Assembly: GCA_963855995.1 (NCBI GenBank)
Contig: OY979728.1
Span: 5,939,330-6,003,329, forward strand
Reading direction: 5' to 3'
DNA: 64,000 nt
Source: Muricea muricata
Taxonomy: Eukaryota; Cnidaria; Anthozoa; Malacalcyonacea; Plexauridae
Shown here: one piece after another, positions 1 through 64,000 of the stretch
Layout: every line of letters begins with the position of its first letter
How positions within the stretch are numbered: the stretch's first letter is position 1
Notes under the pieces: model-generated
What the model saw: only the letters and a program-made list of their open reading frames with translations
Database searches by the model: none
Told to the model about the DNA's origin: nothing
Made by a program: the position numbers and the translations under genes

Positions 1-1
1 G

Positions 2-142
2 GAGGACATACATTTAGATAAGACTCATACTAGACACCTAATTAGAAGAATAATTACTATTGCTATGAGATCGACATACAGCCATTACATTTTCTGCTAT
101 AGAAGTAAGGAATGGGCGAAACCAGGTTTATTGAAATTCTAA
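2..142 (+). pseudogene. Non-LTR retrotransposon RT ORF, C-terminal tail
   Basis: The frame is open from the window edge to a TAA at 140-142. It encodes the final ~46 residues of a retrotransposon polyprotein, ending in a tail with the motif YIFCYRSKEW. The same tail (EWTHPELMKF before the stop) ends the remnant at 14,640-15,288, so both are copies of one family. Only the end is inside the window, so enzymatic domains cannot be judged. I recall this tail from invertebrate RT-endonuclease proteins, but the family name is uncertain. Confidence 0.5.
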
Positions 143-243
143 AGCCATATCGTATTTGTATATAGTCCTAGATTGTAATGTGAAGTATGGTATGCGCGTT
201 TTATAATTGTTATTTTATCTAATATATCAAGTAGCTAACTGTA

Positions 244-917
244 CAGGGTGTCCCAAAAAATGCCTGCTATTAATATCATCAATTCCTTCCTTCAACGTGT
301 CCGCCTTCAAGTTCCACGCATCGTATTGCTCTTGTTCTCGTGTCTCTCATTGCCTGTGTAGCCATCCTCGTTCGTCGCAGTACTACAAACTCATTAACGA
401 TTCGCTCTCGTAGCTTGTCAACGTTAGCTGGAGGCGTTTTAAAAACCTGGCTTCCTGTTTGTTGATAAGATAGCACCATAAACTTACTTTGCTCCCGAGT
501 AAGTTGTTGTCCAACCATTTTTGAACACACATGACGCAAGAGAATGGATTGCATTTTCCCTGCATGCTTTATTCGTGTGTGACAATGACACTAGTTTCCG
601 GTCTATTTCGTTATTTGTAAACCTTGTCGATTAAATGTGTTGTTAAACAATTTCACACTGTACAGTAATTTCTTGGAACCTTTACTGTTAATAAATTTTG
701 CAAAACTTGCACAAGTCAGAATTTTGACCCTGCTTCTTTGAATTGCTGCAAAAATAACAGGTTTAAACATTTTGATCTGAAAATTTGAACTCAGGAAGAT
801 ATGATGTTAAACTTTTGCTAGAGAGTAACAATTTACAAACTTGGCGTATTGCTTAAATAAGTATGCTGTAAAGTTTAACGTTAGGGGGGGGGGGGGGTGA
901 TTTTTTGGGACACCCTG
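244..917. mobile_element. Mariner/IS630-type non-autonomous element
   Basis: The terminal inverted repeats are CAGGGTGTCCCAAAAAA at 244 and its reverse complement ending at 917. The element is flanked by TA on both sides (242-243 and 918-919), as expected for Tc1/mariner target duplication. The body keeps only a short remnant of transposase coding and a G-run near 885-898. It is an internally deleted derivative. A related copy occurs at 12,782-13,585. Confidence 0.75.
279..554 (-). pseudogene. Internally deleted mariner-like transposase
   Basis: This 91-residue frame joins an N-terminal helix-turn-helix-like start (QLTREQSKFMVLSYQQTGS) to a C-terminal tail (LRERIVNEF ... GGHVEG) typical of IS630/mariner-type transposases. 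The central catalytic DDE/D region is missing. It could not encode an active enzyme and would need transposase in trans. The fusion of the two ends indicates one internal deletion. Confidence 0.55.
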
Positions 918-1363
918 TACATTACCTTTTTAAAGTGAGATTTACCGTTGTAAATAGAAAAATTGGATATTATTTTTCAATTGCTAAAGTGAAATTTTCT
1001 TTCAGATGGAAGCTTCTCTAGCTGGACCAAACAAAAATGAGAAACTGGATAGTGATTTTGTGGCAACATCCATGTATGTATGGCTATTCATTAGATTTGC
1101 TAGTGCAGATGTTACAATTTGGTATATTCTTTGTTAAATACAAAAGTTCCCTGACAAAATAATTTTTCATACTATATTCGGCTTGATTGGAAAACAAGAA
1201 CCTCTTATTTCTTGTTTCCCGTTGAAGGCTGCAGTGTGGCGGGCAAAAGCTCAATAAAATTTAGGAATCATTTGGTCAGTGAATGTTTGGCGTATTCATC
1301 ATGAATTTTCATTTTCATAATTTATTGTTCTTCAAATAATTTCATTGCTAATGTTGAAGCAAC

Positions 1364-2063
1364 CATGGCCAGAAATTTAAGACATATCGCCCGTGCGCTA
1401 GCTATTGTGAGGGCAGCGTTAGTTCGCAAAAATGCTAACGCTTTGCTAATGCTGTGCTTTGCACGGTTTTAAAGCCTGGTTTCTAAGCTTTATTTTGATA
1501 CCAAACATGGAGAACCTACTGGAATACATCTTTATAAAAATTGGATTTCATTCGGTGGAAATTTGGTTGAACATAAACATTTGTGCTGTAATTGTTACAG
1601 CAACGAGTTAAGAATTTCGCGTTATTAATCACGAAAATGTAATCTGTTGGACTAAACAAACAGCTTTGAAAATTTTTGTGGAAGTGGTCGAACATATATT
1701 AATTGCCAAACGAACCCGGCAAACTGCCCCAAGAACAGATGGGATCCAACTGGTGACACTAAAGTATAGCTATTGCGCGAAAATGGCAGATAATGAAGAG
1801 AACTATTAAGAAGGAATGAACGGAAAATAGTTGTTTAAAATGTAACCAGTTCCACGTACGAATTAATGAAAAAAAGTACGGCAATGCAATAACGAAGCCC
1901 TTGCAAAGATTATTCGAACTCGGCAAATGCTTTTAGTACGGTATTGCGGTTGTATTTTGCAAATTTTTCATTAACTCCCATGTTTTAATGCTAATTGTGG
2001 CAGCCATATTTGTTCAAACAATCACGTCATGTCCAGTGCCAATGTCTTAAATTTCTGGCCATG
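1364..2063. repeat. Unclassified TIR element (MITE-like)
   Basis: CATGGCCAGAAATTTAAGACAT at 1,364-1,385 recurs as its reverse complement ending at 2,063, defining a 700-bp element with ~22-bp terminal inverted repeats. No coding potential is seen between them. I could not fix a convincing target duplication, so the superfamily is open. Confidence 0.55.
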
Positions 2064-3106
2064 ATGATCTTTTGTTAAAATTAAGACCATGTCTTAATTG
2101 TAAAAACGCCTAAAATTTAGAGATAGTCTTTATTTTAATGCACTGTAAACAGTAAGACATAAATCAAAGGTAGTGGGATGATTTAAAATAGTTGTGGTTT
2201 TTTTAATTACTTACTGTGTGTGCTTTGACATATGTAGCTTTAATTTAAGTAAGAGACTATACTGGTTGAAATTAATTTCATGTTACAAACTGACGATTTA
2301 AGTCAGAATGAGACAATATTACGGTAATTGAAGAATATGGAAGTATAATACAGGACGTGCAAGTGTTTACAGTACTTGCGTGCCATGTGAGTAGGTGTTT
2401 CTGAGCACTCTAGTTTTCCTGCCTCTCCATGATCAATACATATAGAAACAAAATAGCCATGTAGTTTATACACGAGCTTTGCAATGTACTGTACATCAGA
2501 TGATTAGATGGTCACGTTCTGTGCACTCAGGTTTAATAAATAGCAAATCACTATGTTTAGATCATTAGTTTTAAATAAAGCTATAATGTTTAACAGTTAT
2601 TCTACGAACTCGAATCGTATATCAGGTGATAGATAACGTACTGCTACCAAAACATTTCGCAGTGCAGTTATATTTAAAAAAGCATACTTATTAGTCAGTT
2701 TAGCAATGTAAACAACTTCAGCTAATACCGCATAAAACACGAGTTATCGTTATTTAAAATTGTGTTTCAAACAAATTTTTCCAAAAGTTTCCAATTCTTA
2801 AAAAATATAAATGTTTTGGGCGAAACAAACGCTCGTTGACCGCAAAATTGAGCACAGTTTTTGTTATTATAGCAATTTAAAACATGTATAATCTTTTCCA
2901 GCTTTTGGGATTCAGTATTAATTCGTAAAAAATGCATTTTATACTTGTTTAGGTGACATTTAAATCAAGAAATAACCTTTAAAAACTTTATCTAAGTTTA
3001 TGTGTTGTACGTATGGCCAACAAAGGCTGCCAAAATGCTCAAAACAAGATTTTTTGCGATCGAAAAACTTTCAGCCGCCATCTTGTTTTCTCTACTAGTA
3101 GGATAT
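2064..3106. other. AT-rich non-coding stretch
   Basis: I see no coding frame, RNA gene or clear repeat structure here. It contains only short, unsupported frames. Confidence 0.4.
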
Positions 3107-3625
3107 GTATAGGTTATCATATGAGAGGCGAGGTGATATCAGTTTTATCGCTCGAGAGACGATATCATATTTTGTTACGAGTGAGCGCAGCGAACGAGGG
3201 ACAAAATATGTGTCGTAACGAGAGCGATAAAACTCATATTAACTCGAATGCGATAACCTATTTATCACATACTTGTGCCTTTATCTATATTTTCAAATTA
3301 TTCACACTTCGAGTACATTTCAAAATGAATTCAAAATTATTGTTTAAAATACGCTAAACAGGTAGAAATTACAAAAACAAACCAAAAATAACTTATCTTT
3401 TAATAGCTGCAAATTTCTTTGTGTTATTTTCCTTGTATTATTTTATATTTTTATTGTTATTTCTCTGTCGATCCTTCAGTCGGACGCCGTCTTTGTTTTG
3501 AGCGGGACAAAAAGTGATATCGTGGTACGAAAAACGATATCACGGGACAAAAAACGATATCACGGGACATATCGTTTTTATTTCACCGTGTTATCGCCCA
3601 GATAAAGGCACAAGTATGTGATAAG
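3107..3625. repeat. Compound inverted/direct repeat region
   Basis: ATAGGTTATC (3,107) pairs with GATAACCTAT (3,259), and a nested pair is built around TTTATCGCTC / GAGCGATAAA. A 24-bp arm at 3,268-3,292 (TTATCACATACTTGTGCC...) is repeated inverted at 3,601-3,625. Between about 3,510 and 3,580 the unit 'acgatatcacgggac' recurs about three times. This looks like a fold-back MITE or nested MITEs. No gene is supported, and the 114-residue frame across it is built of repeat sequence. Confidence 0.5.
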
Positions 3626-4013
3626 GGCTAATATCTTACTAGTAGCGAGCAAAACAGATTACAGAATACTTAATATCCGATGGCAGTCTACATAATAATG
3701 GGTTGATATTGTTGCTACTATTAGCAATCTACCGTTACTACTGTAATATCTTGAATATCGTGTTACGAAGCAGTAAATAAGTGGCATAAAAATAGTCAAG
3801 TTAAGTTCCCCAAGTTAAATAAACAGTACATACGTCTATGGGAAAGATAAGGAGCATATTTGGTTTTTGCAACGAAAGATAGGCAAATTAACATCATATC
3901 TTTCACTACATGTCAATTATCTCTTCCCTTAGGCTCACAGTATAGTTAATGGTACTTGAACTTTTGTCAATGTTTGGTAAGGGACTGGTCATAATTTAGC
4001 AGGGAGGTTTATA

Positions 4014-5208
4014 TCAATTGTTTTCCTCAAAGTCATCAATATCTTCACTGTCACCATTTATACTATCATCTGTTGACATATCCTCACTATTTGTACTGTT
4101 TATATCAGCACTCAAGCTCTCTGTCCCTTCATCTTCATCATCAAGACAAAAAGAAAGGTGTTCCTTGATGGTGTTTTGTGCTGCATGTGTTAACACGTTT
4201 TGTTGAAAAGCAAAAGCAATGTATGATTTTTTGTGTTTTGAAAGTCCTGCTATTGCTTCAAGGTTCAAATCTTCTGGATGAATAGGATCTTCAACAGACC
4301 ATTCATGTTGAGGAGCAATCATTTGCAGTACAGCTTTGTAACTGAACTCCATTCTTGATTCTGTAGTTTTTTTTGCCTTTCTCCTGTTTTCTTTCTGTTT
4401 TCTTTTTTTTCGTTCTTGGTCTCGAAAAGGTGGATGTAAACAAGCGTTTACATTTCTCTTGTAAGTATTCAAGTTTTTCCTTAATACTCCCAGCTTTGGT
4501 TCTGAGCTGATGGACTTGGCCAATATATTTATCAAATTCCTTGTGAGAACAATTTTCACCACTCTTCAATTTTCCAGAAACAGTAAAAAGTTTCCCATCC
4601 TTCTCTTTGATCTCATTAAACACATGTTCTAATTGGTTAGTAATTTTCTCAACTCTTTCAATGTTTTGCTTCATTCTTATACTGTCACTTGGTATGACAG
4701 TGTAATCTTCTTCAAGAAGTGATCCTGCTGCAGCAGGATTTTTAGTATACAATAGTGAATCAATGTTTTTGCCAAGATTATCAATTTTCTGTTTTATCTG
4801 ATAGATTTGCCCTCCGGTGGAGTGAAAGTGAATGCAAAAATCTTTGGCATTTTTACAGTGCTTAAATTTTAAGGTAAAGAAGTCTGGTAATAGGGAGTTC
4901 ATAAAACAAGCTCGTTCGGTTGTCGCGTTGGGCACATACCCCATTGCTGGCACTTTCCATTGTGGGGGTGAAAGATACGACTTCAATGGGTTCAAGGAAT
5001 GCTGTGACGCCTTTTCAAGGTTGTTCATATTTGGATTGATAGTGACTCTAACGTTAACTGCAGTACTAGTACCTTTAGCACGTTCATTAAAATATTCCGG
5101 TTTCTTTCGAACAAACCGCCGAACTTCAAACTCTGTTAGACCTATAAAATGACAGGGAAAATATAACACTTGCCTGTCAGTTATAGCAGAATACAGATTA
5201 ATGTTCAT
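4014..5208 (-). pseudogene. Leftward accessory ORF of the 7-kb transposon
   Basis: Two overlapping leftward frames (4,303-5,208, about 300 residues, and 4,014-4,562) appear to be one protein broken by a frameshift in the A/T-rich lysine-coding stretch near 4,380-4,420. The middle is predicted coiled-coil-like and charged (roughly 130-270). The C-terminus is very acidic (DDEDEGTESLSAD...). It lies head-to-head with the transposase-like ORF, with ~350 bp between starts that probably hold a shared promoter. Function is unknown. A DNA-binding or partner protein is possible but not shown. Confidence 0.45.
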
Positions 5209-5564
5209 AGATCAGAAAGATCTACGAGGCTATCAATTAAATTGCATCGATATGATCTTAAATCTTAATTTTAAATAGTGATCTTACCGAACTTGTGCAG
5301 GTCTCCTCTTGAACATCTTCAAGATGATCGATCTTTCTCAAGCCAGACGTTTCAAAAACATCTTTGTATTTTTCCAAGTCCGCATATATTAAAATACGGC
5401 GATATCTTCATTTGCATACTTAATATTGTTAGAAATTTGATCTACTAGTAGATCTATTCGTTCCGCCATCTTGATTATTGAAGTGCTGCAAAGGAAGTAC
5501 TTCATGTGTCATTGCTATAATGGTTTGGATGTTTCGCTGCCCAAAAAGTCCATAGACTCATGAA

Positions 5565-6661
5565 ATGAAGCAGTATTTTAATCGATCTAATCACCGGTAT
5601 TCAATGAATAAAATGTCAAGCGAAAACTGCGAAATCATTGATAAAAGCAAGCTGAGTTTTTCCGAGAAAAGAAGTAATAACAGATCAGAAAGCACATTAT
5701 CGGCTACAGTAAGAAAATCGCTCCAAAATTGCTGCGTAAATGAAAACGCAGAGAAGCTCGAAGGACTTCTGATCTTTCTCAAAAATTGTCATGGTATAAA
5801 GCGTCGATCACTGGAAGGTCTATTGTATATTCTTCGACAGTTGCTGGCAAAATGTGATGGAGACAAAAGTTTTGGTTATCTGCCATACGAGGATGCATAT
5901 GGTATATACTGTGATTTTGTTCAGCGCCAAGTGGAAGACAAAGAGTTTAGAGATCATCTTTTGCACAACGAGCATGGCCTTTGCATCTATGTCACAACTT
6001 TGTTCGGCAAACGTTTCATTATTTTACAGAATGCCACTGTGGATTTGAGTAATTTCCTCTGTGAACTTGAGCGCCTTGAATCTGAAGATCATGAAAGTTT
6101 CTCAAGATTTGATTTAAATGCTGATACACTTAAACACGTCTTGCAATCAATGGACACCGAGTATGACAAGTCCGTTCAGAAGGCTATGATTTTTGCAACA
6201 TCATCACGGAAGAAAGTTTACAAACTTGGAATAAAACCTGACAATGCTGTGCATTTTCTGGCAAAAGCTGTTTATGCATCAAAGGAGTGTCAAGATGCTG
6301 TCACTGCAGCGGAGAAAACAATTAAGGAAATGGATGAAGCTAGGCTCGAGTAGTTGAATAAAAAAATTGATGCAACTGAAAAAAGCTAAACAAGAAAGAA
6401 AGCCTGATGTCAGAAGGAAGAAGAGCAGATCTTCGCGCAGACAAAGAAAGTTTGCAAGAAAGAGTAAAGCATATTCAAGAAGATATGTTGCAAGTTAATA
6501 GCCAAAGCAAACGGCGTTTTCAACAAAGAAAACGGAGGATTGCACTGTCATCAGTTAAAGAAAGACTAGTGAAACGACGAAAGCTTGGTGCGGGTGCTAG
6601 TAAGTCTTTGGACACCGAAGATGAGGAATTTATAGCTAAATGCATTGAGGAAACAAGTAGT
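5565..6661 (+). pseudogene. Transposase-like ORF, N-terminal part
   Basis: The first frame (5,565-6,353, 262 residues) ends at a TAG. Coding continues in another frame from 6,407 with a basic, coiled-coil-like segment (QERVKHIQEDMLQ ... RRFQQRKRR) up to the Penelope insertion at 6,662. Together they form the N-terminal half of the protein whose D/D/E region lies beyond the insertion. At least one stop or frameshift separates the two pieces, so this copy is dead. The N-terminal domain is not recognised. The start is uncertain because ATGs at 5,565 and 5,604 are both possible. Confidence 0.5.
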
Positions 6662-6771
6662 AGCCAGAGACGTGCCAGGCGGAAAACGTATTCTTATTAT
6701 AAAGATCAATGCCCAACATAGTGCTTTGAGTAAGGCCATAAAAACAAGATTTAAAATAGAAATTATTTATT

Positions 6772-6804
6772 GTGACGTTTCGTCTTAACTTAAGACATCT
6801 TCAG
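6772..6804 (-). ncRNA. Hammerhead-like ribozyme motif, left arm
   Basis: On the minus strand the order is CTGAAGA, a self-complementary stem (GTCTTAA...TTAAGAC), GAAAC, then GTC. This is the core order of a minimal hammerhead ribozyme. Such motifs are known in the terminal repeats of Penelope-like elements. Stem III would be very short, so activity is uncertain. Confidence 0.45.
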
Positions 6805-6957
6805 ACAAGTGGATAATATTACATACAAAGTTTAAATATATATCTATGCTAATAGTGTTGTTATATTTACAAGGTGTAAAATTACAAGGGTTAAATAAAA
6901 ATATAGACGTGTGAAGGTGGATAGGACATTACAAACACACACAACATAAACGACAAA

Positions 6958-7443
6958 TTAGAAGAGGTTAAGAGGAATAGAGTTGCCTTGAACGTTTAGA
7001 TTAGGTTTGTATTTATTAATGAGGAGACTCTCGTGTATCATTAATTCGTATGAGTCTGAGGAGGAAGAAAGAATTTGAAAGTCGTCAAAGCTAGCAGGGT
7101 GCCCAGAGGCGTTTATATGGGACAGAATACTAGACATAGCTGGGTTGGTTGAATGTTTTCCCGTGATTGGAGAGATACCCAGATGTTCAGATATCCTAGT
7201 GTGTAGATGGCGCGTGGTTTGACCCACATACGACGCGGAACAGCATCGACACTTGAATAAGTATACCACACTGGATCTCAAGTATTTGGGAACTTTATCC
7301 TTGAAGGGAAAAAAGGAAGAGATTCGTCTGGAAGAACGAAAGACGAATCTAATGCCAAGATGAGGAAAAGCAGCGTTGCAGAGTCGGTTGATTTGAGTGC
7401 GTATCTGTAGAGATATTTTTGCCTCCCATTCACAGGGATACAT
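6958..7443 (-). CDS. Penelope GIY-YIG endonuclease domain, left arm
   Basis: The 161-residue frame encodes the C-terminal endonuclease of a Penelope-like retroelement, which nicks target DNA to prime reverse transcription. Visible features are the VVYLFKC start of the domain, two cysteines before YVGQT (the second half of the GIY-YIG signature), an HxxxIxEH helix and a terminal ESLLINKYKPNLN segment. It is truncated: the reverse transcriptase normally upstream is absent, and the frame opens at the palindrome centre. An independent promoter is unlikely, so expression is doubtful. Confidence 0.7.
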   Translation of the reverse strand: MYPCEWEAKISLQIRTQINRLCNAAFPHLGIRFVFRSSRRISSFFPFKDKVPKYLRSSVVYLFKCRCCSASYVGQTTRHLHTRISEHLGISPITGKHSTNPAMSSILSHINASGHPASFDDFQILSSSSDSYELMIHESLLINKYKPNLNVQGNSIPLNLF

Positions 7444-7444
7444 T

Positions 7445-7899
7445 CTCTACAGATACGCACTCAAATCAACCGACTCTGCAACGCTGCTTTTCCTCATCTT
7501 GGCATTAGATTCGTCTTTCGTTCTTCCAGACGAATCTCTTCCTTTTTTCCCTTCAAGGATAAAGTTCCCAAATACTTGAGATCCAGTGTGGTATACTTAT
7601 TCAAGTGTCGATGCTGTTCCGCGTCGTATGTGGGTCAAACCACGCGCCATCTACACACTAGGATATCTGAACATCTGGGTATCTCTCCAATCACGGGAAA
7701 ACATTCAACCAACCCAGCTATGTCTAGTATTCTGTCCCATATAAACGCCTCTGGGCACCCTGCTAGCTTTGACGACTTTCAAATTCTTTCTTCCTCCTCA
7801 GACTCATACGAATTAATGATACACGAGAGTCTCCTCATTAATAAATACAAACCTAATCTAAACGTTCAAGGCAACTCTATTCCTCTTAACCTCTTCTAA
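7445..7899 (+). CDS. Penelope GIY-YIG endonuclease domain, right arm
   Basis: This is the mirror copy of the left-arm domain, with the same YVGQT and ESLLINKYKPNLN segments, running rightward to a stop before 7,900. The frame is open from the palindrome centre to that stop but has no ATG near its beginning. It is a 5'-truncated retroelement end rather than an independent gene. Near identity to the left arm suggests both came from one insertion event. Confidence 0.65.
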
Positions 7900-8051
7900 T
7901 TTGTCGTTTATGTTGTGTGTGTTTGTAATGTCCTATCCACCTTCACACGTCTATATTTTTATTTAACCCTTGTAATTTTACACCTTGTAAATATAACAAC
8001 ACTATTAGCATAGATATATATTTAAACTTTGTATGTAATATTATCCACTTG

Positions 8052-8084
8052 TCTGAAGATGTCTTAAGTTAAGACGAAACGTCA
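8052..8084 (+). ncRNA. Hammerhead-like ribozyme motif, right arm
   Basis: CTGAAGA (8,053-8,059), a stem GTCTTAA/TTAAGAC, GAAAC (8,076-8,080) and GTC (8,081-8,083) occur in the hammerhead order. It mirrors the left-arm motif. Penelope elements are known to carry such motifs near their ends. Confidence 0.45.
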
Positions 8085-8175
8085 CAATAAATAATTTCTA
8101 TTTTAAATCTTGTTTTTATGGCCTTACTCAAAGCACTATGTTGGGCATTGATCTTTATAATAAGAAACAAGTAGT

Positions 8176-10373
8176 GTCCATGGAAGACGTCATGATACAG
8201 TATTGTACGCAGGTCATCGAGTTAAAAAGTCTCATTTCCTATCATTAGCGAATTACAACCTGTTTCGTAGAGGAAAGAAATTGATAAAATCTGCCACAAC
8301 CGTGTTAAACCTGGCTAGACCAAAGTGTGTAAGATCAAGAGCTGCCAAGTTACACTGTGGCAAATCGCTGTTTCGTGCACGGAAACCTCCTAAAACAGAA
8401 TTGCATTCAACAATATCAACACACCACCAGCGCGCTCACATCCGAAATGTGAAACATGATATTTTCAAGCCCGAAAATAACAATCAAAGTTTAATTATCA
8501 GTTTTGATGATACAGCTTATCTAAGACCAAGCACCGGTGTGGGAGTTCGAGATGTAAAAAAGGGTGTGATATTTGATGTTGCTGACCCACAAAAACAGAA
8601 ACAGTTGCCACAACATGATTTTAACAGCGAGCCCAAAGTTCACCAGACACCCTCCTCGTTCAGATTTATCCGAGAAAAAGTTGAAAATATTGGGAGGAGC
8701 AAAGATTTGTACATACTGAAGACCAAACTGTCGTAACTGTTCGTCCAAAGTATTTTATTGGCAGTTCAGGAAGTGTGTGGGCCTCTGATTTTCTGAAAAT
8801 CAAATGGGAATTCCCTCAACTGTTTGAGCAAGAAGTCCAGACAAACATCGAAGATGCATCTGCCCTTCCAGTCCGACAACTTTGTCAGCGTGTTCATGAT
8901 ATTTTATTTTACTATAAAGATTGCACACTCGAAAATGATGTATTGTGCATGGCAAATGAGCCGGACTGTCCTTTCCGTAAGTACGAAGAAGAAAAATTGA
9001 ACTGGCTTCAGACACAACTTTCCAGCGCAAAGGGTGTTTGGAATGAGGATATGACTAATCTTTCATGCACGGAAGACATTTCCAAAGGAACTCAGCTCAC
9101 CACACAAGTACAGAATATTAAAGAAGCTAGTGAAAAAATCTCAGCAACCTCTACTCACCCAGTTGAATTCTGGTCACAAGTCGAGTTGCTTCTTGAACTG
9201 AGCAACAAGACACTACAGTTCATAAATCAACTCCATTTGCCATTTCTGTATAACTGCATTCTCGAAGCCACAGATGCCGGCCCTGGGGTTGGCGTTTCGA
9301 ATGTGGATGTGAAATACAGAGACACTGAGTTGGCTCGCATAAATGGGTGGACTCACCTCAACAGGGTCCACCGTGCTCCGCATGATTCTGGGTAAAATGA
9401 AGCCGAACGGTCTAATGCCGCAATAGGTGAGGCATTAGTCACTGGTCAAACGATCAGGTGGAATTATTTTCAGGCGACAGATGGGTTAGATAAAGAACAG
9501 ATCGACTTATTGTCGGTTGAAGAAATAAAGAAACGAGAAGAAGCTGTGGAGCGCAATGCATGGAGAATTTCACATGATGTTGCCACTAGGATTGATGGTG
9601 AGCCAGGCCCAGCAGGTGACTGTATGAAGGCCTTAGTTACCAGCAATGTAGCTAAGCAGTTTTTCTTCAACACTAAATACCTCCACGCGTACACATCAGC
9701 GAAATCAGAGAAGTTGAAAAGCCAAGTTCCTGGCCACAACTACTTTTCGAAGCTGGATGATATCAATACCACTTCTATGTCGAGTGGTGAAATGTACCAG
9801 GAGTATCGAGCAGATGAATCCTTACTGTGCACTCCTAGGCCTTTTCCTGACATAAGCAAATTGCCAGAGCTTCATTATTTGCCTCCAGATAAAACACCAT
9901 TAGTGAACAGTCAGGGCACGGAACGAGAGCCAGACGATTACCATCCCAGAGCCCAGCTTAAGAAGCTTCACAAAGAGAATAAAATCTTGTCTGATGACAG
10001 CGATGCGGTGAAATGTTTCTCACAGTCCTACGTAGTGGATGAAAATGCGGTAGTCGAATATTTGCATCATCTTCAACACTTAGTTCTCATGGGTGAAAAA
10101 AGAAAGTTGGAAAAGCAAGCCAGAAATGCAAGAGAAAATCATATGACATGCGATGAATTCGACTGGTTCAAAATGTTAAAAGATGGCTCTTTGTCAAAAC
10201 AGCGCGTAGATGCTCTTAATAAGTACATAGACAAACATAAATTGGCAGTCACCAAGAAGAGTAAAAAGCTAGACAAAGTTGAAGCTATAGCTTTGCATCT
10301 GCAGATCAGGCTAAACGGTCGTTCTGAAATAGTTGCAGTTGAAGAAAACTTCAATGGAGAGGAGATAACTTAA
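8176..10373 (+). pseudogene. Transposase-like ORF with D/D/E blocks, C-terminal part
   Basis: Coding resumes directly after the Penelope target duplication and runs in pieces to 10,373, with breaks near 8,736-8,775 and at a TAA near 9,393. A first acidic block (SFDDTAYLRP, near 8,510) is followed by a block at about 9,270 (DAGPGVGVSNVD) and a Glu-rich block at about 9,400 (NEAERSNAAIGEAL). This D...D...E spacing and the 'hydrophobic strand plus Asp' context resemble RNase-H-fold transposases. I recall related proteins repeated in cnidarian and mollusc genomes, annotated as uncharacterised. The C-terminal ~280 residues are charged and unrecognised. Confidence 0.5.
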
Positions 10374-11043
10374 ATTGGACACTATCTGAATGACAAAGAG
10401 AACGAGTCAACTACTGAAGACATCGTTCTTCAAGAGATTGGCGAGTCATTGTCAGAGGACTCAACCTAGGTTTGGTAAAATTAATTTTATATATGCAGAC
10501 TATAAATCAAAATGCTATATAAAGATCGCAAGAAAAGAGTTAGTATTAACGTTGATAGTTCAGATTTGTATTATGCTTGATTGACTGAAGCAGGTTGTTA
10601 TTATTGAAGACAAAACAGTTGAGCGCCTTTAGGCTTTCACGCTGATCGCTTTACATAATCAGACATATAAAGTTTACGTGTTATAAATAAATTGGATTCC
10701 TTTGTCTCAGGCATAGAAATCGAGTAATAGAGCTATCCGACATAGTAAATCGAGGGTACCTTTTTCGTACTGTGAGTAAACATGAAAATGGCCTTTAATT
10801 TCCACCGAGCTATTATAACAGCACATAGATTGTTAAAAGGTGTAATATTTTGAATTAATGGTATGGACTGCAGTAGTTTTTCATTGTGAGAAGGGGGGAG
10901 GCATTTTTCCGTCACGACCACGGGGGAGGTCATATATTTTTCTCCCCAAGGCAAGGCAGGGTAGCAAAATATAATTCCTTAAAATTTTGAATCTCACCCC
11001 TCCCCCCCCCACCCCCGCCCCTGCTACATTAGGACCAGTCCCT
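10374..11043. other. 3' non-coding region and right TIR of the 7-kb transposon
   Basis: There is no supported gene. A C-rich tract ('cctccccccccc') lies just inside the right terminal inverted repeat (11,020-11,043). The first 200 bp look like 3' UTR of the rightward ORF. Confidence 0.4.
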
Positions 11044-12060
11044 AAAGAGGAAAATACTTGGTGGTCGGATATTATTTAGATAAGGAAAATTCCAATGTAA
11101 CTCAAACTTTGTACTGACACGTGCACAGATTTGAGGCTTTCCCGTCAATCATTTGTATAGGTATTTAACGCGGTCAGGTAATAAAAGCGTTACGTCACAA
11201 AAATGTAGTATTGTAAAATTGTTCGAAAGTAAAAGTCAAACATTGAAGTTAAGTTCACATATGTGGAGATGTTTAGTTTTACTACAGAAATAAACGAAAT
11301 AAGTTAAGTTTTGAACACTTTTTAAATCATATTGACCGAGCATATCGTTGACTAAGACAGTGCGACGACGCCTTAAACAAGAGAGCTGGTGCGAAAGTTC
11401 AGAAACCAACTATCTGAAACCTGATTGTTTAGCTAACATCGGCCCACCTTTTCGTACACGTGCACAGCGAATGTTACAACCGTTAGTATAAAAAGACCCC
11501 CACACTTGAACTTCAGCAGTAGTGGCAGAGTAGCCGAAAGAGAGCGAAAACTCGACTCAAAAACACTAGACCCAGGGCCGAAACTAGAACGTTAATTGGG
11601 GGGGGGGGGGGTTGTATATTCATATATTCATGTTCTGCCCGACGGATCTCTTTTCAAATTGATCAATTTGAATTTCATTTGAAAAGAAGCTCGTTGGGCA
11701 GAACATGAATGTATGATTATACACCCCGCCCCCCAATTAACGTTCTAGTTTCGGCCCTGACTAGACCGAACAAGACAAGAACTTGAGCTAGAGACTGTAG
11801 AATAAATTGTAAAGATTCCATACCTCGCATAGATATAGTCAATAAAAGACTACATAACAATCGTGCAATACTAACCCACTTATTCAAACTCTTCAAGGCT
11901 ATTTATACTAGTACGACCTACGTACGTATTCATATTGTAAACCCTAAATTACCATATAATAAACCCTAAATTACCATACATTACACTACATTTGCAATTT
12001 ACCGTGAACCGTGACCAATCAAACGCTTAGTTTTACGTTTAATGGTATATATTCATTCCC
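11044..12060. other. Possible solo-LTR-like sequence with a MITE inside
   Basis: Around 11,490 there is 'gtataaaaagaccc', a TATA-like box, followed about 300 bp later (outside the MITE) by 'gaataaattg' and 'caataaaagac', which look like polyadenylation signals. This promoter-to-polyA spacing is typical of an LTR. I could not find matching ends or a target duplication, so the assignment is tentative. Confidence 0.25.
11573..11759. mobile_element. Fold-back hAT-type MITE with 8-bp TSD
   Basis: The 187-bp element begins CAGGGCCGAAACTAGAACG and ends with its reverse complement. Nearly the whole element folds on itself. It is flanked by the exact 8-bp duplication ACTAGACC (11,565-11,572 and 11,760-11,767). 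An 8-bp duplication and CAGGG ends are the hAT signature. It has no coding capacity. Confidence 0.8.
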
Positions 12061-12061
12061 A

Positions 12062-12520
12062 TAATGAACACGTTTTCTTTGTAAAATCAAGGTTAAAGTT
12101 ATTTAACAAGATACTATCATTTGCAAGGTATCGACCAATCAACTGTTTTGTTTTGTGTTTATTTACATGACGTTTGGGCGCGTAAACGTCATGTTTTAAC
12201 AAATATTGACGTTTGCTCGCCTAAATAGTTGAAGTTAACACTAGGGTATTGCGATTTACAACAATAATTCAAGTTGATAAGACGGGTGTAAGATAAAAAC
12301 TCATAACAATGATGAAATGTCGTTCAATTAATGTAAAATGACATAAAGAGTTAAAGCAAGCGAGCAAACTTGTAATTACAAAACATGGCGTTTACGCGCC
12401 CAAACATCAACAGAAATCAACATAAAACAAAGCGTTTGTTTGGTCACGGTTAGATTGCAAATGGTAGTATCTTGTTAAATAACTTCAATCTTGATTTTAC
12501 AAAGAAAGATTTGTTTATTA
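12062..12520. repeat. Inverted-repeat element with ~150-bp arms
   Basis: The segment starting 'tttgtaaaatcaag' near 12,078, running through 'ttatttaacaagatacta', recurs inverted at 12,360-12,505. Both arms contain 'gtttgggcgcgtaaacg' or its complement near the inner end. It is a fold-back element with diverged arms and a ~150-bp spacer. No gene is seen. Confidence 0.55.
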
Positions 12521-12534
12521 TAGGAGTGCCATTA

Positions 12535-12781
12535 CCGGGTGTCGCAAAACGTACTCCAGTTTGATTCATAATATAACCTCCAAACTACCAATCAAACAAT
12601 CAAAATTTTATTCAAAAACACACAACCTTTTCAACATTTGCTGATTTCCAATAGAGGTTGGCACTGATCCCACTACCATAAAAATAATCCCTCTTTTAAT
12701 AACTAATGTTGAATACATCATTAATAATGCATTAATTAAGGATGATTGTATAACCGAGAATGGATCAGGTGAAACATTCTA
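12535..12781. repeat. Isolated mariner-type terminal repeat
   Basis: 'TTACCGGGTGTCGCAAAACGTACTCC' at 12,533 resembles the left TIR of the element starting at 12,782 and has the same orientation. Its partner end is not visible, so this is probably a truncated copy next to a complete one. Confidence 0.35.
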
Positions 12782-13585
12782 CGGGGTGTCCAAAAAACGG
12801 AGTCCAACTTCTAAGACTGATTGCTGAATGAGTACTTGATCATATAGAGCGACTAATTTTTAGTTCTGTGGCTTGCCTTTCGAACGAGGTAATCCTTGTC
12901 TACTTGAAGCAATTAATAAAGCCACGGGAACAATTTTAGCGGAAGTGGTCAATTTGAGATGCTCCAAAAAAGCACATAATTTGGTGCCACATGGGTAGTT
13001 TAATTTCAATCAGATCCATTTAATTTCGATCAAGGGAATCTCAATCAGAAAAAAATCATGTTCTTTGTCGATATTTTGTGTAATTCTGTTAATTAGTATA
13101 AAATAATTTTCAAGAAGGAGAATTACTTTTCCTGCAAACATTAAGTGAACATTAGTCAGTCTTAAACTACCCATAAATGCATTCACCACATTTTATGACT
13201 TAATGCATGAGACAGTGATTAGTACTTTCTTTTGAGCTGTCTTAGAACGAAATTTTATGCACGCTTTTTATTATTAAAGAAGATCAACGAATCACGAAAA
13301 CTGATAAAAAATGAGATGAATGTCCAGCTTCCAGATATGAAATCCAGATAGTCACTTTGGATGCAGATTGTGAACATGTGATGTAATTAAAGCGCTATCT
13401 CAGTTTTAAAAACTTCCAATCCCGATCGATTAATGTACCATAACTGTGACTCATTTGCTCAAATTTTTGTCCAAAGAAAGCTGAATGAATACACTTTTAA
13501 ACGAGAATAAACACTAGATTCACTGCTTAATATTGTTTTCAAAATTTAAACTTGAATGCTGAAGTCCGCTTTTTGGGACACCCTG
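12782..13585. mobile_element. Mariner-type MITE
   Basis: The left end CGGGGTGTCCAAAAAACGGAGTCC and the right end (reverse complement CAGGGTGTCCCAAAAAGCGGA) match with a few changes. TA flanks both ends (12,780-12,781 and 13,586-13,587). It is about 800 bp with no supported coding frame, and it belongs to the same TIR family as 244-917. Confidence 0.6.
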
Positions 13586-13599
13586 TATACCGATAAAGA

Positions 13600-14335
13600 C
13601 AAAGCGAACTGTCGAACTAGCCATTGAGAAAGGATCATCAAATAGGCTGACCGTGATTCCCTTAAAGAGCTACAGTATAATCTTAACAAAAGATAATTCA
13701 GAGATGCAGTTAACTTACGGTACGACTGGGAAATAGCAGACACGCCAACTGTCTGCACATGTGGTGATCAATTCACCGTAGATCATGAATGATCTGCCTT
13801 CGTGGTGGATTCATTATACAACTTCACAATGAGCTGCGTGATTTGCAAGCGGAGCTGTTAAGTACTGTATGTATATAATGATGTTGAGCTTGAGCAAATA
13901 CTTCAAGTAGTTACTGGTGAGATGTTGAATGACGGTGCAAACAAGCCCCCTAATGCACGTTTTAGATATCAATGCCCATGGATTCTGGGAAAAGCAATCA
14001 TCGGCATTCTTTGACGTTCGCGTGGGCCATCCAAATGCTGATTCTTATGGAGATTTGCAACCAAGTCAGATATACATGCAACACGAAAAAGAGAAGAGCG
14101 GCAATATGCAAACAGAGTTTTGGAAATTGAGCATGCAATTTACCCTCCTTGTCTTTACGACAACAGGGGGTATGGCAGCTGAGTGTTTGAGGTACCACGG
14201 TATTAATCGCTAACAAGAAAGCCGAAAGCTCTGCCAATACCAAATCTTGGATCAGAGCAAAAGTGTCCTTTGCAATTCTGCGTTCGGTCATGATCAAGGT
14301 CAAGCAGAAAATCACCATTAACATTAAACATTACT
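13600..14335 (+). pseudogene. RT element C-terminal domain, truncated copy
   Basis: Frame-shifted coding here includes a Cys-rich module ([11 protein letters not shown] near 13,750) and the segment [19 protein letters not shown] (13,965-14,025). These match the end of the larger copy at 17,845-18,757. The arrangement of a zinc-knuckle-like module followed by a PD-(D/E)XK-like FFDVRV strand suggests the restriction-like endonuclease used by some non-LTR retrotransposons. It is broken by several stops and abuts the right end of a mariner MITE. Confidence 0.5.
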
Positions 14336-14639
14336 GACCATGATATGAACTTATTAGGGTGTTTTTACATTGACTCTATCTTTTTTCTGACTCATCTTTT
14401 TTTTTAAATAATTTTTGACTTTCAAAAATTCACAGAAGATAATATGAAACTTTTTTAAAGGAAGAGCCTGTTTTTTATAGAAGATTTAGATTGTAATATG
14501 TATTATTAAAATTATTATTATTAAAATTATTATAGGAAGATAAACGAATCAGTTATCATGTCAAGGATCATTCTTCTTTAGCATCTTGAAATTCTCATTA
14601 GCTAGAATTAATCTCATTTGGCCAACCTGTCAATCCAAA

Positions 14640-15288
14640 CTACCATAAAATATTTTCAGCTTCTCCATTCGTTACATCAACAATTCCCTGCCGACCCGTA
14701 AAAACCTGCACAAGTGGGGAATCTTCTCGTCTCCTGAATGTTCGTTTTGCCTTTATCCCGAAACTTTACTGCATGTCGTCGCTGGCTGCAATTCCTATTT
14801 GGATCGGTTTACTTGAAGACACGACTCTATTCTTAACTTTATTGCCAACAACCTCCAATCAGATCATATTAAAAAAATTTGCTGATTTGCCCTCATTCTC
14901 TAATTTCCATCGATAATAACTGGTGATATTTATCGTCCTGATCTACTAATTCTGACAAAGAACAATACTTTGTATGCTGTTGAATTAACCGTTGGATACG
15001 AAACTAATCTCAGAAATAACATTAACCGTAAACACTCCAAATATAAGAACTTAAGGAACAAAAGAAAAACATTCCATCTGTAACTTTCATCAATTTTTCA
15101 ACCAGCGCAGTTGGTGTTTTCGACAAGGAACTGCTAACTTTTTAAATATGTTAGAACGTATGGGTTTGCATGACAGCCATGTTAAATTTGTTATCAAAAA
15201 AAATATTGGTATTACTATTAAATCTACATACTACATTTTCTGCTGTAGAAACAAAGAATGGACACATCCGGAATTGATGAAATTCTAA
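14640..15288 (+). pseudogene. Second non-LTR family, C-terminal endonuclease-like region
   Basis: A frame with stops encodes INNSLPTRKNLHKWG, a C-x2-C...H-x4-C module (CSFCLYPETLLHVVAGC) and, near 14,930, YRPDLLILTKNNTLYAVELTV. The last has the spaced D and E-x-T of a PD-(D/E)XK-like nuclease. It ends EWTHPELMKF-stop at 15,286-15,288. The same tail opens this window at 2-142. It is the 3' end of a 5'-truncated non-LTR copy. Confidence 0.5.
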
Positions 15289-15428
15289 GGCGTATATTTA
15301 CGCCATATATAGTGTAATATAGCCTGATACTCTTTATTTTCTCCATTATGTCATATATCAAGTAGTCAATTGTAAGTGACCTTTTAAAAGTGAGATTTGC
15401 AGTTATAAAGTTAAATAAAGTTTTCATT

Positions 15429-16007
15429 ATGGCGGGGGAAACAAGTCGGAGAAAAAAGGGTTTAAAACGCTTAAAATGGACTGAACAAATGAATATTGAC
15501 TGTTTGGATTGGAAAAGAGAAGCACAAGACTTGATTGCATCTAAAAATCCTCCTGTGAACAGAAATGGGAGACGAAAAGGGTATATCAAATTTATGAAAG
15601 AGTTATGGGAACCAATGGGGTATGAAAACCTTGGTTTAACAAATTAAAACTTGAGAGATCAAGCAACGAGATTAGAAAAAATGACAAGGGATACGTCGGG
15701 ACAGAGTCGTAGCAACGAGACAGAGGACATAACCACCTTGAATAGTCGTGAGCGAGGCGCAAAGGCACTACGTAGAAGAGATATTGCAAATTTTATTGCA
15801 TATTTTTCAAACTACGGCAGCCATAGAACGACAGCCGAGCATGCAGACTTGCTAAGTTGTGGAAATTTGCGTGAAACGGTTGGTGACTTCAACGATGAAT
15901 TAACAAAGAATTACAATGTCCAGGTCTGCCTAATGAGATCACAATTCAAACTGATGACCAAGGACAGAATACCAAAGAACAATATCTATCCAAGTACAGT
16001 ACAGTAG
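15429..16007 (+). pseudogene. RT element N-terminal region
   Basis: The frame from ATG 15,429 to 15,647 encodes a basic start (RRKKGLKRLKWTEQMN) and NRNGRRKGYIKFMKELW. It continues after an in-frame TAA at 15,645 into 15,651-16,007 (NLRDQATRLEKM...). I read this as the N-terminal domain of the reverse-transcriptase element whose RT follows at 16,400-17,330. Its function is probably nucleic-acid binding. Stops make it non-functional. Confidence 0.45.
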
Positions 16008-16399
16008 GCATACCTACATCAATTGAATGGGAAAAGAGTGACAATTGGTCTCCTATACAGTATTTATTCAAACGTCGACACCAATAAATGCGTATGATGA
16101 AATCATATTATGGAAAAAGATGTTTTCTTGGTCCCTTATGGAAAAGTAGGACGAGACTTTATTGACCAATTGACAATACACATCAGTCAATGGAATAATA
16201 AATCAGACAATTAGCAACACATTGCTTTGAAAGCCTTTTTGTATTGTTAGCTGTCGGGCTACAAAAGCCGGGGTTAAAATCTAAAGCGAAAGACCATAGA
16301 GAATGCCTGAAAAGCCGTTTGATGCTGTGGGAAAATGGAGAGATCGACACTTTGCTGAATGAAGAGAGGATATTTCAAAGTCGTATTGCAAAAGGAAAG

Positions 16400-17330
16400 A
16401 AATCTTCACCACCGAACAGGGCAAAAATATTCGCTAAACTCGTGATGGAAGGTCAGATAAATTCGGCAATGCGTGCTAACAGATGATGTTATGTTACAGC
16501 TACGAGAGAAACACCCAGAACCAAAACCAAAAAAATGGAAAGTTCTGCTTCGTGGGCCAGTTCAAGATATCCCGAACAGTTTATTTCTGGAAATAAATGG
16601 AGAGATGGTGCATGACGTAGCGTTAAAGACAAAAGGATCGGGGGGACCGTGTGGTGTTGATGCCAATGGATTAAGCGGATCCTTGTGTGTAAATCGTTCA
16701 AGCATTCGTCGACAGCACTTTGTGAGGCTTTAGTGACTTTGACAAGGACTATATGCGCAGAATATGTTGATCCATCATCATTAGAAGCACTAGTTGCAAG
16801 TCGTCTTATCTCTTTGAATAAGGGTGAAGGTTCTGTTAGACCCATTAGAGTGGGAGAAGTTGTACAAAGGTGTGATGAGGGTTGTCAAACCAGATGTAAT
16901 TGATGCGAGTGGTTCGCTTCAAGTATGTGCAATGTGCAGGTCAAATGTCCGGAAGTGAAGCAGCTATTCATGCAATGTGCAACATTTTCTACACAGATGA
17001 CACTGATGCGATCTTACTGATCGATGCTTCCAATGCATTCAACTTCTTGAACAGAGTAGTTGCTCTCTACAATTTAAACATTCTATGCCCGATTATTGCA
17101 ACCTATGTGATAAACAGATATAGACTACCAAGAAAATTGTTCATAGTTGGTGGGCAGGAGTTAAAGTCATCCGAAGGTACAATGCAGGGCGACCCATTAT
17201 CAATGGCTATTTTTGCTATCAGTTTGCAACCACTTATTACAAGCTTGCATCTTACATCCTCTACGAAACAATGCTGGTTTGCTGATGATGCAAGTCCTGC
17301 AGGAATGGCCAATGAACTAAGGAAATAGTG
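16400..17330 (+). pseudogene. Reverse transcriptase domain of the RT element
   Basis: Pieces in different frames form an RT palm. There is an RPIRVGEVVQR block (~16,845), [10 protein letters not shown] (~16,950), [12 protein letters not shown] (motif A-like with catalytic Asp, ~17,010), [12 protein letters not shown] (motif B-like, ~17,180) and CWFADDA (the YxDD-equivalent, ~17,275). Frameshifts near 16,480, 16,735 and 16,900 and the stop at 17,326-17,328 break it. Downstream similarity to the 13,600-14,335 fragment shows at least two copies of this family in the window. Confidence 0.6.
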
Positions 17331-17499
17331 GGATACATTGATAGCAGATGGTCGTGACTATGGTTACAGCCCTAAGGATGACAAGGATAACAAAACCGGA
17401 GAAAGAAGAAATTGTAAGGGAAAAGTTTAAGGATACAGATATAAATATCACAAAGGAGGGGAAAAACACCTTGGAGTAGTAGTTGGATCAAGATCTTAC

Positions 17500-18757
17500 T
17501 TGTCTGAATATGTCAATGAAAAAGTGGATGGATGGGTAAACGAGATAATGAAGCTAGCTGAATTTGCAACGACACAGCCTCAAGCAGGTTATGTAGTCTA
17601 TACGTTTGGGCTGAAACATCGATGGACGTATTATCATCGAACACTACCTGATATCCAAAATCTATTGAAACCATTAGAAGATGCAATTGCAAATATTTTT
17701 CTGCCAGCTTTGCTCGAACACAATTGTTCCCTAATCGAAAGAGAAATTCTAGCCCTACCAGTTTGAAAAGGTGGTATTGGAGTAGCAAATCCATGTAACG
17801 AAGCACAGTTGGAGTATCAGCCATCGTGAAAGATAACAGCACCATTGGTAAAACGGATTGAATTACAAATGCATGAAATTCCTGATGATTTAGAAATACA
17901 AGTTTTAAAACAAGATGCACGGAAAGAAAAGAGCTGTGTTTTAAGTGAGAGAGTAGAATCCGTCATTGAAAATACATCACCGAAGATGAAGCGGATGATA
18001 GAACTTGCATCAGAGAAAGGAGCCTCCTCTTGGTTGACAGTCATCCCAATGTCTGAAATGGATTTCACTTTAAATAAACGGGAATTTAGAGATGCTTTAA
18101 AGCTGAAATCTATCAAAGATATCAAGATGTGCTTATGGAGATTTTTTTAACATTGACCATGCGATGATATGTAAGCAAGGTGGTTTTGTTATTCAACGCC
18201 ACCATGAATTACACGATCTGGAGGCAGACCTCTTGAATGTTTGCAACGATGTCGAGATTTAACCAGCATTGTAAGGGTGAAATTTAAAACTCTGGCTCAA
18301 GCACATCACAAGACGCCGGACTAGATCTCCATGCACGAGGCTTTTGGGAAAGACAAAGATCTGCATTCTTTGATATCCGGGTATGTCACCCAAATACGGA
18401 ATCGTACCAAGAGTTAACCCCAAGGCAAATTTACCGTATGCACGAAAATGAGGAGAAATGTATAATCAACGAGTAACAGATATAGAACAAGGAAAATTTA
18501 CGGCGCTAGTTTTCACAGCCACTGGTGGAATGGGAGAAGAGTGTAAAAAGTACCACCGTCGACTAGCAGAATTGATTGCCATGAAACAAGGAGAAAAGTA
18601 TTCAAAGACAATAGCATGGATTAGAGCGAAAATTTCGTTCTCCATAATTAGATCTGCTCTTTCATGTCTTAGATGCACAAGACGACTGAAAAATAAGAAA
18701 TGTAATATGAAGGAAATTAACAGTGAGATAGAGACAGAAGTGACAAGAATACTTTAG
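17500..18757 (+). pseudogene. RT element C-terminal region with endonuclease-like domain
   Basis: After the RT, several open pieces continue (17,500-17,766; 17,845-18,150; 18,458-18,757). KGASSWLTVIPMSEMDFTLN at ~18,020 matches the equivalent segment of the truncated copy near 13,630. The last piece contains FTALVFTATGGMGEEC, also shared with the first copy ([11 protein letters not shown]). The catalytic FFDIRV strand lies near 18,365 in a shifted frame. It is non-functional through multiple frameshifts. Confidence 0.5.
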
Positions 18758-18954
18758 ATGCTATTCTTTGATTCTAAGGATCCCATAAGTGTGTGTGTGT
18801 GTTTTTTTAAATATTTTTTAACGTAAATGACAAAGTGAGCAGCTCTGAGATCACGATAATAAATCACGAAGTTGATAATACAAAGATTCACTTCTTGAAC
18901 TGCGCTCAAGCCTCGATAAATTAGATGAATCTTATCATACCGACTTATACTCGT

Positions 18955-19090
18955 CGGAGATTTTAGTTTACCTAAAATAGACTGGTCCCAGGACTATCCC
19001 ACCCCAGCTTCAAATAATAATCAAAATGAAGAACTATTTTGTGAAATTATAGCTGACAACTTTCTAGGCGACTTGGTTATCGATTCTACC
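18955..19090 (+). pseudogene. Non-LTR endonuclease (EEP-type) fragment, left piece
   Basis: The frame reads GDFSLPKIDWSQD ... NFLGDLVIDST. This is the 'GDFN...DW' region of apurinic-like (exonuclease-endonuclease-phosphatase) nucleases of non-LTR retrotransposons. It is cut at 19,090 by the Gypsy element and resumes at 20,962. The rest of the retrotransposon is missing. Confidence 0.55.
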
Positions 19091-19234
19091 TGTAGTGTTA
19101 TGAATTATGTTGGGCTTATAATTTATGCTATGTTATTTGTAATTTATGCATGAACGGGCTGGAAAGGGAAATAACAAATTAAAGAGATGTAGCATGAAAG
19201 CAACACGAGTGATTGAGTGAATTAAAACACAATA
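19091..19234 (+). repeat. 5' LTR of the Gypsy element
   Basis: It matches the 3' LTR at 20,823-20,961 with a few substitutions and one short indel, starting TGTAGTG and ending ACACAATA. The divergence indicates an insertion that is not recent. Confidence 0.7.
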
Positions 19235-19248
19235 TTGGCGACGAGAGA

Positions 19249-19875
19249 ATGGCTCCAGGACTCGATTTGTCAGGAATACAACAATTCAGCCCGTATGAAG
19301 ATCCAACAACGCTTAGCAATCGCTGGACAGTCTGGTTGAAACGTTTCGAGCGCTTCGTTGTTGCCATGGACATTAAAGATACAACTAGAAAGCGTAGTTT
19401 GCTGCTCTATCTTGCTGGCCCCGATGTTGAAAAGATTTTCGAAACTATCCCGGATAATGGCGAAGAAAAGGACTATGATGTTGCTGCCACGAAACTAACG
19501 GAGTATTTCGCCCGTAAGAAAAATATTGTGTATGAAATTCATCTATTTCGCAAAGCACAACAACGCCAAGGTGAAACGGTGGACCAGTTCTACACGCGTT
19601 TGTGTCAGCTTGCAAAGACATGTGAATTTGCTGATGAAAAGCATGAAATAAAAATACAGCTTATAGAACGGTGCTCATCAACCAGGGTTCGACGTGAAGC
19701 TTTACGCGGGGAAGCAATAACACTCGATGGCCTATTGAAATATGGACGCTCTTTGGAACTTTCTGAGCTGCAAGCAGGTGAGCTGGAAAAAACAAATGAA
19801 CATTCTGATTCTATTAATGCCTTGAATAAAAACACCGATCGATTCAAAAAACATATCCTCCTTCTAACAAGATAA
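19249..19875 (+). CDS. Gypsy gag polyprotein
   Basis: ATG 19,249 follows the primer-binding site by a few bases and opens a ~208-residue gag capsid. It contains a WTVWLKRFERF helix, KRSLLLYLAGPDVEKIFE and a YFARKKNIVYEIHLFRKAQQRQGETVDQFYTRL block, the classic retrotransposon capsid pattern. It stops at 19,875. The zinc-knuckle and protease region continues in another frame, either through a lesion or a frameshift in expression. The coding quality of gag is good compared with its neighbours. Confidence 0.7.
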   Translation: MAPGLDLSGIQQFSPYEDPTTLSNRWTVWLKRFERFVVAMDIKDTTRKRSLLLYLAGPDVEKIFETIPDNGEEKDYDVAATKLTEYFARKKNIVYEIHLFRKAQQRQGETVDQFYTRLCQLAKTCEFADEKHEIKIQLIERCSSTRVRREALRGEAITLDGLLKYGRSLELSELQAGELEKTNEHSDSINALNKNTDRFKKHILLLTR

Positions 19876-20747
19876 AAACTGAGCAAAGGTGTTTTTATTG
19901 TGGGGGTTCATAATCACACCCTGGTGGCAAGACATCATGTTCTGCCTTTGGACAGGAATGTCGGGGGTGTGGCCACCTGGGTCATTTTAAGGAGGTGTGT
20001 CGAGCTAAACACACAGGTCGGTCAGGTTCATCTAGCAGTAATCGAAGAAGTATGAGGAAACGTATAAACCAAATGAATATTGCCAAGCAACCATCACTTG
20101 AACAAGGGGGTGCCCAATCGTCTACCTCGGTCTCTAGTGACAGTGAAACCGACAACGAATATGCCTTTGTTGTGGAACCACAAAGCAATCTGGTCAACCA
20201 TCCTACAGTTATAAAAACTGATACATCTCGAGTTTCCACTGCAAAATCATCACCACAAGCTCATCTTAAGATACACAAGACCAGTGTTAATTTCTTGATA
20301 GACTCCGGAGCGACAATTAATATCTTAGACCCTCGTGATTTCTAAGCAATATCGCAGCACTACAAAATTTTATTAACGCCCACACGCACCAAAGTCAAAC
20401 CATTCGGTTCTGATCGTCCAGTTGAGCTATCTGGCAAATTTGATGTCGTTGTCGAGAGCAAGAAGCGCATGACTGTTGCAACATTTTATGTCACAAAACA
20501 AGAAAATGGATCCCTGCTCAGTTGCAACACACCTCAAGAGCTTGGGCTAATTCATTTTCCCTGCATGCAGTCGGATTCTTCTAGCAAAAACCGAAGTGCG
20601 GCTGTTAAGCTAAAGAAAGCATCTAGGACTACAATAGCACGAAACCGTAATCCTGAAAGTAAATCGCAAACACCTGTGGTAGCTGAGGTAAAAGGAACGT
20701 GTGAAGACTTTGCTGAACGCCAACTTGATATTGCTTTATTTTACTAG
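19876..20747 (+). pseudogene. Gypsy zinc knuckles and aspartic protease
   Basis: A shifted frame gives two zinc-knuckle-like motifs (CFYCGGS and CRGCGHLGHFKEVC, 19,885-20,010), then a linker, then FLIDSGATINIL (20,293-20,328). The last is the DSG active site of a retroviral-type protease. In-frame stops at 19,918-19,920 and 20,343-20,345 interrupt it. Coding continues to about 20,747. No reverse transcriptase follows. Confidence 0.6.
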
Positions 20748-20822
20748 TTTTACCAATATTAGGACACGTATAGTAACTGCGTTATTAGGGATAGACATTG
20801 AGTCTAAAAACAATAGGGGAGA

Positions 20823-20961
20823 TGTTGTGTTATGAATTATGTTGGGCTTATAATTTATGCTATTTGTAATATATGCATGAACGGGCGGGAAAGGGAGATA
20901 ACAAATTAAAGAGATGTAGCATGAAAGCAACACGAGTGATTGAGTGAATTAGAACACAATA
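20823..20961 (+). repeat. 3' LTR of the Gypsy element
   Basis: Starts TGTTGTGTTATG just after the purine tract and ends ACACAATA, followed by the CTACT flank. It pairs with the LTR at 19,091-19,234. Confidence 0.7.
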
Positions 20962-21012
20962 CTACTCACACGCAAGGAAACGAGCTCGATTGTCTCCTCT
21001 GAACCACACAAG
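20962..21012 (+). pseudogene. Non-LTR endonuclease (EEP-type) fragment, right piece
   Basis: Immediately after the Gypsy flank the frame reads THTQGNELDCLL before a stop. THxxGNxLD is the conserved stretch that follows the segment ending at 19,090. It shows where the Gypsy element inserted. Confidence 0.5.
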
Positions 21013-21337
21013 CACGATATCGAACGTGACCTGTATGGAGGGTAATCACCGCCAAAATTAAAAAGAAAATTTTGTACTTCTTTATGCTCATTTTGCTATT
21101 CACGTCATGCGTGATGATGTTACAGTTTTGAATTTTGATGTTAAAGAATTTAATTTTGATGTTCATAATTCGCCTTTGCACTTCTGTTTCGCATCCTGTT
21201 CTCAAGCATTCTATTGTGATGACGTCACATTATGCGTGACACTCAGAACACAATTTTCAACGGTATTTAATATGATAACTTATTTCCGGCCGAAACTATA
21301 ATTAGATGAATCTGTAATAAGTTTAATTTCCGAGGCA

Positions 21338-21559
21338 ATGGACATGGTTTTTGAGTGTCATATCGATAACGAGTTGCTGAACACATTGGTATGTTCACAA
21401 TTATTTACCGGTTACCACGGGCGCCCGAAATTTGAAATTCCAGAGGAGATTCTTCGTTTCTTGTTTGATAAACGATTTACGGTCCCGGAAACGGCGATTC
21501 TGCTTGGAGTTAGTCAACCAACAGTCGAACGGAGAATGAATGATGGCAATTGTAAATAG
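21338..21559 (+). pseudogene. Helix-turn-helix fragment of a transposase-like gene
   Basis: This 73-residue frame contains GRPKFEIPEEILRFL...RFTVPETAILLGVSQPTVERRM, a clear helix-turn-helix. I recall this module at the N-terminus of integrase-like proteins that are repeated in invertebrate genomes. The catalytic part is absent downstream, so it is a fragment. Confidence 0.4.
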
Positions 21560-21756
21560 CTTGTGAAACTCTCCAATTTTATAGATCAATTTGCGAAGTA
21601 ATTTTGAAAATACACTTATATAAGACGAGGAAATCAAAGTTAAAGTTTATGAAAATCAACAGAATTCTGTATCAGAGTATACAGACTCCTTCACGCTCAT
21701 GATTTCTTTTGTGTTTTCTTTATGAATTATTAATGATTTCACAGTAAATTTAATTT

Positions 21757-21794
21757 GCTAACGTTTCGTCGCTACATCGCAACATCATCAGAGC
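21757..21794 (-). ncRNA. Hammerhead-like motif, Penelope remnant
   Basis: On the minus strand CTGATGA is followed by a stem (GTTGC...GCGAC) and GAAACGTTAGC, the hammerhead order again. No endonuclease ORF is attached, so this is an isolated terminal fragment of a Penelope-type repeat. Activity is unproven. Confidence 0.35.
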
Positions 21795-21992
21795 TATATA
21801 CAATGAATAAACATAAGTTGTGCCTATATATACATGATAACTAAGTATTATATTACAAACGGTAAAAATTTAAAAAGAATAGTTTTAAAGCGAGAAAAGC
21901 AAGTCGATACAATAATAAAGCCAACCTAGTACCTAGGCTTCTATCTACGCTCCCGGTGCCCTCCCGCTGCGAAAGAACCCTAGAATTGTCTG

Positions 21993-22170
21993 TGTTTATA
22001 AACATAATATGACGTATATGTCTCAACGTCCAGTAATTTAGTATAGCTCAGTGGTAGAGACACATGTTGTGTTGTGCTCGGTGAGTTTGCCGCCATGTTG
22101 TAAAGAAAAGATGTTCAAATAAAAGGATTTACAAATTACAATCCTTATTAGTTTGTTGTCCATCGTCATG
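21993..22170 (+). repeat. Copia 5' LTR, portion before the outer element
   Basis: TGTTTATAAACATAATATGACG... matches the 3' LTR from 63,419. It ends in GTCATG (22,165-22,170), the target duplicated by the outer element. The last ~15 bp of the LTR lie at 55,480-55,494. Confidence 0.85.
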
Positions 22171-22433
22171 AGTAGTAGGGAAAATGGCCGGATTGGGGGG
22201 AAACAAATCCTGCTGGGTCAGAACCTTTTGGGCGATGGCAACTAGAGAAAATCCCGGCAAAATTTTTCCAATTTGAGTTAAAAATCATCTTTTGGGCGAT
22301 GTTTTTTAAAAAAAATTTCCTTAAAATTTTCCTTAAAATATTTTTAAGGAATTTCTAAGATGGCGGTTTTTCAAAAAAAATCGCGAAAAAGTTTTTGTCA
22401 TTTTAGGGTTAGATAAAAACAATGTCGGTCCAA
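22171..22433 (+). repeat. Left terminal inverted repeat of the outer element
   Basis: It matches 55,212-55,473 inverted, with only scattered differences. It contains AT-rich palindromic runs near 22,300-22,360. The repeat extends past an ATG, so it includes the promoter and the first four codons (ATGTCGGTCCAA) of the first gene. The right repeat starts a different gene with the same codons. Confidence 0.85.
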
Positions 22434-22709
22434 TTTGGAGGTGAAAAACCGCTGGACGCCGCGTTTGTCGACGATGTTTTAGAGGTTTATAACTCCGGAG
22501 GGCTAACGTTAGAAGTACTAAGTGATATATTCTCTGGTTATATGAGTAGGGTCCACTCCGAGCATGACATCGAAGGCTTAAGCCATGCTTACATTAGGCT
22601 TTACGACGAGCTCATAAGTCGACATAAAATAAATTGTCAAAATTGTGGTTTTGGGAATTGCCGTTGTTCTGAACCGTCAAATTTAGGTTCCGGAGGTGAA
22701 GACAATTAG
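22422..22709 (+). CDS. Left terminal gene, 95 residues, unknown
   Basis: It starts at the ATG inside the left TIR. The protein is acidic and helical (DDVLEVYNSGG ... LSDIFSGYMSRV) and ends with a small Cys cluster (CQNCGFGNCRC), possibly a metal-binding knuckle. I do not recognise the family. The position directly behind the TIR promoter suggests early or strong expression. A hairpin lies downstream at 22,789-22,822. Confidence 0.5.
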   Translation: MSVQFGGEKPLDAAFVDDVLEVYNSGGLTLEVLSDIFSGYMSRVHSEHDIEGLSHAYIRLYDELISRHKINCQNCGFGNCRCSEPSNLGSGGEDN

Positions 22710-22788
22710 AAAACGGTTTCATATTGAACATCCTGCAGCCGATAAAAAAACACTACTGAAGAAAAAAATCGTAAACTTAGGGATTATT

Positions 22789-22822
22789 TTTTTTACAAAA
22801 CAAAATGAAGTTTTGTAAAAAA
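22789..22822. terminator. Palindromic hairpin downstream of the left terminal gene
   Basis: TTTTTTACAAAAC and its inverse GTTTTGTAAAAAA enclose an 8-base loop. It is one of nine such hairpins at 3' ends in the outer element. Confidence 0.6.
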
Positions 22823-22845
22823 ATGCCATAAACTGGTACTTACCA

Positions 22846-23082
22846 CTGAGAAGTCTGTAAACCCACTTAATCTTGTTTTGGGAAAAAGTAGGCCCTGCCA
22901 GTGTAACATCCACGTTGTTATGGGTGATAATGGTCCTATGGCCATCGCCACCCCTAAGCGGAAGACGATGGCGAGCCTCCGTAATGTAAGGAAGGTTGTG
23001 GACTCGCTAGGGTAAAAGTGGCCCCCACAATAGTTTGGGACCAACAAAATATTATTATTATTCTTATAAGAATAGTAATAGC
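22846..23082. repeat. GC-richer segment with ATT tail, possible retroelement 3' end
   Basis: This stretch is less AT-rich than its neighbours, has no coding frame, and ends in a short (ATT)n tract (about 23,050-23,062), as some non-LTR 3' ends do. It lies directly in front of the RNA-polymerase-like gene. No target duplication was found, so an insertion is only suspected. Confidence 0.3.
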
Positions 23083-24159
23083 ATGAAAAGGTTTTTAACA
23101 AACAAAGAAATACAAACTATTGTTTCTAACGTCACCGATTCTCCTTTTTTTAGGGAGAATTACATTTCGCAATTAAGAACGATCGTCATGAACCCGTCTT
23201 TAATCCCAAAATTAATTTGTGCATTAAAAGAAAAACATGACGAGAGCCTTATCCAGCCCGGTGAAAGCGTAGGGATTATTGCCGCGCAAAGTATAGGAGA
23301 GAGGTTTACGCAAAGCACGTTGAATACATTTCATCAAGCAGGACTTTTAATACCTGCAGGTGCTACGAAAGGTATACCTCGCGTTGAAGAATTACTCAAT
23401 GTCTCTAAAAATCCTAAACGCATTTTTTACCGTTTAAACCCAGGTATAGACACAAAAGGTTTATAAACTGTTACGTTAAAATGTCTTGCTAAAACAATTA
23501 GGGTCATACCAATGGAAAATTTCGCTTGGCGGGATGTATTCCACACCATGTACGGCATCGGTTTAGACGTAGGCGAAGAAGTTTTACGAATTGAATTGGA
23601 CCGTCAAATGTTACTCGAACACGAGATAACGCATTATGATTTTGTACAAAAAGTATCGTGTTGCGAAATAGATCCCGAAATGAAATTTTTATTCGTACCA
23701 AAACATACGGATATATTGACGTTAATTCAAGGTGTGGCGGGTATTTCTCGCGTCATAGAAGGCACGGTTATAGAAACACACCAAAGCCAATTCCATTATA
23801 TGTTGTCGATGGATCCACAAGCATGTTCTTCTCATGTATGGGACATTTATAACGTGTTAGGTATAGAAGCGGCACGCGAGTATCTTGTTCAAGAATTAGT
23901 AGCCGGAACGCCAGGGGTACACCCAACACATTTAACCGTTTTAGTTGATAAAATGGTATTTACGGGGGATATTTTTTCCGTAAATAGGTACAGTACAAAA
24001 AAAGAGGACATAGGCGTTTTTGCGAAAGCGTCTTTCGAAGAAACGTTCGACCATTTTCTTACGACAGCCGTTAACGAAGAAACTGATAGTACGGATGGGT
24101 TAAGTGCAAGCATCGTATGTGGGAAAAACCATTATGTGGTACGAGGTTTAGGGGGCTAA
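23083..24159 (+). pseudogene. RNA polymerase largest-subunit C-terminal module (Rpo1C/Rpb1-like)
   Basis: About 355 codons matching domain 5 of the largest subunit of multisubunit RNA polymerase. After an ATG at 23,083 comes [15 protein letters not shown] followed by LNTFHQAG, the bridge-helix/trigger-loop region. The conserved Q, L-N and H of the trigger loop are present. The C-terminal half has IYNVLGIEAAREYLVQEL, HLTVLVDKM and KASFEETFDHFL, all family signatures. No upstream two-thirds of Rpb1 exists in the element, so the layout is like the split archaeal subunit A''. One in-frame TAA (23,464-23,466) divides it; both sides share the frame, so this is a single nonsense change. ACG/GTA/TTA-rich codons match neighbouring viral genes. 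Confidence 0.8.
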
Positions 24160-24187
24160 ATTCCTAACGCACATGTGTTAGGAATTT
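24158..24187. terminator. Convergent hairpin between RNAP-like and myristoylated-protein genes
   Basis: AAATTCCTAAC...GTTAGGAATTT spans the whole gap between two convergent stop codons (24,159 and 24,189). Confidence 0.7.
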
Positions 24188-24188
24188 T

Positions 24189-24398
24189 TTATTCTTCTTC
24201 TTTAATGATAACTATGTCTTTTTCTTCTTTAACGTTTGGAACTTCGTAAGCTTTTTTTGCTTTTCTTTCGATGGCAAATTGAAAATTTGTTTCTATTCCG
24301 TCGGGGTTTTTTGACATGTGTAATCCAAATAAGATTTTCCTTCGTTCGCATACGTCCTTGTTAGCTTTATTTACGTTTTTTGAAGTGGCACAACCCAT
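24189..24398 (-). CDS. Small protein with predicted N-myristoylation and palmitoylation site
   Basis: The 69-residue product begins MGCATSK: Gly2 followed by Ser/Thr at position 6 is the N-myristoyltransferase pattern, and Cys3 is a typical palmitoylation site. A basic stretch follows, and the C-terminus is acidic (KEEKDIVIIKEEE). This predicts membrane attachment, as in many viral matrix or scaffold proteins. It is transcribed divergently from the fiber gene through a 23-bp promoter. No family is recognised. Confidence 0.6.
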   Translation of the reverse strand: MGCATSKNVNKANKDVCERRKILFGLHMSKNPDGIETNFQFAIERKAKKAYEVPNVKEEKDIVIIKEEE

Positions 24399-24421
24399 AT
24401 TTTTTATGGATTATAAATAAA
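24399..24421. promoter_or_regulatory. Divergent AT-rich promoter, small protein / fiber
   Basis: Only 23 bp separate the two start codons. The sequence is entirely A/T-rich (attataaataaa on the fiber side, TTTATTTATAATCC on the other). The 5' UTRs must be extremely short. Confidence 0.5.
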
Positions 24422-26169
24422 ATGTCGTTATTATTCGGTTATTCAAGCGGTTTAAGCACAATACAAGAAGACATCGATATGCAAGGGAATAGGATTATAG
24501 ACCTTCCTGAGCCGGTTACGGGTTCGGAACCTGTTACGAAAAGTTATGCGGACACGCATTATTCTGGTGGTGGTGGTGGACAACGTGGACCAAAGGTGAT
24601 AAGGGAGACACCGGTCCACAAGGACCACAAGGGGCGAAAGGAGGCACGGGACCGCGAGGGTCGAAAGGTGATACAGGTGCACAAGGTCCAAAAGGCGGCA
24701 AAGGAGATGTAGGTCCGCAAGATCCTACAGGGTCAAAAGGCGACAAAGGAGATACAGGTGCACAAGGGCCAAAAGGCGACAAAGGGGATGTAGGTCCACA
24801 AGGTCCTACAGGGTCAAAAGGCGACAAAGGAGATACAGGTGCACAAGGGCCAAAAGGGGACAAAGGCGATAAAGGTAGCGGTGGTTCTTCAAAAGGAGAC
24901 AAAGGGGATACGGGTCCGCAAGGCCCAAAAAGTGATAAAGGAGATACGGGACCGCAAGGTCCAAAAGGGGACCAAGGAGATACGGGCCCACAAGGATCAA
25001 AAGGGGACAAAGGCAATACAGGTGCGCAAGGACCAAAAGGTGACCAAGGAGATACGGGCCCACAAGGGTCAAAAGGTGATAAAGGCAACACAGGCGCGCA
25101 AGGACCAAAAGGTGACAAAGGCGATACGGGGCCACAAGGTATAAAAGGTGACAAAGGATCAAAAGGGGATACAGGTAATCAGGGGCCCCCTGGTTCCGGT
25201 GGTTTATCCGACGCGGGTTTTACAATGCAAGGAGATATTAATATGAACAATAACAAAATTACAAACCTCCCCGACCCAACATTAGCAAACGACCCTATTA
25301 CGAAACAATACGCAACCAGGGTTTACTTAACAGATAGTGGGTTTACGATGCAAGACAACATAGGTATGAACAATCACGAAATACTAGGTTTGAACCCGAC
25401 CCCATCCGACGGTACGTCAGCCGTATCCAAAAGTTATACCGACACGGTGTACATTAAAAAAGGTACCGATATTGATATGAACGGTCACCGTATTACCGGG
25501 TTACCTATTATTCCTTTAACATCGGGCGAACCGATTACGAAAGGTTTTGTAGAAAAGTATTATTCAGATTATACGAATATTTTAACGTTTAAAGGGAAAC
25601 CCAGTAACGTTACAATTCTTCGGCAAGACAATATGGTCGACTCGCCTGAAAACGGACGTGCTACGGAAACGTTAGACTTTTCAAAAGTAGGTAGCAGTTA
25701 CCAAATAAATTTTTCCGTTCAACCCAAACTTCCAAACGGTGTTTACACGTACGAGATGGATGTTGTCTTAACGACTTCTAGGGGGTACGATGTAATGTTG
25801 TGGGGTGATTGTGGCGGTTCTGGGTACAATGCGTCAACGAAATACAAGTATTGGAGTTGGAGTTATGAGAATAAGATAGCTCATAACGATGTACAGGGTG
25901 GACTATTCCACAGGGGTACTGGTAAAAGGGTACGTATCCAAGGATCGTTTTTAAACCAGGGTACGCGTATTTACGGGCAAGAAATTTCACTTTCTTTAGA
26001 TTATGAAAATGGAAAAACGTACGAATTTGTCATGCAAGATTTAGTGTCGAGAAGTACCGACCACGTTCTTGGTAATTCTATCTATTTCGTATTCCAACCT
26101 GACAATAACCATACGATGGACTTTACGGACGAAACGTTTTTCAGTTTTAAACGGTTATCGAAGTTATAG
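24422..26169 (+). pseudogene. Collagen-containing viral fiber
   Basis: A ~580-codon fiber-type protein. The N-terminus (DIDMQGNRIIDLPEP...VTKSYADTHYSGG) is a repeat that recurs three times after the collagen part (MQGDINMNNNKITNLPDP; IGMNNHEILGLN; DIDMNGHRITGLP). Such 'DMNGxxIxxLP' repeats form trimeric beta-helix shafts in phage and viral fibers. About 200 residues of Gly-X-Y follow from ~24,594 to 25,198, rich in KGDKGDTG. The last ~200 residues are a beta-rich globular head, probably for receptor binding. A one-base frame change near 24,565-24,595, next to the (ggt)n tract, separates the N-terminus from the rest. It could be a lesion, an assembly error or frameshifting. Confidence 0.75.
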
Positions 26170-26173
26170 ATAA

Positions 26174-26442
26174 ATGGAAGATGAGCAAACGATTTACCGG
26201 GAAGAATTATTACGGTTAGTTACCGAAAAAAAATTAAACATACTGCGAAATATATCGAAAACGCTACGGAAGAAACGTTAAAAAAAATTTACGAAGATTA
26301 TCAAAGTAAGGAATTAGACGAAGTGAACGAAAAAGTAACGGACGTGCTTATAACGAAATTCTCTGAACTTATGGTGAAGTTAGATCTCGTGAAAGATAAC
26401 GTCTCGTTAGAAGACGATCTCGGTAAGAACGAATTGTTTTAA
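26174..26442 (+). pseudogene. Small helical protein, frame broken at an A8 run
   Basis: ATG 26,174 follows the fiber stop by 4 bp. The frame reads EDEQTIYREELLRLVTEKK and then breaks at an A8 tract (26,226-26,233). The other frame continues to a stop at 26,442 with KYIENATEETLKKIYEDYQSK. The product would be about 88 residues, mostly helical and charged. Function is unknown. The break may be a homopolymer error or a real lesion. Confidence 0.45.
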
Positions 26443-26458
26443 ACGCGATGTGAAAAGG

Positions 26459-26560
26459 ATGATTGGTTATTTAACACCGTACGTTCCTTTGGTCGGGTTA
26501 GTATCTGGCGGGATTACAGTCGGTGCCCACGTTGCCGATAAAAAATTAAATCCTGAATAG
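26459..26560 (+). CDS. 33-residue single-span membrane protein
   Basis: A short gene encodes YLTPYVPLVGLVSGGITVG followed by a basic end (ADKKLNPE), which suggests one hydrophobic span. It is compactly placed between the previous gene and a convergent hairpin that begins 4 bp after its stop. Similar tiny membrane proteins are common in this element. It is supported by position and pattern only. Confidence 0.4.
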   Translation: MIGYLTPYVPLVGLVSGGITVGAHVADKKLNPE

Positions 26561-26563
26561 GAA

Positions 26564-26591
26564 AATTCATAACGTCATAACGTTATGAATT
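26564..26591. terminator. Convergent hairpin
   Basis: AATTCATAACG and CGTTATGAATT fill the gap between the stops of the 33-residue gene (26,560) and the leftward gene ending at 26,591. Confidence 0.7.
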
Positions 26592-26836
26592 TACTCTAAA
26601 TTTTTTTTATAATTATCGATAGATGTGGATAGGTTTTTTACAAATATATCGAGTTTGTTTAAACTATTTGTGTGGAGTTTTTTACAAAAGTTTAAACCGT
26701 TTAAGTAAAGATCTTTTAAAAAGTTATTAAAGTCATGGTAGAATGTAAGCATATGTTCATATTGTTGTTGGTTGTAATTTTCACCATATACCTTTTTAGT
26801 TAAATCCCGCACTAATTCTAATTTTAATTCATCCAT
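26591..26836 (-). CDS. 81-residue helical protein, unknown
   Basis: Starts MDELKLELVRDLTKKVYGENY and is predicted almost wholly helical, with heptad-like spacing. The start is preceded by TTATAATAAA, the common AT-rich start-proximal element of this provirus. No family is recognised. It could be a small structural or regulatory protein. Confidence 0.45.
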   Translation of the reverse strand: MDELKLELVRDLTKKVYGENYNQQQYEHMLTFYHDFNNFLKDLYLNGLNFCKKLHTNSLNKLDIFVKNLSTSIDNYKKNLE

Positions 26837-26840
26837 TTTA

Positions 26841-26969
26841 TTATAAATGTTTTAAAATTAAAAAAATTGTAAGGGCAGCCGTCATTGGGGACGTTAGGGT
26901 AAGAAGTGTAAACGTAAACGTTAGGCACATGGTAAGAACGATAAGGAATTTTTCACGGTACGTTAACAT
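26841..26969 (-). CDS. 42-residue membrane protein
   Basis: ATG 26,969 to TAA 26,841. After MLTYREKF the sequence is hydrophobic (LIVLTMCLTFTFTLLTL ... ALTIFLILKHL) with one or two spans. The start is preceded by AATAAAA. It lies between the ATPase hairpin and the 81-residue gene in the same direction. Support is moderate because it is short. Confidence 0.4.
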   Translation of the reverse strand: MLTYREKFLIVLTMCLTFTFTLLTLTSPMTAALTIFLILKHL

Positions 26970-26975
26970 TTTTTA

Positions 26976-27002
26976 TTTCAAAACCTTTTAAAGGTTTTGA
27001 AA
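26976..27002. terminator. Hairpin after the ATPase gene
   Basis: A perfect palindrome, TTTCAAAACCTTTTAAAGGTTTTGAAA, directly abuts the ATPase stop codon (27,003-27,005). Confidence 0.7.
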
Positions 27003-27584
27003 TTATGGAATGATAACTTGATGTGTGTATGGTCTTGTCGTTAAAATTTCTAATCGTGCATAGTCGTTATTTTTTAACGTGTCTATAATTCCTTTTTCTT
27101 CGTCTTTTTCAATATTAAGATAATTGTTGAAAATATATTTTATATCGTCTTTGCACGCGTTGTAAAACGTGACGAGTTTTGAAATATTCATTCTGTACGG
27201 TTTTGCAATAGACGTGAGTTGGTGCGTGACGACGATCGTACTTAATCCGATATGTCGACCGGAGAACCTTAATTTTACGAGTTCGCTCGTTCTGTTTTTA
27301 ACGTCTTTGCTCGATGCGCAATCGTCGAGGATAACGAGACTGTTGGTATTTTTTGCAAAATATGTAATTTCACGAAGGGTAGTTTCTACGTTATCATGTG
27401 GGACGGGCAATGCGTAGACGTCTGGATCAGCTAAATATTTCCATTGTTGGTACGTTTTGTTATCTTCTAAAGTTGGACATACGATGAAAATATGGTCGAA
27501 ATGGTTCTTGTATTCTTTTTCAAGCATTTCCAAAAGGTAATGTGTTTTTCCACACGCGGTCATGCCGACAATAATCATATGCAT
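27003..27584 (-). CDS. DNA-packaging ATPase (A32/FtsK-like) of the outer element
   Basis: The 193-residue NTPase starts with IIVGMTACGKTHYLLEML (Walker A GMTACGKT at residues ~7-14). Walker B is SLVILDDC at about 83-90, and a sensor-like VTHQ (VVTHQLTS) follows at about 118. Size and motifs fit the genome-packaging ATPases of Polintons, virophages and large DNA viruses, which pump DNA into capsids. It is intact, lies directly upstream of the capsid gene in the same direction, and ends in a palindromic hairpin. An uncharacterised P-loop function is the only alternative. Confidence 0.8.
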   Translation of the reverse strand: MHMIIVGMTACGKTHYLLEMLEKEYKNHFDHIFIVCPTLEDNKTYQQWKYLADPDVYALPVPHDNVETTLREITYFAKNTNSLVILDDCASSKDVKNRTSELVKLRFSGRHIGLSTIVVTHQLTSIAKPYRMNISKLVTFYNACKDDIKYIFNNYLNIEKDEEKGIIDTLKNNDYARLEILTTRPYTHQVIIP

Positions 27585-27586
27585 AC

Positions 27587-28309
27587 TTAGTAATTAGCGG
27601 TCCCGTTAAGTTGTGTTCCGCTAATATCAATTGTACCATCGGCAATAACGAAAACGTGGCAGGATAAGTCGGATGTTGTGGCTTCTTTTTCTATTTCCAA
27701 AAGTATTCCTGCTTGCGTTCCAATAAGTTTTCGGCCGCTATCGCTGACGGTGTCATCGTCCACGGTCCTGAAATCTATAACGCACGCAAACTTGTCGGTG
27801 TAATATTTTCGTCGGGATATACATTCTATTCCGATAAATTTTTCGCAGTCGTCATTCCCGAAGAACCGGACGGCTTCCTTGTGCATATTTCGTTTTGCAA
27901 GACCACGACTGTAGATATCGTTTGGGTTTCCTTCGACGGTGACGTCGACTTGTGTTAAATTTGGGAAGGGGAAATGTTCGCTATCGCCTGCACCTTTTTC
28001 CGTGAATAACAATACGACAGCTTTCATGCTTTTTCTCGGGATATTGATATCGATAACTTCGCGCGTACTTCCTTTAGCCCACGGTAACGTTTTCAAAAGC
28101 GTTGAATAATTATACGGGAACGAACGGCCGGCATTGTACGTCCCTCGGACACTGTTTGCAAGACCTTCACGTCACTATGCAAGACGTCGTATTCTAATTG
28201 CAAATCTGTAAGTCTATACGTTCCGGTTTCTTCATTCGCTTGTGCTTTCATAATTTTTTCCGACCTTGGTAACGTGATGTCGTAGACAAAATCGCACATG
28301 CCGTACGGG
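27587..28309 (-). pseudogene. Major capsid protein, C-terminal part
   Basis: This is the distal part of the capsid gene whose beginning is at 42,590-43,128. The inner Polinton (28,310-42,589) sits between. The reading frame enters from the target duplication, then shows a one-base shift near 28,095 in a T-run before continuing to 27,587. The content is beta-rich, as expected for the second jelly-roll of a double-jelly-roll capsid, with FVYDITLPRS and MKAVVLLF strands. It is identified by context: between ATPase and penton-like genes, with suitable size. Sequence signatures of such capsids are weak. Confidence 0.65.
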
Positions 28310-28961
28310 AGTAGTAATATAGGTACCGATCGACCCCCTTTTTTAGGGGTGTGCAGGGATGTGCGGAGGGGTGTGCACAAAGGGGTGTGCAGGGATGTGC
28401 AGAGGGATGTGCAGAGGGGTGTGCACAAAGGGATGTGCAGAGGGGTGTGCAGAGGGGTGTGCACAAAGGGATGTGCAGAGGGGTGTGCAGGGATGTGCAG
28501 AGGGGTGTGCAGGGATGTGCAGAGGGGTGTGCACAATGCGTTACGTACACAAGCCGTTACGTGCACCCCGTGACGTACGCTATAGTCGCGCTCTGATTGG
28601 TTAATGGTTGGCGTACGTATGCCCCGTGACGTACACCCCGTGACGTACGCCATAGCTATGCTCTGATTGGTTAAAACAGCGTACGTATGCCCCGTGACGT
28701 ACACCCAGTGACGTACGCCATAGCTATGCTCTGATTGGTTAAAACAGCGTACGTACACACCGTGACGTACACACCGTGACGTACGCCATAAACGCGCGCT
28801 GATTGGTTAAAACAGCGTACGTATGCCCCGTGACGTACGCTATAGTTGCGCTCTGATTGGCTAAAAGAGCGTACGTATGCCCCATGACGTACGCTATGGC
28901 CGCACTCTGATTGGTTAATGGTTGGTGGCATAAACTATATAAATTCGCCGTCGAGTCGAGC
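28310..28961 (+). repeat. Left TIR of the inner Polinton
   Basis: It pairs with 42,071-42,589 inverted. The outer 230 bp hold a G-rich array of 'ggtgtgcagagg' type units (28,345-28,535). The inner part holds six ~65-bp units, each with TGACGTAC and a CTGATTGGTT block. The right TIR has four units, so copy number varies between ends. Confidence 0.9.
28560..28961 (+). promoter_or_regulatory. TIR enhancer-like array and TATA box, left
   Basis: Six repeats combine a CRE-like TGACGTA with an inverted CCAAT (ATTGG). They are followed by a TATA box (actatataaat, 28,934-28,944) about 26 bp before the end of the TIR and ~36 bp before the first ATG. The arrangement is that of a Pol II promoter with NF-Y/CREB-type sites. 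Factor binding is inferred from motif identity only. Confidence 0.6.
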
Positions 28962-28969
28962 ATTCATCA

Positions 28970-29710
28970 ATGTTAGGATTACACTTGGTTTGGTGTCTTT
29001 GGTTCAGTCAAAAACCGATTATTATTCAAGACGCTAGAGAAGGAGTGGAACGCCTGATAAAAGCATTGGAAAATCGTCAGAATACAATGGAGTGTTTACA
29101 TGGTTTACCAGCATCTTCAACAGTGACGCAAAAGGGCACGTTTTGGTTCTGTGGTGAAAATCCGAGCTGTGAGTTCTTTTGCCCCGATCAAGATTGCTAC
29201 ATGTTTGGAAAAGCTGTGACGGCCTATCGTGAAAGTGGTTGTGTACATCCAAGGTGTTATGGACATGGGCGCCTGGCAAAGCTGCGAATGGTTAAAGATA
29301 AGAATAACCAGAACTATGGTAGACCGTTCTTTGTGTGTTCCGAAAGAGATAATCCCTGTTCCTTTTGGCAATGGGGTGATGTGTTCGAAGGTATCAAGCC
29401 CATTTGCCGACATGCTCTGATATGTCGCACTAAGAAAGTGAAGAAAGAGGGTCCTAATCAGGATCGTTTATTCTATTGTTGTCCTCATCCAAGAGAAAGT
29501 GCTTGTGACTTCTTTGAGTGGAAACCTGACGAAGACCCCCTTGAGCCAGGTTGTGTTTGTCTGTTTAGTATGCCACCATCTTACCGATATGCAGTGAGAA
29601 AGACCGGGGAGATATTTACTAGCAAGGAAACGGATCGTAAGAAAGCGTATGACGAGTTCCTTCGCCAAAAGGAAGTCGATGAACTGATTCAGGACTTACA
29701 GATCTGCTAA
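28970..29710 (+). CDS. Triple GRF zinc-finger protein
   Basis: The 246-residue protein carries three GRF-type zinc-finger modules. Module 1 is CLHGLPASS...FWFCGENPSCEFFC, module 2 is CYGHGRLAKLR...NYGRPFFVCSERDNPCSFWQWG, and module 3 is CRHALICRTKK...RLFYCCPHPRESACDFFEW. GRF fingers bind single-stranded nucleic acid in topoisomerase III-alpha and APE2-type proteins. It is the first gene behind the left TIR promoter. ATG 28,970 is used here; a second in-frame ATG near 29,087 directly precedes module 1 and could be the true start. A role in element DNA replication or repair is inferred. Confidence 0.65.
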   Translation: MLGLHLVWCLWFSQKPIIIQDAREGVERLIKALENRQNTMECLHGLPASSTVTQKGTFWFCGENPSCEFFCPDQDCYMFGKAVTAYRESGCVHPRCYGHGRLAKLRMVKDKNNQNYGRPFFVCSERDNPCSFWQWGDVFEGIKPICRHALICRTKKVKKEGPNQDRLFYCCPHPRESACDFFEWKPDEDPLEPGCVCLFSMPPSYRYAVRKTGEIFTSKETDRKKAYDEFLRQKEVDELIQDLQIC

Positions 29711-29924
29711 TGACTATAACAAAAGTGTAACTGTATATATAATTAAATAAACATTATCTACATTTATATCGTGTTATTATGTTGTTGTTGTTCATTCGTG
29801 TCGACTTTTCTTTGAGTAAGCATGTCATGTTTAAAGGGTGGGTTGCCCTCTATAAAATTTAGAAGAATACGTTTCATGTTTGCCTGTTGCTCAGGAAAGA
29901 TTGTGATTCAACAGTCGGAAATTG

Positions 29925-31007
29925 ATGGCGGAGAAGTACCTCCACGACCTGTATTACAACCCCGAAAGTCCGGCGAGTTTTGGCGGGGTGGAGGCTGTTT
30001 ACCGTGCCGCAAAAGAAGACGGCAAGTTCCAACTATCTCGTAATAAGATAAGGACATGGTTGAGACAACAAGACACATATACTTTACATAGACCGGTCCG
30101 TTACAGATTTAAGAGAAATAGAGTCATTGTCGGGGGTATAGATAAAGAATGGGAAGCCGATTTAGTTATTATGGATTCACTAAGCAAAGAAAATAATGGT
30201 TTCAAGTATATTTTAACTGTTATTGATGTATTGTCTAAGTATGCATGGGTAGAACCCTTGAAGACAAAGTCCGGGGAAAATTTGGTTAAGACGTTTGAAA
30301 AAATCCTGAAAAAAGGACGGAAACCTGAAAAGTTACATTCCGACAAGGGAACAGAGTTTACAAATAGACTGTTTCAAACATTTCTAAAGAAAAAGAAGAT
30401 TTTTTTCTTCACCACATGTAATGAGACCAAAGCGTCAGTGGTTGAACGGTTTAATCGAACGTTGAAGGGAAAAATGTGGAAATATTTCACGGCGAATCAT
30501 ACGCTCAAGTATATTGATGTCTTACAGAAATTAGTACGTTCCTATAATCACTCGAGGCATCGTAGCATTGCAATGCGACCAAGCGATGTCAATCTTCAAA
30601 ACGAAAGTGTTGTGTGGGAAAGACTGTATGGTGATGAAGCAAATAAGCTTTTTAAGTACAAATTTAGCATTGGAGACCAAGTTCGAATAAGTAAAGCAAG
30701 ACGAACGTTTAAAAAGGGTTACCTACCCAGTTGGACCGAAGAGGTATTCAGGATCACAAAGCGGATACGAAGAAAACCCCCTGTGTATAAAATTGCGGAT
30801 TATCACGGAGACGAATTAGAAGGGACATTTTATGAACCTGAATTACAGAAAGTTATTAAGACAGATAGTGACTATTATAGAGTCGAGAGAGTAATTAAAT
30901 CACGTATGCGTAATAAACAAAAGGAGCATTTTGTCAAGTGGTTAGGTTATCCAGATAGTTTTAATTCCTGGGTACCTGCGAGTAATGTAAAAAGTATTTC
31001 AAAATAA
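29925..31007 (+). CDS. Retroviral-type integrase with chromodomain, inner Polinton
   Basis: This ~360-residue DDE integrase pastes the element into host DNA. The start is ATG 29,925, giving MAEKYLHDLYYNPESP. An N-terminal HTH-like region is followed by catalytic D (WEADLVIMD), D (HSDKGTEF) and E (ASVVERFNRTLKGKM). The C-terminus is a chromodomain (YYRVERVIKS...HFVKWLGYPDSFNSWVPASN) that probably reads histone methylation for target choice. The frame is intact. The protein has the same architecture as the outer integrase at 45,007-46,074 but is clearly divergent. Confidence 0.9.
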   Translation: MAEKYLHDLYYNPESPASFGGVEAVYRAAKEDGKFQLSRNKIRTWLRQQDTYTLHRPVRYRFKRNRVIVGGIDKEWEADLVIMDSLSKENNGFKYILTVIDVLSKYAWVEPLKTKSGENLVKTFEKILKKGRKPEKLHSDKGTEFTNRLFQTFLKKKKIFFFTTCNETKASVVERFNRTLKGKMWKYFTANHTLKYIDVLQKLVRSYNHSRHRSIAMRPSDVNLQNESVVWERLYGDEANKLFKYKFSIGDQVRISKARRTFKKGYLPSWTEEVFRITKRIRRKPPVYKIADYHGDELEGTFYEPELQKVIKTDSDYYRVERVIKSRMRNKQKEHFVKWLGYPDSFNSWVPASNVKSISK

Positions 31008-31064
31008 ACGTATATAACCAATGACACTACGGGTGTTGTGTTCATTTGTCGCTCACTTATAGCC

Positions 31065-31823
31065 ATGGCCAGTCAGTTTTACCTTACTCTTCCATCGAAC
31101 AGTTCTATGGAATATTTTCCAGCCAATACGCTGACAAATTTTAAAACAAAACTAGCTCAACCTTTAGAACTGACAGGAGAATGGGAAGTGGCACTCTCCG
31201 AGTTCCAGTACCCTCGTAGCTGGTACAATTTACGTAAAGGTTTCGACAGTCATATTTACGTCGCTAGTGGCGGTCAGGGTTATTTCTTGACAAGTACTGT
31301 CCCGCATGGGTACTACCCAACCGTTAAGGAGTTTGTTTCCGCTGTGAATAAAACGTTAAAGACTGACGCAAATGGGGATATCTGGCTGACATACAATCAA
31401 TTAACTCGAAAAATGACTGTACATGTGAGAAACAAGGCGAGGTTGGTTTTGACTGGTCGGTTTGCAAGTATGGTTGGATTTGATAAAAAAGAATTGGAGA
31501 TAGCAAAGAATACGGAAGCCCCTTTACCTGTAGATTTAGAGGCTGGATTTCATGCCATGTATTTGTACACGGATATTGTTGAGCCACAGTTAGTAGGTGA
31601 TAGTAAAGTTTCCTTGCTCAAAGTTGTCAAGTGCAGTGGCGAGTTTGGGGATAATGTAAGCGTAAATTTTCCGAATCTTCAATACGTCCCAGTGAATGTA
31701 AAGTCGTTTGAGACGGTGGAGATAGATATAAAGGATGATACACAGGAAAAAGTACCATTTGAGTTTGGGAAGGTGATCGTAACACTTCACTTCAGACAGA
31801 GGAGATCTCCTTTATTCATATAA
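31065..31823 (+). CDS. Penton-like minor capsid protein, inner Polinton
   Basis: The 252-residue beta-rich protein begins MASQFYLTLPSNSSMEYFP, typical of the Polinton minor capsid (single jelly-roll penton) family. It forms the five-fold vertices of the predicted virion. It lies between integrase and pX-like genes, the standard Polinton order. ATG 31,065 (agccATGG, good Kozak context) is preferred over the upstream ATG at 31,038, which is not preceded by a plausible leader. The frame is intact. Confidence 0.7.
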   Translation: MASQFYLTLPSNSSMEYFPANTLTNFKTKLAQPLELTGEWEVALSEFQYPRSWYNLRKGFDSHIYVASGGQGYFLTSTVPHGYYPTVKEFVSAVNKTLKTDANGDIWLTYNQLTRKMTVHVRNKARLVLTGRFASMVGFDKKELEIAKNTEAPLPVDLEAGFHAMYLYTDIVEPQLVGDSKVSLLKVVKCSGEFGDNVSVNFPNLQYVPVNVKSFETVEIDIKDDTQEKVPFEFGKVIVTLHFRQRRSPLFI

Positions 31824-31825
31824 CT

Positions 31826-32323
31826 ATGAGGCATACGTATATACCCGACGCAAACGAATGTAAAGTGTATTACTTGAGAAGTCAAAATGGTGGGGGCCTA
31901 CGTGGTTTCCATGGAGCTAGGATACAGCGGGGGTATGGGCTTGGTAGTTTTTTCAAGAGTATTGCTCGTGTTGCCATACCTTTGGTCAAGAAAGGTGTAA
32001 ACGCGCTCGGTAAAAAAGCAATAAAAACAGCCGTGAATGTTGGTCAAGACGTACTAGAAGGAAAAAGCGTAAAACAAGCAGTCGCAAGCAGAGGACGGCA
32101 AGCTGTGAATGATCTAGCAAAACAGGGTGTGGATAATATCAAACGTCAAATTGGGGGAGGTTCTAAGATCACAAATCAGTCCGGGCCCTCAAAACGTTTA
32201 AATACTAATTCTCGAAAGAAAGTCGTCACTTCCACTCGAGCAAGTAAACGGAGAACATCACCACTCGATACACAAGAAAATATTTTTGATAGTCCACCTA
32301 CTAAAAAATGGCGCAAGCAGTAA
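31826..32323 (+). CDS. pX/pVI-like basic virion protein, inner Polinton
   Basis: The 165-residue basic protein has a Gly-rich N-terminal stretch (SQNGGGLRGFHGARIQRGYG) followed by an amphipathic helix (LGSFFKSIARVAIPLVKKGV). The C-terminus is rich in Arg/Lys/Ser (SKRRTSPLDTQEN). In adenoviruses and Polintons such proteins are cleaved by the viral protease and disrupt membranes or bind DNA inside the capsid. Starts 2 bp after the previous stop and overlaps the capsid gene by 16 bp. The function is inferred from position and composition. Confidence 0.6.
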   Translation: MRHTYIPDANECKVYYLRSQNGGGLRGFHGARIQRGYGLGSFFKSIARVAIPLVKKGVNALGKKAIKTAVNVGQDVLEGKSVKQAVASRGRQAVNDLAKQGVDNIKRQIGGGSKITNQSGPSKRLNTNSRKKVVTSTRASKRRTSPLDTQENIFDSPPTKKWRKQ

Positions 32324-33654
32324 ATGTCCTTCATAAAGATTCATGTGGATGTGGAAAATCAGAACTCGAATTATTTACAGTACCACCTACACAAATTGAA
32401 ATGAACAAGGGATTTTGGGAAAGTGTTGATCCTGTTGCAAGCGTTCAAACTTCTGACACTATTGAATTCCTTTGTGCCGCTAATCCCGACGTCTACACAG
32501 ACCTGGCAAACAGCTACCTTCACGTGAAAGCAAAAATAACAAAGGCAAATGGTGCCGATCTGGATGCCGACGAGCAAGTAGGCCCTGTGAACCTGTGGAT
32601 GCACGCATTATTTTCTCAAGTTGACGTTTTCTTAAACAATAAACTTGTTACACCTTCAAGCACAGCATATCCGTGCAGAGCGTACATAGAAACCATATTA
32701 AATTTTAGTAAAGATACCAAATCGTCGCAGCTTACATCCGCGTTGTTTTACAAAGACAAAGCCGGGAAAATGGACTCTGTAAATCCTGTGGCAAATGCCG
32801 ATGCTTTGAATACCGGACTAAAGGAGCGCTATAATCTTTCTAAGGAAAGCAAAATGGTTTCCATGGAGGGAAAAATTCATTCTGATCTTTTTGCCCAAGA
32901 ACGTTACATCCTGGGTGGGGTTCCTATTAAGCTCAAGCTTGTGCGAACAAGTCCTGCCTTTTCTTTGGTATCTTCAGCCGACCCAGCCGCCTACAAAGTT
33001 GTGATAGAAGATTGTGTCTTCCGTGTACGCAGGGTCAATGTTTCTTCTACCGTCATGATCGGTCATACAGAAGCCCTCAATCATACCACGGCCAAGTACC
33101 CCATCAACAGAGTTGAATGCAAAGTGTTTTCCGCCCCAAGAGGGAACTACTCTGGAAACCAACCCAATATCTTTCAGGGACAATTACCTGATAGAATTGT
33201 CATTGGTATGGTTGATTCCACGGCCTTCAACGGATCTTTTAAGAAGAATCCATTCAATTTTAAAAACTACGATATGACCTATCTTGAATTAACTGTAAAT
33301 GGGGAACATTTACCTAGCAAACCACTACAGATGAAATTTGGTGATGCAGGAGGTGCCAACTATGTGTCGGCATTTCAGACATTGTTTGCTGGTTCAAACA
33401 AGTTGTTTCAGAACGAAGGGAATGGCATCACGCGTGACGAGTACGCTAACGGCTACACATTGTTCGTGTTTGATCTGACAGCTGATCTTTGCGCCAGAGA
33501 TCATCTGCAACCTATTAAAAATGGTAATGTCTCACTGGAAGTTCAGTTTGGTACAGCTCTTAACCTGGTTATAAATATCATGGTGCTCGGAGAGTTTCAA
33601 AACCTTATTGAGATCGACGCTAACCGCAACGTGCTCTGTGATTTTAACAGTTAG
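32308..33654 (+). CDS. Major capsid protein (double jelly-roll), inner Polinton
   Basis: The intact 448-residue protein starts MAQAVNVLHKDSCGCGKSE. Internal landmarks are SVDPVASVQTSDTIEF, LWMHALFSQVDVFLN and FFVFDLTAD-like strands near the end. Its length and position between pX-like and protease genes match the hexon-type Polinton capsid protein, often annotated as F54H12.2-like in invertebrates. It would form trimeric capsomers. An uninterrupted frame suggests the element retained virion capacity until recently. Confidence 0.8.
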   Translation: MAQAVNVLHKDSCGCGKSELELFTVPPTQIEMNKGFWESVDPVASVQTSDTIEFLCAANPDVYTDLANSYLHVKAKITKANGADLDADEQVGPVNLWMHALFSQVDVFLNNKLVTPSSTAYPCRAYIETILNFSKDTKSSQLTSALFYKDKAGKMDSVNPVANADALNTGLKERYNLSKESKMVSMEGKIHSDLFAQERYILGGVPIKLKLVRTSPAFSLVSSADPAAYKVVIEDCVFRVRRVNVSSTVMIGHTEALNHTTAKYPINRVECKVFSAPRGNYSGNQPNIFQGQLPDRIVIGMVDSTAFNGSFKKNPFNFKNYDMTYLELTVNGEHLPSKPLQMKFGDAGGANYVSAFQTLFAGSNKLFQNEGNGITRDEYANGYTLFVFDLTADLCARDHLQPIKNGNVSLEVQFGTALNLVINIMVLGEFQNLIEIDANRNVLCDFNS

Positions 33655-33655
33655 A

Positions 33656-34120
33656 ATGAACACCCTTCAAATTTTAAACGTGCTTCAAAGTGATCCATTC
33701 ACCAAATCGGTTTTTACGAGTGTACTACCTTCAGATCGACTACCTGACACTATATCAGAAAAGCCCAAGGGATTTGTTGTAAATGTCGATGGTAGTGATG
33801 GCCCCGGCACGCACTGGGTAGCTATTTACCTGGCAGCTGATGGATTTGGAGAGTTTATGGATTCTTACGGACAAAGACCTACCTACTACAGCGAACACTT
33901 TAAAACGTTTTTAGAAAACAATAGCAGTACTTATATTTATAATAAACATGTCTTACAGTCGCCATGGTCTAATGTGTGCGGCCAGTACTGCTTGTTTTAT
34001 GCATTACATAGGTGTAGAAATATACCCATGTCAACTATTACTAATATGTTTACGAACGATAAGGAATGGAACGATATGCTTGTAAGGGATTTTATATGTA
34101 AATGGTTTTTTGTGCAATAA
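33656..34120 (+). CDS. Adenovirus-type cysteine protease, inner Polinton
   Basis: The 154-residue protein has the Ulp1/adenain order of catalytic residues: His in GTHWVAIY (~residue 45), Asp in GEFMDSYGQ (~60) and Cys in WSNVCGQYCLFYAL (~108). Proteases of this type mature Polinton and adenovirus capsids. ATG 33,656 starts 1 bp after the capsid stop. The frame is intact. AATAAA lies right at its end (34,117), a probable polyadenylation signal for the rightward gene cluster. Confidence 0.85.
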   Translation: MNTLQILNVLQSDPFTKSVFTSVLPSDRLPDTISEKPKGFVVNVDGSDGPGTHWVAIYLAADGFGEFMDSYGQRPTYYSEHFKTFLENNSSTYIYNKHVLQSPWSNVCGQYCLFYALHRCRNIPMSTITNMFTNDKEWNDMLVRDFICKWFFVQ

Positions 34121-34183
34121 ATGTATTAAAAGACAAACAAGTTATTTCAGTTTCATAAATTTATTTATTTCATACGTTATACA

Positions 34184-34921
34184 CTATTTAAACCATTTGT
34201 ATGGTCGTCCAGCTTGTTGAGCCCGCCGTTTTCTAGCTTTAGGCTTAATCCCCAGCAAAGGTGCTGTAGCAACGCTACTAGCTTCTTCTAGTTCGGGTTG
34301 GTGTAGTGCCCCGATTTTATAATCTCGTATTGTTTTTAAGCGATTCTCATTCCTAACAATTCCTTCTGGGATATTAACATCACTCAAGGCTTTTGCGAAA
34401 AGTCTCCATCCTTGAGGATTAAAATTCTTCCGGTGACGTAGCGCATCGTTAACAAGATCTATCACATTACTCCCCGGTACAGGTTTGCCCTCGTATACCA
34501 GCTGGGCTTTGTCATCCCATGTAATCAAATCTTTATTTTCCTTTAATTTCTTAACAAGTTGTCGGGCTCTAGTTTTCATCGTAGGAGGGACACTTTCCAG
34601 AATATCAGTTTCGATATTGTCGGGTAGATGAACAGGTTCTGGTTGTGTTTCCGGCTTCTCTGTAGTCGGTTTAGAGGGTACTACACTTACTCGAACCGGC
34701 TGACTCATTCTCTTATCATAATAATTCAAGTAGCGTTGAAGAATTTGACTATATAGTCTAGCTTTTTCATCTTGAGTGATGTCTTGTCTCTTAAGTAAAC
34801 TATCCATTTCCGAATCTAAATGATTCACTTGAGAGGTCAAAGGTGGAACCAATGGCTTACTTTGTGTTGTATTCTCTACCATATGCTCTGGCATGAGGAC
34901 TAACCGCTTCACGTGTTCCAT
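34184..34921 (-). CDS. Leftward protein of 245 residues, unknown structural gene
   Basis: MEHVKRLVLMPEHMVEN leads into SQVNHLDSEMDSLLKR, a central Pro/Glu/Thr-rich linker and a basic C-terminus (KPKARKRRAQQAGRPYKWFK). I recall related proteins in invertebrate Polintons next to the ATPase, with unknown role. It overlaps the next gene upstream by a stop/start junction at 34,921. A charged DNA-binding tail suggests a core or packaging role, but this is only inference. Confidence 0.6.
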   Translation of the reverse strand: MEHVKRLVLMPEHMVENTTQSKPLVPPLTSQVNHLDSEMDSLLKRQDITQDEKARLYSQILQRYLNYYDKRMSQPVRVSVVPSKPTTEKPETQPEPVHLPDNIETDILESVPPTMKTRARQLVKKLKENKDLITWDDKAQLVYEGKPVPGSNVIDLVNDALRHRKNFNPQGWRLFAKALSDVNIPEGIVRNENRLKTIRDYKIGALHQPELEEASSVATAPLLGIKPKARKRRAQQAGRPYKWFK

Positions 34922-35250
34922 TATTGAGTCAAAAGACTAGCCAATTGTTCAACTATCGGTGTAAGGATTAATGACAAAAAACCTTCGCCCTTTTGTAAAA
35001 GCACTTCTCTTCGCTGGTTCAAAGGGTTCCGATTGTCAGCGACAAAACGTAAATCTTCTTTGAGCGGTGTTAATCGTTTCAACACACTGGGATTAACTTT
35101 AATCGTTTTTAAATAAACGTTCATGCAGCACTCTGTCAACGCCTCTAGCAGATCGTCGTGTGCGACTTCAAGTATCGCCTTTCGTTGAGCCGGAGTACAC
35201 TTTCGTAACACTTTTAAAAAGTCAGAGTTCCTTCTAAGACGAGCTGACAT
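34921..35250 (-). CDS. Small helical protein, 109 residues, unknown
   Basis: ATG 35,250 gives MSARLRRNSDFLKVLRKCTPAQRKAILEVA, predicted all-helical. The C-terminus is hydrophobic (GFLSLILTPIVEQLASLL). It is a conserved Polinton-neighbourhood gene as far as I recall. Its stop overlaps the start of the 245-residue gene, implying coupled expression. Function is unknown. Confidence 0.6.
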   Translation of the reverse strand: MSARLRRNSDFLKVLRKCTPAQRKAILEVAHDDLLEALTECCMNVYLKTIKVNPSVLKRLTPLKEDLRFVADNRNPLNQRREVLLQKGEGFLSLILTPIVEQLASLLTQ

Positions 35251-35286
35251 GACTAAATGAAACTTGTTGCGATGAAACAAATTGTT

Positions 35287-35925
35287 TTATGTTCGCGGTA
35301 CATAGACGTAGTGTTTGTCGTTCGGAAATATGCCAGACCTTAAGCGCGTTTCATCCGGACATGTGGGTGTTAGGTCGATAAATAAATATGAAAATGGTTC
35401 AGCTGTCGCCATTTGATATGCTTGTTGAAAATATTTGACGTTGTTGGGGTAAATTTGCTTAGCTAAATGAATAACCTGACTTGCATCTCTGACGTTCTTT
35501 GTTAACACAATATAACTGGCGTTTAATGAAATGGTGCGGTGATCTTTACTCTGATGAAATAGGTTTTGAACTATGTAAATCACGCTGAGATTCCCGTGAT
35601 GAGACTTTTTTGTAAATAATTTCGCAATCACCGAGTCTCGCTCCCCCATCATATCATCAAATATATAAAGATTTCGCGTCTTGGGGTTGATACTGTCGAA
35701 TATTACATCTGGTACACCTTCAATAAACTCAATGTTCGGAACTAATGATTTTATCTCAGCAAATGTATCCTGATACTCGGAATAAAAATATTTAATGTTC
35801 TCAGGTGGTGGGTCAATCATCACTTGAACGTTGCCTAACAATTTCTTGACAAACGTTGTTTTGCCAGTTTTTGTACCGCCTGAGACAAGGAGGCCAAAGG
35901 GATGTGTTAGTTGTAACGAATACAT
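35287..35925 (-). CDS. DNA-packaging ATPase, inner Polinton
   Basis: The 212-residue FtsK/HerA-A32-type NTPase has Walker A GGTKTGKT within PFGLLVSGGTKTGKTTFVKK (residues ~8-27), Walker B LYIFDDMMGE (~85-94), and a VQNLFHQSKDHRT segment near the sensor. It pumps DNA into Polinton capsids. ATG 35,925 is preferred because upstream in-frame codons lack an ATG. It is only distantly similar to the outer ATPase (27,003-27,584), so the two elements are different lineages. Confidence 0.85.
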   Translation of the reverse strand: MYSLQLTHPFGLLVSGGTKTGKTTFVKKLLGNVQVMIDPPPENIKYFYSEYQDTFAEIKSLVPNIEFIEGVPDVIFDSINPKTRNLYIFDDMMGERDSVIAKLFTKKSHHGNLSVIYIVQNLFHQSKDHRTISLNASYIVLTKNVRDASQVIHLAKQIYPNNVKYFQQAYQMATAEPFSYLFIDLTPTCPDETRLRSGIFPNDKHYVYVPRT

Positions 35926-36046
35926 GACTAAACTGACCAACGTAAGTTTGCAAAAACGTTATATATACCATTTCATATTCTACCGCTTTGATGTATTTTC
36001 ATAAGTTCGTTTAAAATGCGATCCAACGGAAGAATTTTCGCTTGCC

Positions 36047-36160
36047 TTAATAATATTGTCTGTCTTTTGCCGGCAAGTGATGATAATCGGCCAAATGATT
36101 AGAAAGTTTTAACAAGCCTTGCTTCCCACACAGGGGACAGTCTTTACGTAGACGCGGCAT
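36047..36160 (-). pseudogene. Small C2H2 zinc-finger gene with a frameshift
   Basis: ATG 36,160 opens MPRLRKDCPLCGKQGLLKLSNHLADYHH, a single C2H2 finger, and stops after 37 codons. Past a one-base shift near 36,050 the other frame stays open for ~30 codons (LRQAKILPLDRILNELMKIH), suggesting the gene was once longer. It may be the only broken gene in the inner element. Confidence 0.5.
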
Positions 36161-36235
36161 GATACAAACTAAAAGTATTGAACTTAAACATATAACTAAA
36201 TATTGTTAAACATAAAACTAAATACTGTTTTGTAA

Positions 36236-36360
36236 AAGTCCCGTGGAGGGACAAATTGTGTCCCGCAAGTCCCGCAAAGTGATATCAGGTTTTGCAAAAG
36301 TCCCGTGGAGGGACACAAAGCCCCGTGGAGGGACAAATTAAGTCCCGCGAGTCCCGTTTC
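36236..36360. repeat. Short palindromic repeats, GTCCCGTGGAGGGAC
   Basis: The 15-base palindrome-like unit GTCCCGTGGAGGGAC, or a variant, recurs about three times in 100 bp with GTCCCGCAAGTCCCG spacers. It lies between the zinc-finger fragment and the PolB 3' end. No coding role is seen. It could be a replication or transcription element. Confidence 0.5.
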
Positions 36361-36545
36361 AGCAAAACTAACCGATGCCCGCTCACGAACTCGATTCTAT
36401 TATTGTCCAAAACCACATATATCGTGTTATATGATCCCCCGTGTGGTCAACAGTATTAATAAGTTTAATCGCCGAGGGGTAAAGGAAATAAGACACAGAT
36501 GGTAATAACACGCACACATGTATTCACAAAATAGCTATTTACAGA

Positions 36546-39500
36546 TCAACTATCCAATGGAATGGTTGAAACACCGTCCTCCAAAACTTTACGTTTTGGA
36601 TAAAAGTAACTAAAAGCGTTTTTAACTTGAACATATGTACACATCTTATTGTTCATAACTCTAAATCCCCTATTTACACCCGACCCACTACGTTTACTTA
36701 AAATTACATCTAAATACTTATCTTTATTAATTACATTATTTTTCTTGTTCACCCCTTTACAACTAAATTTGTCTTTCCCATCCCCAAAACAATAATAGGT
36801 TTTACTACATAAACTTATAATTCCATCCCCTTCCCACTCTACTTTAAATAATCCCGGCGTTCTCTTATCATACTTAGCATGCTCTACCGTGTCTGTTCGA
36901 GGAAACCAATTACATTTATCGTTTTCAAATTCATGCATCATTTCAGGTTTAACTAAATCTTCCAGACTCTCACCACTTATAGCAATATAGGCGCTGTCCG
37001 TATCCATCTCACAATACTCAAAATCCGATCTATCTACATATTTATCTAAAAAGTCATAATAAAATTGCAACATACGTAATTTGGCGTATTGGTAAACAAA
37101 GAAACCAACTTGAAGAGGCAAGTCCAGTTTAATTTTTTTCTTGCTGCTTTGGACTTCGTAGGTATCATCATCAATGGGGTTCAGTTCGCGGAAGAATGGG
37201 GAGTTTATTAGGTTAGGTACTTCGTCGTCGTCGCAGAATTTAACTTGTCGATGTCGTTCTTTGTTAGTAATGGTTTTTCCATAGGATGAATTGCCCACGA
37301 GTTTCATCGTGTCCGCGATAATAGCTTTTGAAGGGTCGGCGTCCCCAGCGCGGCGGGCATTAGACACAGCATCACCGAATGGTTTAAAACATGGTTTAGG
37401 GGTATACTCTATCACTTGATAGACACGCGTTACCTCTAAACCATGCTCCAAATACCACTTTAAGAGAGGAGTAGCCAACAGAATTTTTTCACCTATCATA
37501 CTGCCGATTAGACTTCGTCTTGGTCGCTTCATGATGTCATTCTCCTCGGCGTACGCTTTCATGAATTCACCGATGTCATCTCGAGATATCTCAGTGTTTT
37601 TGAAGATGGGACACATCTCAGAAAAATGTTCACGTAAATGTTCCGGAACGTGAATGTCGCACTCGATGCAACCAAATAATGTTTCATTTTTCACAGCGCC
37701 GAGAATAGTCTGAAGTGTCATTGTTTTTACTTTATCCAAGGGTCTTCGAAGCCGAGTAGCAATGAACCGTTGCAAGTCCTTGTTTGTCTTTTTCATATCT
37801 CGCCATTCGCATTCCCAACACTCGACGAGGTTGAAACCCTGCTTGTGGATATACGAGCTGTTTTTCTCGGTCTCTTCCAACAACTCTTTCATGGGTTTGT
37901 CCCGCGTCGTGTTGATCTCTTTCCCAGCATTTAGATGGCAGTCATGCCCATGCCAATAACAACCTAATACGAAACAACAGAGCATTACAACAAAAATACA
38001 CTACCAGCTAAATATTTTAGACCACGAGAAACGCTAGGATATCTCCATGTGCCCACAGGCTATTAAGTACTTCAAGCACTTCCCACGCAATTAAAAACTC
38101 ATTAATCACTCCCACGCAATACAGCTAATATCAAAACATTAATTTACCGTGAAATTGAAACACAGTTTGCGTCTCCGAACAGAATCCATCGACTGGAAGG
38201 CGACGAGCTCCAACTCTTTTCTCGGTATTGTTGTACCCATGTCTGATCTTTACCTGTTGTTGGTGGGCTTGCCATTCCAACCACTCGATCGCCATTTTAC
38301 CGCTCCATTGCTTTTTAAAACCGTCGCTTTCCAGTCGTCGCGTATACTGTCCGGTTGGCATACCTTGCATGATCGCCCAGAGGTATAGCGCATTGGCGTC
38401 GTAACCGACCACTTTCTTGCATGGTTTAGGCTCTAGATTCTTTCGTGCCATTTCTGCGTTGCGTATAAACGTTTTGTCTGTTTCGTGGTATCGGTTAAAT
38501 ATTATACTTGGGCCACCGACGTTATTGTCTTTCATTGTGTAGTATAAGTCTTTGTCTTTTTCGGTAAATAGCGAGAAATGCACGTTTGGAACATTCGAGA
38601 ATAGATATTTCATCGTCAAACCCGGCACACTCACACCGTCCTTAAAGATGTCTATATCTCGCTCCTTCCAAAACTCGCTCATTTTTTCAATAGCCTCGAG
38701 GAAGGGAACGACATCAAGATTATTGTACCATACCAGAAAGTCACGAAACATTTCCATATTGTTATCGTTCCACACGCGCTGGCAGTACTCGTATTGTTCC
38801 TCGGAAATGTCGGTGTTGGAAAGCGTTGAATGGAAGGCTTCAGAGGGCGGTAAGGTGGAAAAGTTCAGTTTCTCAAGGGAGTCGACCCATTCGTATGGAA
38901 AGTATCCCTTCGTCTGCGTACACTCGTAGGCTTTGAGGAACTGGTCGTAGGAGAATCCAGGAGCCAAGTAGTTTTTGATATCGAGAAACTTCAAGTGCAT
39001 CGTCTTAAGACACATATGATTGTTGTTTCTCTTTATCACAAACTTAACTTGCTCATGTTTCACGAGGTGGGCAAAGAAAGGGTTCTTGGCAGCGTTGATA
39101 TCATACTTTCCGGAATTGAAGCCAAGGACAGGTAGTTCCATAAGGTAGAGCTCGAGTTTTTCTTGCAATTTTTCTAATGGGTGAACCTTTGTATTTTCTT
39201 CCCCACTTTCCTCATCCTCACTCGCCTGAAAAAACGGAGGAAAAAATAATTAGAATAAATACTACACATATATCACAAGCCCGGAAAGATAAGTAAACCA
39301 TGACTAGAATTTTAAACCTCCAAAATTATTTACCTCATGCACTTCGTCCTCGCTTGCTTGACTAGCCTCCGCTTCATCTTGGGTCTCCTGCAAAAATAAG
39401 AAAGAGTAATAAGGATAAAGACTACACAGATCTAGTTGACCAACAATATGGTCTATACCTGATTCAATGTGAGAAGACATTGCACCATTTCTTCCAACCA

Positions 39501-41995
39501 TTTGTCCTCGCCACTTTCAGCACATACCTAAACACAGATATAATAAGTACAAGTCTCGAAAATACCTAGGTGGTCAAACACACAACATACCTCACTGTTT
39601 GCTATCCGTTGACTGATTTGGTCAAATACATCAGAGAAACGGTCCAACAATAGCGAATAGCTTTCCTGACTAATTTCCACCAAATAGTCGATAAATTGTT
39701 TGAGCATTTCTCTTGAATTACCAGAGGACACAAAACACTTTGGTTGATCATAGCCAGGAACATTAGAGCACACAGAGACACTCAACGGGATATGTTCAGC
39801 TTCCCATGTCAGCTTTGCTGTGTTTCCCGGGTGCTGATCTTCTCTTTTGAAGTAACACTCAAAGTCGAATGTCGCGCGATATGGAAAGTATTTTAATTCT
39901 TCAGGGATCACGATTCCTTCATCTTCGAGTAAATCAAAAATGGTTTGTGGTACTTTGTAAACACCACCAGGGAACACGTGTCGTACAGTTGCTTCGCAGG
40001 TTTTCTCGTGTCTGTTAAGTGCCCGCGCTGTTTTCCATAATTTGTCACATTTCGAGCAACAGTAAGACTTTGAGTACATTTTAAGATTGTTAATATAACT
40101 GAAGTGACTTCCGTATAGGTTAAGATACATGCTGTTGGCGTATGTACGGTGAGACCGTTGAATAAGTTGTGCAACAATCTCGGTTTTCTCCGCGTCTTCG
40201 TCCTCATATTCCACAAGCCGATATACATAAATATTTAGTTCAAACAATTTCTCTAAGTCGGGAAGTTCTTCGAGTGTAACTCCATCAAAATCATCCCCAT
40301 CTTCAGCGTAGCGTTCAAAATAATGCTGCGTGTCGCGTTCCAAATTGTGTGCGTGACATCCACGGTGTAAAGCCAGACAACGGAAGAAACACAATTTGTC
40401 CTCGTACGGTAAGCCAGTATGTTCGTTACAGTCTAGTGAAATAATAGCGGGATTCTCCAACACGTATTTCGGCAAACGGGTACTACGACCAGTAGGGTGA
40501 TCGCGAAGTTTCGTAACATAAAACGTAGCATTCGTAATGTCCATAACAATCCATTTGGAGTTGGGACGTTGTTGTCGAGCCCATTCGAACACGTCTAAAT
40601 TTTCCAACGCCAAACGTACTTGTTGCAAATCTTCACGACTGCGAATCAGAAAGGGTGCCTCAAACACACGATTGATATTTGCAGAGGAATGATGATACTG
40701 CATTTGTTCCGTATCGTTGTTGAACAGTACAAAGCCAAAAGAAAGGTTAAGTTTAAACACTGTAGTCTGGTCTTGGAATATACGTTCGACATCACCAACA
40801 AGTTCGCCCATATTCAACGAGTTTAAGCGATAATTGTACCAATCCTGAATTCGATTGCCACGACTTTGTCTGGTTCGGATGGTGCGCCAATGATCTCGAT
40901 GTAGTGTAGACGGTACATCAGCTGGTGGGTAGACGGGATCTTGAGGAAATGGATTGGCCGTCGAAGCCCCTAGATAAAAAAAAGAACATTGTTTTTTTAA
41001 ACATCTGCGATTCGCAAAATTGACATAAACTGCACCCGATGTTGAAGTTCCTAGGAAGAGAAATATTTGAATAATATCAATTTTTATGCTCACCATCATT
41101 AACTCTCGCTCGTTTCACTTGGGTCGATGTAGTTTCAGTCACCTTACGTTTACGACTGCTAACTGGTCCGTTGGATGTCTCTACAGAGGTAAAAGTTTCA
41201 AATTTCAAGTCCCGATTATTTTTTTGATTAGAGCTGACACAACTTACCTTCGCTTACTCTTGCCCGTTTTTCTCGGGTTGTAGTGTCTGTCCTCTTTTGT
41301 TTCCCACCACCGACTTGATGCACATTCCGCTGATGAGCCTGTAGCGGAAATATATTCCGAAACACTTCACCACAGATGTTACATGTATATTCACGTTCGG
41401 CTCCTCGTCGCTCATGCATCTTTAGATGTTCGCTAAGCTTGTCCTTGAAATAGAAAATAATCAACGTTAGTAAACTCAAGTTCAAGTTTCAACCTTACGA
41501 CAACTTACTCCCACTCTAGAACAAAACTATAACTAGATCATACCTTTCGACTAAATTTCTTATGACACCTCTGACACTCGAAGTTTTTTTTTTCATGGAT
41601 TTTTTCATGACGTTTCAACTTATCTCTTGTAGCAAAGGACTTCTGACATTTGTCACAAGTAAATTGTTTTTCATCAGAATGAAGTGTTTGAATATGTCGT
41701 CTCAAGGTGGTAGAACGCGTAAACCTTTTACCGCATTGATTACAATGGTCAGGCTTGTTTGGTTCTTCCCAATCATTCCACTCGGCAAGAAATTGTTCTT
41801 GAATCTCTGGCGACCATGACCCAAACATGTCGTCCACCGCCAACGCACACAGTTCACGATTCAACTCCTCATTCTCCAGCTCTTCCATAAACTGATCTCT
41901 CCTAAAACATAAAACCAAATTCATGACTGCTTTAAACCCAAAATTTAATACAACATATCAACTTACCAGATATTTTCCTGATGTTGTTGAGCCAT
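36546..41995 (-). CDS. Protein-primed DNA polymerase B with N-terminal C2H2 fingers, spliced
   Basis: GT-AG introns join exons at about 41,967-41,995 (ATG), 41,544-41,901, 41,248-41,443, 41,094-41,180, 39,591-40,969, 39,459-39,527, 39,334-39,387, 38,148-39,225 and 36,546-37,963; a 15-bp microexon near 41,040 is possible. Early exons carry C2H2 fingers (CNQCGKRFTRS, CDKCQKSFATR, CQRCHKKFSRK split by an intron, CNICGEVF). Exonuclease motifs are FDFECYF and FNSGKYD. Polymerase motifs are DANALYLW (A), NSSYGKT (B) and MDTDSAY (C). No lesions are seen. It replicates the Polinton genome. The start lies just inside the right TIR promoter. Confidence 0.85.
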
Positions 41996-42070
41996 ATTAT
42001 CCAAGTAAAAGATTCCGTACAAAAGACTCTTGTGTTTCTTGCCAAGTTAAGACGCGCGATAATAATGTAA

Positions 42071-42360
42071 GCTCGATTCGACGGTGGATTTATATAGTTT
42101 TATACCACCACCCATTAACCAATCAGAGCGCGACTATAGCGTACGTCACGGGGCATACGTACGCTGTTTTAACCAATCAGAGCATAGCTATGGCGTACGT
42201 CACTGGGTGTAGGTCACGGGGCATACGTACGCTGTTTTAACCAATCAGAGCATAGCTATGGCGTACGTCACGGGGTGTACGTCACGGGGCATACGTACGC
42301 CAACCATTAACCAATCAGAGCGCGACTATAGCGTACGTCACGGGGTGCACGTAACGGCTT
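42071..42360 (-). promoter_or_regulatory. TIR enhancer-like array and TATA box, right
   Basis: Same CCAAT/CRE-like units as at the left TIR, oriented leftward. The TATA box lies about 95 bp before the PolB ATG at 41,995. Sharing one regulatory block between the first and last transcription units would coordinate replication and structural genes. Confidence 0.55.
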
Positions 42361-42589
42361 GTGTACGTAACGCATTGTGCACACCCCTCTGCACATCCCT
42401 GCACACCCCTCTGCACATCCCTGCACACCCCTCTGCACATTCCTTTGTGCACACCCCTCTGCACACCCCTCTGCACATCCCTTTGTGCACACCCCTCCGC
42501 ACATCCCTGCACACCCCTTTGTGCACACCCCTCCGCACATCCCTGCACACCCCTAAAAAAGGGGGTCGATCGGTACCTATATTACTACT
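42071..42589 (-). repeat. Right TIR of the inner Polinton
   Basis: Inverse of the left TIR, with four CCAAT/CRE units instead of six, a TATA box (reverse of atttatatagt, 42,088-42,098) and the G-rich outer array (42,375-42,550). It drives the PolB gene leftward. Confidence 0.9.
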
Positions 42590-43128
42590 TACGGGGCGAA
42601 CGGACCGTTATCGCATAAAATTTTACCAAGCGGGATTTTCATATGATCGCACATACCTGCAATCGCTGTGTCTAGTGCACCGTCTGATTTCACTGATTTG
42701 TCAGCGCTATCATCTTTAGAAATAAGTTTTCGGACATTTTCAGAGGCAATTCCAAAATCTTGCCGGTTTGTACGATCGACGATGGACCGCCATAAGTCTT
42801 TGTAAACTTCAAATAGGCTTTCGCCCGTATTCTGGTAAACTTCCACTCCTTGTACTTTAATACTAAGTCGGTCGACAAGCAACCGGCCTAAATTGTTTAA
42901 AAACCAACTTTTCGTGTTGCTGTTGTTAAATTTAAACGATAATGCTAACGTACCCGGAACGATACATTCGTTTGCATTCAAGGCAGGAATACTTACCGCG
43001 TAAACATCTTCTGGGACGGCTTCTGTTTTCAATAACGACGCTTCAATGAAGCATCTTTTTCCACGCTCATCTTTATCGAGCACCGATACTTTCTTATAAC
43101 CTGCAGTTAATTGTTCACCTCTATTCAT
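42590..43128 (-). pseudogene. Major capsid protein, N-terminal part
   Basis: ATG 43,128 opens an ~180-codon frame up to the inner Polinton. It includes SLLKTEAVPEDVYAVSIPALN and a SFKFNNSNTKSWFLNNLGRLLVDRLSIKVQG strand-rich segment, consistent with the first jelly-roll of a double-jelly-roll capsid protein. The frame agrees across the insertion with the C-terminal part (27,587-28,309), so the gene was still coding when the Polinton inserted. The start codon follows the preceding gene's stop without spacing. Confidence 0.65.
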
Positions 43129-43310
43129 TTATTTCGTAACTTTTTTCTTGTATTTTTCATACAAAATATACGCAATAGCGACAGCAAGTAACCATAAATT
43201 TTTTGCAAGGAAACCAACGGCATCTGCACTTAACGTTAAAAGTTTAGCGGCTAAATTTAAAAGACCACCGATGATCGGTGCTACTTTTTCACCTACTTTG
43301 GCTAATGTCC
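43129..43310 (-). pseudogene. Membrane C-terminal segment, split from the 340-residue protein
   Basis: An open frame with no ATG encodes KVGEKVAPIIGGLLNLAAKLL and then AKNLWLLAVAIAYILYEKYKKK. It overlaps the end of the next gene upstream (43,302-44,315) by a few bases in another frame. I read it as the original C-terminus of that protein, separated by a one-base change near 43,300-43,320. The last span followed by a lysine tail is typical of a membrane-anchored virion protein. Confidence 0.45.
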
Positions 43311-44315
43311 TTTGATGACGGTTCGTGCTCCCATAACGATAGTGGTTATAATACCTGCAACCGAAATGGCAACGACTGAAATGCCTCCGAGGTTTCTTTT
43401 AGCCCATTGTTTAAACCGTTCAAAACGCGTTAGATCGTTTTGTTGGGCTTCTTCTTCGACCATGGATTGGACTTCTACACTTTCTGGTCGTTCGCCCCGT
43501 CGTAACCGAATTTCGTCGGCTTTGAGTACGCACGTACCAGCCATTGCCTCGTATAAACTTTTCTCTAAGAGTTTTGGTTCATCTCTAGCAAGTTGACGAA
43601 ATTTATTTTCTTGTTCTTTTATCGAACCGTTATCTAAATTAAATTCGGGGTTGGGTATTCTTATAATCCCACCGAATTCGCGTATTGTTTGCTCGCTGAT
43701 CGTCGCTGACTTTTTAGCTTTGGCTTTTATTTCCGCAACTTTCTCATCGATAAAATGTTCTAAATCTTCAGTGCTGTTTCGTACAACCGAATGTTCGAGG
43801 TCCGTAGTAACGGGTATGTCCGGTAACGTTTCTTCAATTAATGCTGCCGGTGTTTTTTTATGTTCCAATTCGGCTTTGTTTACGAGTTCTTTAAATTCGG
43901 TCACTTTAGCTAATTTCTTCGTATCTTCCGTGTACACGAGTCTTTTCCCTTTTTGAACAATAATTCGAACGTTATCAAATTCTGCACCGTTGATATTCCC
44001 TTTTCTGTTTACGGTTAATTTTAGTTTGTCAAAAATACTTTTTGCAAATGGACCGTCCACTTTGTTCAGGGAAATACCTAATTCTTTAAGAAGATTTTTT
44101 TTATCTTCCGTGTACCCACGGTTCCTAACGCCTTGAATTTTCCCTAATTCACGATCGGCTTGTTTTTCTTCTTCTAAACCTTGACGTAAGTCTGGGTTCA
44201 TCCCAGACATGATGATTACACTTTTGTCCCAATCCATACCTGTTTTTTCTTCTTCCCCTTCTTCTTCTTCGGGTATAGGGTCTTCGCCGAGGTTATCTAG
44301 TTCAATCTCGTCCAT
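43302..44315 (-). pseudogene. Large acidic membrane protein, unknown
   Basis: ATG 44,315 gives an acidic start (MDEIELDNLGEDPIPEEEEGEEEK). The middle is charged and helical. Near the C-terminus, KQWAKRNLGGISVVAISVAGIITTIVMG is a likely transmembrane span. The frame stops at 43,302, but further hydrophobic coding follows in another frame (43,129-43,310). I recall relatives repeated in cnidarian genomes, of unknown role. Its place next to capsid and penton-like genes suggests a virion or assembly protein. It is transcribed divergently from the penton-like gene. Confidence 0.5.
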
Positions 44316-44331
44316 TTTATTTAAATAAAAG
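44316..44331. promoter_or_regulatory. Divergent 16-bp promoter (TTTATTTAAATAAAAG)
   Basis: Only 16 bp separate two divergent start codons, and TTTATTTAAATAAA is nearly palindromic. The same AAATAAA next to ATG is seen at 48,203, 48,527 and 43,128, suggesting a common start-proximal promoter motif in the provirus. Confidence 0.55.
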
Positions 44332-45003
44332 ATGGACAAACTTATGTTATCGCTCGATACGGGTACAACCGACATTTTTCTTCGGAAATGTATAACGACA
44401 AAATACGGTGAAAAAATACACGTGAAAAACATTAGCGTGTTATGGAAGTATAAGAACATTATCACCAACGACAACGACCTTATAAAATTTATAACGGTTC
44501 CCGACCATCCTGCCACGAGCGTTGCGTTTGAAGAAGGGTACTGGACGTTTAATATGATTGCCTATCGTCTAGCCGAGTCCGGGATTACGTTAGAACGACA
44601 CAAACACGATAATCGGTGTACTATTCTTTCATCCAAAAAGTTAAACTTATATCGTTTTGGCCCGTTACTTGGGTTTCCAGAAAATACGATCGTTCCTAAA
44701 AATACAAAATCGAAGTCACCGTTTGTCGTTGATATTAACCGTGGATTACGGCATATAACGCTTGGGTGTAATTGCGTGAATACCGATAGGAATTTCGATA
44801 CGTACGGTAATCCGAGCCGAGTTTTTGCACGTATTCCCGTGACGACCGAACAAAGTTTAAACGAATCCATTACACCGTACGATAATATTCACACGTCGGT
44901 GTCGGTTCTAAACGGTGACCACAGTACATTCCAATTCGACGTGAACACGAATATCGGGTACAGTGTTGGGTTAACGGTCATGTTCGAATTATATATCGAA
45001 TAA
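44332..45003 (+). CDS. Penton-like minor capsid protein, outer element
   Basis: The intact 223-residue protein is beta-rich and ends VGLTVMFELYIE, like the terminal strand of a jelly-roll. Its place just before the integrase and beside the capsid gene mirrors the penton gene of the inner Polinton, which also has the pattern of a short beta-rich protein adjoining the integrase. Sequence similarity to the inner penton is not obvious by eye. The call rests on context and composition. Confidence 0.5.
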   Translation: MDKLMLSLDTGTTDIFLRKCITTKYGEKIHVKNISVLWKYKNIITNDNDLIKFITVPDHPATSVAFEEGYWTFNMIAYRLAESGITLERHKHDNRCTILSSKKLNLYRFGPLLGFPENTIVPKNTKSKSPFVVDINRGLRHITLGCNCVNTDRNFDTYGNPSRVFARIPVTTEQSLNESITPYDNIHTSVSVLNGDHSTFQFDVNTNIGYSVGLTVMFELYIE

Positions 45004-45006
45004 AAA

Positions 45007-46074
45007 ATGATCAACGAACAGGAATTAAGGGATATTTACTACGATCCTTCTAAAGGTTATCAATCTGCTGAAAAATTATACCAAAAAGCCAAAGCCGATG
45101 GAGTCAAAGTGAGTCGACGACTTGTTAAAGAGTGGTTGGAAACGCAAGATACCTATACGAGATTCAAACCTATCATTCGAAAACATAAATTCATGAAAAC
45201 GTTTGTTAAAGGTCTTGCCGATCAAATACAAATGGACCTCGTCGATATGGGACAATACGCCAGTAAAAACAAAGGGTACCGTTGGATATTAACATCTATA
45301 GAAATTCTTAGTCGGTATGCTTGTACGGTTCCCGTCTACCGAAAAGATACAAAAAACATAACGAAAGCCGTTGACCAACTATTAGGTACCTTTAAAACAA
45401 GATTTGGAAAATACCCTAACGTGGCTCAGTTTGACGAAGGAAAAGAATTTTATAACGTGGGTGTTCGGGAATTACTGAAAAGCCATAACGTTCATTACTT
45501 TTCTACACAATCCGAGAAGAAAGCGGCTATCGTTGAAAGGTTTAATCGGACATTAAAGACAAAGATGGAAAAATATTTTTACAGTAAAGGTACACGTAAT
45601 TGGGTCGACGTTTTAGACGACCTTACCAAAAATTATAACAATATCAAACACAGTAGTATTCATATGAAACCAAAAGACGGGGACCAAACGAATGAAAATA
45701 AGGTATGGGTCACGTTATACGGGAATGTTTTGGATGGTTTACAACCGCCTAAATTCAAGGTCGGAGATACGGTTAGAGTGAGCAAATACAAAAGTATTTT
45801 TGCCAAAGGGTACGAAGCCAATTTCACCGAAGAAATTTTTAAAGTGTCTAAAGTCCTTCGAGGGGATCCTACCGTTTACGAAATAGAAGACCACGAAGGA
45901 GAGCCAATTATCGGTAAATTTTACGAACAAGAATTGTCTCTTATCAACAAAAAAGACGATACGTACAGGATAGAAAAAATAATCCGGAAAAAGAACGGAA
46001 TGGCATTAGTAAAATGGTTAGGGTACGATAGTCCATCGTGGATTCCAGTAAAAGATATAAAGGATATTCAATAA
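45007..46074 (+). CDS. Retroviral-type integrase with chromodomain, outer element
   Basis: The intact 355-residue integrase has catalytic D (IQMDLVDMGQYAS, ~80), D (QFDEGKEFYN, ~142) and E (AAIVERFNRTLKTKM, ~180). A C-terminal chromodomain (YRIEKIIRKK...ALVKWLGYDSPSWIPVKDI) ends it. It starts 3 bp after the penton-like stop, with AATAAAAA before the ATG. It and the inner integrase share architecture, and their elements share the terminal AGTAGTA, implying related cleavage specificity. As one of the few lesion-free core genes, it is good phylogenetic material. Confidence 0.9.
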   Translation: MINEQELRDIYYDPSKGYQSAEKLYQKAKADGVKVSRRLVKEWLETQDTYTRFKPIIRKHKFMKTFVKGLADQIQMDLVDMGQYASKNKGYRWILTSIEILSRYACTVPVYRKDTKNITKAVDQLLGTFKTRFGKYPNVAQFDEGKEFYNVGVRELLKSHNVHYFSTQSEKKAAIVERFNRTLKTKMEKYFYSKGTRNWVDVLDDLTKNYNNIKHSSIHMKPKDGDQTNENKVWVTLYGNVLDGLQPPKFKVGDTVRVSKYKSIFAKGYEANFTEEIFKVSKVLRGDPTVYEIEDHEGEPIIGKFYEQELSLINKKDDTYRIEKIIRKKNGMALVKWLGYDSPSWIPVKDIKDIQ

Positions 46075-46077
46075 AAA

Positions 46078-47208
46078 ATGTCGGAAGAAGATTTTACCAA
46101 ATACGAAACATCGTACAGAGAATATTACGGATCGAATTATAACAAAGCGTTACGAAATTTAAAAAATACCAAAAAACGCACGGAACGACAATTCGCAAAA
46201 CAATATCCAAACGCTCATTTGGGTAGATTTAAGTTTAACGTCGTCTTATCCAAAACAGGTGACGTTACCGGGACGAGCGTATCGTTTAAAGTACGCGACG
46301 GACAATTTTTAGATATCACGACCGATGATTTTAAAAAATTATATTCGGGTGAATTACATTGGTTACCGACCATCTGGGATACGAGTGGGACGGTGCAACC
46401 GTTTGCCTTAGCGTCATCATCGTTACCCTATAATTTTAGGAAATTCACCATTTACGTCAATGCAAATTCTGGGTTTACAAGTAATTTCGGCGCGTTGTCT
46501 ACATCGTGGGAAGGAAACGCAAACGATATTACAAAAATAGCCGTGGACAAAGACGACCCGTATTTTGCATCGTTGTTGTCCGCCTATATTATTTCCCACG
46601 TGGGTGGGTTAAGTAGGAAACATTTAACAGGTGATAATAACGTTGTTACAAGTATTGCACGGTACTGCCTCTATTACCATATGAAACGGTTTACGGGAAC
46701 GCCAGAAAAAATGTCGCCGTATATTACGAACGACATTAAAAAAATAATCCAAAAAAATATTCCACACAAACGTATATGGGCTCATAAATTCGAACGGACG
46801 CGTGCCGAGATAAATTATTGGTATTCGCATCATGCGAATAAAAATAACATTAGGAATTATAGGTATAGGATGTCGGCTAATAATACCGGTGTTCTTGGTA
46901 TCGACTACGAAGAAGTTTCAAAAGTCGTCAACGATAGCGATACCGATTGGATGAAATTCATTAAAGACGATAGCGACGGTCTTACAAAAACCGGACAAAT
47001 TTTAGTACAATCGGTTATCGAATCGTACGTGTATAGCGTATTGGGAGCACAAGCACAAACGCGATGGCCTATTGTTGGACAAGGTGCAAAATCGTTACAA
47101 ACGCAGCAAATATTTCATCGGCTTGTTCAAGATACGATCGCACAAGATAACCCTGCAAAAGCCATTTCGGACATCGAAAAGCCATTCAAGACACAAACGT
47201 CGTATTAA
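46078..47208 (+). CDS. 376-residue protein, unknown
   Basis: The intact frame starts 3 bp after the integrase stop (CAATAAAAAATG). The N-terminus is basic (NLKNTKKRTERQF). No transmembrane spans or known catalytic motif are visible, and the middle is His/Tyr/Asn-rich (INYWYSHHANKNN). It is probably in one transcription unit with the integrase. I recall similar proteins beside Polinton-like integrases in cnidarians, also unannotated. A virion or core protein is a guess. Confidence 0.55.
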   Translation: MSEEDFTKYETSYREYYGSNYNKALRNLKNTKKRTERQFAKQYPNAHLGRFKFNVVLSKTGDVTGTSVSFKVRDGQFLDITTDDFKKLYSGELHWLPTIWDTSGTVQPFALASSSLPYNFRKFTIYVNANSGFTSNFGALSTSWEGNANDITKIAVDKDDPYFASLLSAYIISHVGGLSRKHLTGDNNVVTSIARYCLYYHMKRFTGTPEKMSPYITNDIKKIIQKNIPHKRIWAHKFERTRAEINYWYSHHANKNNIRNYRYRMSANNTGVLGIDYEEVSKVVNDSDTDWMKFIKDDSDGLTKTGQILVQSVIESYVYSVLGAQAQTRWPIVGQGAKSLQTQQIFHRLVQDTIAQDNPAKAISDIEKPFKTQTSY

Positions 47209-47210
47209 AC

Positions 47211-47525
47211 ATGGCTATCACGCCAGGTATTATTTTAATCCCATCCAACATGATTATTTTAAAAAATAAAGTCGAAGGGTACAACAACGTTTTAACCATC
47301 GCTACGAACGCCATGAAATTCGGCGTAAATACAAAAGTGAATTACGTCGCACCCAAGGTGACGAAGAAACCACCTATACCAACTATAACCAAAAAACCAC
47401 CTACGTCAACACCAACTATAACGAAAAAACCACCAACTATAACAACACAACCCAATGCTCATCTTCCATACCTTTTAGGTAGCACGATCGGAATAGGATT
47501 TTTAGTCACGAAATTTGTTTTGTAA
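47211..47525 (+). CDS. Thr/Pro-repeat membrane protein
   Basis: The 104-residue protein has an N-terminal hydrophobic region, then four copies of a short TKKPP repeat (KVTKKPPIPTITKKPP...). It ends in a hydrophobic anchor (LPYLLGSTIGIGFLVTKFVL). The Thr/Pro stalk plus anchor resembles small viral surface or envelope proteins. It ends in a convergent hairpin. Family is unknown. Confidence 0.5.
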   Translation: MAITPGIILIPSNMIILKNKVEGYNNVLTIATNAMKFGVNTKVNYVAPKVTKKPPIPTITKKPPTSTPTITKKPPTITTQPNAHLPYLLGSTIGIGFLVTKFVL

Positions 47526-47551
47526 TTTCATAACCTACATAGGTTATGAAA
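47526..47551. terminator. Convergent hairpin
   Basis: TTTCATAACCT and AGGTTATGAAA with a 4-base loop lie between convergent stops at 47,525 and 47,557. Confidence 0.7.
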
Positions 47552-47556
47552 CTCAT

Positions 47557-47961
47557 TTAAAACAATAGTTTAGTTGCTAAAACTCCTGCTACCGATCCCG
47601 TAACGCCAACGACAACGTTCGTATACGTTTTCATCTCGTCGGACGGTTCGTAATAATCGTTGATCGTAGGTTTTGGTCCAATATCTTCGTCCATTGCCGT
47701 CCGTAACTTGTGTAACGCTTCGTTCGTCGCATCTAAATCTATATTCGCATCGACTAATTGTTGGTGTAATAAGGCGACTTTGTTCTTTTTTTCGACGGAT
47801 TCTTTGTACCATTCGTCTTGTGCTGCTTTTAGCCTTTCCATGGCTAAATTATGTCTTTTCATTTCATCTTCGTATCCTTTTTTGTCTAATTTATGGAAAA
47901 CGTAACCGGCACCTGCAAAAGCAACAGCATTAAATAGCCCACCTGCTACGACGCTTGCCAT
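47557..47961 (-). CDS. Two-span membrane protein with coiled-coil
   Basis: In 134 residues, an N-terminal span (AGGLFNAVAFAGAGYVF) precedes a long coiled-coil (KRHNLAMERLKAAQDEWYKESVEKK ...) and a C-terminal span (VVVGVTGSVAGVLATKLLF). I recall the same layout repeated in cnidarian genomes. It may be a virion-membrane or assembly protein. It is intact, followed on the same strand by the 77-residue gene. Confidence 0.55.
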   Translation of the reverse strand: MASVVAGGLFNAVAFAGAGYVFHKLDKKGYEDEMKRHNLAMERLKAAQDEWYKESVEKKNKVALLHQQLVDANIDLDATNEALHKLRTAMDEDIGPKPTINDYYEPSDEMKTYTNVVVGVTGSVAGVLATKLLF

Positions 47962-47969
47962 TCTTTTAT

Positions 47970-48203
47970 CTAAGCCTTTTTAAACGGTTCAGCCGGGACC
48001 CAATCTTTTTTCTGTACGAATTTTACGAGTAATGACCCACCACCCACTGCGACTGCCATCTTCACCAAATTTTGCATTGTCCGTGTCACGCCAAGGTTTT
48101 CTCTTAAAAGTTTACTGCTTGCCATCGATACTCCAGCGGCCCCAACCGTGATAAGTCCAGCATTATACAAACTATTTAAAACTTCTTCTTTCGTTAAAGA
48201 CAT
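47970..48203 (-). CDS. 77-residue membrane protein
   Basis: MSLTKEEVLNSLYNAGLITVGAAGVSMASSKLL has one predicted span, with a second hydrophobic stretch (MAVAVGGGSLLVKFV). The start is preceded by TAAATAAATAAG, the common promoter-like pattern. No family is recognised. It lies 8 bp upstream of the two-span protein, so the two are probably cotranscribed. Confidence 0.5.
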   Translation of the reverse strand: MSLTKEEVLNSLYNAGLITVGAAGVSMASSKLLRENLGVTRTMQNLVKMAVAVGGGSLLVKFVQKKDWVPAEPFKKA

Positions 48204-48210
48204 TACTTAT

Positions 48211-48527
48211 TTATTTACAAATCATCAAAATTATTTTTTTTTCTGGTTGTTTTTCTTGTGTCTGTGGTTGCTCTTGTTGTTTTTCTTCGTCCCTACAAAA
48301 GAACCTATAAGCACCGTAGCCAAGGCCGGCTACACCGAGCGTACCTACGGATACATAGAGGATGTTTGAGTTTTCAATACATTCTTCTTCTTTTTCGGCT
48401 CGGCCCGACGTTCCTCGGCTTTCCGTGCTTTGGCTTCTTTGGAAATAGCTGCTAAACGTCTTCCTGCTGCTACCCGGCCAGGGTTTTTTACTTTTTCGGT
48501 CGTAGTTATTTTAGGTTCTTCTGACAT
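48211..48527 (-). pseudogene. Basic-tail membrane protein, frame broken in an A-rich run
   Basis: ATG 48,527 opens MSEEPKITTTEKVKNPGRVAAGRR with a basic helical region that ends prematurely at 48,345. In another frame the sequence continues to 48,211 with a hydrophobic span (ILYVSVGTLGVAGLGYGAY) and a Gln/Glu-rich tail. The switch falls in an AAGAAGAAGAA run near 48,385-48,395. The start is preceded by TTTAAATAAATA. Cause of the break (lesion, assembly error, slippage) is unresolved. Confidence 0.45.
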
Positions 48528-48539
48528 TATTTATTTAAA

Positions 48540-48650
48540 TAACTTGTATTCTTTTTTTAAAGTACTTTGTACGACTTCAACAAGTTCTTTGTAAAGTACT
48601 TCAACAAGTTCTTTGTAAAGTACTTTACAAAAAAAAAAAATTTTTCTCTA
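48540..48650. repeat. Direct repeats of 'caacaagttctttgtaaagtactt'
   Basis: The unit recurs about twice exactly with a third partial copy (48,575-48,640), and AAAGTACTTT is itself palindromic. It precedes the gene at 48,659. It could be regulatory or a slippage product. Confidence 0.5.
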
Positions 48651-48658
48651 TATAATAA

Positions 48659-48975
48659 ATGCGGTTTAACAAGTCATCCGTACAATTATCAGCAGCCGTG
48701 ATCCTCGCGTTAACTACTAAGGATTATATAACAGCGGGCGTATTTTTTACATTGGGTATATTTGAACGATTGAAGGAACATGAAGAAGAAGAAAGAAGAA
48801 GAAGGGTAGAATCTGATATCTGTGAAGATAATCTAAATATACTGAGACACATAAATATACTGAGACTACTAGGATTTATCGCCTAAAAGACTTTGTGGAC
48901 CCTGGATTCATGTATGTCCCCCTTGAAGAAAATGCTATCCCACAGCCATTAAAAAACCTGAAAGAAGAAGAAGAT
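48659..48975 (+). pseudogene. Membrane protein, frame broken near the C-terminus
   Basis: ATG 48,659 (tctatataataaATG) begins MRFNKSSVQLSAAVILALTT. A hydrophobic segment is followed by a charged EHEEEERRRR stretch. The frame ends at 48,886, but a second frame runs on to 48,975 with MYVPLEENAIPQPLKNL. A one-base change lies somewhere between 48,840 and 48,890. Function is unknown. It ends at a convergent hairpin. Confidence 0.45.
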
Positions 48976-48977
48976 TA

Positions 48978-49006
48978 AATAATTCTAAACGAATTTCTCG
49001 TTTAGA
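48978..49006. terminator. Convergent hairpin
   Basis: AATTCTAAACGA and TCGTTTAGAATT separate the rightward gene ending 48,975 from the leftward gene ending 49,002. Confidence 0.65.
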
Positions 49007-49484
49007 ATTTCCACGCTGATGTTGGTGGTACCGTTTTTAATTTATCTAAAGCTGTCATTTTAGCCCATTTTCGGTTCAAATCTCGAATGTATGGTTCCAC
49101 AATCGTACGCACGATATGTCCTTGGACGTGTTGCCCTGCGTTACTTAATTCGTTAGCAAGAAACGATAATTTTTTTTGCTTTTTATGTTCGACCGCTTTA
49201 TGATCGCGCCAGAGGTCGGGGAGTAATATATACTTAATGGGTTTGTATATCCCACGGCGTTGGTCGGGTCCTTCAAAAAAAGGTAATTTTAAAAATTTAT
49301 GGATAATTTCCCCAACCTTATTTGTTGGGTTTAATTCGCAAAAGTTAAATATGAAATATAAGACAGCTTCTTGAAAATATTTAAATTCCCTATAGCCCCT
49401 ACCACGACGAACCTCTTGGCAATTATACTCAAATCCTCTAAAAACTTTTTGAAATAAATCTTTTCTATGGTTAGCATTTTCCAT
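49002..49484 (-). CDS. 160-residue basic protein, unknown
   Basis: Starts MENANHRKDLFQKVFRGFEYNCQEV. It is basic and helical, with an aromatic patch (AVLYFIFNFCELNP). No motif points to an activity. The start directly follows a hairpin palindrome, and TATAAAAAATGG supplies the AT-rich start element. Intact. Confidence 0.45.
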   Translation of the reverse strand: MENANHRKDLFQKVFRGFEYNCQEVRRGRGYREFKYFQEAVLYFIFNFCELNPTNKVGEIIHKFLKLPFFEGPDQRRGIYKPIKYILLPDLWRDHKAVEHKKQKKLSFLANELSNAGQHVQGHIVRTIVEPYIRDLNRKWAKMTALDKLKTVPPTSAWKF

Positions 49485-49512
49485 TTTTTATACCTTTTAA
49501 AGGTATAAAAAA
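49484..49512. terminator. Hairpin after the GIY-YIG gene
   Basis: TTTTTTATACCTTTTAAAGGTATAAAAAA is a perfect palindrome 17 bp after the end of the GIY-YIG gene. It doubles as the promoter-proximal region of the 160-residue gene. Confidence 0.65.
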
Positions 49513-49528
49513 TTTGGGTGCAATTTTT

Positions 49529-50005
49529 TTAATCGACAGAATTGAGCCACGCATTACTATGACTAAGACTTTTTAGGTGACGTTTTAAATTGTACGAATG
49601 ACCAAACGCGCGTTCACATACGCTACAAAAATACCTGCTAGACTCTAGACTATTATAATAGTGCTTTTTCCTATCTTCCCTTGCCTTCTCGTTACCCCCC
49701 CGGATTGGCAAGTTTATATTTAAGCCAGGATTTAGTAATGCAATCCAACTTTTCTCAAAATTTAAAATCTCTATTTTACTACATGAAGGGACTACTACTA
49801 ATGGAATGATTTCCCATTTTTTGGGTCCTACCTCATCCATGCGTCTATAAAGTTTACTACTACCTATTTTTGAATGACGTTTATGAGCCCCCAACTTTTC
49901 AGGTAAAGGCAGCGATGTGCTCCCAACGTAAATATCAGCCCCATCATCTTCCTTATCCGTTCGTTTTAGTAAATAGACGGTCCTAGGTTTTATCTCACCA
50001 CTCAT
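49529..50005 (-). CDS. GIY-YIG nuclease fused to a C2H2 finger
   Basis: The intact 158-residue protein has RTVYLLKR (~9) and ADIYVGSTS (~24-32), the two halves of a GIY-YIG nuclease. KLGAHKRHSK and KLYRRMDEVGPKKWEI follow, with a Glu in the EILNFEKSWI helix as the probable catalytic metal ligand. A C-terminal C2H2 finger (CSVCERAFGHSYNLKRHLKSLSH) completes it. Likely role: site-specific nicking or recombination of viral DNA. It is not related to the Penelope copy, which lacks the finger. A homing-type nuclease is the alternative. Confidence 0.75.
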   Translation of the reverse strand: MSGEIKPRTVYLLKRTDKEDDGADIYVGSTSLPLPEKLGAHKRHSKIGSSKLYRRMDEVGPKKWEIIPLVVVPSCSKIEILNFEKSWIALLNPGLNINLPIRGGNEKAREDRKKHYYNSLESSRYFCSVCERAFGHSYNLKRHLKSLSHSNAWLNSVD

Positions 50006-50011
50006 TTTTTA

Positions 50012-50041
50012 TTTTTTTAATCTTTGGAAAGATTGAAAAAT
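50012..50041. terminator. Hairpin after the late-domain gene
   Basis: TTTTTTAATCTTT and AAAGATTGAAAAA with a 2-base loop lie between the stop of the gene ending 50,056 and the next leftward gene. It is slightly imperfect. Confidence 0.5.
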
Positions 50042-50055
50042 TTTTTGTTTTCAAT

Positions 50056-50460
50056 TTATTCTTTCGAAATTTCCAAACTAGGATACAACGGGGGTGCCGT
50101 TGGGTTTTCCCTAACCTCACGGAGTGTCCGTTCCCTGATAAGTTTTTCGCTAACGTCTTTTAATTCCTCTTGTTTCCCTTTTCTATCAACATTACTTTTC
50201 TTAATACCACGTATATTTTGTACTGTACTTTGCCCGCCGTCGACCAAGGCAACCCCGACCCCTAATGCGGCAATCACGATTGCAGGAGGAAAAAACAATG
50301 CAGCCGTAACGGTCCCGGCAACGAAAACGGTTTTCGCAAATGTTTTTAGTGCAAATACGGCTTTTTTCTTGTTAGACTTATTTTTCAACCTGTTAATATC
50401 ACCAATAAGGTCGTCTTTTAAATGCAATAGCTGCGCTTCCGTCGCTTTTGTAATATCCAT
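50056..50460 (-). CDS. Membrane protein with overlapping PTAP/PPxY/YPxL motifs
   Basis: Of 134 residues, the first ~35 are charged (TEAQLLHLKDDLIGDINRL). One or two hydrophobic spans follow (TVFVAGTVTAALFFPPAIVIAALGVGVAL, ~45-75). The C-terminus carries NPTAPPLYPSLE: PTAP, PPLY and YPSL overlap in ten residues. These are the three classic late-domain motifs that recruit Tsg101, NEDD4-type ligases and ALIX of the ESCRT pathway for virus budding. Spans plus a late-domain tail suggest an envelope or matrix-like protein. Intact; preceded by TATAATATAAATAATG. Confidence 0.65.
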   Translation of the reverse strand: MDITKATEAQLLHLKDDLIGDINRLKNKSNKKKAVFALKTFAKTVFVAGTVTAALFFPPAIVIAALGVGVALVDGGQSTVQNIRGIKKSNVDRKGKQEELKDVSEKLIRERTLREVRENPTAPPLYPSLEISKE

Positions 50461-50531
50461 TATTTATATTATATAACAGCTTTTAACGCTAAATTCATCA
50501 ACGACCCTTTTTGTACTAATCTTTCTAAATT

Positions 50532-53500
50532 TCATTTCACATATTCCAAACTCTCATGACCCGCACGCCAATGACCAATCGGTATCGTATGAATCCCATC
50601 GGATAAAATAACGCGTTTGTCATCTTTTGGGCTTAACGCGATTTTACTAATTTTTTCTGTAAACATTTCATGGTCGTGTGTTCTAAAACATAACTGTGCC
50701 ACACTTTTGGACTGTAAATTAAACACACAATCCTTATAATCTTCGAGCGTAATCGCTTTTTTAACAACGGCTTTTTTAGCACCTTTGCATTTTTTCCCAC
50801 CGTTCCCAACACATGTTTTTACCCTACATTTCCCATCGCAAAAATCTTTATCGCACATGCCCGGGTAATCGCTTAACACCACCGCGTACGATTTAGAACA
50901 CGTACCTGCATACTCGCTAACAGCTCGACCTTTGTATTCGTCTTTCCATAATCCAATTACTTTCTCATTCACGCGTGGTAAACCGGCAGGATGATTTTCT
51001 GGGTATGCGCTCGTATCGTATAACGTTAAAACTTCATCGCGAATATCGTCGTACCAATCTTCGGTTTGGATTTCCAAAAGAAACGAATCCGTATCGGTCA
51101 TCTGTAATCGTGCACGGTCACCGTACTTGGCTTTAACGTTGTTATAGAAATAATCATACATGTGGGTTTTTGATAAGTCTAAAACGGCTATCCCAACGTA
51201 ACCCGGTTTGTTTAATACGACTTTAGACGGGTCCAAGTGTATACTGGCAAGCGTTTCGTTATAAACGGTATAATCTTTAAACGTTGGTTTAGAAATATAT
51301 TTTAAAGCTTGTTTACGAGACCCGACAAGTTGATATTCAGTACGACCGAGTAAATTTTCACATGTTTTTCCAAAAACAGCGTTGTTTAATAATTTGTACA
51401 TATCTTTATCCGCGTTGTTCGTAGCAGCGGCACGTAATCTCGTATTAAGATCGATATACGGTTTTAACCATAATGATTCGTTAAATTTTAATGCTTGATG
51501 GACGCGTGTTACTTGAACGCCTAACGTTTTGTACAAAAGTAAATTACGAATATGACACACGTAATTTTTCTTCGGTAATAAGTTAGGTGCTAATTTTCTT
51601 ACTTTTGAGCCTTCGGGAATAATATTATCAGGTGCAGGAACAAATTCTGAAAAATAATCATGCAAGTTTTCCGGATACTCCAGATCGACTTTCACAAAAC
51701 ACGATGGGAATTTTTCGATCGGAAGACGTAATTCCTCGTCCGTCATCCATGTAAACCCGCCAGTCGGTAACGGTTGCGACATCGCCCAACCGTATAAATT
51801 ATTCGCATCCAAGTAAATTAAATATTTGGTAACTTGGTCTGGATTGAAAATTTCACCGCCTGTTATTTTTTGTTCTAAGTCTTCTACTTCATCGGAAGAA
51901 AAATCTGAAAAATATTCACAAACCGTATCTACCGAAAATGGTTTCCCTAATTCTTGCATAATTTCAATCGGAAGTTTATTGCGAATTAATCCCATGTATG
52001 GATTATTTGCTTTAGCATACCGATTTGGGATTGTAGAAATGCCGCCACGTTTCCCTTCCTGTATGAAATCGTACATATCGCGGTAGGAAATTAATTCTAA
52101 TACTTGCCCCGTATATTTTAATGCGGCTTTCTACGAAAACCCGGGCAGCGTGTACGAATGTAAAATATCAAGCCCATGCGTTGACATTAACCTATCCCGT
52201 TGGTATTCCATAATATCCGCGAGCTGTACCGTATCCACTTTACAATAGAAGTCGTGGTAATCGCGCATGGTTTTTAAATTAAATTTATCGCAAACATCTA
52301 AAAAATGTGCATAATCTTCATCGGAAATATGTTCGTCGTTTAATGCCGAATAGAAATCATCTTTGACCAAATGTTTTGGATCTACATCTAAGTTTTTGAT
52401 CGACGTGAACCAATCGTAGGGGAAAACACCTTTACGAATTAACACGTCAAAATGTTCATCGCCAAATTCATGCTTTAATAATTTAAATTCAGGTCGTGGA
52501 AACGTTTTTACACAATTGGCTAAACTTGCTTGTAAAAAACCTAACGTGTCTACAAGCCGGATATACCACGTATCTTTCTTAGTAGCTGGTTTACCAGTCG
52601 CCGCATCTAATTTTGGTTCCCCGTTTTTACCCACCACGGTTGTTTCGCTAATTCTCACGGCTTTTTCTACAGAAATATATTGTTCCGAATTCCGTGCAAT
52701 CGTTCTGATATAACCGTTAACACGGCCTAATTCACGAACAAGCAGGTGAAAATCATATTTGGTACCGTTGTGAAAACTAACAGGGACAGTTTTATCTTTT
52801 TTTAAAGCCAAATTGCATTTACCGTGTGCCGCCCCTCGAAATTTACCCGTAAAATGACAATGATCTCTTACCTTATCATTGTCAACGAAATCCTTTTGAC
52901 AAACCCAGCACCGTGTTGCGTTATTAAAACTGTCTTGATCTTCCTCGGTCATGATCATCGGTCGATCTTCAGCATACCTTTGACCTAGATCGTAAACCAA
53001 ACCCGTCACCGTCCGTATAAAATGTACGGCAACATTTTCATTATCCGTTTTTGCCGTGTATTGAATAGTACGACTTTCAGAGGGATCTACACGCGATACG
53101 AATTGTAAACAATACCCGGAACTTTTATGAATTTGCGTTTGCGTCGTTTTATCCCCTTTTTGAATATTCACTTCAGCGTAAATAACGAAAGGTTTAAATA
53201 CTACGTCCTTAACATTCTCAAATTTAACAACCGAACCTACTTTTGGCATTTTTTCGATGGTACGTTTCTCTGCTTTACAATCTTTTTTATGTCGAGATAC
53301 TCCGTCTGCGGTCCGATGGTGGTACGTGCAATACGGGCAGTAGAAACTTGCATGATCGTGCATATTGTGTCGCATTAGTGCGGACATATTTCTAATCGTG
53401 CTATAATGCCCGTCGTAGTAAAATAACCGGATAACTTTTTCGTACCTCGTATATTAGGATGCCGAAGATATGTTACTTGTTTTTCATCATCATCCCAACC

Positions 53501-54607
53501 TAAAATTTGCACCGATCTTTTGTTTAAATTTTCAAAAATATCCCATTCGTGAAGCGGTGTCGGGAAACTTATACCTGTCCAGTCAAACTTGCCAGCTTGC
53601 TCACGTAACTTCTTCGTAACAACATTTTCTTTCTGCTTTGGTTTTTTTGCTGGTTGGAATTCTGCGCGGGCTACTGAATATTTTGAACAGTAGCAATCAT
53701 TACCGTCCCTGCTATTATCGATATTATCGATCCCATTCTCACGACGAAGTCCCAATTCCATTGGTAACGGTTTATAACTTGAACCGACAATGGCTGGAAT
53801 TTTAGAAAACGCTAACATAACGTGATCGAACGATTCTAACATCCACCCCGAACCTTCCATACTCTCAACCCTATTGAATTGTTCCCGAATCACCTCTAAC
53901 ATCGCGTCAACTATGGCTTCGGGATTTTCGAACACCGTTCCAGAGTGTAAACCTTTTAATTGACGAATAAAACCATTCCCCGACCGCCGTATCATCCAAG
54001 GGCTAACGCTAAGTCCAACTTTCGTATTCCGGTTCGCACGAATTAACTCGATAACCTGCGGTCTTATGAACTCAAATAACGATTCCAAATTACGATGTTT
54101 TATACGCTGATCGTTAAGTTTATAACGAACACGAGCACCTTCGAAATGATTCCCGTACAAATTAAAGTGTGGCGATTGCTCGTGCGTAATATGCCCGGGG
54201 ATTTTGCCCGCACGAAACTCGCGTAACACTTTTGCATGTAATGCCCTTTCATTCAGTGATCTTTTCCGTTGTAAATAACCACCAAGGAGCGGGAGCCGGG
54301 CCAACGCTTGCCGTGCGGTCATTTGTTCACCGTTCACACGGACCGAACCCCGTTGCCGGGGTAAAATAATATATGGGTCACGATTGTTCCGGATAGAGTC
54401 CTGCAAATAAGTGTCTACAACATCCTTTGTAATACCACCCACTTTTAATAACCGCCGAAGTTTATTCCGTTGCGGCCCGTTTTTCATAGGCGCATTCCGT
54501 TGTAAAAACTCGGATACGCCGGGTTCTTTCAGAATATTTGTTATGGATTGTAATTTACCGTTATAAGTAAAAAACCCTTTCCTTTTATTCGGCGTCTTAG
54601 CCTCTAT
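50532..54607 (-). pseudogene. Protein-primed DNA polymerase B, outer element, degraded
   Basis: About 1,350 codons of a Polinton-type PolB run in three blocks. The probable start codon at 54,607-54,605 reads ATA instead of ATG. A frameshift lies near 53,380-53,450. An in-frame TAG at 52,131-52,133 replaces what relatives have as Trp. Motifs are readable: NMHDHASFYCPYC (zinc-like), HNGTKYDFHLL (exonuclease II), DANNLYGWAMSQ (A), NNAVFGKT (B) and MTDTDSFLL (C). Exonuclease motif I is atypical (VIYAEVNIQ), lacking the usual DxE acid pair. It replicated the element, but this copy cannot be translated whole. Confidence 0.8.
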
Positions 54608-54636
54608 TTATTCAATACAATTAAGTGCTGTCGATT

Positions 54637-54662
54637 TTTTGTATCTTGAATAAGATACAAAA
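54637..54662. terminator. Hairpin between PolB and the right terminal gene
   Basis: TTTTGTATCTTGAATAAGATACAAAA lies between the PolB start and the end of the gene at 54,730. It terminates the right terminal transcript. Confidence 0.6.
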
Positions 54663-54729
54663 TTAGATGCCAAATAGAAGAAAAGGTGTTATTTTCTTAA
54701 AAACCCTAAAAATTCCCGCTCGATTTTTT

Positions 54730-55223
54730 TTACCAAGCCATATCGACTAGCCTAACATGCTCCCGGACACTCTCTTTCACTAGCGCCTCGTACACTTTTA
54801 CTTGTAAACCTATTTTATCCCCGTTGAACAAAATCCCGGTAACCTCCAACACGGCTTTCACGTCGCAACATCTGTCCTCGTAATCCGAAACGTCGACCTC
54901 ACCACCAACCTCATAAAATTTCACAAAAGGTTTTTTGTTTAGGGTAAATAGTATTTTCATCATCACCGTAAAATAATTTTTTAGTCAATGGGGAACCCAA
55001 ATGACCTTCACATTCTTTAACAATATTTTTCAAAGTCTTTAGGGTTCCTTCGTCTAATCTTAAAGACATGGAAAGCGTCTTAAATTTATTATCTCTTTTA
55101 ACACCGTACGAAAAACATTTATTAGTCTTCACAAAATAAGGTTTGTTATCCATTGTCTTGATTGGAATCATTTCAATTCCAGAGACGTTCAAAGGCTTTT
55201 TTGGCTTTAAGTTGGACCGACAT
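54730..55223 (-). pseudogene. Right terminal gene, possible single-strand DNA-binding protein
   Basis: ATG 55,223 is in the right TIR, with the same first four codons as the left terminal gene. After two one-base frame changes (near 55,190 and 54,920-54,960) coding runs to 54,730. The end contains VKAVLEVTGILFNGDKIGLQVKVYEA. This pattern (a small beta-barrel strand with 'TGI.F..DK.G') recalls small DNA-binding proteins of large DNA viruses that sit beside replication genes. The resemblance is loose. The second start (near 55,192) and the TTTG runs are the lesion sites. Confidence 0.35.
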
Positions 55224-55473
55224 TGTTTTTATCTACCCTAAAATGACAAAAAATTTTTCGCGATTTTTTTTGAAAAACCGCCATCTTGGAAATTCCTTAA
55301 AAAATTTTAAGGAAAATTTTAAGGAAATTTTTTTTTAAAAAACATCGCCCAAAAGATGATTTTTAACTCAAATTGGAAAAATTTTGCCGGGATTTTCTCT
55401 ACTTGCCATCGCCCAAAAGGTTCTGACCCAGCAGGATTTGTTTCCCCCCAATCCGGCCATTTTCCCTACTACT
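55212..55473 (-). repeat. Right terminal inverted repeat of the outer element
   Basis: Inverse of 22,171-22,433; terminates in CTACTACT before the duplicated GTCATG. It includes the promoter and first codons of the right terminal gene. Confidence 0.85.
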
Positions 55474-55479
55474 GTCATG

Positions 55480-55494
55480 ACAAATAACATAACA
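55480..55494 (+). repeat. End of copia 5' LTR after the outer element
   Basis: ACAAATAACATAACA matches the last bases of the 3' LTR (63,592-63,605, ACAAATACATAACA). It completes the 5' LTR interrupted by the outer element. Confidence 0.75.
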
Positions 55495-55508
55495 GGTTAT
55501 GGGCCCAG
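55495..55508 (+). promoter_or_regulatory. Copia primer-binding site, half-tRNA type
   Basis: GGTTATGGGCCCAG directly follows the LTR. It is complementary to the anticodon-loop region of initiator tRNA-Met (CTGGGCCCATAACC). Copia-type elements are known to prime from a cleaved half tRNA-iMet. Confidence 0.7.
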
Positions 55509-56680
55509 TGCCAGACTAATTTTCGACGGTGATGAGAGGAAATTTGAATTGTGGGAGATAAAGTTTCTTGGTTATTTACGCTTGAAGAAACTTGATGCAA
55601 TACTCACGCCACTCGCAGAGGATGCAAATGAAAAAGCAAGAGCAGCCGACCCTACGAAAAATGCTGATACATACGCAGAATTAATCCAATGTTTGGATGA
55701 TCAAAGCCTTACGTTTGTAATCCAAGAAGCAGCAAACGACGGACGTAAAGCATTGTCTATATTACGCGAGCATTATCGGTCGAAGAGGAAACCACGAGCT
55801 ATTACATTATACACCGAACTAACCTTGCTAAGAATGGCTGGAGGCGAAAACGTTATTGATTACATTCTGAGGGCAGAGACAGCTGCCACCTCGCTTAAAA
55901 CGGCAGGGGAGACAATCAGTGATAGCCTGTTGATCGCTATGATTCTAAGAGGACCAACTCAAACACGCTTCAAGTCGTTCTCTACAGTATTCACCCAAAA
56001 GGACAAAGTCAGAAATGTCGTTCGGGGAGTTCAAGGTCGCACTGAGAAGTTTTGAAGAAACAGAAAAGCTGTCTTCCGAGTCAAATAAAGAGGACACTGT
56101 TATGAAAGTCATCGTTTGTTATGAATGTGGAAAGCCCGGTCACAAACAAGCCGAATGTCGCAAGTTAAAGAAGCCAGAGAAGAAATGGTGTGATGTATGC
56201 AAGAACCACACCCACCAGACTGCGAAATGCCGCAAGAACCATCAAGCAAAGTCTGTAAGTGACAGTAAGAAGGATGATGTGCATGAAGATAACCATTCTT
56301 TTATATTTAAACTTGGTATCAGTAATTCACCAAGTGATAGTAATGTAGATGGTTTGCTTTTAGATTGTGGAGCAACCACACACATTGTACATGATATCAC
56401 AAAGTTTATAAGGTTTGATAAGCATTTTAACCCCAATAATGATTACATAGAGCTAGGCGATGGTAGTAGGGCTAACAAGGTTGCTTTGAAGAGAGGTGAT
56501 GCATGTGTCCAACTTTGTGATGTTAATAGTAATGTTCATCAGGCAATTCTCACTAATACTTTATATGTACCCTCATATAGAGAAAACATATTCTCTGTGC
56601 AGGCGGTTACTAGTAAAGGTGCTTCTGTTTGCTTTTCATCCAACGACGCCAAACTCATTTACCCTAACATCTGGCACTGA

Positions 56681-57333
56681 GTTTAGAATAGAAAAGAGTG
56701 GTGAGTTGTACTATTTAAAAGGTTGTTTCCTCAAGCATGACTAAACAAAACAATAAGACCAAGTCCTTAAAGGAATGGCATGAGATAATGGGTCATTGCA
56801 ATTTGAAGAATGTTATAGCATTGGAAAGTGTTGTAGATGGGGTGAAGGTTGTTGATAAAGATGAATTTGACTGTGATGTTTGTCTTAAAGGAAAAATGAC
56901 TGAGACTAGGAAGAGAAAGCCAGATAGGCGAGCAGGTAAGATCTTAGAATTAGTACACTGTGATCTTGCAGGTCCAATTCAGCATGCTGCAAAAGAAGGT
57001 TTGTGGAACTAGAGATGTACTTTGGAAAGTTTGGGGAACTAGAGATGTACTTTGGAAAGTATGCAATATCGTTTACTGATGATTTGTCAGGTGTAATTAT
57101 GATTTATTTCATAAAGCAGAAAAGTGATACTTTTAAGGCCACTGAAAAATTTTTGGCAGACTGCACCATATGGTAAAGTAAAATGCTTGAGATGTGACAA
57201 TGGTACTGAATTTACTTCAGAGTCATTTCAAAACCTACTCTTAAAGCATGGCATAAAGCATGAGAAATCTGCACCATACTCACCCCACCAAAATGGGACA
57301 GCTGAGAGGGGGTGGAGAACAACATTTCTCCTT
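56681..57333 (+). pseudogene. Copia integrase, N-terminal part
   Basis: The gag-pre-integrase region (KEWHEIMGHCNLKN ... CDVCLKGKMTETRKRK, 56,765-56,930) holds the HHCC zinc domain. The DDE core follows (HCDLAGPI, CDNGTEFTSESFQNLL), with the Glu near HQNGTAERG. A tandem duplication of ~33 bp (57,005-57,075, 'ggaactagagatgtactttggaaagt' twice) introduces a stop and a frame change. The Harbinger element interrupts the gene at 57,334. Confidence 0.7.
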
Positions 57334-57351
57334 ACATAAAGAAAAAAAACA

Positions 57352-58401
57352 ACGAGAATGCGAGAACCCGTTTCACCCAGTGAAAGATTGTCTGTTACTT
57401 TGAGGTATCTAGTTACGGGAGATGAACAAATTAGTATAGCAGCTAGTTATCGCATTAGCCCTTCGACCGTAGGAAGGATTATTGGTGAAACGTGTAAAGT
57501 TCTTTGGCAAGTTTTAATCGAAAAGGGTTACATAAGTGCACCAACGACAAAAGAGCACTGGAAGAAAATTGCTAAAGAATTCGAAACTAAATAGAACTTT
57601 CCACATGCCCTAGGTGCCATCGATGGGAAACATGTAGTAATGCAGGCAACTGCACGCTCTGGATCTGATTACTTTAATTACAAGAAGACACATAGTGTTG
57701 TGCTTCTGGCAGTCTGTAATGCAGACTATGAATTTACTCTTGTAGACATTGGCGATGCCGGCAGACAGAGTGATGGTAGTGTATATGCCAATAGTTTTCT
57801 TGGCCATGCTATAGATAATAATCTATTGCAACTCCCTGAGGCTGAAAAGCTAGACCAATCTGACCCATCAAACAAAACTTACCCTTACGTATTTGTCGCT
57901 GATGATGCTTTTGGTCTCAAGACGTTTATGATGAAACCTTACCCAGGTCAGGACTTAACACTTGCAGAAAGAGTGTTCAATTATAGACTATCAAGGGCAC
58001 GGCGAATTATTGAAAATTGTTTTGGAGTAGCAACATCACGTTTTAGAGTGTTTCGAAAACCTATCATTGCTGGCGTAGAAAAAGTGATAAATATTACCAA
58101 AGCGGTTGTTGTTTTGCACAACTTTTTAATGGCAACAAGATCTCCAGAAGATACCCACAACTACTGTCCACTTAACTACACAGATCATGAATCAGCAGCT
58201 GGTCAGCAAACTGGAGAGTGGAGAAGGGGAGAAAATATCAATGAAGGAATGGTCTCTATTCCTCGGACTGGCTCAAACAACCATTCTAAATCAGCAAAAG
58301 ATACTCGTGACGACTTCAAAGAATACTTCAATTCAGTCAACTGGCAAATGGAAATGGTAACACGAACCTTACATGCATTTGACACACAGTTTCAATTATA
58401 A
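57352..58401 (+). pseudogene. PIF/Harbinger transposase (HARBI1-like nuclease)
   Basis: Coding runs from TTRMREPVSPSERLSVTLRYL through HALGAIDGKHV (first catalytic Asp region, ~57,620), DIGDAGRQSDGSVY (second Asp), and NYRLSRARRIIENCFGV (the ENxFG block holding the catalytic Glu). This is the DDE_Tnp_4 family that excises and inserts the element. One TAG (57,592-57,594) breaks it where relatives have Trp, and the N-terminus is deleted. It ends at 58,401. Confidence 0.75.
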
Positions 58402-58520
58402 AAGCACTGTTTAATTTGTATCTTATATTAACTGAAATGTAAATACAACTTTTAACTTTAAACGTTTGAGTGTTCAATTGTTACTGTGTTTAGGCAAAGT
58501 CACTCTATTTTTCAACGAAA

Positions 58521-61255
58521 TTAGTTACTGCTATACTCATCATTAAATTCCATGTCAAACAACAATTGATTTATTTTTATCTTGGCAAGTCTATTTTGTC
58601 TTGCAGGCATCTTCTTAAGTTGCGGTACAAGGCTTTTACAGAACAGCATGTCTTCGTCATTATCTCCAATAGTGGTAGATTTAGATGAGGGTTCCTGCAT
58701 ATCTTGCAATGTTTTTACCAGCAATGCATCGACAGCATATGCCATTTCAGCTCTTGACTTAGATCGTTTGGCAGGTGTATACGGAATAAGTTCACTTTCT
58801 GCACTCTTTTTTCCTGGTGCAGAGCTTGAAATGCCTTTTGCTAATGCTGATGTCGTAGTTGAAATAGTGGGGCTGGGCACTGACTGGGTTACAGTAGATG
58901 TAAAAGGATTGTCTTGCACTGAAGGTGTATCTTCGACTTCAGTTATGGGTGTCAAATTGCTTTCTTTGGGCTTGTTACTCACTTTGCTGTAAAGAAAACT
59001 CAATTGATTAAAATACTTGCATGTAGCCAGCTTTGATGGAGCTGCTCCCGACCTCATAGCCTTGGATCATCTATCGAGGCACTTTTTCAAGTTATCTTTT
59101 AAATATTTCAACTGGGTCTTAAAAAATTCAACTGTAACATTAAACAGTTCAAGGTAAAGTAACTTATTTGTGTGTGTCAAGGGAGGGTGGAGAGGGATTG
59201 TAATAATGACATTGCCAGAGTAATGATGAAACATATTCATAATTGGCAATAATCAGATCAGTGGCAAGTCATTTTACTATTCCTTTGCAGAGATGAAAAT
59301 AATAATTGGTTGTAGTATATTATTGATCCCATATTGATGCTACCCAAAATGACCTAGCAGTTATCATGTCATTGGAGGTTCACAGAGCACCAACTAAATT
59401 GACATCCATTAACATCTCATTTATGTGGTAAATTCTATAACTTTATAGACAATATTCTGACTTGAACTATCATTTTAACTCGCATGCTTATTTATAGGTT
59501 AATGATGGACTTTTAAGATCATAAATCCTTTATACGTCCTTTTAACAGCTCTGTGACACCAAAATTTCATTCGACAAACTATATTGCACAGCATATCACA
59601 TATTAACAAGTGAATTTGCAAGTTGTAAAATTTGTTCATTAATTTAATATTTTGATATTAAGTTATTCCAATTTTTTTCACTGTAAAATTCCAACACAGT
59701 CTCCAGTTTGAATGGATTAGTATAATCGTATCTGAAAATGTCATTGAAATGATTATAATAATCTATTTTGGGGAAATTTTTCTGCCACAATCATCGTGTA
59801 ATGTCATTGCCAGGGATGGGGAGTTTGTTGAGAGTTAGGGTTTTTACAGTTAGTGTTAGAGGTTAGGTTAGGGGTTAAGAATTAGGGGTTAGGGCTTATG
59901 GTTAGTGTTAGGATTAGGGTTAGGATCAGGTTTGGGTTCCATTCTTTTCCTTAGATAGATTATTATGATCTATTTGAAAGAATTTGACAGTCAAATGATT
60001 ATATTGACCTATTCAAACTGAAGACAGCTGAAAATTTTTACCATCTTTATTAAATATCTTGGAAATAATCTGCCATGCATTTTGTTTTGCATTTCTGTCC
60101 TTATAGGAAGATAGAGATGTATTCCACAAACACCCAAATTTCCGAATTTCTTCAATAAATAGCTCAACATCAAAATCTGTTGAAACTTCTCTTTCATTTT
60201 CGCCTGCTTCTGGTGTGTTGACCCTGTTGCTGGCTCGGCTAAATTATTTAAAAAATGAGATAGTAAATTTCATATTTATTATATGAGAATATGTTGGCAA
60301 AGGTATTTCACTTGATCCAGTTGCTGGCTTGGCTATATTTTTTAAAAAATGAGATATTAAATTTCATATTTATTGTGTATGGGGGTATTTTTTACAATAT
60401 AACATTAAAAAATTGGAATAAACTGAACTAGGATGACCAATGATACTGTACATGTGTGATGTGTATATTCTTGGTTTGCACATGACGTCATTTCGTGTCA
60501 TTGGGCGCCATCTTGGTTGACTCTGCAGATTACTTCTGCTGTTTACAGCGAAGTACTTGTGTCAATTTGCTATTTCATCATTAGTTTTAGCATATCATGA
60601 ATGATACTTTAAAGATGTATGGCTCGATAGGATCAGAGATAATGAATAGATACTTTGTGGTTGCCATGTGTTTCAAACGTCAACCAAGATGGCGTCGATT
60701 GCAAACTATCAATATGAATGACAAATAGATTTTGTATCTTCGACTCTTCATGCAATGCCTTTACAATCCCAGTTTACATTACTGTACATAATTTATGTAA
60801 TTTAAAACAAAATCTTGTATATATTCATCTCAAATGCTTCAAAATTTTTGGCAATACATTGCCAAGTACTTCAAAATCAAATCGATGAGATCAAAATCAA
60901 TTGAAAAAATCAATAAGCAACAATTACAGTAAAAAGAAAAATACATGGATGAGTGAATATACCAGATTTATTTCGTGTGTTGATATAAAACGCTATACTT
61001 TATACAATAAAAGGCAATAAACATGTGAAAGAAGATTTGCTGTTAACCTTGCTCTATTCCAGTATTTGGTATACTTTGAGATGTGTTTTCCATTTGCTGT
61101 TGCAGTTGTATGTCAGCAAACGGGTCCGTAACTGATCCTTCTTCTAGTACATTAAGTTCTTCTGGTTGTTGTGACCTTGCAAGTAGCTCTTTTAAGGAGT
61201 TTATACTGGAAGTAAATCTTCTACGGCTTTCCTCGCTCATCATCTTGTCGGCCAT
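58521..61255 (-). pseudogene. Harbinger MADF-BESS (Myb/SANT-like) partner gene
   Basis: The probable first exon (ATG 61,255, MADKMMSEESRRRF...) ends near 61,040. A second (about 60,000-60,239) encodes the MADF domain (LFIEEIRKFGCLWNTSLSSYKDRNAKQNAWQ in its frame). The last (58,521-59,121) encodes the rest of MADF and a BESS motif (MLFCKSLVPQLKKMPARQNRLAKIKINQLLF). An in-frame TGA lies near 59,070. Harbinger transposons need such a Myb/SANT-like protein to bind DNA and import the transposase. Splice sites are by eye and approximate. Confidence 0.6.
59820..59940 (+). repeat. Degenerate telomere-like repeats
   Basis: Several GGTTAGGG / GTTAGGGTTAG units with interruptions occur inside the Harbinger element. 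It matches the metazoan telomere motif TTAGGG but is short and degenerate, so it is an interstitial simple repeat. Confidence 0.5.
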
Positions 61256-61440
61256 GTTGTTTTTTTGGCGAGCGGATCGGGGGAAAGCAGAAAATGTCGG
61301 ATCGATTTCAACTTTCAAGCGAAAACGCTTTGCGCCAATCGCAAATATTAAATAGATACTGCGCATGCTCAAATATAGTTCAAGTGCGGAAAACACGTTC
61401 CGCGCGAAAAATTCCGCCTAGTGGAAAACGGCCTTTATGT

Positions 61441-61680
61441 CTTGTGATGCGCCTTGCCAAACTGAACTTCAAGTAGTGGGGGGAGAGAAACAAGGGGTAG
61501 TCATTAGCCCAATTAATGAACAGCTGGGCAATGCACAGGTTCCAATAAGTCAGGGGGTGGTCATTAGCCCAATTAATAAACAGCCAGGCAATGCACAGGT
61601 TCTAGTAAGTCAGGGGATGGTTATTAGCCCAATTAATGAACCAGGGTGAAATGTACAGGTTCCAACTAGTAATTCTAGCC
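61441..61680 (+). repeat. Copia linker with three 60-bp coding tandem repeats
   Basis: Three near-identical 20-residue units (GVVISPINEQLGNAQVPISQ type) occupy 61,494-61,640, in frame with the polyprotein. This is between the integrase and reverse transcriptase of copia, a region that varies in length. The integrase C-terminus is missing between 61,443 and this repeat. Confidence 0.6.
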
Positions 61681-63337
61681 CTAATGCAATTCCAAGTCAA
61701 ACAGATGCAGAACCCTCTGCAATTCGGTACCCCAGCCGAGCTAGGGAAAAGCCCATTTATCTAGGATACACAGACAACAACAATGTTCATGAAAATGACA
61801 ACGTTGCTTTTGCAGTTGATTATTGTTATAATCTGCCTGATGTTCCAAAAACATATGAACAAGCAATCTCTTCACCTGATGCCTCTAAATGGCAGATGGC
61901 CATGGAGTAAAAGATACAAGCATTGCAAGAAAATGACGCATTTGAGTTAACCTCTTTGCCTGAAGGCAGAAAATCAGTGGGAGGACGATGGGTCTACGCC
62001 CTTAAGTTAAGCCCAAATGGGGAAGAGAAACACAAAGCCCGCTTTGTAGCGCTAAAGGTTACTCACAAATTGCTGAAGTAGATTACCATCAAACATTCTC
62101 CCCCACAGCCCAGCTAACATCTGTCAGAATCCTAATGCAATTAGCAGTTCAGTATAATTTGACTGCGCATCAAATGGACGTGAAGTCCGCATATTTACAT
62201 GCACCGATAGATTGCGAGTTATTTGTTGAACAACCCCAAGGTTTTAGCACAACAGATAAAGACGGTAAACATCTAGTGTATAAGCTTAAAAAATCGTTGT
62301 ACGGATTGAAGCAAAGTGGCCGTAACTGGAATAGTTTATTGCATACATATCTTGTGAGTGAGGGATTTAAGCAGTCCCAAGCTGATTATTGTGTGTACAC
62401 AAAGATCACAGATGATTCTTTGACAGTTATTGTTATTTGGGTAGATGATTAGATAATAGCATCAAGTAGTTTGGGGCGGTTGTCCTGGTTTCTTGGTTTA
62501 GAGTTTAAATGTGAAGATGGTGTGATTATGATGAACCAGTCACAGTTTATTAAGAGAGTGTTAAGGACGTTTAACACGGAGAATTGTAAGTCTAGGTCCA
62601 CGCCATGTGAGACAAGTACAAACAAGATCACTGAAGATGAGTCAGAGCCAGCTGATGTTAGATTATATGGAGAGATAGTAGGAAGTTTAGTTTACATAAT
62701 GACCTCCATTAGACCTGATCTTTCCTACAGTATCACAAAACTCTCTCAACATTTAGACAAACCGACACTCATGCACCTAAATGCTGCCAAGCATGTACTG
62801 AGATACCTAAAGGGTACAGTCGATAGAAACTTGGTCTTTAGGAAATCTAAAGAACCTTTGAGTATTTCTGGTTTCTGTGATGCGGACTGGGGTGCTTCTG
62901 ATGATAGACGTAGCATAACTGGGTATGGTTTTAGACTTTCGAGTGATGGTCCTTTAATTTTCTGGAAGAGTCGAAAGCAACCCACAGTTGCCTTGTCGAC
63001 ATGCGAAGCTGAGTACATGTCTCTAGCTGCTGCAGTCCAGGAGGGTAAATTTCTTTTTCAGCTGTGGGGAAGTATTTTGGACGATTCCAGAAATGTGTTT
63101 CGTTCTGTTACTTTGTGTTGTGACAACCAGGGGGCACTAGCTCTAGCAAATAATCCTGTGCAACAGCAAAGATCTAAGCATATAGATATTAGATATCACT
63201 TTGTAAGATCTGAAATACACAAAAAATTTTTGCCTGTAGCTTATGTTGCATCAAAAGACAATCTAGCTGATATATTTACCAAGCCAATTAATGGACCAAA
63301 AATAAAAACATTTGTTCCATCATTATTTGGAAAGTAA
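61681..63337 (+). pseudogene. Copia reverse transcriptase and RNase H
   Basis: Copia RT begins with SPDASKWQMAME and GGRWVYALKLSPNGEEKHKARFVA (~61,980-62,055). It continues with MDVKSAYLHAPIDCELFVEQPQGF (motif A, ~62,175), YGLKQSGRNWN (~62,300) and VIWVDD (YxDD equivalent, ~62,435-62,450). RNase H is in 62,860-63,300 (FCDADWGA, TCEAEYMSLA, CDNQGALALA). Stops at 61,908, 62,078 and 62,451 and a frame change near 62,060 break it. The last block (62,471-63,337) is open. Confidence 0.8.
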
Positions 63338-63408
63338 AAGTTGTTAATGTAAAAGAAAGAAACGATGACTGTATTTAGTTATTATATGGTTAACATTATA
63401 TGTTTAAT

Positions 63409-63418
63409 TAAGTGGGGG
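63409..63418 (+). promoter_or_regulatory. Copia polypurine tract
   Basis: AAGTGGGGG ends exactly at the start of the 3' LTR (TG at 63,419). It would prime plus-strand synthesis. Confidence 0.6.
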
Positions 63419-63605
63419 TGTTAAGTATAAACATAATATGACGTATTAGTCTCGACGTCCAGTAATTTAGTATAGCTCAGTGGTAGAGACACATGTTGTG
63501 TTGTGCTCGGTGAGTTTGCCGCCATGTTGTAAAGAAAAGATGTTTAAATAAAAGATTTACAATCCTTATTAGTTTGTTGTCCATCGTCATGACAAATACA
63601 TAACA
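63419..63605 (+). repeat. Copia 3' LTR
   Basis: 187 bp, TG...CA ends, near identical to 21,993-22,170 plus 55,480-55,494. It is followed by the GTCTG target duplication (63,606-63,610). Confidence 0.85.
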
Positions 63606-63610
63606 GTCTG

Positions 63611-64000
63611 GTCACGTGATATCCCAGATTTTGGGATATAGAGTAATTTGTCATTAGGGTGGGTACGTAAGGCTGACAGTTTGCTTTTCAATTGGCGTGT
63701 GTTTGTCGCGTGTTCGTTTATTAAATGAACTTTATGAGTTTATGGCAATGCTCGTCTTGACAAATTATTTGTACGTTTGCCCACGTTTACACGCACATGA
63801 ATTACTGGACGCACACGAATTAGTTTTTTCTTCGCCCCAGTTTATTCTGAAAGATAATTTTTGCTCATATGAATAAAAATCTTTTATATTATTGACGCTT
63901 GACAAATAAAATTCGAATAATAGAGGTGTCACAATCCATTAGACTAATATTTAAAAATGTCAATCATATCTATAAATACACAGCAATTAGTAATAGTACA
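63611..64000. other. Non-coding flank
   Basis: I see no gene or repeat boundary here. Confidence 0.4.

Follow-up and report, generated by a model that had tools for sequence, protein, structure and literature searches.

The window, meaning the whole stretch of 64,000 nucleotides that was analyzed (C13:5939330-6003329 in the 453-Mb, 74-contig genome assembly of the cnidarian Muricea muricata), contains a Polinton at positions 22171-55473. This outer element spans 33.3 kb with a second element nested in it, and 19.0 kb after the inner element and its extra duplication are subtracted. Its TIRs of ~265 bp are 97% identical (22165-22436 versus 55209-55481 in the repeat comparison), its termini read AGTAGT...ACTACT, and it sits between one LTR of a copia retrotransposon (21997-22171) and the copia gag region. 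A BEL/Pao element was also found in this genome. Several hallmarks of Polintons are present in the outer element: TIRs with AG termini, a 6-bp duplication, an rve integrase, an A32 ATPase, a capsid gene, and a PF03175 polymerase (Table 1). No maturation protease was recognized in it, and the candidate minor capsid protein gave no PDB match by sequence search.

Table 1. Features of the outer Polinton and its surroundings in the window, followed by related RNAP-bearing elements of the same genome
Feature	Position	Strand	Evidence or remarks
LTR of copia retrotransposon, insertion target	21997..22171	+	93% repeat, partner 63426-63592; gag and RVT_2 matches downstream
Left 6-bp target-site duplication, GTCATG	22165..22170	.	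exact
Left TIR, outer Polinton	22171..22436	+	starts AGTAGTAGGG
Hairpin at gene boundary	22788..22823	.	stem 14
Hairpin immediately 5' of A'' ATG	23053..23080	+	stem 12, one mismatch allowed
A'' (Rpb1 domain 5), interrupted by TAA at 23464-23466	23083..24159	+	PF04998 in both halves; phmmer of c1_40 homologue vs archaeal A'' and Pol II RPB1
Hairpin at A'' 3' end	24158..24187	.	stem 11
Collagen-like repeat protein; frame discontinuous from ATG at 24422, open stretch 24511-26166	24422..26169	+	repeat family D1; homologue in C2:66
Hairpin at gene boundary	26563..26592	.	stem 13
Hairpin at ATPase gene 3' end	26975..27003	.	stem 13
A32-type packaging ATPase	27003..27584	-	PF04665, E 7e-15
Major capsid gene, C-terminal part, severed by inner Polinton	27587..28303	-	homologous to capsid of C2:66 (93%) and c1_40 (30%); fold of c1_40 homologue
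Nested ordinary Polinton	28310..42589	.	TIRs ~460 bp; rve, PolB; duplication TACGGG at 28304-28309 and 42590-42595
Major capsid gene of outer element, N-terminal part	42592..43128	-	homology to C2:66 and c1_40 capsid
ORF, outer element	43302..44516	-	~81% homologue in C2:66
ORF, outer element, overlapping 43302-44516	44332..45003	+	93% homologue in C2:66; dN/dS 0.085
Retroviral-type (rve) integrase	45007..46074	+	PF00665, E 2.8e-7, 31.1 bits, just below curated cut-off of 32.6; 96% copy in C2:66
Candidate minor capsid protein	46078..47208	+	weak homology, 20-25% identity to ORF333/ORF230 of type 2 elements
Hairpin separating convergent genes	47526..47551	.	stem 11
Hairpin at 3' end of 49002-49484 gene	48981..49009	.	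stem 12
Small gene common to A'/A''-bearing elements	49002..49484	-	
Hairpin at 5' end of 49002-49484 gene	49483..49513	.	stem 14
GIY-YIG nuclease with C2H2 finger	49529..50005	-	PF01541, PF00096
Small gene common to A'/A''-bearing elements	50056..50460	-	75% to c1_40
Family-B DNA polymerase with endonuclease VII domain, three open stretches	50532..54607	-	PF03175, PF02945; homologues
Hairpin upstream of DNA polymerase gene	54637..54662	.	stem 11
Right TIR, outer Polinton	55209..55473	-	terminates in CCCTACTACT
Right target-site duplication, GTCATG	55474..55479	.	
Element c1_40	C1:40825536-40841632, 16.1 kb		747-bp TIRs, duplication ATCTTA; A', A'', ATPase (PF04665), capsid, DNA polymerase
Element c1_20	23.4 kb		duplication GATACT; gene set same as c1_40
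Element c1_4	21.4 kb including LINE		duplication GATATC; A', A'', DNA polymerase
Element c1_100	C1:100.77 Mb		A', A'', DNA polymerase, interrupted Rpb2
Element c2_52	16.0 kb		1.74-kb TIRs; A', A'', DNA polymerase, interrupted Rpb2

The inner element was inserted into the capsid gene of the outer one, whose two severed pieces correspond to the C-terminal and N-terminal portions of a homologue that is uninterrupted in a related element at C2:66.64 Mb (C2:66). No RNAP gene was found in the nested Polinton, and coordinates rule it out as the carrier of the RNAP gene described below. Given the stop codon in A'', the interrupted DNA polymerase gene, and the split capsid gene, the window copy is most likely a dead, partial relic.

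The outer element carries a gene for Rpb1 domain 5, covering it from shortly ahead of the trigger-loop motifs through its end, which is the portion equivalent to subunit A''. Both halves of its frame match PF04998 (RNA_pol_Rpb1_5) above the curated cut-off (E = 7.6e-19 and 4.1e-8), and the Rpb1 motifs named in a preliminary description of this DNA, including HLTVLVDKM, are present. Thus, the claim made there of a Polinton with an Rpb1 C-terminal module holds, including under the profile search it had proposed as a check. Its placement of this gene between TIRs with a 6-bp duplication was likewise correct, but the frame is broken and a second Polinton is nested between the same TIRs. Because of the single in-frame TAA, the window copy encodes no full-length A''. 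The window gene is 72-84% identical to the A'' copies of the same genome with which it was compared. When the A'' of a sister element, c1_40, was searched against solved structures, archaeal A'' (4qiw, E = 1.7e-33) and Pol II RPB1 (E = 3.4e-33) were matched about equally well, with its residues 40-348 aligning with archaeal residues 40-369. PHROGs yielded one A'' match only, to a family without a named function, and one weak endonuclease match.

The ACG/TTA-rich codon style that the preliminary description ascribed to this gene and its neighbors is also evident. In the window A'', ACG accounts for 0.50 of Thr codons and TTA for 0.66 of Leu codons, and five other genes of the outer element range from 0.42 to 0.57 and from 0.39 to 0.66, respectively. 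The corresponding values are 0.25-0.50 and 0.10-0.33 for three ORFs of the inner Polinton, 0.19 and 0.15 for copia gag, and 0.06 and 0.24 for a DDE transposase.

Evidence on the capsid gene comes by way of c1_40. A model of its homologue (P0241, 29-row alignment, pLDDT 68.8) matches the double-jelly-roll capsid proteins of PBCV-1 and SGIV (E = 5e-13), as well as those of Megaviridae. Through their sequence homology to P0241, the window pieces are assigned a putative double-jelly-roll capsid protein.

Related elements with further RNAP genes exist elsewhere in the genome. A six-frame search with PF04998 produced 28 rows, host genes and further pieces included, and tblastn comparison of the loci fetched revealed eight A''-bearing loci, counting the window. 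A search for A' produced 31 rows, which we grouped into 10 element-like and 2 host loci. The element-like loci show 51-100% identity (one is a 54-residue fragment), and in three of the 10 (C1:40.83, C1:20.61, and C1:100.77 Mb) the frame is free of stops over at least 770 of 795 residues. This A' contains Rpb1 domains 1-4, the start of domain 5, and the NADFDGD active site. Five loci have both A' and A'' (c1_40, c1_20, c1_4, c1_100, and c2_52). Together, the two c1_40 genes cover Rpb1 domains 1-5 with NADFDGD and QSIGE / LNTFH.AG, whereas the window alone has the C-terminal part of domain 5 only. Element Rpb2 genes occur at two places among 17 PF00562 rows (C2:52.416 and C1:100.782 Mb), where domains 1, 3, 4, and 6 were seen and both genes are interrupted by stops or breaks. 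GYNQEDS is found in both and GDKF..R.AQKG in one; we take these to be Rpb2 motifs. Rpb2 is absent from c1_40 and c1_20, as judged by gene comparison and the PF00562 genome search, and neither A' nor Rpb2 is matched in the window or in C2:66.

The sister elements differ in their ends and in their remaining genes. AGTAGT...ACTACT termini and 6-bp duplications are seen in c1_40, c1_20, and c1_4. No target duplication was seen at the TIRs of c2_52, and a TIR search of c1_100 and C2:66 found none. Even c1_40 is imperfect, its polymerase being spread across a pair of overlapping frames and its ORF333 homologue likewise broken in two. In c1_4, c1_100, and c2_52, the sole capsid, ATPase, or integrase match is a capsid remnant of 69 residues in c2_52, and a homologue of the window integrase was not found in c1_40, c1_20, c1_4, or c2_52, the four A'- and A''-bearing elements with TIRs. 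None of the elements read combines A', A'', and Rpb2 with the capsid set. Among the ORFs scanned, a subset of all ORFs, we recognized no capping enzyme, small RNAP subunit, transcription factor, helicase, poly(A) polymerase, or RNase III, and no NCLDV core gene beyond capsid, ATPase, PolB, and RNAP.

C2:66 is closely related to the window element (integrase 96%, capsid 91-93%), and its A'' is interrupted. Provirus copies without the RNAP gene were an outcome that the preliminary description had named as counting against its reading, and this closest copy read has the gene as well. Each of the three window-type A'' copies that were read is either interrupted or truncated. The C2:66 polymerase, for which a PDB sequence search gave nothing useful, resembles that of c1_100 and differs from that of the window; thus, these elements are mosaics. 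Another window-type element at C3:30.709 Mb contains, in order, A', the collagen-like gene, an ATPase fragment, and a window-type capsid gene, with no A'' part there in the PF04998 six-frame search. In this element, A' adjoins the collagen-like gene in the place held by A'' in the window, which indicates that window-type elements carried A' too.

As c1_40 and c1_20 lack Rpb2, other elements, the host, or a helper may provide subunits in trans. One possibility is a partitioned, satellite-like system in which RNAP subunits are spread over co-resident elements, or Rpb2 is supplied by the host or a helper virus, with products acting in trans and with capsid-less kinds resembling linear plasmids. 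The distribution of genes fits this arrangement: c1_40 and c1_20 have A', A'', and capsid but neither Rpb2 nor an rve match; c2_52 and c1_100 have Rpb2, A', and A'' but no capsid set; c1_4 has A' and A'' but neither Rpb2 nor a capsid set; and the window type has only rve, capsid, and A''. The termini and 6-bp duplications shared by elements lacking an integrase match, and the mosaicism of C2:66, are also consistent with such sharing. However, deletions in dead copies would yield the same pattern, which is drawn from a handful of elements. We consider a partitioned system unlikely, albeit worth keeping in view.

A second distinguishing property is found at gene boundaries. Scanning for perfect stems 10 bp or longer that enclose loops of 3-9 identified eight hairpins in the outer element (4 + 4 in 5,867 + 12,613 bp; shuffle means 0.04 + 0.10). 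By our own list of gene coordinates, none of the eight lies inside a gene, although genes make up 75-85% of the DNA. The same scan found no hairpins in 13,091 bp of the inner Polinton, the sole ordinary-Polinton control, two in 21,990 bp of the left flank (shuffle mean 0.30), and none in 8,521 bp of the right flank. Eight hairpins (5 + 3) are present in 14,605 bp of c1_40, one of them inside a gene, and five in one 10-kb piece of c1_20. Counts made without shuffles were 18 in 45.3 kb for further RNAP-bearing loci and 6 in 62.0 kb for seven host stretches; one 4-kb piece of c1_4 had none. At the two hairpins flanking the 49002-49484 gene, pairing is retained where the sequence differs. The clear cases are two pairs in the 3' hairpin (window versus c1_4) and one pair in the 5' hairpin (c1_4 versus c1_20). 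Stems were compared from the loop outward, so the pairing count is inflated where loops have shifted.

Comparisons between elements reveal that A' and A'' are under purifying selection. Pairwise Nei-Gojobori estimates from our script gave dN/dS values of 0.11-0.13 for A' and 0.10-0.23 for A'', except for 0.36 over 94 codons between the window and C2:66, and a value of 0.08 for Rpb2 that rests on a near-saturated dS of 1.97. Between the window and C2:66, protein identity is lower for A'' (72-81%) than for integrase or capsid (91-96%).

Two trees were used to place these genes. The A' tree of 46 rows includes 16 of 114 listed outgroup rows, 14 of 80 archaeal loci, 10 of 80 IMG/VR loci, and one partial host Pol II, with archaeal and IMG/VR rows trimmed to 1000 residues and with no host Pol I or Pol III or named NCLDV. 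Separately, the host Pol II gene was recovered exon by exon. In the A' tree, the elements group in a single clade (100/100) subtended by a long stem, sister (100/99) to 16 metagenomic proteins of 914-1,360 residues and apart from archaea and host Pol II. Two of the 16 (P0140 and P0185) have intein-like domains, and one is source-labeled Promethearchaeota, yet falls outside archaea. A long-branched, unsplit IMG/VR sequence (L037) joins outside the pair of elements and metagenomic proteins (100/98). The protein searches were restricted to a length range of 0.55-1.75 times that of the query, which barred most unsplit Rpb1 from the lists of nearest relatives.

The A'' tree of 38 rows includes 12 of 104 listed outgroup rows and 11 archaeal rows, three fused archaeal proteins having been dropped; some of its branches are weak, and the tool issued a long-branch warning. 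Both window halves group with the A'' of A'-bearing elements (98/97), and C2:66 and C1:11 lie at the base without resolved order. This suggests that A'' did not simply track the integrase-bearing backbone. An archaeal origin, prompted by the A'/A'' split point, was rejected, as neither tree places the elements within archaea. Scans of viral contigs with the window A'', the A'' family alignment, and the outgroup A'' alignment confirmed no relative. The scan with the A' alignment confirmed 400, the best 80 of which show 21-35% identity to the first sequence of that alignment; 10 of those 80 served as outgroups.

These data bear on the possibility that A'' is a captured accessory, which would replace or compete with the C-terminal part of host or helper Rpb1 and reprogram it, such that an A' and Rpb2 of the element's own were never needed. 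The window and C2:66 could be read in this manner, as could the lack of Rpb2 in c1_40 and c1_20 and the constraint on A'' between elements. However, A' and A'' share a locus in five cases, A' is carried by a window-type element, and the window A'' groups with that of A'-bearing elements. We therefore regard this explanation as improbable. The suggestion in the preliminary description that the module was captured alone to modify another polymerase is weakened by the same sisters, by the two Rpb2 loci, and by the window-type element that has A' by its collagen-like gene. Its other suggestion, descent from a larger virus with a full RNAP, is the better fit with regard to the RNAP, but large size is not required, given that A'- and A''-bearing elements with defined ends and duplications measure only 16.1, 23.4, and 21.4 kb.

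Similarly doubtful is the idea that recombination with a co-infecting giant virus recently delivered the RNAP genes, which would since have been decaying as passengers. Among the matches listed, the closest A' relatives from beyond the family are N-terminal Rpb1 proteins encoded by metagenomic contigs of up to ~300 kb, and the damaged state of all window-type A'' copies read would also accord with decay. In opposition are the single, long-stemmed A' clade, the low dN/dS between elements differing by 14-28% in protein, and relatives of A'/A'' with 60-64% identity in other assemblies. Equal contig sizes (77,578, 199,441, and 492,189) recur among the RNAP and capsid matches there, which suggests that both reside on the same contigs.

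Least credible is the insertion of a host Pol II fragment into a Polinton, which we judge to be exceedingly improbable. Homology alone favors it. The A' tree, as the preliminary description had proposed to ask of a tree, separates the elements from host Pol II exons (one partial Pol II, with Pol I/III not in the tree), and a host Pol II origin of A' was rejected on this basis. Moreover, the codon style of A'' is that of the element, and homologous genes occur in elements elsewhere in the genome.

We favor the reading, which we hold to be reasonably probable, that the window contains a dead copy of a Polinton lineage encoding its own multisubunit RNA polymerase. In such a lineage, A', A'', and Rpb2 would assemble into an element-specific polymerase that recognizes element promoters and transcribes element genes, probably by a route separate from that of normal Pol II transcription, in the cytoplasm or a virus factory. 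The window copy may have retained A'' alone, with its stop, after losing A' and Rpb2; alternatively, both may have been supplied to its lineage in trans by sister elements. More tentatively, and with rather more doubt than confidence, we propose that a eukaryotic, perhaps animal, Polinton lineage replicates or recently did so with its own giant virus-like RNAP (split A'/A'' plus Rpb2), hairpin-delimited genes, and partly capsid-less, plasmid-like forms. It would represent the intermediate from nuclear Polintons to cytoplasmic DNA viruses or linear plasmids that nuclear escape requires. According to PMC10328495, "nuclear escape" and "virophage first" are scenarios for how giant viruses arose that disagree over the departure of a Polinton-like ancestor from the nucleus, and the former expects transcription genes to be gained along the path out. 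The elements look like this step, long predicted but so far unreported, at which a small DNA virus of the nucleus acquires transcription machinery of its own. With Polinton ends, capsid, and RNAP genes in many copies in one genome, the gain of transcription genes becomes testable by phylogeny and biochemistry.

The elements resemble Polintons/Mavericks in their AG-starting TIRs, 6-bp duplication, rve, PF03175 polymerase, A32 ATPase, and double-jelly-roll capsid, but add RNAP largest-subunit genes and gene-boundary hairpins. The preliminary description knew of no Polinton with RNAP genes, and we found no report of one in the titles and abstract openings of the literature searched, a scope that left out most subscription papers and bioRxiv. 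PMC6211774 describes transcription genes as unreported in characterized polintoviruses as of 2018. Yeast cytoplasmic VLEs (linear plasmids) are also small and linear, with a family-B polymerase and their own RNAP; PMC6211774 and PMC10328495 list a two-subunit RNAP, a capping enzyme, a helicase, and no capsid. Three of the five A'- and A''-bearing loci likewise lack the capsid set. In contrast to VLEs, A'/A'' is split here, capsid and ATPase genes are present in c1_40, c1_20, and the window type, and the ORFs scanned include no capping enzyme. Mriyaviruses are small relatives of giant viruses with a double-jelly-roll capsid and, according to PMC11253617, without DNA and RNA polymerase. In archaeal RNAP, the largest subunit is split at a similar position, but the elements are not within archaea in either tree. 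Unlike Nucleocytoviricota, with their large genomes and NCLDV core set, the elements measure ~16-23 kb.

Mimiviridae share with these elements their own RNAP and sequence-variable palindromic hairpins at gene ends, but differ in that the elements described here are ~16-23 kb, are chromosomally integrated, and have a split Rpb1. Mimiviridae transcripts terminate at hairpins without sequence conservation, as stated in PMC4402537. By analogy, the element hairpins might act as 3'-end, and possibly 5', signals; alternatively, the palindromes could be protein-binding DNA sites. Their presence in RNAP-bearing elements and not in the nested ordinary Polinton offers a second, independent test. A two-class pattern of gene starts, with exceptions, was seen by eye: AT-rich palindromes lie just 5' of many A', A'', PolB, GIY-YIG, and 49002-49484 gene copies, and an AATAAA-like stretch precedes the ATG of several capsid, ATPase, and integrase genes.

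The RNAP-bearing element at C2:66.65 Mb (L029), which is related to that of the window, carries structural genes that are similar to those of the window, together with a DNA polymerase that is similar to that of the RNAP-bearing locus at C1:100.77 Mb (L019). Both loci are mosaic elements, which means that elements swap modules with one another. Two overlapping, antiparallel ORFs of the outer Polinton both have homologues in the C2:66.65 Mb element, and dN/dS is 0.085 for the first of these listed in the table.

The nested, ordinary Polinton codes for PolB, for a chromodomain integrase and for a GRF zinc-finger. Within its boundaries no gene for an RNAP subunit was found, and a hairpin scan revealed no gene-boundary hairpin there with a stem of at least 10 bp.

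Coordinates of features in the window and in other loci of the same genome
Feature	Coordinates	Remarks
Nested Polinton	window 28310-42589	TIRs about 460-bp, tandem-repeat-rich
Outer-element ORF	window 44332-45003	
Outer-element ORF	window 43302-44516	
Inverted repeat, host flank	window 6691-8166	723-bp, perfect, 30-bp centre
C2:66.65 Mb element	L029:3876-7019	
LINEs with GDSL-lipase-like ORF	L015:1429-5960; L020:2458-6078	inside two RNAP-bearing element loci
Further A′ gene	G000:C13:6082917-6085002	in pieces; ~80 kb past window, same contig

In a 492,189-nt contig of another assembly (match P0126), an A″ and the C-terminal part of an A′ share a single 672-residue frame, and therefore the two genes may be joined or eroded there.
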